Shown here: piece by piece, positions 1-64,000 of the stretch
Numbering within the stretch: the first letter of the stretch is position 1
How the letters are laid out: every line of letters starts with the position of its first letter
NCBI GenBank assembly: GCA_028753945.1
Contig: JAPNXP010000001.1
Location: 6,500,501 to 6,564,500 of the forward strand
From: Hexactinellida sp. DTS-2022
Taxonomy: Eukaryota; Porifera; Hexactinellida
Reading direction: 5' to 3'
Length of the DNA: 64,000 nucleotides
Program-made: the position numbers and the translations under genes
The notes under the pieces: model-generated
Databases searched by the model: none
Told to the model about the DNA's origin: nothing
What the model saw: the letters and a program-made list of their open reading frames with translations, nothing else

Positions 1-573
1 GCGATCCTGGGGGGGCAGGGGGGGCGATTGCCCCCCCAATAATATCTAAAGGGAGCGAAGGTACCTTTTCGCCCCCCCAATAATATCTAAATCGCCCCCA
101 TTAAATATTTATTATCGACATCAACTAAGTGAAATAGTGTTGAATATTGCTCACTGCTATTACAAAATTGATGTTTACCATAAACATTTATTATATGGTT
201 TCAAGAATTTAGTTATACATTAATAAACTCATATGTTACTTGATATACAGTAAAATATCGTTATATCTAAGTATTTGGGTGCTGTGAATTCCTTCGTTAT
301 ATCCGGATATTCATTATAGTAAGTCGATAATAATTAAAATGCATTAAGTGCTCTGGGGAAAATCCTCAATAGTTCTCTGGGGAAAATCCTCATTTAGTTA
401 TAAGCGGGATTTCGTTATATCCGACTTCTTAACAATGGGAGTTCAATGAACTATAATAATAGTGAATAAATCTCTGATGATTTAAAAAAATCTCGCCCCC
501 CCAATAAGTTCCACGAATCGCCGCCTATGTTGGTAAACAAGTTAAAATTATGGAAAATGGTATAAAGGGTGAG

Positions 574-648
574 AAGGCCGCATAGCGGCCGTTAACTTGA
601 GGTAATAGCACCGATCCGTCGCAAAGTGACTGAGACACAAGGGCTCGT
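574..648 (+). repeat. Four-hairpin module, copy 1
   Basis: Degenerate copy of a roughly 75-nt module of consecutive short hairpins. The first stem (GGCCGCATAGCGGCC) is perfect. The second and third are partly decayed, and the GGGCTCG end is kept. It sits in the MSH2 intron beside the CA-rich repeat, as other copies do. Confidence 0.7.
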
Positions 649-776
649 TTAGTATATATTATTACTACTACCCCTACTACCATAATTTCTGATACACTAA
701 GGGAATTTTTGACAATTTGTATTGTGGACGGCACAGCTGTGGGCTATAGAAAATTGGCCTCGAGATTCAAAAAGGT

Positions 777-932
777 TTCGGAACACTGGTTTATAAAACC
801 AATAGATCGTTGTCAGCGTGTAAATTTACCCCTGCCTTCCAATTTTCAGATTTCTAGAGCTTATGGTCTTTCCTATTAATTCAGGACAAACACACACACA
901 AACAAACAACAACTGTGCTTTTAATATATAGA
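777..932 (+). repeat. CA-rich interspersed repeat (Helitron/pearl-like), copy 1
   Basis: Diverged copy of a family with a shared body (CCAATAGATCGTTGTC, then TACCCCTG, then TTCAGNTTTCT), then GGACAAAC, a CA/CAAA microsatellite, and the tail CTTTTAATATATAGAT. The microsatellite inside a fixed frame resembles pearl/DINE-type non-autonomous Helitron relatives. That assignment is inferred; no Rep/helicase gene is seen. Confidence 0.6.
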
Positions 933-951
933 TTGATATTGTATACTATAG

Positions 952-1356
952 ATTGGTGTGATAGTCCTGCTGGCTCAGATAGGCTGCTTCGTGCCCTGCT
1001 CCAGTGCCACCATTAGCCTGGTGGACAGGATACTCGCGCGCGTGGGAGCCAGTGACTCCCAGCTGCGCGGCGTCTCCACTTTCATGTCGGAGATGCTGGA
1101 GACCTCCGCCATCCTCCAGTGTTCCTCCCCCTACTCCCTCATACTCATAGACGAGCTGGGGAGGGGAACCTCCACTTACGACGGGTTCGGACTGGCCTGG
1201 TCGATTTCAGATCATATCGCGAAGAATATAAACGCGTACTGCTTGTTTGCCACTCACTTCCATGAGCTGACACACCTCGCATCTGAGGTAGGATCTGTAG
1301 TCAACTACCATGTCTCTGCTATGACTACAGCGGACTCATTCACTCTATTGTACAAG
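952..1356 (+). CDS. MSH2: MSH2 DNA mismatch repair ATPase, penultimate exon (partial gene)
   Basis: Exon encoding the core of the MutS-family ATPase of MSH2. MSH2 pairs with MSH6 or MSH3 in the nucleus to recognise mismatches and small loops. Visible motifs in order are [14 protein letters not shown], the signature region [14 protein letters not shown], Walker [21 protein letters not shown], and the H-loop FATHFHEL. The exon follows an acceptor ending TATAG at 951 and ends LLYK before a GT at 1357. The next exon resumes with [14 protein letters not shown], matching the position of the human exon 13/14 junction (LYQ-V). The Walker A exon and all earlier exons lie outside the window. The exon is much more GC-rich than its surroundings and has no lesions, consistent with a live host gene. 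A second GT a few bases downstream (1361) makes the donor choice slightly uncertain. Confidence 0.95.
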
Positions 1357-1397
1357 GTTGGTACAAGGTTGAAACTAATTGCATTTTATTATACAAC

Positions 1398-1475
1398 TAG
1401 CGCGCTTCGCTAGCTAAATCGCTTCTCGACAGAACATAACCACACACCAACCGATTTGCGGTTGGTGTGTGGTTT
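1398..1475 (+). repeat. CGCGCTTCGC plus CACACACCAACCG hairpin module, copy 1
   Basis: The sequence TAGCGCGCTTCGC, then CAGAACATAAC, then a hairpin with arms CCACACACCAACCG and CGGTTGGTGTGTGG. The same module recurs at 31913-31971 (same strand) and 52401-52475 (opposite strand), so it is an interspersed repeat part. Short terminal hairpins are typical of Helitron-like elements, but no CTRR end was confirmed. Confidence 0.7.
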
Positions 1476-1537
1476 ATGCACTTCTGACATTGGTTATACT
1501 ACGATTGCTCGGTCGTTCGCGAACGTGTCCCACTCCA

Positions 1538-1568
1538 CACAACAACCGCTTCGCGGTTGTTGTGTGTT
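1538..1568. repeat. Second CACACAACAACCG hairpin
   Basis: Perfect hairpin CACACAACAACCG / CGGTTGTTGTGTG. Compared with the hairpin about 100 bp upstream, one C:G pair has become A:T on both arms, so pairing is preserved. Confidence 0.75.
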
Positions 1569-1862
1569 ACACTCAGCACTTCGTGACTCGCGAAGGAGAA
1601 AACTATTAATCTGCACATTGTATTATATTTACGTTTCTCTCATGGAGTGTGAGTTATAAGCATTTAGGTGGATTTTCATACTTTTAAAAATTTCATAGTT
1701 CCTGGGTAGGTGTGAATCTATCGGTATATGTGTGTCTCGGTATACGTGTGTCTCATTGTATGTTGTGTTATCATCTAAAATTGTGGGCGAATCGAATAAA
1801 AACTGAAAGAGTTATTCCCAAATATGTGCGTTTATGACATCATAATCCCGTTATTTCACTTA

Positions 1863-1975
1863 AAAAACCAATAGATCGTCGTCGCAGTATAAAATTACCC
1901 CTGTATACAAATTTTCAGCTTTCTGGGACTCGTAGTCTTTTCAATTAATTCTGGACAAACAAACAAACAAACAAA

Positions 1976-2012
<37 letters not shown>

Positions 2013-2028
2013 CAATTCCTCTTTTTAT
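1863..2028 (+). repeat. CA-rich interspersed repeat, copy 2
   Basis: Same family as 777-932, with the CCAATAGATCG body, TTCTGGACAAAC, then a long CAAA and CA microsatellite at about 1957-2010. It runs straight into an inverted four-hairpin module at 2031. Confidence 0.75.
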
Positions 2029-2030
2029 AT

Positions 2031-2150
2031 ACGAGCCCTTCGGTCTCGGTCGCTTCGCGACGGATCACTCCCTCACAAAAGTCGCTTCGCGACTTCTGTT
2101 CGTTCGTGTTAGGCACTACGCAATACAATTAACGGCCGCTTCGCGGCCTT
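2031..2150 (-). repeat. Four-hairpin module, copy 2 (with an extra hairpin)
   Basis: Minus-strand copy. It begins ACGAGCCCTTCGGTCTCG, has GTCGCTTCGCGAC-type stems twice, and ends with GGCCGCTTCGCGGCC. It is longer than the others because the middle carries an additional GTCGCTTCGCGAC stem. Confidence 0.75.
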
Positions 2151-2337
2151 TCCCTCCCCAAAAGCAATCACATTAATAATGAGTTTTAGTAGCTCAATAA
2201 ATTTCAGTTGCACGATAAGAAAGCTCTAATCAAAATGATACTAAAAGAAAAACAGGCAATAAAATAGACAAATGATTGATTGGTTAAATGAATTTATTTT
2301 CAATCAATCAAATTGCAGCCTCAGAAAATATCTATAT

Positions 2338-2460
2338 TATTAAATCTCGATTGTTGTGTGTGTGTGTGTGTGTGTGTGTGTTTGTTTGTTTGTCCGGATT
2401 GTATTAAAGTGATGGGGGACTAGAAACCGCATTTATTATTGAGATAGAGACTAAGTTCCA
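2338..2460 (+). repeat. TG microsatellite repeat start
   Basis: CGATTGTTGTG, a TG/TTTG microsatellite, then TCCGGATTGTATTAAAGTGA. The same string occurs at 62270-62340, and a related one ends the window at 63965. It leads directly into the 145-bp tandem array, so both belong to one composite repeat. Confidence 0.65.
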
Positions 2461-2464
2461 AATG

Positions 2465-3450
2465 TTATAATAGGTAAACAAGTATGCTGAACACGAATTT
2501 CGCGTTTATAAATTTATCATATTAATATTTGTTGTTGTTGTTGTTTACACAAAATAGGTAAACAAATTAATGAAAATTCAAAATCAACCTTGAAGTTAGC
2601 TTTCAACGGGTATTATAGGTAAACAAGTATGCTGAACACGAATTTCGCGTTTATAAATTTATCATATTAATATTTGTTGTTGTTGTTGTTTACACAAAAT
2701 AGGTAAACAAATTAATGAAAATTCAAAATCAACCTTGAAGTTAGCTTTCAACGGGTATTATAGGTAAACAAGTATGCTGAACACGATTTTCGCGGTTAAA
2801 AATTTATAATATGAATATTTGTTGTTGTTGTTTACACAAAATAGGTAAACAAATTAATGAAAATTCAAAATCAACCTAGAAGTTAGCTTTCAACGGGTAT
2901 TATAGGTAAACAAGTATGCTGAACACGATTTTCGCGGTTAAAAATTTATAATATGAATATTTGTTGTTGTTGTTTACACAAAATAGGTAAACAAATTAAT
3001 GAAAATTCAAAATCAACCTAGAAGTTAGCTTTCAACGGGTATTATAGGTAAACAAGTATGCTGAACACGATTTTCGCGGTTAAAAATTTATAATATGAAT
3101 ATTTGTTGTTGTTGTTTACACAAAATAGGTAAACAAATTAATGAAAATTCAGAATCAACCTAGAAGTTAGCTTTCAACGAGTATTATAGGTAAACAAGTA
3201 TGCTGAACACGATTTTCGCGTTTATAAATTTATAATATGAATATTTGTTGTTGTTGTTTACACAAAATAGCTAAACAAATTAATGAAAATTCAAAATCAA
3301 CCTAGAAGTTAGCTTTCAATGGGTATTATAAGTAAACAAGTGTGCTGAACACGAATTTCGCATTTATAAAATTATAATATGAGTATTTGTTGTTGTTGTT
3401 GTTTACACAAATAGGTAAACAAATTTATGAAAATTCTAAATCATAACGTC
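2465..3450 (+). repeat. Tandem array of about 145-bp units inside the MSH2 intron
   Basis: Seven head-to-tail copies of a unit that starts with TATAGGTAAACAAGTATGCTG, carries a GTT microsatellite, and ends AAGTTAGCTTTCAACGGG. Inner units are nearly identical and the last is diverged. Related single units occur at 47790-47890, in inverted form at 52070-52190, and near 56880-57120. The unit is therefore the internal tandem repeat of an interspersed element, not a local satellite. Confidence 0.9.
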
Positions 3451-3487
3451 CCTTTCTACCATTTCTATGGTAGAAAATGTGAGGAGT

Positions 3488-3562
3488 AAGGCCGCACAGC
3501 GGCCGTTAACTTGAGGTGCGTAGCACCGATCTGTCGCAAAGCGACCGAGACCGAAGGGCTCG
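3488..3562 (+). repeat. Four-hairpin module, copy 3
   Basis: Well-preserved copy with stems GGCCGCACAGCGGCC, GGTGCGTAGCACC, GTCGCAAAGCGAC and CGAGACCGAAGGGCTCG in order. It directly follows the tandem array. Confidence 0.85.
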
Positions 3563-3681
3563 TTTATATTATGCACAATCTATTTATACTAATTGATGAA
3601 ATCTGCTAATCCCCATACTAACAAACCCTCGAATTTAATTGGCTAACAAATTTTGACACCTTCAAATGTGAATATTTCTCT

Positions 3682-3840
3682 TCAAAAACCAATAGATCGT
3701 TGTCGCAGTACAAAATTACCCCTGTATACAAATTTTCAGCTTTCTGGGACTCGTAGTCTTTTCAATTAATTCTGGACAAACACACGCACAAACAAACACA
3801 CAAACACACAAACAACAATTTCGCTTTTAATATATAGATA
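3682..3840 (+). repeat. CA-rich interspersed repeat, copy 3
   Basis: Close copy of the 1863-2028 repeat, with the CCAATAGATCGTTGTCGCAG body, GGACAAACACACGCAC microsatellite and CTTTTAATATATAGATA tail. It immediately precedes a TA-flanked MITE. Confidence 0.8.
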
Positions 3841-3844
3841 GATA

Positions 3845-4038
3845 CAGTCAGGTTCTTTTATTATGAACATTCAAGGGACCAAAAATTGTGTTCATAATAG
3901 AGAGACTTCATAATAAGCGAACTCAACTTAATACAAACCCTATGTAAATTGTTAAATTGGGACTGTAGAGTTTGTTCATAATAAAAAATCTTCATATTAA
4001 GCAGACGAAATCTTGTTCATAATAAGCAGACCTGACTG
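3845..4038. mobile_element. TA-flanked MITE (pogo/Tc1-like)
   Basis: A 194-bp element with ends CAGTCAGGTTCT and its inverted match AGCAGACCTGACTG, flanked on both sides by TA. Internal TTCATAATA repeats occur in both orientations. CAGT...ACTG ends with a TA duplication fit pogo/Tc1-mariner-type MITEs. It lies near the 3' end of the MSH2 intron. Confidence 0.8.
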
Positions 4039-4168
4039 TAGATAGATAGATAAATAGATAGATAGATACAGTAGTACTAGTTCTATATTCTGGCTGAGTT
4101 TGAGAATCATTTATATTTATACAATTGGGAATATGTGCGATTGATAAATGTGTTACCTCTGCTCCAAG

Positions 4169-4504
4169 GTAAAACCGGGTCCCTGTGACCAGAGCTTTGG
4201 TATCCACGTGGCACAGCTGGCTAACTTTCCCAAGGAGGTTATTGAGAATGCCAAGAGGAAGGCAGACACGCTAGAAGCTTCCACTATCAGTCTCCCGCTG
4301 CTGGGAGATAGCGAAGTGAGCAAGAGAATCAAACTGGACAAGAGAGAGGGAGAGGAGATTATAGATAGAGCCATAGAAGAGGCGAACCAGCTCCGAGACG
4401 ATGGAGAATCAGGGAAGCAGAGAATAACAGCTCTGCTCAGTCAACTCAATGAGAGCGATAACATGTATGTAAAGTTATTGATAGAGAGAGCCAGTTCCAG
4501 TTAA
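4169..4504 (+). CDS. MSH2: MSH2, last coding exon
   Basis: C-terminal exon of MSH2. After an acceptor (CTGCTCCAAG, ending 4168) it encodes [20 protein letters not shown], a strongly conserved MutS block just after the ATPase. A Lys/Glu-rich helical tail follows, ending in [12 protein letters not shown] and a TAA at 4502-4504. In the family this tail supports dimerisation with MSH6/MSH3. The exon joins in phase 0 to the exon ending at 1356 across a 2.8-kb intron that is almost wholly repeats. There are no frameshifts or stops. The transposon stack begins 117 bp downstream, probably within or just past the 3' UTR. Confidence 0.95.
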
Positions 4505-4620
4505 TACTTGTATTAATTAGCATACATTAAATTCAATTTAGAAAATCTTTCTTGTTTTACTTCAGCTGTTAAACTTGTAGTTTTTGTTCCCAACATTGAT
4601 TGACATGTCTATATACACGT

Positions 4621-4628
4621 GTTACAAC
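4621..4628. repeat. Target-site duplication (left) of the outer P/hAT-like element
   Basis: GTTACAAC, repeated exactly at 26525-26532. The copies sit immediately outside the inverted ends CAGGGCTTTTCA and TGAAAAGCCCTG, 21.9 kb apart. Confidence 0.9.
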
Positions 4629-4796
4629 CAGGGCTTTTCACGAGTCATTTGATTGACTCGATAACTCGCGAGCACGGTACGTGGTATACCGATGTATAAT
4701 GAGGTATAACCAATTATACCAAATTAGTATATACCATAGCCTACTCTATATAAGGCCTAACAGTAGATGTACCATGGATGCGGTAATAGATGGACT
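4629..4796. repeat. Left terminal inverted repeat of PL-2
   Basis: It pairs with a right repeat that has been split. The outer part lies at about 26397-26524, a MITE and a fragment follow at 26154-26396, then 26024-26153, then a 6.75-kb Ginger-like insert, and the inner part lies just before 19262. The outer 12 bp and the GAGCACGGTA block are conserved. The right copy has an extra expansion of GAGTCA/GACTCG motifs. Confidence 0.75.
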
Positions 4797-4985
4797 TTAG
4801 GAATAGAATAATCTTATGGGAGTGAACATAAAAGCACTTAAGTGCATATCAAGTCAAATATTTCCCAACCAAGTATATCTGTGAAGAATAAACCCATACA
4901 TTTATTTGGAATTAATATATTTTAATGATAATAAGTAAACCTACATACAAAATACAAACATATAAACTACTGTAATACACAACAC

Positions 4986-5056
4986 CATAGCATTCTATAC
5001 ATAAGGCAATGGCGCGCTTATAAATTTTTGGACCAGGGATTGGTTAGTTACTTAGA
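4986..5056. repeat. PL-1 left terminal inverted repeat
   Basis: 71 bp, identical base for base to the reverse complement of 9004-9074. Confidence 0.95.
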
Positions 5057-5515
5057 TTTAGTAAAATATTTTTTTCCAATTTCTTCTTCGCTAATTGGAA
5101 ATTTGGATATGTGATTCATTTACCCCACCCCTTATACCCTTTTAAAGCATCTTAAGACTATAATATTTCTGAATCCATCCTCGAATGTCTCACATTTACG
5201 TTTTTATAGCTTTCTAATATTCCACTAATATTTCAGAAATTTATGCCAATACGATATAATAAGTTTAGTAATCATCCGTCAGGAGATGATATGTATATAG
5301 TACGATGTAAATGCCAAATAAATAAGGTCTATTTTTAGAGATACACAATCATTGATTTAATCAAATTGCACCATTGAATTTGTTACATTTTTATATCCAC
5401 CCATAATTGTTGTATACCAAATTTATACGAATACCATAGAAGTTCACTTTTCAGTGTAACTTTCAATTTCCACTACCTACATCACCTACCACCACTTATT
5501 TTGACTATTCGGATG

Positions 5516-8515
5516 TCCTGTCTTGTCCCAGGCTGCAGGTCGAACTATTTAGGAGAAGAAACTACTTCAACTTTCAATTTTCCCAAAGATGAGCAATTAC
5601 GCGAACAATGGTTCAGAGCCATTCCTAGACCAAGGAAGGATTATGAAGCCAACAAACACATGAAGGTATTCAATTGGAAATTTCCCATCCTTAAATATAC
5701 TCAATTTCATTTTTATATTTAGGTATGCATACACCATTTCAGAGAAGGAGACATCGAGAGATCACACCAATATTTTGATGGACAGCGAACTATGACTGTT
5801 CCCCGCGATAGAGTCTCTCTAAAGAAAGGTGCGGTTCCAAGCATATTTCCTAACTGTCCTTCCTACCTATCTGATTTGAATTCAAAACCGAGGAGACTTT
5901 CAAAAGATGACAAGGAACGATTGATGATGGAAACTGCCTACACTCAGAGCTTAGCTGATAACGAAGAAACAGTAGATAAGTTTCTTATTCATTCATTTTC
6001 TGACCTTCTCTCTAAGTTGCATTTGATTGATCTCAGGAACGGTTGGATTTCTCACCATTCCGAGGACAATTCTTTGCACTTTTTAAAAATTCTTATTACT
6101 GATTCCGGACCTATAATTGAACGTTCAGTTTTAATTGACCATGATTTGTTTATCAAAGCATTTGGCATTAACAATATTCCGATTTGTATTTCAAGAATTT
6201 CAATTAATGACACCCGCCAAATTGAAAGTTCACTTTATGAGGTAGATAACTTTTCCACACCAACTCATAGTGAACACGCATCTGAACATTCGATAAACAA
6301 TTATGTCAAATTAGCTATCAATGAGCTACAAAACGCAATTAACCTCGTTGAATGTGACACACTAGATCTAGACGTAACTGACAATCTATTCACCTGTACT
6401 GAATCCATAAAAATCTTGTTGTATTTTATTGTAGGACAACTGACAAATTTGATCCATTCAAAAAATAACCGGCGGTATGATATATTAACTCAAGTATTTT
6501 CACTTAAAATTCACGGATTATCACCAGCATGTTATAGAAATATCCAGTCATCTAGTTGTTTAATTTTGCCACATGAGCGAAACTTGCTTCATATTAAAAA
6601 CACTCTGGGGATAGATGGTGACTATTTTCGAATTCTTAAGGAAATAACCTCTAAGTTTAGTGACAGGGAACGTCATGTGATACTTCAAATGGATGAAGTT
6701 CATATACGTAGTGATGTATCATATAAAGGAGGTAGGATTTTGGGCGCAATTGATAATCCTAGAGATCCTGCAACAACCGTCTTTTCGCTGATGGTTTCAA
6801 GTTTAATGAGAAAGTTTTCAACCATCGTGCGCCTCATTCCTTTGGGTTCTTCTACTGCTGCTTATTTACATCCAATAATTACCAAAGCTATATTTGATAT
6901 CGAGACTTGTGGTCTCTTTGTCGAAGCTATTTGTACTGACAACTATCCGTTAAATGTTAACCTTTATAAGTTATTTTCAGATGACGGGAAAACATTACAT
7001 CCTAAGGTTGTACATCCTTGTAATCCAGATCGTAATTTTGTATTATTTTTTGACATTGTTCATATTATCAAGTCAATTCGTAATAATTGGCTGAATTTAA
7101 AAGATTTTGAAAATACTTTTATATATCCCAAGTTTGATGAATGTACAATTGAAACCTCTAAATCCCTAAATCTACCTTGCACTCAGTTAAGAATTTCTAT
7201 ACCTACTGCCAACATTATTTTGAATCCCAGCCAGCTGACGGGGTCTAGATATCCTACAATATGTTATGCAGCATTTGACGATCTTCGGACCCTGTTCAAA
7301 GCTGACAAATTTTCTATTATCAAGAGGGCCCCAAAATTAACATCAAAAGCATGTTGGCCATCTCAGTTAGAGCGACAGAATGTGAACTTGGCTTTGAGAA
7401 TTTTTCATGAATCTACAGCTGCAGGTCTTTCTAGTTTCATTAACCATGCTAACATTGGTAACTCCCTTCAAACTGTTGATTTTCTTAACTTCATAAATCA
7501 TATTTGGAGCATCTTTAATGTTAATTGGGTCGGGAAAGACATACGTTTCAATAATCCATATCTAGCCCCACTCCACTATAACGACGAAAGATTAGTGTTT
7601 TTGGAAAATGTTGTTAAATGGCTAGATTGTTGGAGAGCTATTCCATCAACTAGGGGTAAGCTTACACCTCAAACGTTTACCAGTTTCAGACACACTTGTC
7701 TGGCTCTTCCATTCTTAATTAATAGATTAACCTTAGAATGTGGTTATGAATATTTGCTGACATCCCGAATACAAAACGACGCATTAGAACATCACTTTGG
7801 ACTTTATCGCCAAATGTCTGGGTCCCACTATAACATATCATATTGTCAAATTTTAGAAAGTGAGCGTAAACTTCAGTTATCTAACCTTCTTAAGTTTCTA
7901 TTTGTTGAACAAGCTGGTACCGATACGATATGTATTAAAGAATATTTAAAAAGTTTTGCTGATGATAATGTCGAAGAAAGACATTCAGAAATTGATTTAG
8001 AATATTTTACAGATGAGTTGCTTTACATTACTAACCCTATATTTGATAACTCTCAAATTGAATGCCTTAACTATATTGCCGGGTATGCAGTATTTTCTTA
8101 TTTTAAACAAACCTCTGAATGTTCAGTCTGCCATGATTTTTTGACTTCTCCAAAAGATATTCAAATTAATAACGATACAGGGTTTTCATTAATTAATCTG
8201 CTCGATAGAGGTTCCCTTAAATATCCATCAGAAAATGTTTATCAATCTGTCGTAACAATGTACGAAATATTTATTAAGATCGATAATCATCCTAATTTAA
8301 GTCGTCGATTTTATGAGGGACCTTGCCGTAGAAAATTAGTCGACATTTCATTGCTCGAAATTGAAAGAAATTCCAGTGAAATATGGAGGGGGTGGTGTAT
8401 ATGTATGGCATCAAAATGGGATATTCTTAAGAAATTGTTAACAACAGTGGCTAATTGCATTTTATCTAAGAAAGTTAAAAATTTTAATAACATTGTAGTT
8501 GGTCGCGATAATTAA
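5516..8515 (+). CDS. THAP-domain P-element-like transposase (intact, two exons)
   Basis: Exon 1 (5516-5665) and exon 2 (5723-8515) join across a 57-bp GT-AG intron to give a 980-residue protein. Start and intron were chosen because they reconstruct a complete THAP zinc finger. That finger has MSCLVPGCRSNY (first two Cys), VCIHHF (Cys and His, created by the splice), and the family's AVPSIFP box. THAP fingers in P transposases bind sites near the element ends. The RNase-H-like catalytic candidates are Asp374 in QMDEVHI, Asp456 in TDNYPLNVNLY and Glu739 in DALEHHFGLYR. The last resembles the conserved block near the C-terminus of P/THAP9 proteins; the three residues were assigned by resemblance, not alignment. 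There are no stops or frameshifts, so it could be active. It cuts and pastes its own element and possibly related ends. Confidence 0.93.
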
Positions 8516-8590
8516 AAACTTCAGAAATTTTCTTCCTAATACTTCTTAACCTTCTAGAAATTCAACTAAAAATACTCCAGAAGTTTGCAT

Positions 8591-8730
8591 CATTACTATA
8601 ACAACTAGACGAGGAGCGGTGACACCAACCAGTTAAGAACGCAGCTCTCACAGATTTACTATAACTACTAGACGAGGAGACGAGGAGACGAGGAGAGGTG
8701 ACACCAGCCAGTTAAGAACGCAGCTCTCAC
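8591..8730 (+). repeat. Tandem duplication in PL-1 3' region
   Basis: Two copies of a roughly 70-bp unit (TAGACGAGGAG...GTTAAGAACGCAGCTCTCAC). The second copy carries an extra GAGACGAGGA expansion. It lies between the transposase stop and the right inverted repeat. Confidence 0.85.
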
Positions 8731-9003
8731 TGCTAGGCAAAGGCTCGCTAATTTCTATTTCAAGACAATATTACTTGTATATTTTACTACATACTACATC
8801 TTTGTTACTACTTGTTTTATTATTATAGATATTTATTTTATTCTTCATTTCTTGTAAGTGTTTAGAAATACATTATACTGTCTCTTATTTGATTCTAAAT
8901 AGTCTAAACTAATCGTATGCAAATACTATGCATTAGAAACCTAGATATTATTATGGAATATTCAGCATAAACATTATAAAACCACAATAGTAATAGTAGA
9001 TTC

Positions 9004-9074
9004 TCTAAGTAACTAACCAATCCCTGGTCCAAAAATTTATAAGCGCGCCATTGCCTTATGTATAGAATGCTATG
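9004..9074. repeat. PL-1 right terminal inverted repeat
   Basis: Perfect 71-bp inverted match of 4986-5056, followed by the ACAACAC duplication. Confidence 0.95.
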
Positions 9075-11181
9075 ACAACACATATACGAAACACAACATG
9101 TCTTGGAACTCCTCTCTCCTATCTCTCTCTCTCTCTCTCTCAAACTTTACAATTATGTAAACTTGATAGCGCGAAATCTAAGATACAAATATAAAGAAAT
9201 TAAGTACTAACAACAATAAATATTCTGTAATGGTAAATAATAATTCATGAGAATTTTTTCAATTTACGTTTATCGATACCTATTTGAAGCACAGAGGAGT
9301 TGTAGTTTTTAATTTTATTGGCAAGAAAACAATTAGCAGCAGTAAAGATTAACTTGCTCAAAATACTCCAACTGTACACATCGCAATTAACACAATTTGA
9401 TTTCCAGATAGCAATATCATCATCATTTTCCATGTATATCAAGGTGAGTTCTACTAATAACCTTCTAGAGGGACCGTCTACAAGCAAAGTCAACAGCTGA
9501 TTATTATTTTCTATTGCAATCATTATCTTCCATAAAGTTATAACTGAAGTAAGCACAGGCTCGGACGGATACTTAAGTCCGCCACGATCTGTTAATTGTA
9601 AGAACTTAAACTCAGTATGTGATTCAACATCAAAAACAAATTCTTTATCATAAGTTAGAGTATCAGTGCACACATGGCATTCCGGAGATCTTTTTAAGAA
9701 CTTATGGACCGTATAGCCTGCGATAAAAGCTAACGACTGAAGGATTTGTTGAGAGCATTCAATGGATGATAGATCGCCAATTTCATCAAGAAAAGGCATT
9801 ACAGCTATTCCATCATCACTAGATGTATCAGAGGGGGTAGAAAAAGACTTTACAAATGTCTGAATCGTTTGGAAAGCGTCTTGTTGGTCTGCAAACATGT
9901 TTAATATACTAGAAAGTTTCAGACGACGCTCGGTTTCAAGAATCTGAAGGTAAGAAATATGGTAATTCGAACCCGACATCATACGGTAGAGTCCAAAATG
10001 GTGTTCCAACGGGTCAGTTTGTAAAAAGGATGATAATACGTAGGAAAAGCCACAATTCTCAGTTAGATGGTTAGTTATAAGTGGTAAGGCAGTACAGGCG
10101 TATCTAAAACTAGTATACGTTTGCTTACTCAATTTACCCGTTTTGTCTGGTAAATCCTGCCAAGCATCTAGCCAAAATACTATACGTGTCAATAATAAAA
10201 ATCGTTCATCGTTTAAGATCAACGGTCTTGAGAGGCTATCATTTAAACGGGTCCCTTTGAACGGCGTATTGATATTGAATATTTTCCAAAGAGTAAGAAG
10301 GATACTTACGAAACTAGATGTATTATTACGATACTCCGGACAACGACTTTCATTTTGGATTTCAAGAGCAGATAGTGTAAGTTCGCTAACAACCTTCAAA
10401 ACCAATTTGACATTTTGCCTTTCTAAACTAGATGGAAAACAAGCTTTTACAGTCAAGTGAGGGGCTAGTTATGCTAAACTATATCGTTCAGAATTGTAGA
10501 GAAGGCGTACATCTTGAAAGGAAGCAGAATGGACACTGAGGGGGTAGCTACATTTATCAATGTCAATATGTTCAAAATTTGGAAAACGAAATGTTTTATC
10601 AAAAAAATTTCTGATTTAACCAATTATTGCGTATACTTTTCAATATATGGACAAAATCAAATGTAAGGAAGAGAGGTCTATTTTCATCAAAAGGGTGGGG
10701 TACTCTAGTTTCCAGCTTTCCACTAAGAGAAAACAATTTAAACAAGTTTACATTCAATGGGTAGTTATCGGTAGAAATCATTTGGACCTTTAAACCACAA
10801 TGCTCAATATCGATTATACAAGATTTGATAGTGGGAAAGATTTTTTTAGCTGAGATAGATGCACATGGTAACAAACGGGTAATGCAAGACCATTTCCTAT
10901 GCAAACTAGACACCATAATCGCGAATACAGTTTTCGTCGGATCCTCAGGGTTCAAATTTGGTGCAAATATTTTCCCGCCTTTATAAGCAATATCAGATTT
11001 AACATGGATTTCATCCATTTGAATGATTACATTTTTTTCCTCGGAACTAAAGCAAGATGTAGCCTGGGTGAGATAAGTGCAAAAATCATTTTCAAGACCG
11101 AAGGAAGAATACAACTTATCTAATGTATGGACATGTGGTAGAGTAATACATTCTAAACCCTGTAGATAGATATAACAAGCT

Positions 11182-11600
11182 ACGAGTGTTATCTTAGCGG
11201 CGGATTCATCGGCGGATTCGCAGACCTCACGTTTATGCTAATAACTCAAAAAGTTTACGCTGTACGTGAAAAATTTTCACATCAGCGGGAAGATGAAAGT
11301 TGTGACAACCCATATATAATCCCAAAATGTCAAAATTCCTTAAGATGACTCAGCAATTTTCGCTCAAATTTAGACCTCGGTTTTTCCATAATAACTCAAA
11401 AATTATCCATCAAATCAAATTTTCCTTTTAATCACATGTCTATCTCACCTATGACAACCTGTCATGCAAATTTCAAAACAAAATATTCATTTTTGAAAAA
11501 ATATTATTAACATAAAATTTCACTAAAATCGGCTTACAATGATGATTTCCAATATCCATAATGTTGATATGTTGTCATTTAATAATACTATTGATAAGAA
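11182..11600. repeat. NOF-1 left terminal inverted repeat
   Basis: About 419 bp starting ACGAGTGTTATCTTAGCGG. The outer 350 bp match the right repeat almost perfectly; the inner 60 bp have small indels. Confidence 0.92.
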
Positions 11601-12294
11601 TGTATTTGATTTGCGTCAGTGTTCACAGGAATTAAAGTTTTAGGTACCTCTGAAGAATAATTAATGACCGCATTCCTAATTATATCAGGCTTAGTGATTA
11701 CTTTCTGTAAACAAGCTTACATAATACAAACAACTTCATATATACAAATATATTTGGAATGCAATATTCATTAAGAGAATAGAATCAGACATATAAACAA
11801 TATTATGGTTACTACAACAATGTTAGGTATTTTAAGCATCTCCAGGTTTTTCCATTTCCATAATCTGCGTAACTTCTATCTGAATGATCTTACTTGTGGC
11901 CATGTTCCTTCTCTCCAAATATACGTACTATTTGCCTTTAAAGAGGGTGAATCTCATATAAATGTAAAGCAACATATTATCTCAGAATATGACTTACCAA
12001 CGAGTGCATGTTATTAAAATGGTGACAAATATTAGTAATGCTTTATATAGAAAGATCGAGATAACCAAAGTTATTCTAAAAAAGTAAGAGAACTACTTAG
12101 TAGAACATGGAAATAAAGAGAGAACTAGTTTATTGGTTTAGGATTTAACACATTAATGATAATATGCATTAATTCTTTTCACTGATACGATATTAAAAGG
12201 GCGCCATTAAATATAACAGGAAAGTACATCTACAAATTGTGGTAAAACTATTGCAACTCTTCTAAAACTCTGCCTTGTTCAATTTAAAAAATAA
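11601..12294. other. Non-coding 3' part of NOF-1
   Basis: AT-rich sequence between the left inverted repeat and the stop of the transposase/OTU gene. No gene or further repeat is recognised. Confidence 0.5.
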
Positions 12295-14316
12295 TTAACT
12301 ATTATTTTCGAATTTAACAGAAATAATAGGTTCATAATGATTCCCAATATTTCGTATATATATCCCATTTGGGGTTGGCGCCTTCATTAACTCTTCAAAA
12401 GTTGATCCATTCCCTGAAAATCCAATCCAACGTGTTCCCAACGGAACCAAGAATACCCAGATATCTATATTAAATAACAAAGCAGTTGCAAAGAGTTCAA
12501 GATCAGTAGCCCATTTCCCACTCTTCCTCATTCCTGTTTTGTTGACCCAGTCTTGTACATTTCGATAATTACCCTGCGTATAAACATATTTTGTGCGTAA
12601 ATATTTATTGCAACTCATACTTAGGTCACCTAGCATATTATCAATTATTAGCTCCCTAAACTCTGCATGGAAATCTTGACTACCAGTGATGAGATAAGAA
12701 ATTGTCGAGAAATAGCAATTTCCATCGCCAATTATATATTGAGTCAAGTTTGGCGAATAACTAAATAAACTTTCTTCATTATCTACAATATCATTATAGG
12801 AGTACGGTAACTCCTCGCGAAAGTGAAACTTCCACTTTTTACATGTAGAAATCTGCCAGTCTGTATGTGGCGGACGAAAGCTTGGTAGTACATATCGTAT
12901 TAGCCCCGTCTCAACTATTTCCTCATCTGTAATTATAGAGGCCACTCGCATTACCTTTGATGCAGTTTGCGTACGTAAACTAGATAACTTTTCGCATTTT
13001 CGTGGGACAAATTTACGCTTAATTTTACATATTTTATTTTTCTTCTCAACTTTTTTCTTCTTAAATGTTTGAAATTCATATGATTTAGGTTGTAAATAAC
13101 CGCAATACACTTTCTTTTTTCGTGACCATTCTTCAACACTTTCCTCTTCCAAACTATTTCTTACTCTTTTATGACCTTTAAATACCTTATTCGCTCGCGG
13201 GTGAAAGGCAAATTGAAACGCTGATAACCTACTTACTATACCAGGATACAACAATTGTATCAAATCTCCAGGCCTCAAATTAGTTTTGGATTCCAAAATA
13301 TTTAACTTCACAATACGCATCCAATTCTCCACAATAGCGTTGCTAAAGATGCTAGTCTTGTTCTTATCCGCTACACTAATAGGTCCTAAGATTATTCCAC
13401 TCCATAAAGGTAATATAGGTAGGTAGAATGTTAACAAGTATTCTATAAGCTCCGGATTATAACAAGGATTTGGATCTGCATTTTTTCCTGGATTATTGTT
13501 GATCCAAGATTTGCAATTTTTTGCAATATTTACAAAATGTTTGCCGAAAGGGGATTTTTCTCTGTATGTTTTACTATCCTTGTTATCAATAGCAATATTA
13601 TTATCGTCCATATGTTCTTCAACCAAATATTCATTAGTCTCTGAGGAGTTTACGGAATCATTACTAATGAATGTTTCTAGCAAATGAGTATGTGTCTTTA
13701 CTATTGCAGTTAAAGAACTACTCATAAATACAATGCATAAAGATTGGAATAAATTATTGATACTTGTCATTTCAACAGCGCGTACAATAAATCCGATACT
13801 ATGTAAAAACAGTTTTCTCACTTCTTTTTGTAGTTTAAATTTTTTATTTATATGAAATCCTATGCTGTGCATTAAATGAGCCGAACATAAGTGAAGAATT
13901 ACTTTAAAGTCCGTCTCATTAACTGCAGAATTTACATCTACCATATTCCAACACTTATGGAGATAAGTATCTATATCACACTTGAGAAAAATACTACAAG
14001 AACTGTGAATCAAAACCCAGCTGAAATCTATTTCAACTTGTGAAATGTTTAGATCGCCCAGTATTTTCTTTGCATCAAGGGACCATTTGTGCAAAAAATA
14101 ACTTATTTCAGCACTGGTGTGTCCTGAACTAATCATTTCTGCTAGTGGAATTGGACTAGTGGAGTAAGTAGGATGTCTTACAGTTAGAGCGTAATAGAAT
14201 ACTTTCTTTAGTGAGGGTTCTATTTTCCTAACAATTGATCCTGTGGCATCCAAGTGAAGAACAATTCTTGTATCTTTAAACAATTTCAATATTTTGATTT
14301 GATCTTCAGTGTACAT
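12295..14316 (-). pseudogene. NOF-like transposase C-terminal half with OTU protease domain
   Basis: A 673-residue frame. The N-terminal part has a DDE-type core: LHLDATGSIVRKI, then VEIDFSWVLIHSS, then LCSAHLMHS, and later AIVENWMRIVKL. The Asp/Asp/Cys-His/Glu layout resembles MULE-type transposases. A basic stretch (EEWSRKKKVY...KKKKVEKKNK) follows, perhaps a nuclear localisation signal. The last 170 residues are an OTU-type cysteine protease, with GDGNCYFSTISYLITGSQ holding the Asp/Cys and NHYEPIISV the catalytic His. The upstream reading frame (14286-16031) is the same protein. A 1-nt deletion near 14318, relative to the second copy at 28.5 kb, separates them. A programmed -1 shift is possible but less likely than a simple lesion. 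Confidence 0.82.
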
Positions 14317-16031
14317 ATGTATATAAAAGGATTATGACTTAGTGACTGTATGTAACCTCTAACATGAAGGCCAATAACACTATTTCTATAATACTGTTGT
14401 AAGCTAATTAACTCAGTCCAGTTATCATTAGAATACCTCTGTAAACTAGACAAATCAAATTTAGCTTTTCGCAGGACTGCAGAACTTCTAACCTTATTTA
14501 GGTTACCATAATTAAACGCTAAGTTTGTGTTCTCTACAGAATCAAATTGATCATAGAAATAAGCATTTACAGATGTATCTGCTACCCCTCTAGCTACTTC
14601 TAACCTATGCGAATGTGATAAATTTCGTGAGTGCACAGTTGTATTATCGAAATGCTGTTCAGATAAGGTTCCATAAGCTACATACTCCACAATAATATTT
14701 TCATCAATTTTACACTCCAACGGCTCTTTCTTTATTACAAATGTAAATTCAAAACAATCTTTAAACTTACACACTGCTTTAGCTCTAAAAAAACAGCTAT
14801 TTTGTTTTCTACTACTAAGTTTATTAACCTTTTTGTATTGAAAAGAAAGAACACATACAAAATTTCCCTCGATTTTTGAACTAAATAAATTGGTCCAATC
14901 TTTAGAAAATACTACAGAGTCTCCATGAATTAGTGTAATACTTTTCCATTCCATTCCACTTAGCAAAAATTCACCACAGATTTCCTCACTAAACATGGAT
15001 TGTTCAACTATGATTTCATTACCCAGAGTACTGTCGTCATCTACTGATGGCACTAGCAATTTGGACTCAGGGATATTAGAGGTAATAACAATTTCAGGTT
15101 GCGGGTCATCGGTAGATGACAATACCGGGACTTGTTGATTTGAAGAAGAAGAAGAGGTATGATGCAATTTTAGGCACAGAGATTCATGAAATGAGCTTAA
15201 AGTATCTGAACTTTCTCGACAGGCTAGAATAAAGCTAGTGAATAAATCTAGTTGTTGCACTGTGATAGCTATATATGAATTCCCGAATAGCTCTAATATC
15301 CTACAACTAATGTTTTCAACTAAAATCCACGCTTCCACTAAGTTACAATTTCGCCTGATTAGTCGAATCCATTGCATTGACTCCATTAGACAGCAACTAA
15401 ACTTTTTCGACTGGTCGTGGAGTTTGTCATCCACTAGCATGAACTCACCACTAACAAGCGGACACTCTAAGCTGAAAAATTTCATTGCATCTAACCATAG
15501 ACTATTATTACAGTTTATGAATGACCAAAAATGGCTATCAGTCCTCCCTGTTTGGGGAGGAGGAGAAGCTATCTTAGACATGAGACCGTAAAGCTGGCAG
15601 TCATCGCAACCAGATGCCAATAAACCTAGCAAACTGTTATTCGTTACGTCTCGCTGTAAACTAGGAAAACTGAAATCGATTTCATCCAAACTCCTCTTAC
15701 TGAGTTCTATAGTGTCAGGATATGAGCTAGCAGATACTAACTGAGTACTGATATGCTCTACTGCCAATCGGGATACATCATTGGTGATAGACTTACGCGT
15801 ACTGATCATTTGCTTTACGAGATGCTGAAAGTTTCCTCTATTCAATCTCCATTTGGAGCTGAGAGAATCGCGCTTAGTAGCCTTGTTTTTTCCAAAAAGA
15901 ATAATTGATAATTTTCCCCAGACAGATTTTGGCTTATGTTTGTCTCCTTTGTTCAAAGCATCTCTTACGCTATCGAAGCTTTCATAGCCGAGTTTCTGGA
16001 GAGCTTCCACGAATTGCTCTATTGAAGTCAT
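14286..16031 (-). pseudogene. NOF-like transposase N-terminal half
   Basis: A 581-residue frame starting MTSIEQFVEALQKLGYESFD just inside the element. It contains SVWGKLSIILFGKN, matched by SIWGKISNAVNGRN in the copy at 30.4 kb. Cys/His-rich stretches (CDDCQLYGL, CKFKDCFEFTF, FFRAKAVCKF) follow, then HSRNLSHSHRLEVARGV. The HFDNTTVHSRNLSH region pairs with HFEEKTAHSRHLSG of the second copy. No known N-terminal domain is recognised; a DNA-binding or zinc role would be a guess. The last 10 residues after NPFIY are out of frame. The true continuation is the frame starting MYTEDQIKILK at 14316. Confidence 0.8.
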
Positions 16032-16224
16032 TACTAGATGAAATAATAATAATAATTTTAATTAATCAATACATATATATATACTACTACAGTAGAACCT
16101 CGTTAGTACGAACACGGTTAATTAAGTCATTACTAGATGAAATAATAATAATTATTATAATTAATCAATACATATATATATACTACTACAGTAGAACCTC
16201 GTTAGTACGAACACGGTTAATTAA
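16028..16224. repeat. 97-bp tandem duplication with MITE end
   Basis: Two near-identical copies of a segment starting GTCATTACTAGATGAAATAA and ending CACGGTTAATTAA. Each includes CTACAGTAGAACCTCGTTAG, a CAGT-type MITE start. The second copy runs on into about 140 bp of MITE-like sequence (TTAATACGAACTCCGGATAA) with no matching far end. It lies immediately 5' of the NOF-1 gene, so it may be its promoter region. Confidence 0.8.
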
Positions 16225-16375
16225 TACGAATTTCCGGATAAGAAGAACAGTTCCACAAAATCAGGTCCTTACAATGGCGATTGAATGGGTATTACTCCGG
16301 TTAATACGAACTCCGGATAAAGCGAACAAATTTTTATTGTCCGTTGGTATCGACTGCATATAGTAATTATATTAG

Positions 16376-16420
16376 TATTCGAGGCCGGCGGTATTTCCTT
16401 CCGCCGGACTTGGGCATCCA
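16376..16420. other. GC-rich hairpin in NOF-1
   Basis: Arms CCGGCGG and CCGCCGG around a short loop, conspicuous in AT-rich surroundings. It is too small to assign a function. Confidence 0.5.
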
Positions 16421-16800
16421 AAGCTTGAAGGCCACGTTATTGTAAATTAAATTTTAGATCTGATCATTCAAAATGTAGTGGTAAAAATATCGGTCTGGCC
16501 ATGGCCTGCCCTGGTATTATTAAAATAAATAACAAAGTAGCTAAAAGGCAAATAAAATAAAAAAACTCACTTGAATTGGAAGAATCGACTTGGAGGAATA
16601 AAGAAGAGAGCAGAAAATAAATGAGAAGAAAATGGAGATGAGAAATATGCTGTAAAGTCAAAAAGATCTTTGAAAAAAAAGTGAAAAGTGTGTTTGAAAA
16701 AAATGAAATAAATTCGAAGAAAATCAAGTACACGTAGAAGAAAGGCAGTGTACCATTTATAGTGAGAAATCATTGAATTATAAACAAAGGATATAATAAA

Positions 16801-17224
16801 TTCTGATCAATAGTTATTAGACAACATATTCTACATTGTGGATATTGGATAGGTATTCAAATCATCATTGTAAGCCGATTTTAGAAAAATTTATGTTAAT
16901 AATATTTTTTCAAAAATGAATATTTTGTTTTGAAATTTGCATGACAGGTTGTCATAGGTGAGATAGACATGTGATTAAAAGGAAAATTTGATTTGATGGA
17001 TAATTTTTGAGTTATTATGGAAAAACCGAGGTCTAAATTTGAGCGAAAATTGCTGAGTCATCTTAAGGAATTTTGACATTTTGGGATTATATATGGGTTG
17101 TCACAACTTTCATCTTCCCGCTGATGTGAAAATTTTTCACGTACAGCGTAAACTTTTTGAGTTATTAGCATAAACGTGAGGTCTGCGAATCCGCCGATGA
17201 ATCCGCCGCTAAGATAACACTCGT
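16801..17224. repeat. NOF-1 right terminal inverted repeat
   Basis: About 424 bp, inverted match of 11182-11600, followed by TAACAAGCT. Confidence 0.92.
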
Positions 17225-18295
17225 TAACAAGCTGGAGAAATGAGATGAGTCTTAATGGACATAATTTGTGTTATTATATTGTATCTTCGCCTGTTTTTCG
17301 GAATAAATGTATTATCTAATTGACAGAGGATAAATTGAAGCTTAGCTAAATCTGAAGAATTGTATGTAGGTCCGTCGATACGCGCTAAATCATCAATAAC
17401 ATTATTTATATGTTTTTTGGCAAGAGGAATATTGTATGAATGTGAGTTACAACTAGAATCAGAGACAGATTTTAAGGAGATTTCATGCAGTATAGATTCA
17501 ATTTGTCGAATATCATTAATTGAATTTACCGAAAGGGGAATAATTTGTCCATGGAACCAGGCGGATACAGATAAAAAATTATTTACTTCCAGATATAAAT
17601 CGACAGAAACAGTCCTATCAACCATATTGGGTTGAATGAACCTAGTATTATGAATATCAGGATGCCATACTAACCAATTATCAGGTAATGCAATCAAGAT
17701 TAACTTAGCTTTTAGATCCTGTAAATTTCTGATAACGTACTTATGTTTCTCCTCGCTCTCAGATAGTAAGCTAAGCTGTAGTGTCTGATTCATCAATTCT
17801 TCTTCTTTTGCGTCATACGACAAGCGAGTCCGTTTGGTTGTTGTGGTTGAAGAGTAGTAGGATGGACAACCAGGAAGTAAGCAGGGAACTGCGCCGTCTC
17901 TCAACTTGGGCTTTGCACGAGGTATTTCAGTGAAAGTTCCGTCTCCATTGGGAACCTTGTGAGAAACTTCGACATCTTCTTCTCGAAAGTGCTTCACGCA
18001 TACGTTGACTACCTTCAGGTCATCAATATCCTCTCGGTGAAGAGCCCGTATCCAAGCTTGTCTGAGTTCTGGTGGATGTTCAGGCATCCTGAATATAGGA
18101 ACTCGATCATCTGGGCTGTAGTTACTTCTGCATCCGGGGGCTGAGCAACTGCTGGGCATAATGTAAACGAATCTAATAGTTAGAAGCATAGTTGCATTAT
18201 ACGTAACGTATAACGTATATATGGTACCATTATACGATAGGTGAACGTATAATGCCATCATACGTTAGAGGATCATATGGGGAAAACGTATAATC

Positions 18296-18515
18296 ATCAT
18301 ACGACGTATAACGTATAACGATTTTATACGATTTTCATCATACGTTCATTATACGTTACCATACGTTCATCATACGTTCATTATACGTTATCATACATTC
18401 ATCATACGTTCATTATACGTTATCATACGTTCATTATACGTTCATTATACGTTATCATACGTTCATTATACGTTCATTATACGTTCATCATACGTTATCA
18501 TACGTTCATCGGAGA
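18296..18515. repeat. 11-bp satellite upstream of the PL-2 transposase
   Basis: About 18 copies of CATTATACGTT/CATCATACGTT. Scattered ATACGTT or AACGTAT motifs extend to 18180 and recur in mirror order at 18905-19040. The array lies between the transposase start and the right end of PL-2, where P elements keep transposase binding sites. A binding role is inference. Confidence 0.85.
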
Positions 18516-19261
18516 GGGTTTATCTGTTCATGAGGTGTCGGCGTTTTGGAGTATCGGTGGAATTGCAGCGGGGCATTGTTTATGGAATTATTTATCATTT
18601 ATGACTATGCTAGTTACGTTTGTTGGATTTATAATAGTGTTATGTAGCGAAGAAACCTGTCGTCAATTAGCATCACTAATTGGATGGGCTTCTTCGTACA
18701 ATACGATAGCATCTTAGTTTACTGTCAGTATTTAGGATTAGTTACTATACTTTCCTTGAGAACATGTTATGACAATCTATTGCATTGACTGGAATTTATC
18801 ATGGTGAGAAATTTATTGAGAGTTATAAACCACAAATTACAAATGTTTTGATTGTTATTATTGTAAACAATCAAAGGCTGAGGTGGGCAGTGAATTCAGT
18901 TAATCGTATGATGGTATTATACGTTGGCCATTTGTTATACGATGATTATACGCTCGAACGTATATATGATCCATTATACGTATATATGGTCCATTATACG
19001 CTCCCCGAACGTATAACGTATAATCGTATAATGCATCTATGGTTAGAAGTGAATAGGAACAGTAAGTGGACAAGAAAATGATAAAATACTTAAAAAGAGA
19101 GACTAATAATCAATAGAAATTTAAACTTACTATTTAGTGGGGTAGTTGTAACAAAAAAATGTGGTTCATTATAAATAGAAAAATGGGTTAAAATATTGTG
19201 GTTGGTTAAATATTACCATCTATTAGTGCATCCCTAGTCCATAATTTCAAGGTTACTGTTA
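18516..19261. other. PL-2 5' non-coding region
   Basis: Contains scattered CGTATAA motifs (18905-19040) and AT-rich sequence, ending in the inner part of the right inverted repeat just before the Ginger-like insert. No gene is recognised. Confidence 0.6.
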
Positions 19262-19265
19262 GGCC

Positions 19266-19560
19266 TGTTGCATGATATTCTGAGACGCGTGAGATTCTGA
19301 GACATTGTATTACCAAACCATGGATGTGCTATTACAAATTATACAGTGATATTCTGAGACGCTATAAAAGGAAATTTTGGCTTATTTTTACTTTTTATTA
19401 TGAATTTAATTTAAGTTTGAGATGCGTGAGATTTTGAGACATTGTATTAGCAAACCATGGATGTGCTATTAGAAATTAAACAGTGATATTTTGAGACACT
19501 ATAAAAGGAAATTTTGGCTTATTTTTACTTTTTATTATGAATTTAATTAAAAATACTATG
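19266..19560. repeat. Ginger-like left terminal repeat with sub-repeats
   Basis: Two tandem units of about 150 bp, each with GCGTGAGATTNTGAGACATT, CCATGGATGTGCTATTA and TTTTTACTTTTTATTATGAA. The right end (25470-26019) holds the same units inverted and in higher copy number. Confidence 0.88.
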
Positions 19561-19692
19561 ATTTTCATATCATAGTATAGATAAACCCTATACTATTATC
19601 AAATTTACTATATAAGACATTTAATATATGCATTAATTGTCTTATTCATTTACAACAAACAAACAAACAAACAAATCTATTCTTATTTCGAA

Positions 19693-22600
19693 ATGAATCC
19701 AAATGAATATGACGAAATCATTCACTTTCTTCGTGAAGAAAAATATCCTGAAGCATCTCAAGCTTCACGTCAGACAAAATGGAACTACAAAAGAAGATTG
19801 TCTTCCTATTTTATTGGAGATACCAACAGACTTTTCAAGGTAATATTGACTTCCTTATTCCCCTAGACCAATTTTATATATTCCATGGTTTAATTGAATT
19901 CTCCCTTTAGAGAGTAAAACTGGAAGGCACAGAGACAGATTTGGCAGTTTCATTGCAGTCTGAGTTGGACAACATCTATGAGAAGTTCCATGACGAAGTC
20001 GGTCATCCCGGAATAAATACGACCCTACATTCAGTTCAGCAAAGATACACATGGGCAGGCGTTTCCCAAGACGTTAAAGAATATGTTAGTTAAATTATCC
20101 GGTATACTTTCCTATGTAGCACGTGGTTCGGTCATTGGCCGGACCACTTCTGTATTTTGTTCGTAGCTTGTAAGATTTACCTACCTATCTCGTTTCAATT
20201 GAACATTCTTATTTATATTATTCAATTGGGGTATTTTAATTTTGAATCATTTCAAAGGATATGATGCATTCTAACTTAATGTATACTAAGTCACCAAAAC
20301 TATTTGAACAGTATTTTTATTCCTGTTAAAAAATTACAATATACTTCTCGTTAGCGTAATAAAGCCTGCTGAATTAAACTACTCTCAAATTACTTTATCT
20401 TGTAATATATTTCTTAAATTATACACTAGTAATGGCTTTCTTATATTATTAAGGTAAAGACGTGCCATATATGTCAGATGACAGCGGCCTTGCCACCTCA
20501 ACCGCAAAAGAAACTCCAACCAATACCACCTCCTTCTAAAACGTGGAGACATATAGGAATGGACCTTATATGCGACCTCCCTGAGAGTGAAGACGGCTAC
20601 AAACACGTTCTAGTCACTGTATGCTACCTGAGCAAATATGTTGCAGTACGCCCTCTCAAGACCAAGACTTCACAAGAAGTTATTCAGAATCTGAAGGACA
20701 TCTATCTCGATATGGGATTACCTGATATTATCCAGCACGACCAGGGGAAAGAGTTCACAAGCAATGTGAGTAGTATAATGTAATACTGTTTGTTAGATTA
20801 GTGTTAATTAATTAATTCATTCATTAAAATTAAATAACTTATATAATTATCATAATTATCTATTTTACACACTAACATTATAGTATGTATTATTATTTGT
20901 ATTTATTTATTTATTGTATTTTTATTTATTGTATTTAACAGATATTTAAGGAATTCAACCAGAAATTGGGTATCGACAATCGTAGCACTCGTGCTTACCA
21001 CCCCATGGCTAACGGCTTAGTCGAAGCGCACAACAAGATTCTGAAACAGTTAGTATTTTGTAATATAATTTTAAGACCAATTTACGTATTATCCATATAG
21101 AAAACTGATTAAAATGGAGAGTCAGATAGGGGATCATTGGTCCAAACTGCTCAAACAGGCTGTGCTTGCAATGAACTCCTGCAAGAAAAGATCCCTCGGA
21201 CAAACTCCATTCAAGGTCATGTGGGGAAGAGAGTCCCGGCATCAAGACCTCTTGTCCACCATTAACGAACTGCATACCAACGATGAGGAAGACTTTGATT
21301 TGGAAGAATCGATTTTCTCAGAACTCACAGATCCACTAGATGATATCGAAGGTATAAACGACATATTTTGCCCACCTCCTGATAATCCCCTCGAAGCAGT
21401 TAGCAACATTGATGAATCTCGAACTTCAACACAGCAATCAGCTATGGACTGCATCAGTTTTGAACAACTCAAGCAGAAGATACAATATGATAAGAAAGTT
21501 AACACTAGTCGGTTTGTTGAACTGCTGACGATATTTAATTCATACATAAGTTATCACACAGTCTATCTTGTTACTAAAGTTCGATTCATTCCTTCGATAA
21601 TAATTATTTCCATAATTATTATCTCTGTAATTAGTACACCTCTAAAGAAGGGTGATAAGATCATCTATACCAACATGCCCAAAATAAAACACATGCCCAA
21701 AACAAAGAAGCAAACGAAACATCTCGGGCCTTACACGGTGTCGAAATCAACAGAAAGCCATGTTATAATTTCTCAAACAGAATTAGGAACGAAGAAGGAC
21801 AAATAGATTCCAATCCATATCACAAGACCTTACTTCGAAAGATCCTCTAGTCCCAAGAATACTAAGAAGAAAGTAAGCCTCGATACTAGCATCGGAATCA
21901 ACACCTCACAGGTAAATTCATTGTGATTGAGTTGTTATTTAAAATATAAAATAGTGTTAATAGTAAAATATTCCTTTTTTAGATGTACCAGAATCTCTTC
22001 GGATTTTCTACGGAATCTATATTTCAACACCTTAATAACTTAAAAGTAAGCTTCCCGTTTCACATCTATAGTCTAATTCATTTAGTGTAATCTTTATTGA
22101 CACTCATTGTTATTTTCGCTTTACACCTTCTCTTGACGTCAATCCAGAATATTTGTAACATTCCATAATATTTTTCTTATTACAATGTTGTCATTTGTAG
22201 GAAATCCTAAAGCAGAATATACGTGGGCAGACCTTCATGACTCCTCTACATGAAGAGCTGGACCACTTGCTATACAAAGCGCACAGCTACACTCCCAACA
22301 CGATGTTATTCGAGTATTTGGATGGCGGAAAAGAAGAGGAAGTTGTAAGTTAATTAATTAACAATGATTCATACGATAACTACAAATTACCATTTTACCC
22401 ATTTATTGTAGAAGAGAGATATTATGGAGATTATACTCGGATGGACATCAGATCTCTACCCCAGCTATACAGATACCCAACGTGCTAGATACACACACAA
22501 AGTACTGTATTTCCTGGTAAGTCAAAACTATCTACCAATACACTCATACAACTCAATTCAATTTAAATTAGTATGTTTGTTTAGTATATCAAAGCAAGTT

Positions 22601-23339
22601 GTGACATTATAAAAATTCTTATATTTATTAAATGGTAAACAAGTTAATATTTTAGGCAATGCAGTATCTAAACACAATGCTATGGGAATCATTTCACGAC
22701 GCAGTTCCGCTTCGTAATCCCTACGACACACCGATGGACCCAAGGATCACAGTGATAGATGAAAATTGGCAGCGAAGTAAATGCGATATGTTGGGGATAT
22801 CATTTGAATCAGTTTGTAGACAACCATTTAATAGCGTTGGGAAGTTACTTAGCGATTTTGAACCTTGCGATGCGGAACATATCGAAGGAGATGGTAATTG
22901 TCTATTTCGATGCATATCCAAATTAATTACTGGGAGTGAAAACAGCCACCTACATCTTCGTTCCATCATCTCTCGCTTTATCGCCAGTGAAGGAACAAGG
23001 AAACTAGGATGGTATTTTAAAACTAAACGAACGACACCGTGTGAATACCTTAGCACACAAAGACTTATGAATCGTGAATCCATTTGGGGAACAGATGTGG
23101 AAATTTATGCTGCTTCTGCTATTCTTGATGCCGATGTATACGTTGCCAATAACTTCTACACACCGAAAGACTCATTAATTCGCGAGGTGCGTTGGAGTTT
23201 ACACAGAGCCACAGATAAGCCTACAGCCATCCTTTATATCCAAAACTACTTCGACCACTATCAACCTGTCGTATCAATGCTGATCACGAATTACAAGACA
23301 TATGGAACTATTTCAGATGATGTCCAAACGATTGAATAG
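19693..23339 (+). pseudogene. Ginger-like integrase-OTU transposase gene (multi-exon, one nonsense codon)
   Basis: Exons by GT-AG and continuous phase are 19693-19839, 19911-20084, 20454-20765, 20942-21048, 21101 to about 21497, about 21635-21911, 21983-22045, 22201-22344, 22412-22516 and 22656-23339. Exons 2-3 make the HHCC zinc finger (HDEVGHPGINTTLH, then CHICQ). Exons 3-4 make the integrase core: Asp in GMDLICD, Asp in QHDQGKEF, Glu in GLVEAHNK, spaced D-58-D-35-E exactly as in LTR integrases. After GPYTVSKS an in-frame TAG at 21804-21806 interrupts the frame, which then continues as IPIHITRPYF to the next donor. The last exon is an OTU domain (EGDGNCLFRCISKLITGS, WGTDVEIYA, FDHYQPVV with the catalytic His). 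The single stop makes it probably inactive, though all splice sites survive. The intron at about 21498-21634 is the least certain. Confidence 0.88.
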
Positions 23340-23680
23340 CAGCTCACAACACTCTATCGAAAGCGCTCAAAGGCAAGGTACATCGAACTTTGTGGGGACC
23401 TCTGCTCGAGGTTATTCAGGCAACGCAATCCCAATCATGGTGAGCCCAGATTATGGAAACGTGACCTGCAACGGCATATCCCCAGTGGCGAAAGACGAGC
23501 TGTTATCTACGATCTAGGATGCAAAAGACTGACGACTAGTATGTAGGTAAATTATCTGTGGAATCAAGTGAGTTAACATTTTTAATTATCTACTAATATA
23601 CTTTATACTAAGTAATTAATTAGTTTCTATTTAGTAAGTCCACCATAGACGATGTAACTTTGTTACATCGTATATTATTA
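23340..23680. other. 3' flank of the integrase-OTU gene
   Basis: AT-rich sequence after the OTU stop, with a small hairpin (CGATGTAACTT/TGTTACATCG at about 23650). No gene is recognised. Confidence 0.45.
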
Positions 23681-23688
23681 AGTACAGT

Positions 23689-23843
23689 CAGAGGCGTAGC
23701 CAGGGTGCGGCACTAGGGGCACAGGCCGCACCCAAAAAGTTTGTGCCCACAAGAATGCCCACTAGTATAATACTATAGTGCGGAAATGCCGCAACCATAA
23801 TCCACCAGTGCCGCACCTTCATGCAGGCCTAGCTACGCCTCTG
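23689..23843. mobile_element. hAT-like MITE inserted in another MITE's end
   Basis: 155 bp with ends CAGAGGCGTAGCC and GGCCTAGCTACGCCTCTG. It is flanked by the 8-bp duplication AGTACAGT (23681-23688 and 23844-23851). CAGAGGCGTAGC ends and 8-bp duplications are typical of hAT MITEs. Its target is the TA-CAGT terminus of the next MITE. Confidence 0.88.
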
Positions 23844-23847
23844 AGTA

Positions 23848-24079
23848 CAGTGAACTCCCGTTATAACGAATTGCGGACATCGATTTAATATTTGTATACA
23901 CCTAATTTGTTATAAGCAGATTAAAATTAATTACTCAGAAATTTATGGGGTAAGAAATATCTTCGTTAAAAAGAGATTACATATATGAATTTATTTGATT
24001 ATAGTATAGTCAAATATAAGGATGTACGGACCATTGAACTTTGTTATAAGCCGATTTATATCCGAATTGGAGTTCACTG
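23848..24079. mobile_element. TA-flanked MITE (CAGTGAACTCC ends)
   Basis: 232 bp, ends CAGTGAACTCC and GGAGTTCACTG, flanked by TA, with internal CGTTATAACGAA and TTATAAGC motifs. Pogo/Tigger-like. Confidence 0.85.
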
Positions 24080-24153
24080 TAATAGTGTTTAATTTAAGAG
24101 TTTGAGTAATTTACTGTAACTTAACCTATTTTCCTTTGAGAGTTTTTTTTGTA

Positions 24154-24278
24154 CACTGGGAACCGCATTATCAGGGCGCATCAATGCGATGCTCATTCTG
24201 TTACACACATACGAACGAAGGCTAATTAACTTAAAAATTGGGGCCGATTGAATGGATATAGCTATGCGGTTTCCACTG
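24154..24278. mobile_element. TA-flanked MITE (CACTGGGAACCGCAT ends)
   Basis: 125 bp with imperfect inverted ends CACTGGGAACCGCAT and ATGCGGTTTCCACTG, flanked by TA. Confidence 0.75.
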
Positions 24279-24589
24279 TATGAATGGAGAGGATAGGGCG
24301 GCTGTGTGGGGAAAAGGAGGAGGCCCCCAAATTAATAATAGGTTAATACAATCAAAACTGATTGAAAAAATAGTTTACCTTTTACTGATCTTATAAATAT
24401 ATGTATATCTCTTTCTAGACATTCTCCAAGTTTAAGTATGATACATCAAGAAATAAGTTAATCGTTGTGATTATTTCTTTTAGCTATTATATTGGTAGGC
24501 TAGTAACCATAAGTCGTCAGAAATCTAGGAATATATTATAGAAATTCAGGAGAAATATAAAGGTTTAAACATTTTTAAAAAATCGTTTT

Positions 24590-24900
24590 ATTTCGTAACA
24601 ACAAAGTTTGTTAGAAATATTTTGTTTGTATTATTTTGTTAATCGTAATCAGATAAGGTATGTGTTGGCAACTGAAGTAATTGACACTGTGTATTATATT
24701 TTCGTTTGTGGGCAATACAAAGTTTACTTTAATTAAGTAATAGGTAACAAACTTACTTAATTAACAAGACAAAAATTTGGTTTAAAATATTTTGTTTGTA
24801 TTATTTTGTTAATCGTAATCAGATAAGGTAAGTGCTGGCAATTGACGTAATTGACACTGTCACTGTGTATTAGAATTTCGTAGGTTGGCTATGAAAATTT
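24590..24900. repeat. Two-copy tandem repeat in Ginger-like element
   Basis: Two diverged units of about 190 bp, each with TTTGTATTATTTTGTTAATC, GTAATCAGATAAGGTA and AATTGACACTGTGTATTA. A purine-rich GGA/GAG tract follows at 24980-25150. It gives a low-complexity open frame that I do not regard as a gene. Confidence 0.75.
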
Positions 24901-25469
24901 TATAACTATAAGTAATAGCTAACAAAGCTACATAATTTAAATGTTACTATTATATTTATTATTATATTATTTAAGAAAGTGGGATGGGGAGAGGAGGGCT
25001 TGGGAAGGGGAGAGAAGGGGATGGGAGGTTGAAAGATTTGGAAGGAGGGGGAAATAATAACGTTAAGGGGACTGTTGAGGGAGGGAATGAGCCGGAGGAG
25101 GAGGAGGAGGGAAGACAGAAGGAGGAGGATGTGGAGGAGGAGGGGGATATTGATGGGGTTATTATAATAATTTATTTAATGTTGTGTTTTTTTATTTAGT
25201 TTATGTATTTATTATTAGGTTTCGTTTATATTAATTTAGTATGTTTATTCTGTTTGTTTGTAATAGTTGTTTTTGTTTTACTTAATTAAAGTTGTGTCTC
25301 TACAATTTTTAGTATTATAACCATATGGTGAATTGGGAAATTAGTAGATTAGGTAAACTAGTCAAATCAGATATTATACATTGGAAATTGGGCGCTTAAG
25401 TTGCTATAATTATAAAAGAGATACTTATTGTAGATAGAATATAACATATAGTGAGACGTTCAAAACAGG

Positions 25470-26019
25470 TATCCACTCAGAAATTGTTATATACCAGTGT
25501 CTCAAAAGAATACAAAATAGCACATCTATGTCTCTGGTTTATCTTTACTATCGTCTCAAAATTGTTAGAATCTTTAATTCATAATAAAAAGTAAAAATAA
25601 GCCAAAAATTACTTTTATAGTAGTGTCTCAAAATATCACTGTATTAATTCTAATAGCACATCCATGGTTTGCTAATACAATGTCTCAAAATCTCACGCGT
25701 CTCAAAATATCACTGTATAAATTCTAATAGCACATCCATGGTTTGCTAATACAATGTCTCAAAATCTCACGCGTCTCAAAATATCACTGTATAATTTCTA
25801 ATAGCACATCCATGGTTTGGTAATACAATGTCTCAAAATCTCACGCGAATCAAATTATATTATTCTTAAATTCATATTAAAAAGTAGAAATAAGCCAAAA
25901 ATTTCCTTTTATAGCGTCTCAAAATATCACTGTATAATTTCTAATAGCACATCCATGGTGTATTTAGTGTATCAGATAGGCGTCTCAAAATCTCACGCGT
26001 CTCAGAATATCATGCAACA
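25470..26019. repeat. Ginger-like right terminal repeat with sub-repeats
   Basis: Inverted relative of 19266-19560. Four or five units contain TCTCACGCGTCTCAAAATAT and TAATAGCACATCCATGG. It ends TCTCAGAATATCATGCAACA at 26019. The sub-repeats have amplified on this side only. Confidence 0.88.
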
Positions 26020-26153
26020 GGCCTTATATAGAGTAGGCTATGTATATACGTAGTTTCGGTATACAACCTTATTCTTAAAATTTATTAAATTTTACTACAT
26101 TACACCTAGATTATACCAATATCTATCACAACATACCACGTATATTTCTAGTA

Positions 26154-26321
26154 CAGTCAACTCCGCTTAATAGAGCCACCTCGGGACCAGGTTGTTTTGA
26201 CCCCATTAAGCCGAGAAACCGATTAACCCAAAATATTGTAAGTCAAACTGTAATTCTGTCCTATAAATCCTGTGAAATTTTGACCAGATTAACCGGTGGC
26301 ACTATTAAGCGGAGTCGACTG
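26154..26321. mobile_element. TA-flanked MITE in the PL-2 right inverted repeat
   Basis: 168 bp, ends CAGTCAACTCCGCTTAATAG and CTATTAAGCGGAGTCGACTG, flanked by TA. A close relative is at 39917-40018. A fragment of a GGTTAACC-rich family follows at 26325-26396. Confidence 0.88.
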
Positions 26322-26532
26322 TATTAACCGGTTAACCGTGGCGAGAAATCGAATTGTAACCGTTGCCTCAGATCGGTTAGCCAACCCCACCCTTGCCTCA
26401 TTATACCATCGATATACCACATACCGTGCTCGTGACTCACCACGAGTCATTGAATCAGACTCGGTGACTCGAGTTACTGAATTTTGTCACGAGTCAAATG
26501 AATCGTGACTCATGAAAAGCCCTGGTTACAAC

Positions 26533-27453
26533 GGCTTATCATTATATCAACCTCTAGAACATAGCATGGCACCAACTCCAGTCTGATTATCAGTAAGTCA
26601 ATATTCCACAGTGGCTCAAAATGGCGATAATGGCGGAATAGGTATTTAGGTGCATGCTAGCGATATCTAATGTATTATTTGCCAATATATTATCGACCAA
26701 AACAATTCGATTGGCATTATCAGATTTTATCTACGCCTTATATTTATATATGTATAACGCCACCATATTAATTAACAAATTTGGTATTATTGACTTACTG
26801 AATCGATTTCAGCAAACACAGCATTTTAATAGCAGCTATGATATGATTAATATTATTGACAATAACCATTTAAATAAACATCACAAATCCTATTCTAGTA
26901 TGAATGAATTTACCAACAAATCATCTTCATTTAGGCTAACTACATGTCTGTAGCTTGAAAGTATTGGGTCACTTCAGCTTACAAGACGAAGAAAAATATC
27001 ATGCATATTGTCTTGGAAATTAAACTTCCCTGAGTCTCTCTCTATACCTCCCAACTTATTTGTTGAGTGATTCAATACTTTCTTCTGTAAATAATTTCAG
27101 ACATCCTTGCTATTTACAGCACTTAGTTCAACATAATATGGTAGCAGTTTATGCAAAGATGGTGTGATGCTGAGCCAGGGAATTATTTCAGTATAACCTC
27201 CCAATGTCAAATATTCATATCATATCTACGTCACCTTTGATAGCTATATCTGTGTGTTTAGGTGGTTCATGCTACTAATCTATCACTTAAATGCAGGACA
27301 AAGAAACTGGTCTCCTACATTTCCAAAGATACATCAGTCTATGAAAATATGAATAGGATGCGCCTTCTATTATTGGAGAAAACTGGTTTATATATAGATA
27401 TTCCTTAATGTGATGGTGAACTAGTTCCACTGGAAATGTTGCGCGATCCTGTT
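26533..27453. other. Spacer between the nested stack and the second NOF-like copy
   Basis: AT-rich DNA. A 99-codon open frame at 26654-26953 has no recognisable features, and I do not call it a gene. No clean inverted repeat for the NOF-like copy was found here. Confidence 0.5.
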
Positions 27454-30411
27454 TTACTTCCTCTTCTTAGGTACAAAGACTTTTTTCGCTATAGCCTCAA
27501 AGCCAAATCTAAATGCAGCAATTCGCTCTTGAATATTTGGATATATTTGTCGAATAAAATCTGCAGCTTTAATATTTAATTTGCCATCAAAAATACTGTA
27601 TTTAACAATCCTGAACCAATTTTCAACAGGTGCATTACTATCTGTAGGATGATTATCAGGTTTTATAATATTAAGAATTAGCCCACTCCACAAAGGAACT
27701 AATGGCATGTAATAAGTGAGGATATGTTTTAAGATATTAGGATTAAAACAGGTATTAAAATTTAATTTGGTTTTGATAGATGTTTCATATTTCTGTATGT
27801 CATTAATACATTCATTCCACAGGGAACTAAAATGTCGACCAAATAGCGATTTTTCTTTATATGTTTTAGCATTTTCATTGGATTCGTTTTCTTTATCAAT
27901 GTCCTCTACATCCAAATCGAAGGAATACTCCCCCTGTATTAATGATTCTAGGACAATCAAATGTTCACTCACTGAAGGAATAATAAATTCACTAGCTAGC
28001 ACATAGCATAATGAGGTGAACAAAGTATCTAGTTTTGAAATTTGTTTACACGAAATCATTGATCCTAAAACATACAGTATCAATGATTTTAATTTCTTGT
28101 CAACCTTGAATTTCTTAGCTATTTGATGAGAAAATCTATGCATTATGTGTGCTGAACAAATATGAAGGACTGGTTCCAAATTAAGTTCTTCTCTGTTGAC
28201 GATAATACGCCAGCACTTTTCAAGGTAATAAACCAAGCTAGATTTATTAAACACAGTACATGCGCTATGTAAAATAGCCCAACTGTAATCCATTTCAACT
28301 TGGGCTATATTTAGGTCTTTGGAAATAACTTTTTTGCATATTAAAAACCATCTGTATAGGAAATGGGATATTTCAGCTGTTGTATGGTCATTACTTATCA
28401 TTTCCGCAACTGGAACCGGACTCATTTTATACTTTGGGTGTTGTAGAGTTAAGGCATAGTAAAATATTCTTGTAGAACCAGGAAAAGGGTTACTGTCTGA
28501 TAATTGATCCAGTCGCATCTAAATTGAGAACTATCATATCTTTTTTATAACAATTAAATAACCTAATCTGTTCTTCTGTATGCATGTGTATTACAAAAGG
28601 ATGTTGAGCAAAGTATTGTATATATCCTGACATTAAGCTACCAGGTAATAATTGACAAAAATATGACCGTGTTTCTGAAATATCAACTAACTGATCAGTA
28701 GAAAATCGTGCTGCAGATCTTGTTTCCGATTTAACTTTCCTTAAACATGTTTGTGATTTTAAGCGAGTTAAATTACCGTATTTATATTGAGAAAGTTCAA
28801 ATGGATCGCCAAATTGGGAATAGTAATACTTACTGGTGGAAAAATTATCCAATTTTTGAGCGACCTGACAGCGAAAATTTCCTGATAGATGTCTCGAATG
28901 AGCAGTTTTTTCTTCAAAATGTTGAGAAGATATCACCCCTCGGGTAGAATAGATAACCCTAACCAAAGTATTTAAAGGATCTGGTCTATCTTGAATACAA
29001 ATATGAAATGAAAGGCAGTTATCAAATTTACAATAAGCACGAGCCTGAAAATAAGCACAGTTATGTTTACGACTATTCAATTTGCTAAACCAGTGAATCT
29101 TAAACACTAACACACAGTACGGGACACATTCTAGTAATTTTTCTGCAAAAATATTGGTCCAGTTTTGATTACATTTACCTTCGGAATCCGTTGAAGTAAT
29201 ATTTTGCCATTCTTCAAAACTTACAATGAATTCACCATTTTCATTGATTTCCAATTTATCTGATGACCCTAATAAATTTGCAGAGTTTGAAGAAATATCA
29301 AAGTCAGTACTACATAAAGAGGTATGATCATCTCGGTTAGAGACTTCTACCATGAATAATTACTTTTATGATTTTCTAAATCTATGCATTTTGATTCGGA
29401 AGAATCCAGGAGAAAACCAGAGTTATTATTGATCTTTGTAATAATTTCAGTATACACGCTTCTTAATCTTTCTCTATAGAAAATCTCATTTTTCTCTCTT
29501 AGTCCATTTATCCATCCAATAAAGTTAGCTATTTCAGATTGCGTGATCCAGATATAATATTTACCCCATAAATAAACATAATTAGGATTATCTATGTTTT
29601 TGTGCATTAGCCATAATGACATTATTTGAGATCTTCCTAATAGCTTCGATTTATATTTTCCAATAAAAACATTTACAAAATTTTGTATTACATCGAATAT
29701 GTAATCTTTCTTGAATAATATGAAACCATTGTCGAAAATGAATATTTTCTTCATTTGTACATTCGTAATGTTTAATACCGTCGAACCAAATTTGGCTATC
29801 GCAATTATTAAAATAGGTAAGATTATCACCATGATCTATCTCTCTTTCGCTAAGGCGCCTTTTAGCATCTTTAACAGAATCCAAATACGAATCTATATCA
29901 CATGATCCTGATGCCCATAAAGTGAAGAGATGATCATTAGTTAGCTCCGATTCTACACATTTTAGGTCTATTTTACGAAATAATTGGGTTAAATTTGCTA
30001 CAAAATTCAAATTAGAATTCACGGTTGTGGTATTAATATCCTTCAATATACGTTTAGAAATAGAGATGTTCTAAATTGTACAGTTAATCGTTCAAGTTCA
30101 TACCTTATTTGTAAATCTTCGTTAATAGGCAAATATTGTGGAGGTTGAATAATAAAAACGGGACGAACTTGCTCCGTTTTACAAGGTTCAGGACGATCTT
30201 TATTATTCGCTGGAACAAATTTATATAGTTTAGGGTGGATTGTAACAGCCTCAAAATGCTTGTTTACACAATCCTGAATTTTAGAAACATTCTTCACCCA
30301 CTTGAGATAAATCTTCTTCCTCAACAATGGACGATTTCGGCCATTTACAGCATTACTAATTTTGCCCCAAATAGAGTTAGGATGCGAGTCAGTTTGATTT
30401 AGAAGTTCCAT
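27454..30411 (-). pseudogene. Second NOF-like transposase copy, frameshifted, without OTU domain
   Basis: Minus-strand relative of the NOF-1 gene, scattered over at least five overlapping frames: 30411-30043, 30046-29651, part of 29832-29347, 29353-28490 and 28518-27454. Landmarks are SIWGKISNAVNGRN, HSRHLSGNFRCQVAQ, LNLDATGSIIRQ, VEMDYSWAILHSA, HICSAHIMHRF and APVENWFRIVKYSI. It ends KVFVPKKRK with a TAA where NOF-1 continues through the basic linker into OTU. It is too diverged to be a recent duplicate. It is useful as the comparison that reveals the 1-nt deletion in NOF-1. No target duplication or ends were recognised. Confidence 0.85.
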
Positions 30412-31904
30412 TGCACTTGAGAGAGAAAATGTATTTTCGATGATAAATTCAAGTAACCATTGTAGATCGGGTGGTAAATCTAAAAGTGTTGTAAACAGTA
30501 GATATAACTACATTATAAATAAAGATTTGAACAAAAAACCAATCGTCCGAGTAGATTATACGAAGTGCACATTGTTTTCCCGATAATCTTATATATTAAT
30601 CGCGATGGTTTTTTTATTACAAAATGGGAAAAAAGTATCGACGTAGGGCGAGGGGATGCATAATATTCATTAAATTTTCATTAAATATCACAATATTTAA
30701 TTACAATTGGCATAGCATTTGAAAAGGTATATGCTTTTGAATACAAGCGAGGGCCGCAGGCCCGAGTGCAAGTTTGTCTTAACGCGCGTAGCGCAGAGGA
30801 GCAGCTTGTCAATACGAACTGCAAACGAAATTATTCCGAATGTTATGGACTGGCTGTAAGTTAATGAATATTCGCTTTAATGAAATATTCGCTTTGAATA
30901 TTAACTCCTAACTAAATCCCTAAAGAACTCGAGTAATGTTAATTAAAATACTCATAAGTAAAAGACTGGAAATTGTATCATATTTTAATGAATCAAAGTA
31001 CTTACCGAAGACGTTGAATGGGATTCCATTTTTATGTGGAGGTATTTCCATTACTCTAAATTTGAATATTGAAAATTAGTTCTTAATCAAAGTATACCAT
31101 GTTTTATACTACACAATTTACCTGTAGATAATAATATACATTTTTCAAAACTGAAGTGATAATTGTGAACTAACAAATAGCACTCAAGGATCATCAATAA
31201 GGTTGGGCCCGATTACGATTACAATCTTCATCAATTTTAATCGAACACACAATTTAGCTATTATCCTAATCGTAATCGTAATCATAACTAACCTATCATC
31301 ATGACTTTACGTCAACGGTTATATAGACAATGTTAAATTAGTAACACATTAATCATCTAATAGTGATGAAGAATTATTAATTAATTAATCAACAATTGAG
31401 TATCGAACTTTACGGAAAAGTCAAATAATGTAGAACTTAAATTATCAGAGTAGTTGGAAATACCGATCTATTCATGACATTTTGAGATCTATAATTCACT
31501 GTTACATAAATTTGTAGGCTCAAATTAAAAATTGACAATTTTCTAAACAAACTTTTTTAAAAATATTAAATTTTATGTAAAATTTTCAAGTACAAATTTC
31601 ACACCTTTTTGTGTAAAATATGGGATATTCCTAATCCACTTTATCCCCTCTTTCAAGCAAAACAAAGATCAGGTCAATTGAGCATGTATAAGTGGGTCAA
31701 ATTGGCGTTTGAAGTGTGCTCACTTGAATCTTTTGCTAACTTCACACTCGTAAAACGGCACCCAATAATGAATTCTATAGATAACTGATAGGAAGGAGCG
31801 CCCCCCCCTGGGATATAAGCGCACCCCCTAGCGAAATAAGTGGGGGGGCGCGCCCCCCCGAGCCCCCCCCCACAAAAACATCACTGACTGTAACATCAAT
31901 ATAT
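30412..31904. other. Spacer with short low-complexity repeats
   Basis: AT-rich DNA. At 31200-31285 an imperfect run of TAATCGTAATC/GATTACGATTAC motifs resembles the repeats at 44.5-44.9 kb. A C/G-tract patch (GCGCCCCCCCC...GGGGGGGCGCGCCCCC) is at 31797-31870. No gene is recognised. Confidence 0.5.
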
Positions 31905-31912
31905 AGATACTA

Positions 31913-31971
31913 GCGCGCTTCGAGGCAGAACACAACCACACACACCAACCGCTTGGCGGTTGGTGTGTGGT
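31913..31971 (+). repeat. CGCGCTTCG plus CACACACCAACCG hairpin module, copy 2
   Basis: Same module as 1398-1475: TAGCGCGCTTCG, CAGAACACAAC, then the hairpin CACACACCAACCG/CGGTTGGTGTGTG. The host repeat continues at 33712 after an inserted element. Confidence 0.75.
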
Positions 31972-32009
31972 TTATATACATCTAACATTGATTATAAAGC
32001 TTAAATAGG

Positions 32010-33701
32010 GACATACCTAATTTCCGGAACGGGACGGTACGGAACGGTACCATTCCGGAAAATCAAAGTACCTAAATTACGGAATTCCGCGGAACGGTTC
32101 CGGAAAATAAGAATACCTAATTTCCGGAACGAAATTATTCCGGAAATTCAAATGCCTATTTTCCGGAATATTCGATTCCGGAAATTATAAATGCCTAATT
32201 TCCGGAATATACGATTCCGTTAATTTTGATCCCTAATTTCCAGAACAAAGATACCTCCTTTCACTTAACCCTCGATCGAAAGATATGTGCAATCCCGTGG
32301 ATACCCTACCGAGACCCCGAGTAAACCAAAATAGTGATTCCAATTTCCAATCTTCCTTTCCCGTCTAAAATATCTATTTTTTATTCTTTTACCCCGGCCC
32401 TAAATCATTAGCGTTTCAGGGCCCGCTTAGTCCAAAATCGCTAAATGTAGGGATCAGTCCAGTGATAGGGACTAGACCTCTGCGCGGGATAATAATAAAT
32501 TAATTAATTAATTAATTAATGCGGGTCGCGGGACAAAGGATCTGAATATTTTGCGGAGCGGGGGCGGCACCCGCATACGACCCGCGCAGAGGATATTATT
32601 AGTCATACTAACTAAGTGTCGCACTCAGGAAGGAGGGCAGTGATACAATGTGCATTTTACAACGAGAGTTATCATTAATTAAAAACGTATTCAAGTCCCT
32701 AAACACTAAGTATGTATAACTTCAGTATAAGTGACAAGTGTCGGACGTGTAGACTGTAGACAAAGTGGTGTATAGCACCACCATAGGCGCCGAAAGAGGG
32801 GGGGGTCAGGGAGGGTTTGACCCTCCCTGGTTTTTTCCAGGGATGGTTTCACCCCCCCCTGGATGAGGAAACAGTTAGGAAGGGTATACCCCTCCTGGTT
32901 GGGGAGGGTAGCTGTTATATAGCAAGAAGTCTAGCTAAACCAAACTTATTAGACATTTTTTTATGTAACACGTATAGAGCATATACCCATAGAATTTTTT
33001 TCTTCCATAATGAGTTTGAATAAATAACATTGGTTGATTTCTATATGTATACAATTATACCCGTCCAACATAATTGATTTTTAGCTACCATAGGCGTTGT
33101 TTTTTGACCTTTCACATTTGAATGTAAAAGTAACACCCCCCCTGGCGTTGGAGAGTTTCGGCGCCTATGAGCACCACCATCACCAAATGTTCTCACGCAC
33201 GTACGCATTACATACTGATGAAATCTGAGTTCACTACCTAATTGAAAGTCCAACTAATACCACTCCTGTAATTTATTTATAGTTAGGGTTCCGGTATTTA
33301 AATTGTTAATTTTGGTACTTGAGCTGGGATAGATCAACTAAAGATTGATTAAACCTATAACAATATACTCAATCAATGCAAAACGCGGGGTCCCTAAATC
33401 GCTAGCGATTTAGGGACCCCTAGAACAGGTTAGCTATTTCGGCCCCTGGGTCCCTAAACGCCCTTACACCGGTTTCTTTCATTTTATCTTGATAATTTAG
33501 CACATTTAGTACAAAATAATATATCAGAATGCAAGACCAAATGTTGTTAAAGTCCATAATAACCAATACCTTGGGGGGCTATCCCGTTCCGTAATTTAGG
33601 TACTTAAATTTCCCGGAATGGTACCGTTCCGTAATTTAGGTACTTTGATTTTCCGGAATGGTACCGTTCCATACCGTCCCGTTCCGGAAATTAGGTATGT
33701 C
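32010..33701. mobile_element. Foldback-type element with 10-bp target duplication
   Basis: 1692 bp, ends GACATACCTAATTTCCGGAA and the inverted copy. It is flanked by CTTAAATAGG (32000-32009 and 33702-33711). The long TTCCGGAAC-rich inverted repeats (about 130-230 bp) and 9-10-bp duplication suggest a MULE-like non-autonomous element. No transposase is seen. It contains GC-rich patches with GGGTCGCGGGA and CCCTAAATCGCTAGCGATTTAGGG palindromes and a nested hAT-like element. Confidence 0.85.
32782..33169. mobile_element. hAT-like MITE nested in the 10-bp-TSD element
   Basis: 388 bp, ends CATAGGCGCCGAAA and TTTCGGCGCCTATG, flanked by the 8-bp duplication AGCACCAC (32774-32781 and 33170-33177). 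G/C tracts lie just inside both ends. A 68-codon open frame inside is not regarded as a gene. Confidence 0.87.
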
Positions 33702-33711
33702 CTTAAATAGG

Positions 33712-34330
33712 CCTAAATAGTCAAATTTAACAATGTGAAATTTTAGTGATTGCGTCATCATGCGATAATGAGTAAGCATATTGGTGATCTGGTGTGACCA
33801 ACTAGTCCGCATCATTAATGTACATGTTCTAGTAAATTTTCAGATTTTTATCTCTTAAAGGGCGCGAATTGTGTGCGATTAAGGTTGCAGTATACGATCG
33901 AATTTCCGACAAAAATCGATAAAATATCAATCCTAATCAATTTTGATTTTATTCCATTTTCGACCTCTATGGTTACTTCTAATCACTCTCACGAATTTTC
34001 TAGGTAAAATACAAATTTTCTTTCAAGTTATAGACTATTATGTCACCTTCCCCTGAAGTTGAAGTACACGATCGGACACTAAAAATCGACAAAATATCAA
34101 CCCTAATCAATTTTGATTTTATTGCATTTCCGACATCTATGGTTACTTCTGATCATTCACACGAAATTTCTAGGTGAAATACAAATTAAGTGACTTTTCA
34201 GGGTTCTCGAAATGTGACAATGACGTCATAACTTGTCGAGGTGTGAGAAATTTTTAGTGGAAACCTCAACTTGTTGTCGGGTGCCAAAAGTTACCCCTAT
34301 ATCCCAAAAATCACATTTGGAAACCGGAAA
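33712..34330 (+). repeat. Helitron-like repeat body, copy 1
   Basis: Continuation of the repeat begun at 31913. It shares GCGTCATCATGCG, GCATCATTAATGTACATGTT, TGACAATGACGTCATAACTT and AAAATCACATTTGGA with 52530-52820. A segment of about 125 bp (TCAATTTTGATTTTATT) is tandemly duplicated here and not in the other copy. Confidence 0.75.
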
Positions 34331-34860
34331 CCTAATTATTTTTCAATTTTAAAATTGGAGCCTCTCAGAATCAAGTTAAAACCCGAGATCGCGACGTTCC
34401 AGTCCTAAGGAGTCTATGGTTAGGTCATTATTTCGAACAAAATTACTACAAACAGCTACTAAATCTCTAAATATCTTGGTCAGATTCGGGTAAATCAAAC
34501 AATTCTAGGATATTTCGAATTGCTTGACTACAATTATTATCCAAATTTTGAAGAAAATTCGAGCTTCTTGATTATTCTTAATATGAAATAAATTTTAACT
34601 AGAATTGGTGACGTTAATTAAGTTGCAAGTAAGATCTAACCAAACAAATCAGATTGATAGTAATATTATGCATACTTATGTGATTGACGTAAGCTAAATA
34701 CACCACGAATAGAAATCAACTGATGGAAGCCAAACTGGATTAATCAGTATGCAATTTCGGAAACACACACACTCACACACACACACACAAATAATCCATA
34801 CTAACAAACCCTCGAATTTAATTGGCTAACATATTTTGTCACCTTCAAATGTAAATATTT
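34331..34860. other. AT-rich spacer
   Basis: No gene recognised. It ends with a CA microsatellite (34764-34788) leading into the next CA-rich repeat. Confidence 0.45.
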
Positions 34861-34864
34861 CTCT

Positions 34865-35030
34865 TCAAAAACCAATAGATCGTTGTCGCAGAACAAAATT
34901 ACCCCTGTATACAAATTTACTGCTTTCTGGGACTCGTAGTCTTTCCAATTAATTCTGGACAAACACACAAACACACACACAAACAACAATTTCGCTTTTA
35001 ATATATATATAGATATATATATAGATAATT
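34865..35030 (+). repeat. CA-rich interspersed repeat, copy 4
   Basis: CCAATAGATCGTTGTCGCAG, GTATACAAATTTACTGCTTT, GGACAAACACACAAACAC, tail CTTTTAATATATATATAGAT. Confidence 0.8.
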
Positions 35031-35051
35031 TAATAAATATAAATTTAATTT

Positions 35052-35147
35052 CGTACTTAAGACGTACTTAGTTAAGTATGTACTTAAGTACAACAATATT
35101 TCTTAATGAATACGACTTAAGTATGTACTTAACTAAGTACGTTTTAG
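35052..35147. repeat. Short palindrome of ACTTAAGTA motifs
   Basis: ACGTACTTAGTTAAGTATGT is inverted as ACTTAACTAAGTACGT across a short spacer. Probably a small foldback MITE; no duplication was established. Confidence 0.6.
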
Positions 35148-35154
35148 TATTTTA

Positions 35155-38100
35155 AAAAAATCCAAAATTGCAGCTGTGCCTTTGGTGGCACTATATTTTG
35201 GTGGTGTTTTATTGATAGTGCCTCCAAAGGAACATGCTGTCTTCACAGCTGCAATTTTGGATTTTTTTCGCCATGTCATGAACGCCTCATGTTTAGACTC
35301 ATTTAACAAGTTGTTACGGGACTAAGGAACTATTGTTGAATTTGAAGTTTATTTCTATCTTAAACCATCTTGAATTTATTGCCATTGATTATGTATAGAT
35401 AATAAATAATATAAATATTTAAGTATTTTAGCAATGTTATCCAAGGTGAGTTTAAATTCAACAAATTCCTTATTTAGTTAATTTAATTTGATTCAATCCA
35501 TTGTATTGTATAAGTCAATTAAATAGAAGCCAGCTCGAATTCACAAGTTAAATCAATTTAATTATCGCAAGTTGAAACAATAGTGAAAGATTTAATAAGT
35601 TAAATCTTCTTACTCTCGACCAATTAAATTACAGCCTCGGTTAGGCATTCTATATGCACACTAACAATTGATAGAAAATCCTATTATACTAATTGGATGC
35701 TAGCTGCTAATTCATACTGGGACAACCCTCGAATTTAATTGGCTAAGCCATAATTGGATTAAATAGGTGTTAAAATTATTTTATCATAAATCGTAACCCC
35801 AAGTGCAAATTAGAAGGGCACTCCGCACCTACATGCCAAGTTTCAGCTCTCTATGTATAAAGGTGTGCCCAGGGCACCGTCTACGGAGAAAAGAAAATCC
35901 AAAATTGCAGCCTGTGCCGATGCATGTTCCTTTGGTGGCACTATATTTTGTTGATTGTTTATTGATAGTGCCTCCAAAGGAACATGCTGTCGGCACAGGC
36001 TGCAATTTTGGATTTTTTCAGCAAAGTCACATTACTTTGAAGGTGTTAAATTATTTCAGAAAGGTGTTTCAGAAGGCAACGACCCTTAGAGTGGTGGAAG
36101 TTTCCATTTAGCTCACTTCATTTGAGAGATATTCAAGTTTCAGTATAATATAATAAGTGATGAGTCAGCATTTTATGTGCGTGTTGGGTGATCACCCAAC
36201 ACCAACCAACCCACTCGCAAAATAGAATTCATAAAATTGTAAAACACATTATTTTTAACGATGTCATCATCGCCTTAAGGTGTCAGGACCCATTTGTATA
36301 GGTGTTATGTGGCATAAGGATCAATTGATACATTTGAAATTTGTTTCTATCTTCTATAATCTCTGAAATTTATGATATTGAATTAATTAGTATAAATAAT
36401 TATTAATATAATTTATAATATAACACCAATTACAATGTCAACTTACAATTATTAAGTTAAATTATTTGTCATAAATAATTAATTAATTAATTTGGCTATT
36501 AAATTTCAATTCCGCACACTCGATAACCCCTAATAAACAAATTGGAAGCATCTATATAAGACTATTATAAGTCATATACTGACTGAATTTATTATAATTA
36601 ATTACGTCAGTATATTAACAGTGCAAGAGTATTCTTGCAGAAGGAAATATAATCACATAATCTGTCGTTGTTATGGAATGTAAAATCTCGGTTTTCAATT
36701 GGAAAATAGAAGCCTACTCGATCTCACAAGTTGAATCAATATAATAATAACGAGTTGAAACAATAGAATTAGATTTAACACTTTCAATTGAACTGAAGTG
36801 TTAGTAAACAAAGGAAAATTGCAAATAAATTGTGGCACAAACGAAACTCAATTTAAAAATTCGTGCACTATGAAAAGGTGTAGAATTTAATTCTCTATCG
36901 AATGCATATAAATTAAATATTCGCGTACCATTTATTGTTCTTTTTCTAATATTAAACAGGTGCAAAAATGTGGCCAAAAACTTGTAATAAATAAAATCCA
37001 AAATTGCAGCCTGTGCCGACGCATGTTCCTTTGGTGGCACTATATTTTGGTGGTGGTTTATTGATAGTGCCTCCAAAGGAACATGGTGTCGGCACATGCT
37101 GCAATTTTGGATTTTCTTTCGCCATGTCATCATCACTATGAAGGTGTTAAATTATTTCAAAAAGGTGTTACAGAAGGCATCGACCCATAGAGTGGTGAAA
37201 GTTTCCATTTAGCTCACTTCATTTTAGAGATATTCAAGTTTGAGTAGAATATAATAGCTGATGACTCAGCATTTTTATGTGAGTGTTGGGTCATCACCCA
37301 ACATCAACTAACCCATATTAAATATCGAATTAACAAAATTGTAAAACACATTTTTTTAACGATGTCATCATCACCTCAAGGTGTCAAGATCCACTTGTAT
37401 AGGTGGCACGTGCCATAAGGACCAATTGATAAATTGAAAGTTTGTTTCTATCTTCTATGTTCTCTGAGATTTATGATATTTAATTAATTAGTATATATAA
37501 TTATTAATATTATTTATAATTTAACACCAATTTCAATGTCAACTTATATTAATTAAGTTTAATTATTTTGTCATAAATAATAAATTAATTAATTTGGCTA
37601 TTAAATTTCAATTCCGCACACTCGATAACCCCTAATAAACAAATTGGGAGCATCTATATAAAGTCATATACTGACTGAATTAATTATAATTAATTACGTC
37701 AGTATATTAACAGTGCAATAATATTCTCGCAGAAGTAAATATAATCACATAATCTGTCGTTGTTATGGAATGTAAAATCTCGGTTTTCAATTGGAAAATA
37801 GAAGCCTACTCGATCTCACAAGTTGAATCAATATAATAATAACGAGTTGAAATAATAGAATTAGATATAACACTTTCCATTGAACTGAAGTGTTAGTAAA
37901 CAAAGAAATTTCAACTCCCATTTATGGCAGAAATAAAACTCTTTATCGAAAGTTTTCTTCTCCCAACAGACGCAGAATTTTATGGTGAATCCAAATATGA
38001 AATAAAATTTGGGCTTTAGTAAAAAATTTTGAGTTATGGACCAGACAAATTTTGTAAGGTGTTAAAAATGTGTCCAAAATGTGTTAATAAAAAATCGTAA

Positions 38101-39660
38101 CCCCAGGTGCAAATTAGACGGTCCATACCCACCTACATGCCAAGTTTCAGCCCATCAACTATAAAGCTCTGGCCAGGGCACCGTCTACGGAGAAAAAATA
38201 TAAATATAAAAAAATCCAAAATTGCAGCCTGTGCCGACAGCATGTTCCTTTGGTGGCACTATATTTTGTTGTTGGTTTATTGATAGTGCCTCCAAAGGAA
38301 CATGCTGTCGGCACAGGCTGCAATTTTGGATTTTCTTTTCGCCATGTCATCATCACTATGAAGGTGTTAAATTATTTCAAAAAGGTGTTACAGAAGGCAT
38401 CGACCCTTAGAGTGGTGGAAGTTTCCATTTAGCTCACTTCATTTTAGAGATATTCAAGTTTGAGTAGAATATAATAGCTGATGCCTCAGCATTTTTTATG
38501 TGAGTGTTGGGTCATCACCCAACATCAACTAACCCATTTTAAAAATCGAATTAACAAAATTGTAAAAACACATTTTTTTAACGATGTCATCATCCCCTCA
38601 AGGTGTCAAGACCCACTTGTATAGGTGGCACGTGCCATATGGAATAATTGATAAATTGAAAGTTTGTTTCCATCTTATATCACTTCTGAGATTAATGAAA
38701 TTTAGATAATTAGTATAATATTTAATTAATCTATTAATAATTTAACACCAATATTATGTACATCAAATAAAGTAAGTTCAATTATTTGTAGTTATTATTA
38801 ATCTAAATTGAATTTCACTATCATATTTGAATTCAGCGCACTCGATAACCCCACTAATCTATTTGGAACCATCTCTATAAGTTAAACACAGAGCGAATTA
38901 ATTAGAATTAAACATGTCATGTATCCATTGTGCAAGAATATTCACGGAGAAGTAAATATAATCACATAATCTGTCGTTGTTATGGAATGTAGAATCTTAG
39001 TTTTCAATTATAAAATAGAAGCCTACTCGATCTCACAAGTTGTATCACTAGAATTATCGCAAGGTGAAACAATAGAATTAGATTTAACACTTTCAATTGA
39101 ACTGAAGTGTTAGTAAACTATGGAAACTTGCAACTCAATTGTGGCACAAACTAAGTACAAATTGAAAATTCGTGCACTGTGAAAAGGTGTAGAATTTAAT
39201 TCTCTATCGAATGTATATAACTTTAATTTTCGGGTACTATTTATTGTTCCTGTTTCAATATTAAACAGGTGCAAAAATGTGTCCAAAAAAATGTAATAAA
39301 AAATCGTGACCCCAGGTGCACATCTGTAACCCATGAGACACCTGTCCTGAAATTTTGGGTTCTTAGTTAATTAAACTCTGTTCAGTAGAGAGGCTACGGA
39401 CCAATAATATACCAAAGCACTAAGACCAATACTGGGCCACTATACTATAGTATAGTCGGCACAGTAATAATAAAGGCAGTGATTTCAATACTGGGCCACT
39501 ATACTATAGTATAGTCGGCACCGTAAAAATAGAAAAATTGCAGCTGTGCCGACGCAAGTTCCTTTGGTGGCACTATATTTTGTTGGTGGTTTATTGATAG
39601 TGCCTCCAAAGGAACATGCTGTCGGGCGCAGGCTGCAATTTTGGATTTTTTTTCGCCAAG
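35155..39660. repeat. Tandem array of 0.7-1.3-kb units, each with a long hairpin
   Basis: Five hairpins start at about 35155, 35896, 36998, 38211 and 39530. Between them are related AT-rich segments with AAGGTGTTAAATTATTTCA, GAAGTTTCCATTTAGCTCAC, TTGGGT...ACCCAAC and AAGGTGTCAAGACCCA. The units at 36.0-37.1 and 37.1-38.3 kb are close copies; the ends are more diverged. There is no coding potential. It may be a satellite-like array or tandemly arranged non-autonomous elements. Confidence 0.85.
38211..38334. repeat. Best-preserved long hairpin of the array
   Basis: Two 52-nt arms (38211-38262 and 38283-38334) are complementary at 51 positions around a 20-nt loop. Arm landmarks are ATCCAAAATTGCAGCCTGTG, CCGACAGCATGTTCCTTTGG and its inverse. 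The one mismatch (T opposite T, in TTTGGTGGC versus GCCTCCAAA) recurs in the other four copies. Confidence 0.92.
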
Positions 39661-39916
39661 TCATCAACGCCCAAGGTGTGAAGAACCATTTGTTAAGTGG
39701 TCGGAATTCAAGGAACGATTGTTGAATTTGAAGTTTGTTTCTATCATAAACCATCGAGAGTTTATTGCCATTCATTCATTTTGTTTTGATAATAAAATAT
39801 ATTAGTAGTAATTTATTTTAGCAATGTTATCCACGGTTGAGTTGAATTAAGGCAGCCACATTGAATAGCTTGTGTATCACAACTAATCACTTCATTGGCT
39901 ATGCAATTCTGAATTA

Positions 39917-40018
39917 CAGTCGACTCCGCTTAATAGAGCCACCGGTTAATAGATTTCTCCGCTTAATCGGGTCAAAGCGACCTGGTCCCAAGGTGACTCT
40001 ATTAAGCGGAGTAGACTG
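39917..40018. mobile_element. TA-flanked MITE (CAGTCGACTCCGC ends)
   Basis: 102 bp, ends CAGTCGACTCCGCTTAATAG and CTATTAAGCGGAGTAGACTG, flanked by TA. Shorter relative of 26154-26321. Confidence 0.87.
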
Positions 40019-40670
40019 TATTGGGATTTCAATATTGGGGAATTCCATGTCAAGTCGACCAGTCATTTCACCACTATCAATCGATTTGTCTGTAAATTGC
40101 TGTGTAACAAGCTACAAGCAAGTCTATACTTTCCTCAAAATTTTAGACTAATCGGTTGAGTGGTTTTTGATTTATGACGTCACAGATTTTCATTTTTTTG
40201 TTGATTATCCAAACATTTTTCAAAATGTTGAAGCACCATCTCACTTCAAACTCGTATAACTTTTGATATAATTATCCAATTCTTTTAAAAATTGCTATAC
40301 TTATGTTTTTATATATGGAGAATTCAAATCAGATGGATATATTAAGTTATCAGTTGTTTTTATTAGTGAAAATTAGAACTGAAACCAATACCGGAAGTAG
40401 AACCGGAACCATGACGTAACAAAAATGTATATTTTCGGATCTCTTTTATTTTTTGGTAATTTATTCTATGTAGTCTTAAGTCATTGTGTAGAAAATTTCA
40501 TTATGGTTTCCATATCTTCCCATTGAGTTATTCACATTTTTGTCCTCTAAACGCTATTTATGTGATACTACAACTTATTGATGTTCTTTATAAAAATCGA
40601 AAACTGGTTAGAACCTTACTCTATTTCTATCATATTAATAAATATTTCATATTTAAATAATTATTATCAC

Positions 40671-40861
40671 CAGTGTATTATACAGCCATTTGTAAATACG
40701 CTCCTAATCCTGGTCTGATGCAATTTGATACGCCTAAATGACAAATTATTGTTACCGTATAGGAGAGGATTCCAAATTTTCGCGCTCCTAAATTCCAATT
40801 TTCCAAAAATCATACTCCAAAAGGAGCGTCTCGCGCTCCTGGATAATTCCTTGATTATCAC
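40671..40861. repeat. Interspersed module with GGAGCG motifs
   Basis: CAGTGTATTATACAGCCATT ... CGCGCTCCTGGATAATTCC. Present in both arms of the foldback (also 42425-42609) and independently at 57254-57438, so it is a separate repeat captured by the foldback arm before the arm was copied. Confidence 0.7.
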
Positions 40862-41177
40862 TCATTCCAACACCATTATACAATTGATATACGTATGTAT
40901 CAGAAATTTGTGGTTTGTGGTATGTTTGACCTCCGATACACTACACATGTTAATTAAGTGCATTAAGTGCATTAGTATTGTTGCAATGTATAATTGGAAT
41001 GCAATTGATTGAACAAATTAACTGTGAACTTACTTACGTTAACTAATGGCCGTTATCACACTGTTATTTTGGCCTAATTAATACCAATGTATTTGTTATT
41101 TACATTATTATTCAAATAATTAAGATTGCTTATAATTCATGATTTGATGATGGTCTTTGATGTAATATTCATATATA

Positions 41178-41483
41178 CAGTACCCCCTACTAATCCTAAC
41201 ATAGGTGTTCCGATTCAACAAAAATCTCTTCCGATTAGTGAATTCGTTCTGGGTAGGGATGTAATACATTTTCTATAGGCATCTATAAAATGCGACCCCA
41301 ATAATCCGACCCACTCTTTTTAATCCATACAAATCATATAGTACACTACCTGATACTTATTTTGTATAATTTCAATGTATTATACTATATACAAATATTT
41401 ATGATTTACCCTCTTTTATATGAAAAATATTTTGGTATCTCCTGTTCGGACTAGCGAGGGTTCGGATTAGCGAGGGTATACTG
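41178..41483. mobile_element. TA-flanked MITE inside the foldback
   Basis: 306 bp, ends CAGTACCCCCTACTAATCCT and GATTAGCGAGGGTATACTG, flanked by TA. Related to 50698-50946 (both with TTCCGATTAGTGAA and TCCTGTTCGGACTAGCGAGG). Confidence 0.8.
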
Positions 41484-41636
41484 TATTTCCAAATGGATTC
41501 CGTACGTTTATATATTTACAATTTAATCTCTTGCTACATTTGAAAATCAGTAATTAGCTTCATGTCCATAGATGAGATTTTGAACTTCCTTGCACATTTT
41601 GAAGAAGTTTTTGGAGTGGATATATAGCCTATTACA

Positions 41637-41855
41637 TCATTTTAGGGACATAACAAACGTCTTCTGTTGAGTGCCAATAGAAACTATTTTCAGGACGCCC
41701 TGGTCCTTTTGGATGCATAAGCTGACTTCTATATCACTTTCTTCCTCACAGACTTCTTTAATCACACAAATATACCAATTTTTGTCATACATACATACGA
41801 CATAATTACCTATAGTTAAGTATGGCAGCTGTGTAGAATATTTATAGTTTGTCAC
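41637..41855 (-). pseudogene. Short coding remnant, transposon C-terminal-like
   Basis: 72 codons reading IGNYVVCMYDKNWYICVIKE followed by acidic sequence and SLCIQKDQ. The pattern (Val-x-Tyr-Asp-x-x-Trp-Tyr) resembles a small beta-barrel-like C-terminal segment seen in various transposon proteins. It suggests that the foldback is a deletion derivative of a coding element. The family was not identified. Confidence 0.45.
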
Positions 41856-42424
41856 ACGATTTCATTTAAATTCATATGTTATTGTGTAATCTAATTGGTC
41901 ACTAATTCGCTTTCTCCTATAAATTTTGCACTTATTGGAGTGTATTTATGGTAAGTACGTGTCACTGGTATAGTTTTGATGTTATCATATCTAAAACATA
42001 ATTAAGTGTACTACAAAATAATCTAAGAGCTCTACGTATATTAAACATTTGAATAAGTGATATATATTATCTTCTTTTGGTTGCTGTAAACTTGCTCGGG
42101 CGGTAACTCTTTTTACTGTACCTCCAATGTCATCACAAGTTAATTTTCAGTGGGAGGTAACAAAAAAAATTGATTTCAAAATTCAGATTCGAAGTGATGC
42201 AAATAAATAGAATCAATAGATAATAATCAAGTTTCACAACTTTTATGCTGTAATATTAACTTCACAGCTCAATAGTTTAATAAATTGCATTCTTATTAAA
42301 CATAGCAACAATACTAATGCATTATAATTTACATGGTAGTGTATCGGAGGTCAAACATACCACAAACCACAAATTTCTGATACATACGTATATCAATTGT
42401 ATAATGGTGTTGGAATGAGTGATA

Positions 42425-42609
42425 ATCAAGGAATTATCCAGGAGCGCGAGACGCTCCTTTTGGAGTATGATTTTTGGAAAATTGGAATTTAGGAGCGCGA
42501 AAATTTGGAATCCTCTCCTATACGGTAACAATAATTTGTCATTTAGGCGTATCAAATTGCATCAGACCAGGATTAGGAGCGTATTTACAAATGGCTGTAT
42601 AATACACTG
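42425..42609. repeat. GGAGCG module, inverted copy in right foldback arm
   Basis: Reverse complement of 40671-40861, essentially identical. Confidence 0.75.
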
Positions 42610-43775
42610 GTGATAATAATTATTTAAATATGAAATATTTATTAATATGATAGAAATAGAGTAAGGTTCTAACCAGTTTTCGATTTTTATAAAGAACATC
42701 AATAAGTTGTAGTATCACATAAATAGCGTTTAGAGGACAAAAATGTGAATAACTCAATGGGAAGATATGGAAACCATAATGAAATTTTCTACACAATGAC
42801 TTAAGACTACATAGAATAAATTACCAAAAAATAAAAGAGATCCGAAAATATACATTTTTGTTACGTCATGGTTCCGGTTCTACTTCCGGTATTGGTTTCA
42901 GTTCTAATTTTCACTAATAAAAACAACTGATAACTTAATATATCCATCTGATTTGAATTCTCCATATATAAAAACATAAGTATAGCAATTTTTAAAAGAA
43001 TTGGATAATTATATCAAAAGTTATACGAGTTTGAAGTGAGATGGTGCTTCAACATTTTGAAAAATGTTTGGATAATCAACAAAAAAATGAAAATCTGTGA
43101 CGTCATAAATCAAAAACCACTCAACCGATTAGTCTAAAATTTTGAGGAAAGTATAGACTTGCTTGTAGCTTGTTACACAGCAATTTACAGACAAATCGAT
43201 TGATAGTGGTGAAATGACTGGTCGACTTGACATGGAATTCCCCTATTGCTTTTCACGATTTTTGAATTAATTTATATAAAAAATCTTATTCGGCTATATA
43301 TTCCCACTGTGATAGTCATTATAAAATTTTCTCCTCTAATATATATAAGTTTACATGTATATGTTACTCTGTACCAAAATATTAACGCTTTTTACATCTG
43401 TGTGAACCCGTTCACACCGGGTACGCGTTTACACTGCACCATATACGTACAGGAGCGGATCCAGAGTTTCTTAAAAGGGGGGGTTGTTAATACATAAGCG
43501 AGCATTTCCAAGGGAATTTATGACTAGCAAACATACTATTATTATCCAATTTTATTATGTTATTCAATTGATTATTTTACTACTATCACAGCGTTATTGC
43601 GAAAGTTAGTTATCTTATCCAAATACTAGTTTAGATATATGAATATGAATCTAATGTTTGGTTAAAATTAATAGCACAAGAGCATACACAATATAAACAT
43701 ACATCCTATAGCTAATCGGTGGACTTTGTAAGAGTGTGTTTCTTATCATGAGGTGCAGCACAAGTATCTGTGATA

Positions 43776-44445
43776 CAGGGCTGTATCAACTCATTTTGAG
43801 TTGGTAAAAAAACTCATTTCCTCGGAACCAACTCATTCATTTATATTGTACCAACTCATTCAACTCATTCATTTGGATGTAACCAACTCATTCAACTCAT
43901 TCAATTTATCCAGTTTTATGCAACCAACTCATTTCAACTCATTTCTACTCATTCAACTCATTCAACTCATTTCAACTCATTTTAAAACTCGTTCAACTCG
44001 ACTCATTTAATTACACATTCAAATGCATGTAACTCACATGCAATTAACTCATTAAAAAAATTGTATACATATGCGATGCAAGCCACTGTTGCTAAAAAAC
44101 TTGCTTCAGACTATTTTCATGATTTCGAGTATTTTTCGAGTATTGAGATGGGATCTGCATCTCACTATGGGTTGACGCAAATACTACTTATGCCACATGG
44201 CAGGACAATTATTGTCTATGATATATATTTTAACCAATTTTAGAAATGAGTTGGTTCAAACCAACTCATTTCTAAAATGAGTTGATTCAACCAACTCATT
44301 TCTAAAATGAGTTGAACTCATTTCAACTCATTCAAGTGAGCTATCAACTCATTCAACTCATTCATTTAGACCACTACCAACTCATTCAACTCATTCAGAA
44401 AAATGAGTTGATTTTGCCAACTCAAAATGAGTTGATACAGCCCTG
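43776..44445. mobile_element. hAT-like element built of CAACTCATT microrepeats
   Basis: 670 bp, ends CAGGGCTGTATCAACTCA and TGAGTTGATACAGCCCTG, flanked by the 8-bp duplication CTGTGATA (43768-43775 and 44446-44453). Both ends continue inward as dozens of CAACTCATT (left) and mixed ATGAGTTG/CAACTCATT (right) repeats. Open frames in it are repeat artefacts. Confidence 0.9.
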
Positions 44446-44536
44446 CTGTGATAGAATGGAAATTCACAAAGTAATGCGATAGAGTTACCACTCAACACAA
44501 AAGGGGGGGTTGCAACCCCCTAAACCCCCCCCAGAC

Positions 44537-44664
44537 CTGGGGCTGATTACTAGTGAGTGATTACGATTACGATTACGATTACAGGAAATGTGGTAATCGA
44601 TTATAATTGATTACAATTTCATTTTCTTTACAATGCGATTACGATCGTTTCGATTCAGCCCCGG
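44537..44664. repeat. GATTACGATTAC repeat element, copy 1
   Basis: CTGGGGCTGATTAC at one end and GATTCAGCCCCGG at the other, with repeated CGATTA inside. A second copy is at 44850-44956 and a decayed relative at about 31200-31290. Confidence 0.65.
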
Positions 44665-44849
44665 AGTTTCATGCGCACGAAAAATAAGGCTCGGGTGCAT
44701 GGAAGTAGCCACCAAGAATTATTTGTAGGGGCCGGATATATCTTTGGGGGTGCAATGAGATCAGCGAACCCTCAAACTATAACCTTATTTAAAGTTATTG
44801 TGGAATTTTTGGGGGGTCCGAGTGAAATTTGGGGGGGCCTGGTGCCATA

Positions 44850-44956
44850 CCTGGGGCTGATTACTAGTGGGTGATTACGATTACATCCATCAAAAAAAGC
44901 TTGATTACGATTACGATTACGATTACAGGAAAAGTTGTAATCGTAATCAGCCCCAA
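44850..44956. repeat. GATTACGATTAC repeat element, copy 2
   Basis: CTGGGGCTGATTACTAGTGG...GTAATCGTAATCAGCCCCA, 107 bp. Confidence 0.65.
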
Positions 44957-45236
44957 GCCTGACCACCCCCCCCCCTGGATCCGCCCCTGACGTACAACAG
45001 AGACAGGTCTTATAATTTGCTTCCTTATGTGAATTATAAATTGCAGAAATTGTATACAAAGGTATACAAAATATAGACTGCCAATATTGTTAATTAAGGA
45101 AAAATAGAATGGGATTCATATCAAGTTATGACATTCTAACAGATTTGGAATATTTATTAAGCTACAGTACGTAGTATGTTAAACCCATTAACGGGTTCAT
45201 ACCAGTGTATAGGCGTTCACATTAAACCCTCTTCGA

Positions 45237-45672
45237 GGGTAGTATGCTGGTCCCGCACCCGCCCCGCCCCGCATCTATTGGTGATTGACCCGCCCCGCCC
45301 GCAAGACACAGTGCTAAACCAAATGAACCCGCGCCTAACCCTCGCTAACCAGTATCCTCGCCAGGAATATATAATAGGGAGTACACACACGGCGCACGAT
45401 GCAGGCACTGAAATATTTACAGCCTTAAGAAATACGGAATAAGGCAGTGCGTTTTTGTGCGGATATTTGAACAGCGAATTCCGAGTTTATATCATTAAGC
45501 ACTATAGAGGGGACATTGCTATAATAGGGGGGGGGGGTACTGAGTCCCCCAAATTAGGCTTAGAGAGAACACTGGTGCTAAGCTGCACCAACCCGCAAGA
45601 AGAATCAGTGACCCGCACCCGCCCCGAAAATATTCTGATCGTTTGACCCACAAGAACCCACCCCCCGCAGAG
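45237..45672. repeat. GC-rich CCCGC repeat segment
   Basis: CCCGCACCCGCCCCGCCC motifs at the left and ACCCGCACCCGCCCCGA at the right, ending CCGCAGAGGTCTAGT. The last string is the inverse of ACTAGACCTCTGCG at 32467-32480, so this is another interspersed element. A G9 run is at 45528-45537. No duplication was established. Confidence 0.55.
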
Positions 45673-45744
45673 GTCTAGTTCACACTGGTTTCACTGGCCT
45701 GAACACGTTCTTACCGATGTAAACGTGTACCTATTGATTTCTAT

Positions 45745-46256
45745 AAATTGTATACACTCCAGTCTCCCTTATCCGGGAACTTTGGTCCGGGGTGCCCGTA
45801 ACTCTGAATTTGCCCGGGTCTGAGAATCCAGTAGATGTCGGATATAAGAACATATCGATTATAGGAACACTATGTTGGAAAACGGTTGCCATATACCCTA
45901 TATAATTTATGTCGGTTATAAGAACATGCTGGTTATAACTTATAAGGCAATATATGCACATTAAGTGCAGTTCCCGACGAAGTGCTTATAACCGGCATCC
46001 ACTGTACTATGTATGGTACACATGGAATTCCAAAATGTATAATCTAATATTTTAAAAATTCATTCAAAATTTAAAACTTATGTTTTTAACGGGTTGTGGA
46101 TAATTCAAGATATGTATCTGCTATAGAATTTTGTCATTAAACTCCATTATTGATTAAATTAATACATATTTAGTTTGTCTTTACACCAGAAGGGTGCCCG
46201 GTTGAGGGAGGTACCCGGATTTGGGAGGTCCGGATGACGGAGGTTTAAGTGTACAT
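45745..46256. repeat. Composite MITE region
   Basis: TACACTCCAGTCTCCCTTATCCGGG on the left and CCGGATGACGGAGGTTTAAGTGTA on the right are imperfect inverted ends. Nested inside, CAGTAGATGTCGGATATAAG (about 45829) pairs with TTATAACCGGCATCCACTG (about 46004). Tc1/pogo-like; boundaries are approximate. Confidence 0.6.
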
Positions 46257-46423
46257 CCAACTCACACGCACCCATTAGAAGTTAGACTTACTTCTCGAGC
46301 CAAACCTTACTTCTACCAAAATACAATCATTGACATATTTAATTTAATCTTACTTATGATAAAGGAACTATTAAACCTTCACACCTCTACTACTATCCTC
46401 AATATATTAACTCCATGCTTTAT

Positions 46424-47320
46424 CTATGCTATGCTGTACACCTTGTTGAATTCTTTAATCATGACTTGAAGTAGAGGGTTTCCGTCCAGTCCCTTTATCT
46501 TCTCCAATATTGACACCTCCAGCTTACTTAGAACATCCTCTGTGTACTCAAACGACCCTACCTTCCTCAGGAGGTAAGTGCAGTACTTTTTAACCTGGAA
46601 GTCAGTTGTTCTCTGTCGCAGGATCGCCTGTATCTGTGAGTCCTTCTCCTCTCTGAACCCGTGTATAATTGGAAAGGAAAACTTCCCTTCACTCAGGTCT
46701 TCTGCGAAGCTCTTGTTCTTCTCGTACTCCTCAGAGACTAAATTGGCATAGTCGTCCCGTATTTGGAAGTAGAGTCCGATGTCAAGCACCAGAGGGGCCA
46801 GATCCACCTTATTCTCGCTAAACACCTGCATGAGGTCGGTAGCTAGCTTGAACAGCCCCGCTGTCTTGTTCAGTGCCATCTCCCTGTAGCCGTCCTCGCT
46901 GGGACACAGGAAGTTGTCCCTCCAGTAGATGTCCATGCCCTGTCCCTTATGCAGTTTGAGCATTGCGTCTGAGAATATGCCTACAGCCTCAGCGCTCCCT
47001 AGCTTTACTATGTTACTCAGAGCCACGAAGTACATGTAGTTGGCGCAGTTAAGCGTCTGGGGAGTCCCGAACACTTTATGTGCAACCGGCAAGCTCCTTC
47101 TGAGCACGGAGTTGTCCTCTATATCGTCTATGAGCAGACTAGCATTGTGGAGCATCTGAATCACATCACAGATAATGTCCATCTTTTCTTGAGGAATTTT
47201 CAGCCAGTGGTTGAACGCTTTCACTAACTTGATACGCACGCCTTTTCCTGGCATTTGTGTGAGATAGTCGTAAGGCTCTCGAAGAACCTCGTCCCTGAAT
47301 GTTAGTTTGTTTTCCGCCAT
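46424..47320 (-). CDS. GGPS1: Geranylgeranyl diphosphate synthase (type III), intronless
   Basis: 298-residue all-alpha isoprenyl diphosphate synthase that condenses farnesyl diphosphate with isopentenyl diphosphate to give geranylgeranyl diphosphate for protein prenylation. The first Asp-rich motif is DDIED (residues 65-69) in LHNASLLIDDIEDNS, the animal GGPS1 signature. The second is DDYAN (189-193). GQGMDIYWRD, NKTAGLF and EGKFSFPIIHGF are also present. The length matches human GGPS1 (300). The start MAENKLTFRDEVLREPYDYL aligns with the family N-terminus. The reading frame is complete and lesion-free, and base composition is richer in GC than the neighbours. Its lack of introns could be ancestral for this gene or mark a retrocopy; no poly(A) or target duplication was identified. 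A short AT-rich 5' flank separates it from a foldback beginning at 47599. Confidence 0.96.
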   Translation of the reverse strand: MAENKLTFRDEVLREPYDYLTQMPGKGVRIKLVKAFNHWLKIPQEKMDIICDVIQMLHNASLLIDDIEDNSVLRRSLPVAHKVFGTPQTLNCANYMYFVALSNIVKLGSAEAVGIFSDAMLKLHKGQGMDIYWRDNFLCPSEDGYREMALNKTAGLFKLATDLMQVFSENKVDLAPLVLDIGLYFQIRDDYANLVSEEYEKNKSFAEDLSEGKFSFPIIHGFREEKDSQIQAILRQRTTDFQVKKYCTYLLRKVGSFEYTEDVLSKLEVSILEKIKGLDGNPLLQVMIKEFNKVYSIA

Positions 47321-48362
47321 TCAGATTCTTATTGATTGTGTTATAATTTTGAAAGTATCATTATATATACTACAGTACTATTGACTAACTGTAACGGTTA
47401 TAAGGTAATGGATAATATTCCATACGTACACAGTTAATTAAGCAAGTTAATTAACTATTCTACTTTTAGAAATTATTTTATGTATTCTGGTAATTGTGAT
47501 TTAATTCCAATTTTAGATTATGGATGTCACTATCAGTATATGTTTTAATTAAATTTGACTATTTAGGCCTATTTACTCTTTATAATCAATATTAGGAGTA
47601 TATATGTTGTAGGCGAAATTGAGTACCAGGCGAGATTGAGTCTCAATTTCGCCTGCGAGTGTCAGGCGAGATTGAGTACCAGGCGAAATGGAGTCATAAT
47701 ACTTATAGAAAATTTATAACTAAATATTATGGGTTGTTAAAAATTGATTATATCCCAGATCTAATCCAGTTATTCGTTCACTTATCATACTAGGTAAACA
47801 AAGTATGCTGAATACGAATTTGACACTCACAAGTTTCTAATACAAATATTTATTGTTGTTATTGACAATATAGGTAAACAAGTTTGTAAAATATTAGAAT
47901 TTACATAGAGATTAGACGATTATTTTAAGTAATTGCATATGCTAAATACGAATTTAGAATTAACTACTTGCAAATAAGGGCTGTTTGTTGTTAAAGTTGG
48001 GGAATTAATGACTAAGAATAAGATTGAGATTTTAAAATATAACTAAGTAAGCAAACTAGTATCATATAGTTACGTATATAGATTAATATTGAAGACTTGA
48101 CAAAAGGAATACGAATCCTTTTGTAAGTTAATTATATTGCGTTGTAAAGTGTAAATTATACATGATAATTAATTAAGTGGAATAGTTAAGTATTCCCTAG
48201 CAAAAGCGAACGAGATTATACTGTAGGCTCGTATTGCCTCCTAATAAATATTTATCCTAATCTACTCGCGAATTCAAACCATTTAACTCAAGCCACCAGT
48301 TTAATCTCCAATACATATAATTTTCAATACATTCACCATAAACAGAACATAATTAATCGCGA

Positions 48363-48473
48363 CACATTCTCAAATTAATGTTGAGTTTATTGATAAGCTG
48401 GTTGTGTTGTTAGTTGGTTTAATAGCTGGTTTTGCTGTTAAATCAGCTTATCAATATCACTCAGTTGAGAATG
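48363..48473. repeat. 110-bp imperfect hairpin
   Basis: ACATTCTCAA...TTGAGAATGT outer arms and TTGATAAGCTG...CAGCTTATCAA inner arms. Probably a small foldback MITE. Confidence 0.65.
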
Positions 48474-49889
48474 TATAGTGAGTAAATGAGTAATTACCTT
48501 CTAATTATGTAGTAAATGTGTTTAAATGTGCATCTATAAATTAACAATACAAAGGCGTAGGCTCTGGTATGGTTGGTAGGGCCATGGACATACAAAAGTT
48601 TGCCAATTGAATCACCAATGTGCAATGGCCTCCCAATGTCACCGTAATGGACTAACCTATGGGCCCTACTAATCCCATTCCGAGACTACGTCAAACTCCG
48701 TATGTGGGAATTCTCCGAATCTAAGATGTTGACATTTTTCAGACTACTTTCTCAATATTGGAAAATAGTCTAAAAATAACAAGTGTTATAATATGCAACC
48801 AGAGATGGGGCCAAATCCCTATGGAAATTATAGTTTTAAAGATTTTAAGATTAATCCCAGTCCATTCAGAATGGGATTGGGAATTAATCAGAAAATCTCA
48901 AACTCAAGGTCAGTGTGTGGGAATTAAGGAACTTCTAAATGATATTATTTCGAAACTGCTCTGAATTGGTGAATGACAAATACGAATGTTAATCCAAGTT
49001 ATTTTATTTCATTCTGCAATCTACACCAATTTGCATGTCTACAGGGTCTGAAAGTCATTTCGTTTCTCGTACCTTCAAACAAACAATAAATGTGTATTGT
49101 AATTATATGTAATATAAATTAGATAATTGATAATAAAAATTATTTAGAAGCTTCATTACATTTTACTTTCACTAAGTAATATAATCTTTGGACAGGTGCG
49201 AAGTCAGCCCTAACTATAGTGGGTGTCAAGTGCGTAGGAGTAAGTTATAGCCAGCGACCCTAATGGGTGCTCAGCAGAAAACCTCTTACACACTAAGAGG
49301 CCTTGTTAGATGTTAATTCAGGAGCACTTTCTATAAAAAAGGTGCTATGTAACGACTGAAAAAGAAATAGCACAGTAACACATATTGACTGTGAAAGCTA
49401 ACTAATATGATTACATTCTTGACTGAGCTTAGCTAAAAAGAGCACAGCCTAGTATATTGATTATCTTTCTTTTGGATACAAACAACTTGTGACCTTCATA
49501 TGTTCTATATTTTGAACAGCGATTTTATTTATATTGAGCCAAAGTAAAATCCATGTTAATTTAAATATCAATTACTAAATAGCATTAATATATTTATTAT
49601 ACGTATTCTATTATTAGCCAATATATCATGTTTAAATAAAACACAAGATCTGAAAAGTACATATATCAACAAAAATTGTGTTGAGTGAAAACATAAATAA
49701 ATTACAACTGTTATTGAATACTCACATTGCGATACTTAATAAACAGTCGGAGAAATGCCAGCATAAACATAGAGACAAAGTAGTCGGAAAATTCTAAACA
49801 TTTGATATTTGGAATTTTTGACAAATGCCGACATACGGAGCCGGACAAATGCAGGCCTCTAGTTAGTTTTTATCTCAAATAGAGATGCG
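48474..49889. other. AT-rich spacer inside the foldback
   Basis: No gene recognised. A 68-codon open frame at 48758-48964 has no recognisable features. Confidence 0.45.
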
Positions 49890-49985
49890 TTTTTATCTCC
49901 GAATTACTTTAATGTAATCCGGACAAACACATACCTACTCACACACACACACTCACAAAGAACTATTGTGCTTTTAATATAGATA
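49890..49985 (+). repeat. CA-rich interspersed repeat, partial copy
   Basis: CCGGACAAACACATACC, CA microsatellite and GTGCTTTTAATATAGAT tail of the same family. The body is missing. Confidence 0.6.
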
Positions 49986-50456
49986 TTATTGTGGTCTGCT
50001 TAAGCACTGCCGGATTTGGTAGCCCGCGAGACCATAGGCGGGCTAACAATAGTGCATTCTTTAGGATAAGGTTATCCACCAGTTGTAATTCTGGTAGTTC
50101 AATAATTGTTTTGCTATCTCGTAACGCTTCTTATTCAAGAGGTTTTGATCCGGGGTCCCGGCTGTCTATTAACGGCCACCCCAAATAATATTATGAGGGG
50201 CGAAACGATACCTACAGACTAGACTCAATTCACAGGTCTAGACTAAATTCGGTTAGCCGGGTGACCGCTTAACAGCTGCTAATATTGGTTAACTGTTACA
50301 GATTTAATTGAGCAGTTAACCACTCTGTTAATCTAGTTAAATAATATCAATGTAATTGCGTATATAAAACACTAATTTAAATTATATTAATTTTGTTAGA
50401 ATATGGTAATCTTAAATATATGCAATTCCATATGTATGTAGTAAATTCCTATAAAC

Positions 50457-51053
50457 CAAGGGTGGGGTTGTTAACCGTTCTGAGGCTACAATTATTATTC
50501 GTTTTGTTTATACTACAGTGTAGGACTCAGTATTATAAAGTATTACTCCATAAGTAGTCATTAACTAATACATTTCGCAATTTGGGCAAGTTAGAAACAG
50601 TGTAGTTACAGAAAATATATAATGGGTCATTGTAGTGATGAGAAATGGATTTATGATCATCATTTTCAACAAAATTCAGATATTTTAATTATTTATACTG
50701 TACTTCCTCGCTAATCCCAACAGAGGTGTTCCGATTTAAAAATTTCTGTTCCGATTAGTGAAGTAATACATTTTCTATTGGCCTCTATTACATGAGATTC
50801 CGATCATTTGGATCAAACTTGTCCAAAGCATTTTAATCCAACTAAACATGTAGTATACTACCTAATTTATTGTCTGAGACTTATTAATTTAGGATTCCAT
50901 TGTAATATACGTTGGATCTCCTGTTCGGACTAGCGAGGATGTACTGTAAGATAATTTCCAAATAATACTGCTAGCTGCTGATTATCAACAGGCCGGCTAA
51001 CTGGTTAACGAAATATGCAACCGCTAGCCAGCTGGTTAACAAATCCAGCCTTG
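50457..51053. mobile_element. hAT-like element with GGTTAACC-rich ends
   Basis: 597 bp, ends CAAGGGTGGGGTTGTTAACC and GGTTAACAAATCCAGCCTTG, flanked by TATAAAC (50450-50456 and 51054-51060). It contains the MITE at 50698. Relatives lie at 51065-51490, at 58410-58495 and as a fragment at 26325-26396. Confidence 0.82.
50698..50946. mobile_element. TA-flanked MITE nested in the hAT-like element
   Basis: Ends CTGTACTTCCTCGCTAATCC and GACTAGCGAGGATGTACTG, flanked by TA. Related to 41178-41483. Confidence 0.75.
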
Positions 51054-51739
51054 TATAAACTATAGTTAAGGGTGGGGTTGGTTAACCATTTTGAGGCCAC
51101 GGTTACGATTATCTTCACACTACGGTTAACCGGCACTGAAAGTTATAACAAAATATATAGACATTTCTCAGAAAATATCTAAATTGTAGTAACGAAAAAC
51201 ACATTCTTTTAGCCAAGTACTCTATTAGTACAATTAACTGCGGTACAAGTTTATCACTTCAGGTTACTTCTACACTGTGTTGTCACCAAAATATATCTGT
51301 GACTATGGGTAATAAGTCTAAATAAGATAAACAATTATTATATTCTGAACAAAATGCGTGCAAATTCACACTGTTATCCAATAATTTGTACTTCTAATTG
51401 TAAATTGTAATATTAACATATCGGTTAACTGATCACTAAAATCCGTAACAGTTAACCGGTATTAGCGGCGGTTAACCGAATTCAGCCTTGATTTAATATT
51501 TTCTGAAGGACGAAATGTAGCAGTAGTAAGGATACTAAGGAATAAAAACAAAGCTGAACCTTACTAATTATGTAGTATAAATAATGTTCTACTGTGGTGA
51601 TTAGCATGGGCGGTTGACTGGCTAACCGTGGCGAGAAATTGAATCGTAACCGTAACCCCAGAATTTACCATTGAATAAAATATTGAGAACAACAAGATAC
51701 TCTCCCCTGACTTTAGGGTGGGGTCGACACCTCCCTCCT

Positions 51740-51905
51740 GACGCTATACAGTAAGTGCATAGGCGTCGTAAATGCAAAGGTCAATCCTTCGGGCAGCCAG
51801 GAAATTCCGGGGAAACTCCGGGTATAGTATTAGTAGCATAAGGGCAACCCTTCCGGTCCGCCCGGACATTTCCGGGCACCCGGGCGAGTAACGACGCCTA
51901 TTAGT
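51740..51905. repeat. GC-rich MITE-like segment
   Basis: ATAGGCGTCGT on the left (about 51760) and ACGACGCCTAT on the right (about 51900), with TTCCGGGG/CCCGGAAAT motifs inside. Probably hAT-like; no convincing duplication. Confidence 0.55.
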
Positions 51906-52400
51906 AACTTAGTAAGTGGCTTAGAAATTAGTATGTATCTCAAATACAAGTGTCACTAAGTGTCTCTTTAACAACAAACAGCACTTATTTGCAAGTACAT
52001 ATGTAGTTAATTCTAGACTAAATTCGTATTTAGTATACTATGCAATTACTTAAAATAACCGCTAGTCTCTATGTTAATTTGGAATATTCCTTAATTTTTT
52101 TACCTATATTGTAAATAACAACAATAAATAGACATAATAGAAATTTGTGAGTGTCAAATTCGTATTCAGCATACTTGATTACCTAGTATTAACATTTGGA
52201 AGTGAACAAATAGCGGGATTAGACCTGGATATAATCAATTTATAACAACCCATAATATTTAGTTATAAATTTTCTATAAGTATTATGACTCCATTTCGCC
52301 TGGTACTCAATCTCGCCTGACACTCGCAGGCGAAATTGAGTTTCAGGCGAAATTGAGACTCAATCTCGCCTGGTACTCAATTTCGCCTGCGACATATATA

Positions 52401-52475
52401 CCACACACCAACCGCGAAGCGGTTGGTGTGTGGTTGTGTTCTGCAGCGAATCGACCTAGCAAGCGAAGCGCGCTA
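52401..52475 (-). repeat. CACACACCAACCG hairpin module, copy 3
   Basis: Hairpin CCACACACCAACCG/CGGTTGGTGTGTGG, then GTGTTCTGC and AAGCGAAGCGCGCTA, the reverse of copies 1 and 2. It abuts the foldback end at 52400. Confidence 0.75.
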
Positions 52476-52529
52476 GTTATAAGTTAAATTTAGTTTAGAT
52501 TCTGAGACAAATTAGCATTGTTTCTTAAC

Positions 52530-52870
52530 AATGTGTAATTTTAATGATTACGTCATCATGCGCTAATGGGTAAGCATATTGGCAAATTGGTGTGACCAAA
52601 GTATCCATATCCGCATCATTAATGTACATGTTCTATTAATTTTTCAGATGTTTATCTTTTAGAGGCCTGGAATTATGTGCGGTTAAGTGAATTTTCAGGG
52701 TTCTCGAAGTCTGACAATGACGTCATAACTTGTCGAGGTGTGAGAAATTTCGAGTGGAAATCTCAACTTGTTGGCGGGTGCCAAAGGTTACCCCTACATG
52801 CCAAAAATCACATTTGGATACCGTCCAGTTTCTTCAATCAACAGGGAACATACAAACAAATATATATACC
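52530..52870 (+). repeat. Helitron-like repeat body, copy 2
   Basis: Matches 33735-34330 in blocks (ATGCGCTAATGGGTAAGCAT, GCATCATTAATGTACATGTT, TGACGTCATAACTTGTCGAG). It lacks the duplicated central segment. Open frames here are repeat artefacts. Confidence 0.75.
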
Positions 52871-53199
52871 CACATAGGTTTGTGTTTTAATAGTATAGAT
52901 ATTATTCCAAATTTAGATGCTTCTGAACTAATTTATTTTAACCAAGTTTATAAATCAGTATGTATTTCTATGTAGGATAAACTTGGTTAGTACGTACACT
53001 CGGATAATACGTACTAATGTTAAATTCCTGAGGAGGTACGTTATAACCGAGTTCTACTGTAGTGTATAACTCAATAGTTTGCACTGCTGCTTTCTTTACC
53101 CCTTCAGTAGAGATACCATGGACACAGAAAGGGCATCTTTGGGGGGACCTGCATTTGTCAAAATTTTGAAGTTGTCATTTGTTAGAATTTTCATCACTG

Positions 53200-53810
53200 G
53201 CACTTGTCAGAATGGTTTTTATTGAGTTTTGACTTTGTCAGAATAGTTTTTATTGAGTTTTGACTTTGTCAGAATAGTTTTTATCAAGTTCTGACTTTGT
53301 CAGAATAGTTTTTATTGAGTTCTGACTTTGTCAGAATAGTTTTTATTGAGTTTTGACTTTGTCAGAATGGTTTTTATTGAGTTCTGACTTTGTCAGAATG
53401 GTTTTTATAGAGTTCTGACTTTGTCAGAATGGTTTTTATAGAGTTCTGACTTTGTCAGAATAGTTTTTATTGAGTTTTGACTTTGTCAGAATGGTTTTTA
53501 TTGAGTTCTGACTTTGTCAGAATAGTTTTTATAGAGTTCTGACTTTGTCAGAATGGTTTTTATTGAGTTCTGACTTTGTCAGAATGGTTTTTATAGAGTT
53601 CTGACTTTGTCAGAATGGTTTTTATAGAGTTCTGACTTTGTCAGAATGGTTTTTATAGAGTTCTGACTTTGTCAGAATGGTTTTTATAGAGTTCTGACTT
53701 TGTCAGAATAGTTTTTATTGAGTTTTGACTTTGTCAGAATGGTTTTTATTGAGTTCTGACTTTGTCAGAATAGTTTTTATAGAGTTCTAACTTTGTCATA
53801 GTGGATCTTA
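53200..53810. repeat. 31-bp satellite in the left end of the MULE
   Basis: About 19 tandem copies of a unit containing GACTTTGTCAGAATGG and TTTTTATNGAGTTC, in two alternating subtypes (TTGAG and AGAG). The opposite end (about 59345-59420) has only two or three copies in reverse. Confidence 0.93.
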
Positions 53811-54290
53811 CCCAGTTTTGACTTTTGTAAGAATTTGTAGGTGATTGATACTATTATCATGATGTGTATTTAATTAGTATTTGTTAACTTATTAGAAAAA
53901 ATAATAAATAATAATATATTTAGTACGTATGCTTAATTTAACTTGTGAATATTTGAAAACTATCTTCTATTTGTGTACGACATATAGGACAAGTTTGGCC
54001 GATATCATTGTCCGTATCTTGAATGACACTATTGAGTGCTGACATAAATGCCCATATCCTTGGGTGACAAGTTCTAATAATCGACTTAGGTTCTGACTGA
54101 TAACTCTCGGCAGCATTGTTTGTAGAGATGTTTAGTTCATTGATTGAGAGTTCTTCTGGAGTAATCTTGGTGATCCAAAGCTTCTTGTAATATTGCTGCA
54201 ACTTCTTTAGTTTGCTCAGCTCAGAAGGCTCAATTTCAGGTAATTCAATGCAATTATAAGTTGGATTAATCAAGCTAGCGGGAAGAAATG

Positions 54291-54632
54291 CATACCTGCC
54301 TACCGTACAGGGATTTCCTGTACAGTACAGGGATTTTAGCCATTTTGCTGTTCTGTACAAGAAATTATTACATTTGTACAGGGATTTCTAGTCGGGACAA
54401 AATTAATGATTGTAGGTCAAATACACCTAAAAAATGTCTTTACTCTCAAAATGTAGCATTTTGTTAAAGTTACAATTCCTAATCAAGCGTATAGTGTTTG
54501 TCTCGCTCATTTAGGGAAATTTCCCTACATGAGCGAGATAAAGTTTTTTGGGTGTACAGGGATTTTTGCCAATGTACAGGGGAAAATTGGAGCTCCGTAC
54601 AGGGATACGACTCAAATAGGTTGGCAGGTATG
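54291..54632. mobile_element. 342-bp MITE with 6-bp target duplication
   Basis: Ends CATACCTGCCTACC and AGGTTGGCAGGTATG, flanked by GAAATG (54285-54290 and 54633-54638). It contains several GTACAGGGAT motifs near both ends and a central hairpin (CTCGCTCAT.../ATGAGCGAG). 6-bp duplications are unusual; IS3EU elements make them, but the assignment is tentative. Confidence 0.88.
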
Positions 54633-55369
54633 GAAATGGGATAGTCATCAAGAGTCGCACAAATGTTGATACTTCACTATTTGTCTTGAATGAGTGGCTG
54701 AGGCCTAATTTATGTGTCGTCCTCCAAATACACTGCGTATAATGAAACCAACAACCATAAATTCCAATTTGAGGATAAACTTCTTTCAAAGCATTCCTAG
54801 GTGCAATTTCCCAATCAGACATCGATGCGGATGGTTTAAAGTGAGGAACCTTGGAGCTAATCCTTTCTAAAACAGCAATATATAATGCTTGACTCTTACT
54901 GGTCATCAGGCAATGTATGGCTGGCAAAGAATGTCTGTCCACAGCAACGAAAATGGTCCATAACTGTGCAAATTGAATGGGCACTGTGTAAAAGGTACCA
55001 TCAAATTGTATGTGAACGACTTGATGTAATAAAATATTCATCTCCTCAGAAAAGAAAATCGCAGCAGTGTCAGTACCACATGTTGCTGAATTTCCCAAAA
55101 CTCGTTGTAGAAATCATCTCGCAAAATTCACTAGCTCCTAATGGGATTTTAGGCTGCAATTTTCGTCTAGCGCGATACATTGCTGACTCGCACTCGGTGA
55201 AGGAAACTTCACACGCTCTAGGGTTTGTTGTCTCATCAAAAACTTGTCTAAGATTATCTTGGCTGTGCCAGGGACTTCTTTAATATAGGGACTGTAAACT
55301 TCGTTTTACGGTAAAATTAGCGTAGGCCTAAAACAGTATTGTTACTTATTGATATCCCGTAATCCGCCA

Positions 55370-56282
55370 TGGCCTACTTAATATACGGCTATATATGTCG
55401 CCGAGAAGGCCATAAAACAAAGAGGCCAGTTTCTAATTTTCAAAATGGAGAATTGATCTTTATTCGAATAATTAGCAATGATAGAGCTGAAAAGTGTATT
55501 ATAACTATATAGGAATATGGTATCCAGGTAGACATAGCACCCTCCAGAATTGTGATATGTCATCATCTGATGACGTTATGGTTTTTTGGTTGCGAATTAT
55601 CTTGTTTTTCTAGCATACTTTTAACATAATTAAACGCGTTATAAATGTTCAAAATTGGAACATGGTTATACCCAGAAGTAGTAGAATAAAATATATCGAA
55701 ATTATAAATGGAATGTTGACACATTCCTTGGTTGCCATGGAAAATGTATATTTCCTAAAATGTGCCATAACTCAAAAACTATGAATGTTATGTAAACTAG
55801 ACTGGTACTGATCTGTCCGGAATAGGTAACTTCCTATTCATCGATAATACATTTTATATGCTTAACTTCAATAATTTTTGAGATAATGAGATAATTAACA
55901 CTTAATTCATTATTAGGTAATGACTCATTATCTCAAGAATTATTGAAGTTAGGCATATAAAATGTATTATCGATGAATAGGAAGTTACCTATTCCGGACA
56001 GATCAGTACCAGTCTAGTTTACATAACATTCATAGTTTTTGAGTTATGGCACATTTTAGGAAATATACATTTTCCATGGCAACCAAGGAATGTGTCAACA
56101 TTCCATTTATAATTTCGATATATTTTATTCTACTACTTCTGGGTATAACCATGTTCCGATTTTGAACATTTATAACGCGTTTAACTATGTTAAAAGTATG
56201 CTAGAAAAACAAGATAATTCGCAACCAAAATAACCATAACGTCATCAGATGATGACATATCACAATTCTGGAGGGTGCTATG
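55370..56282. repeat. Large palindrome centred near 55905
   Basis: Arms pair through landmarks such as CATGGTTATACCCAGAAGTA, TGGCACATTTTAGGAAATAT (right arm) and CCTATTCATCGATAATACAT, with the centre in AATTCATTATTAGGTAATGA. The outer part of the right arm resumes at 57652-57830. Confidence 0.9.
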
Positions 56283-56757
56283 TAGGCCCGGATTTACCAT
56301 ACGGCAGATGCGGCATATGCCGGGGGCCCCGCGCTTTGGGGGCCCCGCGCTTGGGACCCTCCGGTGGGTAGATTTTTTTAGACAAAAAATGTTCAAATTC
56401 GATGTATCTACTTTATGTGCCATAGTTTGAGTATTACTATATAGTCTCTTTGTCCCGCGCAATGAAGCAACTATCATACCAACGTGACCTAATTCTTTGA
56501 TTTTCGACTAAATGAACTAGGATCTTATTTACTAATATTAATAATTAATCCAAATTCTACTAATTGTCCTGAGAATTTAACAAGTATTAAGTTTACAAAA
56601 AAATCGGGGGGCAAGCCCCCAGATCCCAAATCAATCACTCGCTACGCTCGCTCTTAAACTCCCTTGCCAGACAGGTTCTAATCCCGTGCCTCGGCTCTGC
56701 AAACGTATTGAATTTCAGACTAAATTCAGATGTACTATATTTCTTTATTCGTAAACA

Positions 56758-56833
56758 CGAGCCCTTCTTTCTAGGTAGCTTTGTGACGGATCGGTGCTAC
56801 ACACATCAAGTTAACGGCCGCTACGCGGCCTTA
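56758..56833 (-). repeat. Four-hairpin module, copy 4
   Basis: Minus-strand copy: ACGAGCCCTTC, decayed middle stems, then perfect GGCCGCTACGCGGCC. Confidence 0.75.
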
Positions 56834-57253
56834 CCCCTCCCTAAACCAATAATTTTATGACTCCATAATTTTGAATTTCACCGATTTGTTTACATATTTT
56901 GTCAGCAACAACAATAAATATTCATGTTGAATTTTTTTAATGCGAGAATCGGAATCAGCACACTCACTCGTTCACCTATTACACCAACTGGAAGCCAGCC
57001 TCTGGGTTCATTTTGAATTTTCAGCAATTTATTTACTTTATTAAAAACCACAACAATAAATATATTAGAAATTTCTAAATGCGAAGTTTAGAATCAGCAT
57101 ACTTGTTTACCTATATGTCTATTTGGTAGCCTCTATCTCAATTATAAGTGCGGTTTCTATTCTCCTATCAGATGAATACAAGCCAGACAAACATACCCAC
57201 ATACAACAATCGAGTTTTAATTTCGTTAACACACATGTGAAATGTTGATGGCA

Positions 57254-57438
57254 TCAAGGAATTATCCAGGAGCGAGAGACGCTCCTTTTGGAGTATTATT
57301 TTTGGAAAATATGAATTTAGGAGCGCGAAAATTTGGAATCCTCTCCTATACCGTAACATTAATTTGTGATTTAGGCGTATGAAAATTGTATCATACCAGG
57401 ATTAGGAGCGTATTTACAAATGGTTGTATAATACACTG
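57254..57438. repeat. GGAGCG module, third copy
   Basis: CAAGGAATTATCCAGGAGCG...GTATAATACACTG, close match to 42425-42609. Confidence 0.75.
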
Positions 57439-57825
57439 GATGGCATGGGGAGGAAAAGGAACTTCGTTAATCTTAAATATTTTATGAGTAGGCAATATTT
57501 TCCCTAGCACTCCATGATTGATCCAACCAAAAATCAGTTTTCTGTGGGCTAAAGGAAGCCAATTTTAATCGTTTGCAATATGATCAAGGGGCCCCGCGCG
57601 GAAAAATATGCCACGGGCCCCGCGCAACCCAAATCCGGCCCTGGTGCTATGTATACCTGTATACCATATTCCTATATAGTTATAATACACTTTTCAGCTC
57701 TATCATTGCTAATTATTCGAATAAAGATCAATTCTCCATTTTGAAAATTAGAAACTGGCCTCTTTGTTTTATGGCCTTCTCGGCGACATATATAGCCGTA
57801 TATTAAGTAGGCCATGAATCCGCTA

Positions 57826-58875
57826 ATGCTAGACATAGGAAATGTATTATTGTCGTATAGGAAGTCATATTTTGGGAGTCCAACGGTAATATTGGTTTAT
57901 CGAAAATATTTGTGGAATGTAAGTTATGCGTTGGGAGTCCAACGGTCATATTGGTTTATCGAAAATATTTGTGGAATGTAAGTTATACGATTTTCACAAC
58001 TTTCCATATATGGTAATATTGTTAAAATCTCGAGATTAGTTAGTTTTTATACATATGAAATTTATTATTGGCGAATTGGAAATGGGAATTCATATTTAGG
58101 GACTCAGTAGATCACATTGATTTGCCTAAGGCGTTTCCCCTTAGCCTATATTATTATTTTGGCACTCTCCACAGGAGGATTGCCCCGACCCTGTTTTGTA
58201 GTTTAGCTTATTCTTACCTATCAGATATCTGTCATTATGTTGTTTATTAAAAAATCTTGATAAGTTTCTTTCAAATCTATATTTAATCAATGTTGTCCAA
58301 TAAAATGTATTAAGTGGTGATGAGAAATGGATTTAGGACTACATATTCTGATAAAATTCAAAAAAATGTAATACTTTATACAATAATTTCCCAATAACTC
58401 TGCTGTTATTCAACAGACCGGCTAACTGGTTAATAAAATCTCTAATCGTTAACCGATGTCAGCAACGGTAACCGGTTAACCGAATCCAGCCTTGTTGTTT
58501 TTTAATAAACAACATAATGACAGATATCTGATAGGTAAGTATTAGCTAAACTGCAAAACAGGGTCGGGGCAATCCTCCTGTGGAGAGTGCCAAAATAATA
58601 ATATAGGCTAAGGGGAAACGCCTTAGGTAAATCAATGTGATCTACTGAGTCCCTAAATATGAATTCCCATTTCCCATTCGCCAATAATAAATTTCATATG
58701 TATAAAAACTAACTAATCTCGAGATTTTAACAATATTACCATATATGGAAAGGTGTGAGAATCGCATAACTTACATTACACAAATATTTTCGATAAACCA
58801 ATATTACCGTTGAACTCCCAAAATATGACTTCCTATACGACAATAATACATTTCCTGTGTCTAGCATTAGCGGAT
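57826..58875. repeat. Second palindrome of the composite
   Basis: 57826-58250 pairs with about 58498-58875 (TTTGCCTAAGGCGTTTCCCC in the left arm and its near-inverse in the right). The loop holds a GGTTAACC-rich fragment. The left arm has a 60-bp internal duplication (TGGGAGTCCAACGGT twice) that is absent from the right arm. Confidence 0.87.
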
Positions 58876-59344
58876 TACGGGATATCAATAAGTAACAATA
58901 CTGTTTTAGGCCTACGCTAATTTTACCGTAAACTAAGTTTACAGTCCCTGGCTGTGCATAGCAACTGTTTTGCATTTAGTTTTCAACTCGTAGACATCTG
59001 ATTTGTATTCTTCAACACTATGATTGTGTTGGAATAGAGGAGTGATAAGATTTGTTTCCCTATTGAGTCTGGCAGTTCCTTTGCATCCAAGGCGAAAAAT
59101 TGCACGCTTAAGATAAATATACTTATCCTGTTTTTTAGAACTGATAAATTTAAAGCCATCAGAAGTACAATATACTCTTTCAACTACCTTTTTGTAAGAA
59201 TTTAAAGTGTATTCCATCAGATAATGATGTCATTAATACCAAATAACCGTTTATACTAACATTTAGAAATAGAATGGAAGCCTGTTTGTTTATTGAAAAC
59301 AAAACAACAATTGAAAACAAATTGAATAGTTTTCCATTACAAAA

Positions 59345-59490
59345 CATTTGAAAAACTATTCTGACAAAGTCAAACCCCAATAAAATCTATTCTGACAAAG
59401 TCAAAACTCAATAAAAACCATTCTGACAAATGTCAGTGATGAAAATTCTGACAAATGACAACTTCAAAATTTGACAAATGTAGTTCCCCC
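59345..59490. repeat. Right end of the FLYWCH-MULE
   Basis: Inverse of the left-end sequence with two or three 31-bp units only, then AAATTTGACAAATGTAGTTC and the C6 tract. Confidence 0.82.
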
Positions 59491-59499
59491 CATCATTAT

Positions 59500-59668
59500 T
59501 CTACACGGGGCGCTTCATTTGTAGAATTTTCTGAGCTTTCACTTGTTAGAATAATTTTAGATACCACCTTAACTTGTTCGAATAATTTTAGATACCACCT
59601 TCCATTGTTAGAATAATTTTGTTTACTACCTTCACCTGTTAGAATAATTTAAAATCTATCTATCTATC
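59500..59668. repeat. Short tandem repeat next to the MULE
   Basis: Three or four copies of a roughly 33-bp unit TTAGAATAATTTTAGATACC with ACCTTNACNTGTTNGAATAA, then ATCT microsatellite. No gene. Confidence 0.7.
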
Positions 59669-60045
59669 TATTAAAAGCGCAATTGTTGTTTGTTTGTTTG
59701 TGTGTTTGTCCAGAATTAATTGGAAAGATTACGAGTCCTAAAAAGCTGAAATTTGTATACAGGGGTAATTTTGTACTGCGACAACGATCTATTAGTTTTT
59801 GAAGAGAAATATTCACATTTAAAGGTGACAAAATATGTTAGCCAATTAAATTCGAGGTGTGGATTAGCTAACTTATTCAATTAGTATAAATATACTGTGC
59901 ATAATGGAAAGATTTTCTCCGAGGCTGCAATTTGATTCATTGAATTTAAATTCATTTAACCAATTAATCATTTGTCAATTCTATTCCATGTTTTTATTTT
60001 AGTATTACGAGCCCTTCGGTCTCGGTCGCTTTGCGACCGATCCGT
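59669..60045 (-). repeat. CA-rich repeat plus four-hairpin module, inverted pair (left member)
   Basis: Reads, inverted, the same order as 61037-61418: four-hairpin end (ACGAGCCCTTCGGTCTCG at 60008), CATGGAATAGAATTGAC, GCCTCGGAGAAAAT, CTCGAATTTAATTGGC and the CA-rich body. The two form a roughly 350-bp inverted repeat about 1 kb apart. Confidence 0.8.
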
Positions 60046-60189
60046 AACTAGTTGAATGAAATATATCGAACAATTATTAACAAGTTAATAACAAAACTTG
60101 TCTCATTTAGGCCGATACAAATACTGATCAACTACCAAAATTGCTTTTCATACGGGTTTATTGAAATTATATAATTTATGTTAATTAAT

Positions 60190-60310
60190 TGTCACGAAAA
60201 GTCCGTGTCACGAAATGTCCAGTCACGATAAGTCCATGTCACGAAATGTCTTGTCACGAAGTGTCCATCACGAAATGTCTTGTAGCGAAAAGTCCTGTCA
60301 CGAAAAGTCT
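60190..60310. repeat. GTCACGAAATGTC minisatellite
   Basis: About nine imperfect copies of a 14-15-bp unit (GTCACGAAATGTCC). The following 60310-60600 resembles the outer part of the palindrome at 55.6-56.2 kb. Confidence 0.85.
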
Positions 60311-61036
60311 GTAACCCAGTTTTTGAGTTATGGCTCATTTTAAGAAATATGCATTTCCTTGGCAACCGAGGAATGTGTCAACATTCCATTTATAATTTCG
60401 ATATATTTCATTCAACTAGTTACGGACATCCTCATGTTCCAATTTTGAACATTTATAACGCGTTTAACTATGTTAAAAGCAGGCTATAAAAACACGATAA
60501 TTCCAACGAAAAATAGCGATTACGTAATCAAATGGTGATATATCACAATTCTAAAGGGTGTCATGTATGCCTTGATATCATGTTCCTAACTTCCTATACA
60601 ATTATAATGCATTTCTCAGGTCTGTCAATACTAGCTATTGAAATAAAGATATGTCAGCTAATAATCAATGGCCTTTAAGTAATCCAAGGTCCAGCAAAAT
60701 CTACTCAGTAGTAAGGCCTTATATAACGAAGGTCACGACTGTGCATAATAGAAAGATTTTCTGAGGCTGCAATTTGATTGATTGAAAATAAATTCATCTA
60801 ACCAATCAATAATTTGTCTACTCTATTCTATAGCATGTTTTTCTTTTAGTATTATTTGGATTCGAGCTATCCTTATCGTGTAACTGAAATTTATTGAGCT
60901 ACTTATGGGAGGATTTGAATTTCCCAAACAAATTACAATGTGTGGCATTTTATTAATTAAGGGGACTTTATGAGGAATATATTTAATTAATACACCACAA
61001 AGATGTATAATTCTAAATGATTTGTTTCAAGGCGTA

Positions 61037-61418
61037 GTAAGGTCGCGGAGCGGCCGTCAATTGAGGCGTGAAGCGCCGAACGGTCGCAAAGCGACCGAGA
61101 CCGAAGGGCTCGTAATACTAAAATAAAAACATGGAATAGAATTGACAAATGATTAATTGGTTAAATGAATTTAAATTCAATGAATCAAATTGCAGCCTCG
61201 GAGAAAATCTTTCCATTATGCACAGTATATTTATACTAATTGAATAAGTTAGCTAATCCACACCTCGAATTTAATTGGCTAACATATTTTGTCACCTTTA
61301 AATGTGAATATTTCTCTTCAAAAACTAATAGATCGTTGTCGCAGTACAAAATTACCCCTGTATACAAATTTCAGCTTTTTAGGACTCGTAATCTTTCCAA
61401 TTAATTCTGGACAAACCA
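61037..61418 (+). repeat. Four-hairpin module plus CA-rich repeat, inverted pair (right member)
   Basis: Module at 61040-61113 with stems GGTCGCGGAGCGGCC, GGCGTGAAGCGCC, GGTCGCAAAGCGACC and CGAGACCGAAGGGCTCG, then the body to GGACAAAC. The second stem differs from the 3.5-kb copy by a paired T:A to C:G change. Confidence 0.85.
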
Positions 61419-61426
61419 GGCTTTCA

Positions 61427-61601
61427 TCCAGGCATAATTTCCCCCGCTCCTAGATTTAGTTTGAGCTCGCTCACACGCGCCTAAATTACTCATTTTGTAT
61501 TACGTCTATGGAAGCATCTATCGATTTATCGCGCGCCTAAAAATGTTTCTTTCCAAATTCACCCGCCTCCAGGCGCGCTGCATACGCCTGGATGAAACCC
61601 T
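61427..61601. mobile_element. hAT-like MITE
   Basis: Ends CAGGCTTTCATCCAGGC and GCCTGGATGAAACCCTG, with GCGCGC/CGCGCGCC motifs inside. Flanks differ (GGACAAAC versus TAACTTCC), so the duplication is lost or the locus is rearranged. Confidence 0.7.
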
Positions 61602-61760
61602 GTAACTTCCTATACAATTATAATGCATTTCTCAGGTCTGTCATTACTAGCTATTGAGATAAAGATATGTCAGCTAATAATCAATGGCCTTTAAGTAATC
61701 CATGGTTCGGAGTAGTAGTTAGGCCTTATATAACGAAGGTCACGGCACAGTCTATTTATA
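61602..61760. repeat. Direct repeat of 60590-60730
   Basis: CTTCCTATACAATTATAATG, AAAGATATGTCAGCTAATAA and AGGCCTTATATAACGAAGGT are shared in the same order and strand. Confidence 0.8.
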
Positions 61761-61849
61761 CTAATTGAAAAAGTTAGCTGATCCATACTAACAAACCCTT
61801 GAATTTAATTGGCTAAGATATTTTGTCACCTTCAAATGTAAATATTTCT

Positions 61850-62005
61850 CCTCAAAAACCAATAGATCGTTGTCGCTGTACAAAATTACCCTTGTATACA
61901 AATTTTTAGCTTTCTGGGGCTCGTAGTCTATCCAATTAATTCTGGACAAACAAACAAACAAACAAACAAACGAACACACAACAATTGCGCTATTAATATT
62001 TAGAT
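61850..62005 (+). repeat. CA-rich interspersed repeat, copy
   Basis: CCAATAGATCGTTGTCGCTG body, GGACAAACAAACAAAC microsatellite, CGCTATTAATATTTAGAT tail. Confidence 0.8.
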
Positions 62006-62185
62006 TTGGATTCGAGCTATCCTTATCGTGCAACTAAAATTTATTGAGCAACTAATGGGAGTATTTGAATTTCCCAAACATATTACAATGTGTAGCATTT
62101 TATTAAGGGGACTTTATGAGGAATATATTTAATTAATACACCACAAAGATGTATAATTCTAAATGATTAGTTTCAAGGCGTAGTA

Positions 62186-62260
62186 AGGCCGCGCAGCGGC
62201 CATCAATTGAGGCGTGAAGTGCCGAACCGTCGCAATGCGACCGAGACCGAAGGGCTCGTA
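62186..62260 (+). repeat. Four-hairpin module, copy 7
   Basis: GGCCGCGCAGCGGCC, GGCGTGAAGTGCC (one G:T wobble), CGTCGCAATGCGACC, CGAGACCGAAGGGCTCG. Followed by the CGATTGTTGTATG microsatellite start also seen at 2338. Confidence 0.85.
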
Positions 62261-62427
62261 TTATTAAATCTCGATTGTTGTATGTGTGTTTGTTTGTTTG
62301 TTTGTTAGTCCGGATTGTATTAAAGTGATGGGGAATAGAAACCGCATTTATATATTAGATATAAACTAACTTTTAAATTTTATAATAAGTAAACAAGTAT
62401 GATGATTTCGAATTTCTCATTTATATA

Positions 62428-62905
62428 CAGTACCCGGACAATAGTATTCGACCACCCAACATTTTACCATTGAAAATAGTACTATAGTAGGTCTAATACT
62501 ATTGTTCAATGTAATAAATCTTTATGACATACTGCTATTTTGATTTCAGATTCGTATTCTACGCATTCGAATTACCCATTGTAGATGCTTCCAATTGATT
62601 ACATATTAATTCGGTTGAAAATTATCATCAAATGGCAACATGTGCCACCAGTTCCCATCTCTCCCATAGTGGCAATTTGGGAAAAGTGGTGCATATTGGC
62701 ACAGGAAGATAATTTTTACCAAATCAAAAAGGGATTGAATTGAAAGCTCCTACAATTGTTAATTCGAATGTGCAGAATACGAATATGTAATCGAAATAGC
62801 AATATCTCATGTAATTGTAAAACACCATCTTCCATAGTTAACCCCACTATAGTACTATTTTCAATGGGAAATGTTGGGTGGTCGAATACTTTTGTCCGGG
62901 TAGTG
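62428..62905. mobile_element. Tc1/mariner-like MITE with 65-bp inverted repeats
   Basis: 478 bp, ends CAGTACCCGGACAATAGTAT and the inverse of CACTACCCGGACAAAAGTAT, flanked by TA. The CCCGGACAAAAGTATTCG end is characteristic of Tc1/mariner elements. No transposase remains inside. Confidence 0.88.
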
Positions 62906-63013
62906 TATTTCTAATATGAAAAACAAATTATAAATATGGAAATTTTATAAAGGGATCTATATAACGTCCCTTTCTACCATTTTCCATGGCAAAAAGGGTG
63001 AGGACTGAGGAGT

Positions 63014-63090
63014 AAGGCCGCATAGCGGCCGTTAACTTGAGGTGCGTAGCATCGATCTGTTGCAAAGCGACCGAGACCGGAGGGCTCGTA
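63014..63090 (+). repeat. Four-hairpin module, copy 8
   Basis: GGCCGCATAGCGGCC, GGTGCGTAGCATC (wobble), GTTGCAAAGCGAC, CGAGACCGGAGGGCTCG. Confidence 0.82.
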
Positions 63091-63181
63091 GTATATATGT
63101 ATATATTAAACTTTTTATATAGCAACACTTTGATAGTTTCGTTAGTTATTTCCTTTTTCATTCTATTAATGATGGAAGATA

Positions 63182-63355
63182 CAGTGGAAGCCGCTTAATC
63201 GGGAGACGGTTAATCGGGAAATTCGGTTATTCGGGACGAAGCTTTGGAAACCAATTCGTATCAAATAGTATAAAGTATATCGGTTAATCGGGAGAACCGG
63301 ATAAACGGGACTAAATTCCTACTCCCGAGGCGTCCCGATTAAGCGGCTTCCACTG
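63182..63355. mobile_element. TA-flanked MITE (CAGTGGAAGCCGC ends)
   Basis: 174 bp, ends CAGTGGAAGCCGCTTAATCG and CGATTAAGCGGCTTCCACTG, flanked by TA, with internal GGTTAATCGGGA repeats. Pogo/Tigger-like. Confidence 0.9.
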
Positions 63356-64000
63356 TAGTAGCTTTAGTGCATCTAGACTTCTAGATTTATTTGTTATTGA
63401 AAGTAACATTTGATTTTTTGACTCTTTTTGGGCCCGCGGCCTGTGGAAAATGGCCCGCAGCCCGTGATTTACAATAAATCCCGCACGGTTCGCACTGTTT
63501 TGACAGAAATTCCCCCCCCCCCTTGTAAACTTTTCCCCTCCCCCCACGGTTTACATTGACTTGTCATTCTAAGTGAAGCCTATCAAGGTCTTGTTGACTT
63601 AAATGCGAAAGAAGGTCTACAATGACTTGTCATACTAAGTGAATCCTATCAAGGTCTTGTTGAGTCATTGTACTTAATTAAGTCTTAAGTATTATTAATT
63701 AAAAAGTTATATAATTATAAGTTATTACCCTCCAATGCCCAGGAATGTGAAAGTAAACCGGAATTTAATTCACTTTCAATTCAAATTGAAAGTGAAATGG
63801 GATTTTCTATTTATACCTTCTACCCCTAGCATCCGGGGGTTTTAATGATTAAATATTTTAATTTATTACGTTTGTGGAATGTGGATGCAAATATACTTGA
63901 ATTATCTATGATAGTTTGTTTACAATTTATTTCTATAAATATCTAAATATTATTTTTTAACCTCGATTGCTGTTTATTTGTTTGTTTTGCCGGATTGTAT
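63356..64000. other. Window end: AT-rich DNA with short duplications
   Basis: A C-tract patch is at 63511-63545. A roughly 70-bp direct duplication (TGACTTGTCATNCTAAGTGA, TATCAAGGTCTTGTTGA) is at about 63558-63665. A CACTTTCAATTCAAATTGAAAGTG palindrome is near 63770. The last 40 bases start another TTTG-microsatellite repeat. No gene. Confidence 0.55.

Follow-up and report, generated by a model that had tools for sequence, protein, structure and literature searches.

The window, a 64,000-nt stretch of hexactinellid sponge DNA within which all positions are counted, contains two DNA transposons less than 15 kb apart, each with a C-terminal OTU domain on its transposase. Element A, which is MULE-like, lies inside the remains of a P-element-like gene, and element B, which is Ginger-like, adjoins them. 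The preliminary description placed both in one 22-kb stack; the arrangement is rather an insertion of A into the P-element-like gene with B alongside, B and A not being nested. The features are as follows.

9245..18261, minus strand: P-element-like gene remnant with THAP domain and TNP-like RNase H, interrupted by element A; from Pfam
11182..17224, minus strand: element A, MULE-like DNA transposon, 6043 bp; from 339-bp TIRs and 9-bp TSD
11182..11520, no strand: A TIR, downstream end; from TIR comparison
16886..17224, no strand: A TIR, upstream end; from TIR comparison
14286..16031, minus strand: A transposase gene, first ORF, 581 aa; from the frame break against the next ORF
12295..14316, minus strand: A second ORF, 673 aa, with DDE transposase core and C-terminal OTU; from the open frame
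12298..12885, minus strand: A OTU domain with N-terminal helical extension; from Pfam OTU and AlphaFold
12835-12864 (helix), 12715-12717 (Cys codon) and 12337-12339 (His codon), minus strand: A OTU landmarks; codons counted on the sequence
19266..26019, plus strand: element B, Ginger-like DNA transposon, 6754 bp; from terminal sequences and 4-bp TSD
20457..20765 (start approximate), plus strand: B integrase exon with the first two catalytic D; from rve match and frame
20942..21052 (end approximate), plus strand: B integrase exon with the catalytic E; from the frame
22656..23339, plus strand: B last exon, OTU domain with N-terminal helical extension; from Pfam OTU and AlphaFold
22740-23297, plus strand: B OTU domain; from Pfam OTU
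22761-22793 (helix), 22899-22901 (Cys codon) and 23256-23258 (His codon), plus strand: B OTU landmarks; codons counted on the sequence

Element A is flanked at both ends by the 9-bp TSD TAACAAGCT, and its two 339-bp TIRs are 100% complementary. The P-element-like gene that it splits was recognized by its THAP (E = 1.9e-13) and TNP-like_RNaseH_N (E = 8.8e-11) matches. In the window the frame of A is broken, leaving ORFs of 581 and 673 aa; of the 14 other copies listed at 99% identity, seven have the 1255-aa frame intact. The catalytic D, D, C, H and E are residues 28, 102, 149, 152 and 335 of a 678-aa open frame, and all five are kept in the six loci whose alignments span them (three over two alignments). 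The MULE superfamily has TSDs of 8 to 11 bp, long TIRs and DDE transposases with C-x2-H between the second D and the E. Element A fits on all three counts. It is named MULE-like because the Pfam MULE model (PF10551), dropped as a classifier of A, matches none of the window proteins at E values up to 1; in a genome search with this model none of the 150 matches listed, all of at least 45 bits, lies at A.

Element B has the ends TGTTGCAT...ATGCAACA and the 4-bp TSD GGCC, although these ends could shift because AGGCCT is palindromic. Two further copies (L020 and L021) end in TGTTGC/GCAACA with TSDs of GAAC and GAGC, read by eye. TIRs and a 4-bp TSD are thus present at three insertions, and the element is named Ginger-like because its TSDs differ from the CCGG or CCGT of Ginger1. 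The integrase matches rve with E = 9.5e-7 at 29.5 bits, under the curated cut-off of 32.6. A D-58-D-35-E spacing, counted by hand, holds across a splice from 20765 to 20942. LGPYTV, a candidate GPY/F motif, was spotted by eye towards the end of the frame at 21114-21803, with no Pfam match. A splice-acceptor-like AG precedes the last-exon frame in the window copy and in L020 and L021. The catalytic parts of the two elements had been called MULE-like and D-58-D-35-E integrase. The spacing in B is as described, and the MULE-like DDE of A is supported by motif, TSD and TIRs, with the reservation that Pfam MULE does not match it.

The OTU motifs and the WATDLELF/WGTDVEIY similarity between them, on which the preliminary description rested, are present at both transposase ends. 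Pfam OTU (PF02338, cut-off 23.3) matches B at 42.7 bits and A at a marginal 23.9 bits over profile positions 2-87 of 128. Direct BLASTP comparison of the two domains gives 28% identity and 48% positives over 191 aa (E = 7e-21), and the MULE and Ginger OTU family profiles align with E = 4.4e-43 over 173 columns that take in the extension. These alignments identify the A and B domains as homologous. AlphaFold models have mean pLDDT values of 88.4 (A) and 90.8 (B), and VIA-align of the two models to OTUD3 gave Z = 14.4 (rmsd 3.0, 130 aligned) and Z = 12.4 (rmsd 3.2, 123 aligned). Both domains are predicted to be OTU folds with the catalytic Cys and His aligned; an unaligned Cys had been named as grounds for rejecting a relationship. 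The Ginger profile also aligns both residues with those of OTUD1. Among MULE and Ginger domains with letters at these positions, near-identical copies included, the Cys is present in 78 of 79 and the His in 68 of 69.

The best PDB match of both family profiles is OTUD1 (E = 3.7e-7 and 7.5e-11). OTUD1 is a ubiquitin-cleaving enzyme, and its proximity argues against a processing protease that cuts a transposase polyprotein. The latter reading draws on the cysteine protease chemistry of OTU enzymes and the position of both domains C-terminal to the transposase, and is considered improbable. The third residue of the OTU triad varies, the canonical one being an Asp or Asn after the His. Host OTUD1, OTUD3 and OTUD5 share the fold, Cys and His with the A and B OTUs and carry D or N two residues after the His, in contrast to the E or Q found there in 66 of 67 MULE and Ginger domains; OTUD7 of this genome has Ala. 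Catalytic competence is not certain because E or Q replaces the canonical Asp or Asn. Ulp1/C48, considered as an alternative protease in this genome, gave 17 matches, 14 of them below 31 bits; OTU matches number at least 150.

Upstream of the OTU core both elements have a W-Q-x3-C segment, the upstream similarity pointed out earlier, and both models place an N-terminal helix at residues 8-17/18. A MULE-derived model of this extension was scored against the best of 5,000 shuffles. Scores above the shuffle maximum were obtained for 12 of 15 Ginger OTUs and for the single-copy OTU sequence L059; the other three Ginger and 4 of 16 MULE sequences fell below it. The extension was not detected in compact-Ginger (0 of 3) or Helitron (0 of 2) OTUs, nor, unlike the A and B OTUs, in the three others scored (OTUD5, OTUD7 and L012 of this genome). 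Four Ginger OTUs (L024, L027, L084 and L091) were absent from the test because their motif differs by one letter, and a gene named OTUD6-like from its motif lay outside it because its sequence covered just nine upstream residues. The scores indicate that the upstream similarity is real and common to both superfamilies.

In trees the transposon OTUs and L059 form a clade apart from OTUD1, OTUD5, OTUD7, the OTUD6-like gene and L012 with SH-aLRT/UFBoot support of 90.5/89, or 87.2/89 without Helitrons; the host OTUs in these trees are few (OTUD3, YOD1 and OTUB were left out), and L059 may itself be a host gene. Support for MULE and Ginger as one clade is moderate, at 0.576 by FastTree in a 97-domain tree and 0/37 on core columns. 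Helitron OTUs form a separate clade (99.9/100), and their placement beside MULE or Ginger is not rejected (AU 0.17-0.55). The preliminary description had proposed that a transposon clade excluding host proteins would support exchange; the clade recovered comes close to this, tempered by its moderate support and the small number of host genes.

Different host origins for the A and B OTUs were rejected as a candidate, since of nine host placements the AU test rejects seven and the stricter SH test two. AU rejects MULE with OTUD1 (0.034), Ginger with OTUD1 (0.037) and MULE with all hosts (0.016), and does not reject Ginger with all hosts (0.054) or MULE with hosts on core columns (0.055). Both SH rejections come from the full columns of one test set, the second set giving p-SH of 0.053-0.186. 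An origin of the A and B OTUs in separate host OTU families, with no more likeness than all OTUs have, is quite unlikely: GDGNC and H-Y motifs are general in OTU cores, host sampling is thin and the SH rejections are few, but the AU values and a common N-terminal helix not found in OTUD5, OTUD7 or L012 speak against it.

Without any transfer between elements, both superfamilies could have taken the OTU independently from one unsampled, extended-type host gene resembling L059. The genome search gave a single copy of L059 (C17:1020061-1020699), which has the extension, has no transposase match within 2.35 kb upstream, and keeps a host-like Asp after the His (HYDVV). This same position lacks the E or Q of the transposon OTUs, which counts against L059 as their source, as do best genome matches of just 35-38% identity, a long branch, and grouping with compact-Ginger OTUs (89.5/95). 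L059 may be a domesticated transposon OTU because of these matches, the branch and the grouping. Independent capture from one host gene is considered rather unlikely.

The 97-domain tree places 46 MULE and 36 Ginger OTUs in separate clades with zero mixing. The domains in this tree were picked by hand from this genome; near-identical copies are included, and hits shorter than 100 profile columns, among them host OTUD7 (L002/L010), are left out, as are L009-L016 (repeats of L001-L008) and the second OTU of L015. To assign superfamilies, 68 of 111 MULE and 35 of 150 Ginger transposase positions were selected by eye, and the lack of a label on a hit (60 of 104) is therefore no sign of a missing transposase. 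The absence of mixing rules out recent or local exchange for the sampled domains, and the presence of A and B in one stretch therefore has no bearing. It is extremely improbable that A and B, or close kin, exchanged the OTU recently at this locus: the two are no more than 15 kb apart, but their OTUs are only 28% identical, the clades are unmixed, and near-identical copies of both elements are spread over many contigs. Sharing of the OTU between the superfamilies is old and the A-B neighbourhood incidental. The earlier suggestion that the domain moved between elements thus survives in part, with homologous domains in one transposon clade on its side and recent or local movement removed from it.

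Topology tests bearing on the direction of transfer leave several groupings standing, namely Ginger monophyly (AU 0.155 and 0.184), MULE with L064 (0.68 and 0.78), and MULE, Ginger and L064 without compact Ginger (0.68 and 0.78). The OTU L064, from an element with a full Ginger1-type integrase, groups with MULE OTUs on core columns (94.5/93) and not in the full tree, a placement that weakly hints at Ginger-to-MULE transfer. OTU dN/dS is 0.09-0.29 in 8 of 14 pairs, with dS saturated in the other six and near saturation in some measured ones; a single near-identical pair gave 0.25, a value based on very few substitutions. A search for relatives of the MULE OTU profile on viral contigs gave 32 stretches that fit a pattern, none of which was confirmed.

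The account preferred, and judged on balance slightly the more probable, is one transposon-associated OTU lineage acquired in common long ago and passed down separately with each transposase. A and B would be cut-and-paste elements that differ in the origin of their catalytic cores but each have, at the transposase C-terminus, an OTU-fold cysteine protease of this lineage. The lineage is marked by the added W-Q-x3-C helix and, two residues beyond the catalytic His, by E or Q for D or N, and is distinct from the host OTUs compared. Its entry, by old element-to-element transfer or by capture from one common source, would predate the diversification of each superfamily's OTU carriers in this genome. 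The OTU would afterwards have descended with its own transposase, probably under purifying selection.

As to function, the OTU may plausibly, if tentatively, remove ubiquitin in cis from the transposase or transposition complex and shield it from ubiquitin-dependent degradation. Host ubiquitin control of the transposase, raised in the preliminary description, could then be the shared target. The less likely reading is that the OTU strips ubiquitin from repair or chromatin proteins where the DNA is broken, and not from the transposase; ubiquitin governs break repair, and such a role was put forward for the Ginger1 OTU and Ulp1 domains by Bao et al. 2010 (PMC2836005). More speculatively, the helix-extended OTU, a putative transposon-specific deubiquitinase, might be a portable anti-host module circulating among unrelated superfamilies, like the addiction and anti-defence genes traded by plasmids.

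Parts of this arrangement are described in earlier papers. An OTU at the Ginger1 C-terminus was reported by Bao, Kapitonov and Jurka 2010 (PMC2836005), which also notes that ubiquitin-type proteases recur fused to unrelated transposases. Element B resembles Ginger1 as described there in its Gypsy-like D-D-E integrase, introns, TIRs, 4-bp TSD and C-terminal OTU, and differs in its TSDs (GGCC, GAAC and GAGC) and the extra N-terminal helix of its OTU. In the compact elements of this genome that join integrase and OTU (L013, L016 and L017), no such segment is seen and the His motif reads HFN. The Hydra MULE MuDR-6_HM is tabulated with an ovarian tumour gene by Dupeyron et al. 2019 (PMC6446971); as listed there it resembles A in combining a MULE-type transposase with an OTU, and differs in that the TIR is given as none and the TSD as not indicated. 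Helitron and Helentron OTUs (PMC2836005, PMC4067079, PMC9741609), represented in this genome by L109 and L110, are likewise carried on a transposon replication protein, and those of this genome are without the W-Q-x3-C segment. A 2022 paper states that the activity of transposon OTU domains had yet to be tested (PMC9741609). An extended OTU lineage shared across superfamilies was not found in one open-licence literature library, a scope outside which Repbase lies.

The finding suggests old sharing among mobile elements, not separate borrowing from different host genes, and with it the exchange of accessory domains among transposons across superfamilies. Elements A and B, both recently multiplied and carrying the same extended OTU, would allow the idea that hosts restrain transposases through ubiquitin to be tested directly.

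Element A, a 6043-bp DNA transposon with perfectly complementary 339-bp TIRs and a 9-bp target duplication (TAACAAGCT), separates the THAP part of a P-element-like gene from its RNase H part. On the minus strand A has two overlapping ORFs, of 581 and 673 aa, that are read in different frames, whereas an uninterrupted 1255-aa frame is found in 7 of the 14 other copies listed at 99% identity; the copy in the window is thus frame-broken. In A, the 673-aa ORF carries D, D, C-x2-H and E followed by a terminal OTU domain, and these residues are retained in all six loci with alignments spanning all five positions. The Pfam MULE profile did not match element A, which is therefore named MULE-like. Element B, a Ginger-like transposon, has TGT...ACA ends and a 4-bp GGCC duplication; two related copies (L020 and L021) have similar ends and duplications of GAAC and GAGC. 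Exons of B specify a Gypsy-like integrase core, whose rve match falls under the curated cut-off, and the last exon encodes the OTU domain. The D-58-D-35-E integrase signature assigned to B in the preliminary description is present, counted across a splice.

Features in the window
9245-11114 and 17224-18261, (-): P-element-like gene in two parts; its THAP frame runs to 17224, and its RNase H part resumes from 11114
11182-17224, (-): element A, 6043 bp
19266-26019, (+): element B, 6754 bp
27451-28482, (-): second MULE-like transposase remnant just past element B, 44% identical to that of A, one stop
40034-43246: two 911-bp arms, perfectly complementary and separated by 1391 bp; a recent element of the long-TIR or foldback type
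53080-53968: tandem array of about 890 bp, 31-bp period

At least 150 OTU matches were counted in the genome, with 150 of 440 candidates scored, against 17 for Ulp1/C48; of the two protease domains, it is OTU that has expanded here. A tree was built from a sample of 97 OTU domains of adequate length from this genome. MULE-type OTUs form a single clade of 46 (support 0.852), with 23 members labeled by an upstream MULE-like transposase and none by a Ginger integrase. Ginger-type OTUs form a single clade of 36 (support 0.957) with 19 Ginger and no MULE labels. The absence of cross-labels indicates that any exchange between the two groups, as raised in the preliminary description, was not recent; the unmixed clades rule out a recent event among the domains sampled. 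Sharing as a local accident of the 22-kb stretch was also rejected.

Structure prediction places a helix carrying W-Q-x3-C at residues 8-17/18, at the start of both the A and B OTU models, within stretches whose mean pLDDT is above 90. When this upstream segment was modeled by itself from 16 MULE sequences, 12 of 15 Ginger sequences outscored the best of 5,000 shuffles, as did the single-copy gene L059. Three compact-Ginger OTUs, two Helitron OTUs, OTUD5, OTUD7 and the OTU locus L012 all fell below the shuffle best; for an OTUD6-like gene the upstream sequence was too short for this comparison. The converse model, built on 14 Ginger sequences, detected 12 of 16 MULE sequences at 11.4 to 26.7 bits (best of 5,400 shuffles, 10.6 bits) and also picked up L059 and L064; the latter OTU belongs to an element that carries a full Ginger1-type integrase (L111). 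Of 67 MULE and Ginger OTUs, 66 have E or Q two positions after the His. Read by eye, this residue is N in the OTUD5 and OTUD6-like genes of this genome and in compact Gingers, D in L059 and the Helitrons, and A in OTUD7.

Maximum-likelihood trees included as hosts OTUD5 and OTUD7 (identified through PDB matches at 3.8e-54 and 1.4e-50), human OTUD1, L012 and a gene we take to be OTUD6-like from its motif. Transposon OTUs, Helitrons and L059 form one clade (SH-aLRT/UFBoot 90.5/89), as do MULE, Ginger, compact Ginger and L059 (87.2/89). With OTUD1 included, AU rejects MULE+OTUD1 (0.034), Ginger+OTUD1 (0.037), MULE with all hosts (0.016) and a hosts-with-Ginger split (0.011); Ginger with all hosts passes (0.054), and SH rejects none of these five placements (0.053-0.186). 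Without OTUD1, AU rejects Ginger with hosts on full and core columns alike (0.009 and 0.003); it rejects MULE with hosts on full columns (0.016) but not on core columns (0.055). SH rejects both full-column placements (0.046, 0.047) and neither core case. Several topologies pass AU inside the transposon clade, including Helitron OTUs beside MULE or Ginger. In the core tree L064 groups with MULE OTUs (94.5/93), in the full tree with Ginger OTUs (54.1/60).

Related OTU loci of this genome
G000:C17:1017600-1020700 (L059 and L112): single-copy gene, extended OTU with the W-Q-x3-C segment and a host-like HYD
C12:4504300-4511500 and C1:13949600-13955000 (L109, L110): Helitron-type helicase proteins, OTU after the helicase
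L012:4327-5547, (+): 407-aa frame, PHD-like zinc finger segment (by eye), then OTU

No transposase was matched within 2.35 kb upstream of L059, which is either a host gene related to the transposon OTUs or a transposon OTU that has been domesticated. For L012, neither a host orthologue nor an element was recognized. The compact integrase-OTU elements (L013, L016 and L017) are flanked by inverted repeats, which in L016 and L017 are composed of 33-bp GGGCTAGCCC repeats separated by about 3 kb; the extra helix segment was not detected in their OTUs.

OTU dN/dS is 0.09-0.29 in 8 of 14 pairs, those with unsaturated synonymous change, which indicates the domain is kept for its protein. E or Q fills the third triad position of the MULE and Ginger OTUs, and their deubiquitinase activity is putative. 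Ubiquitin removal is the activity of OTU enzymes of this type and is established for OTUD1, OTUD3 and OTUD5. A transposon OTU would deubiquitinate in cis and spare its transposase from the proteasome, which is the most economical prediction for the role of these domains. A similar protective role is proposed for Helitron VTD proteases in PMC9741609, which describes transposon OTUs as untested. Bao et al. propose instead (PMC2836005) that the OTU acts on repair factors.

Earlier papers already report OTU domains in Ginger1 and Helitrons (PMC2836005), in Helentrons (PMC4067079) and in the Hydra MULE MuDR-6_HM (PMC6446971). The MULE-Ginger OTU relation, the common extra helix and the separation from host OTUs were not found in searches of a single open-licence library. 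The shared OTU of the preliminary description is thus upheld as real, and its sharing is old: an accessory domain has long been shared between transposon superfamilies.
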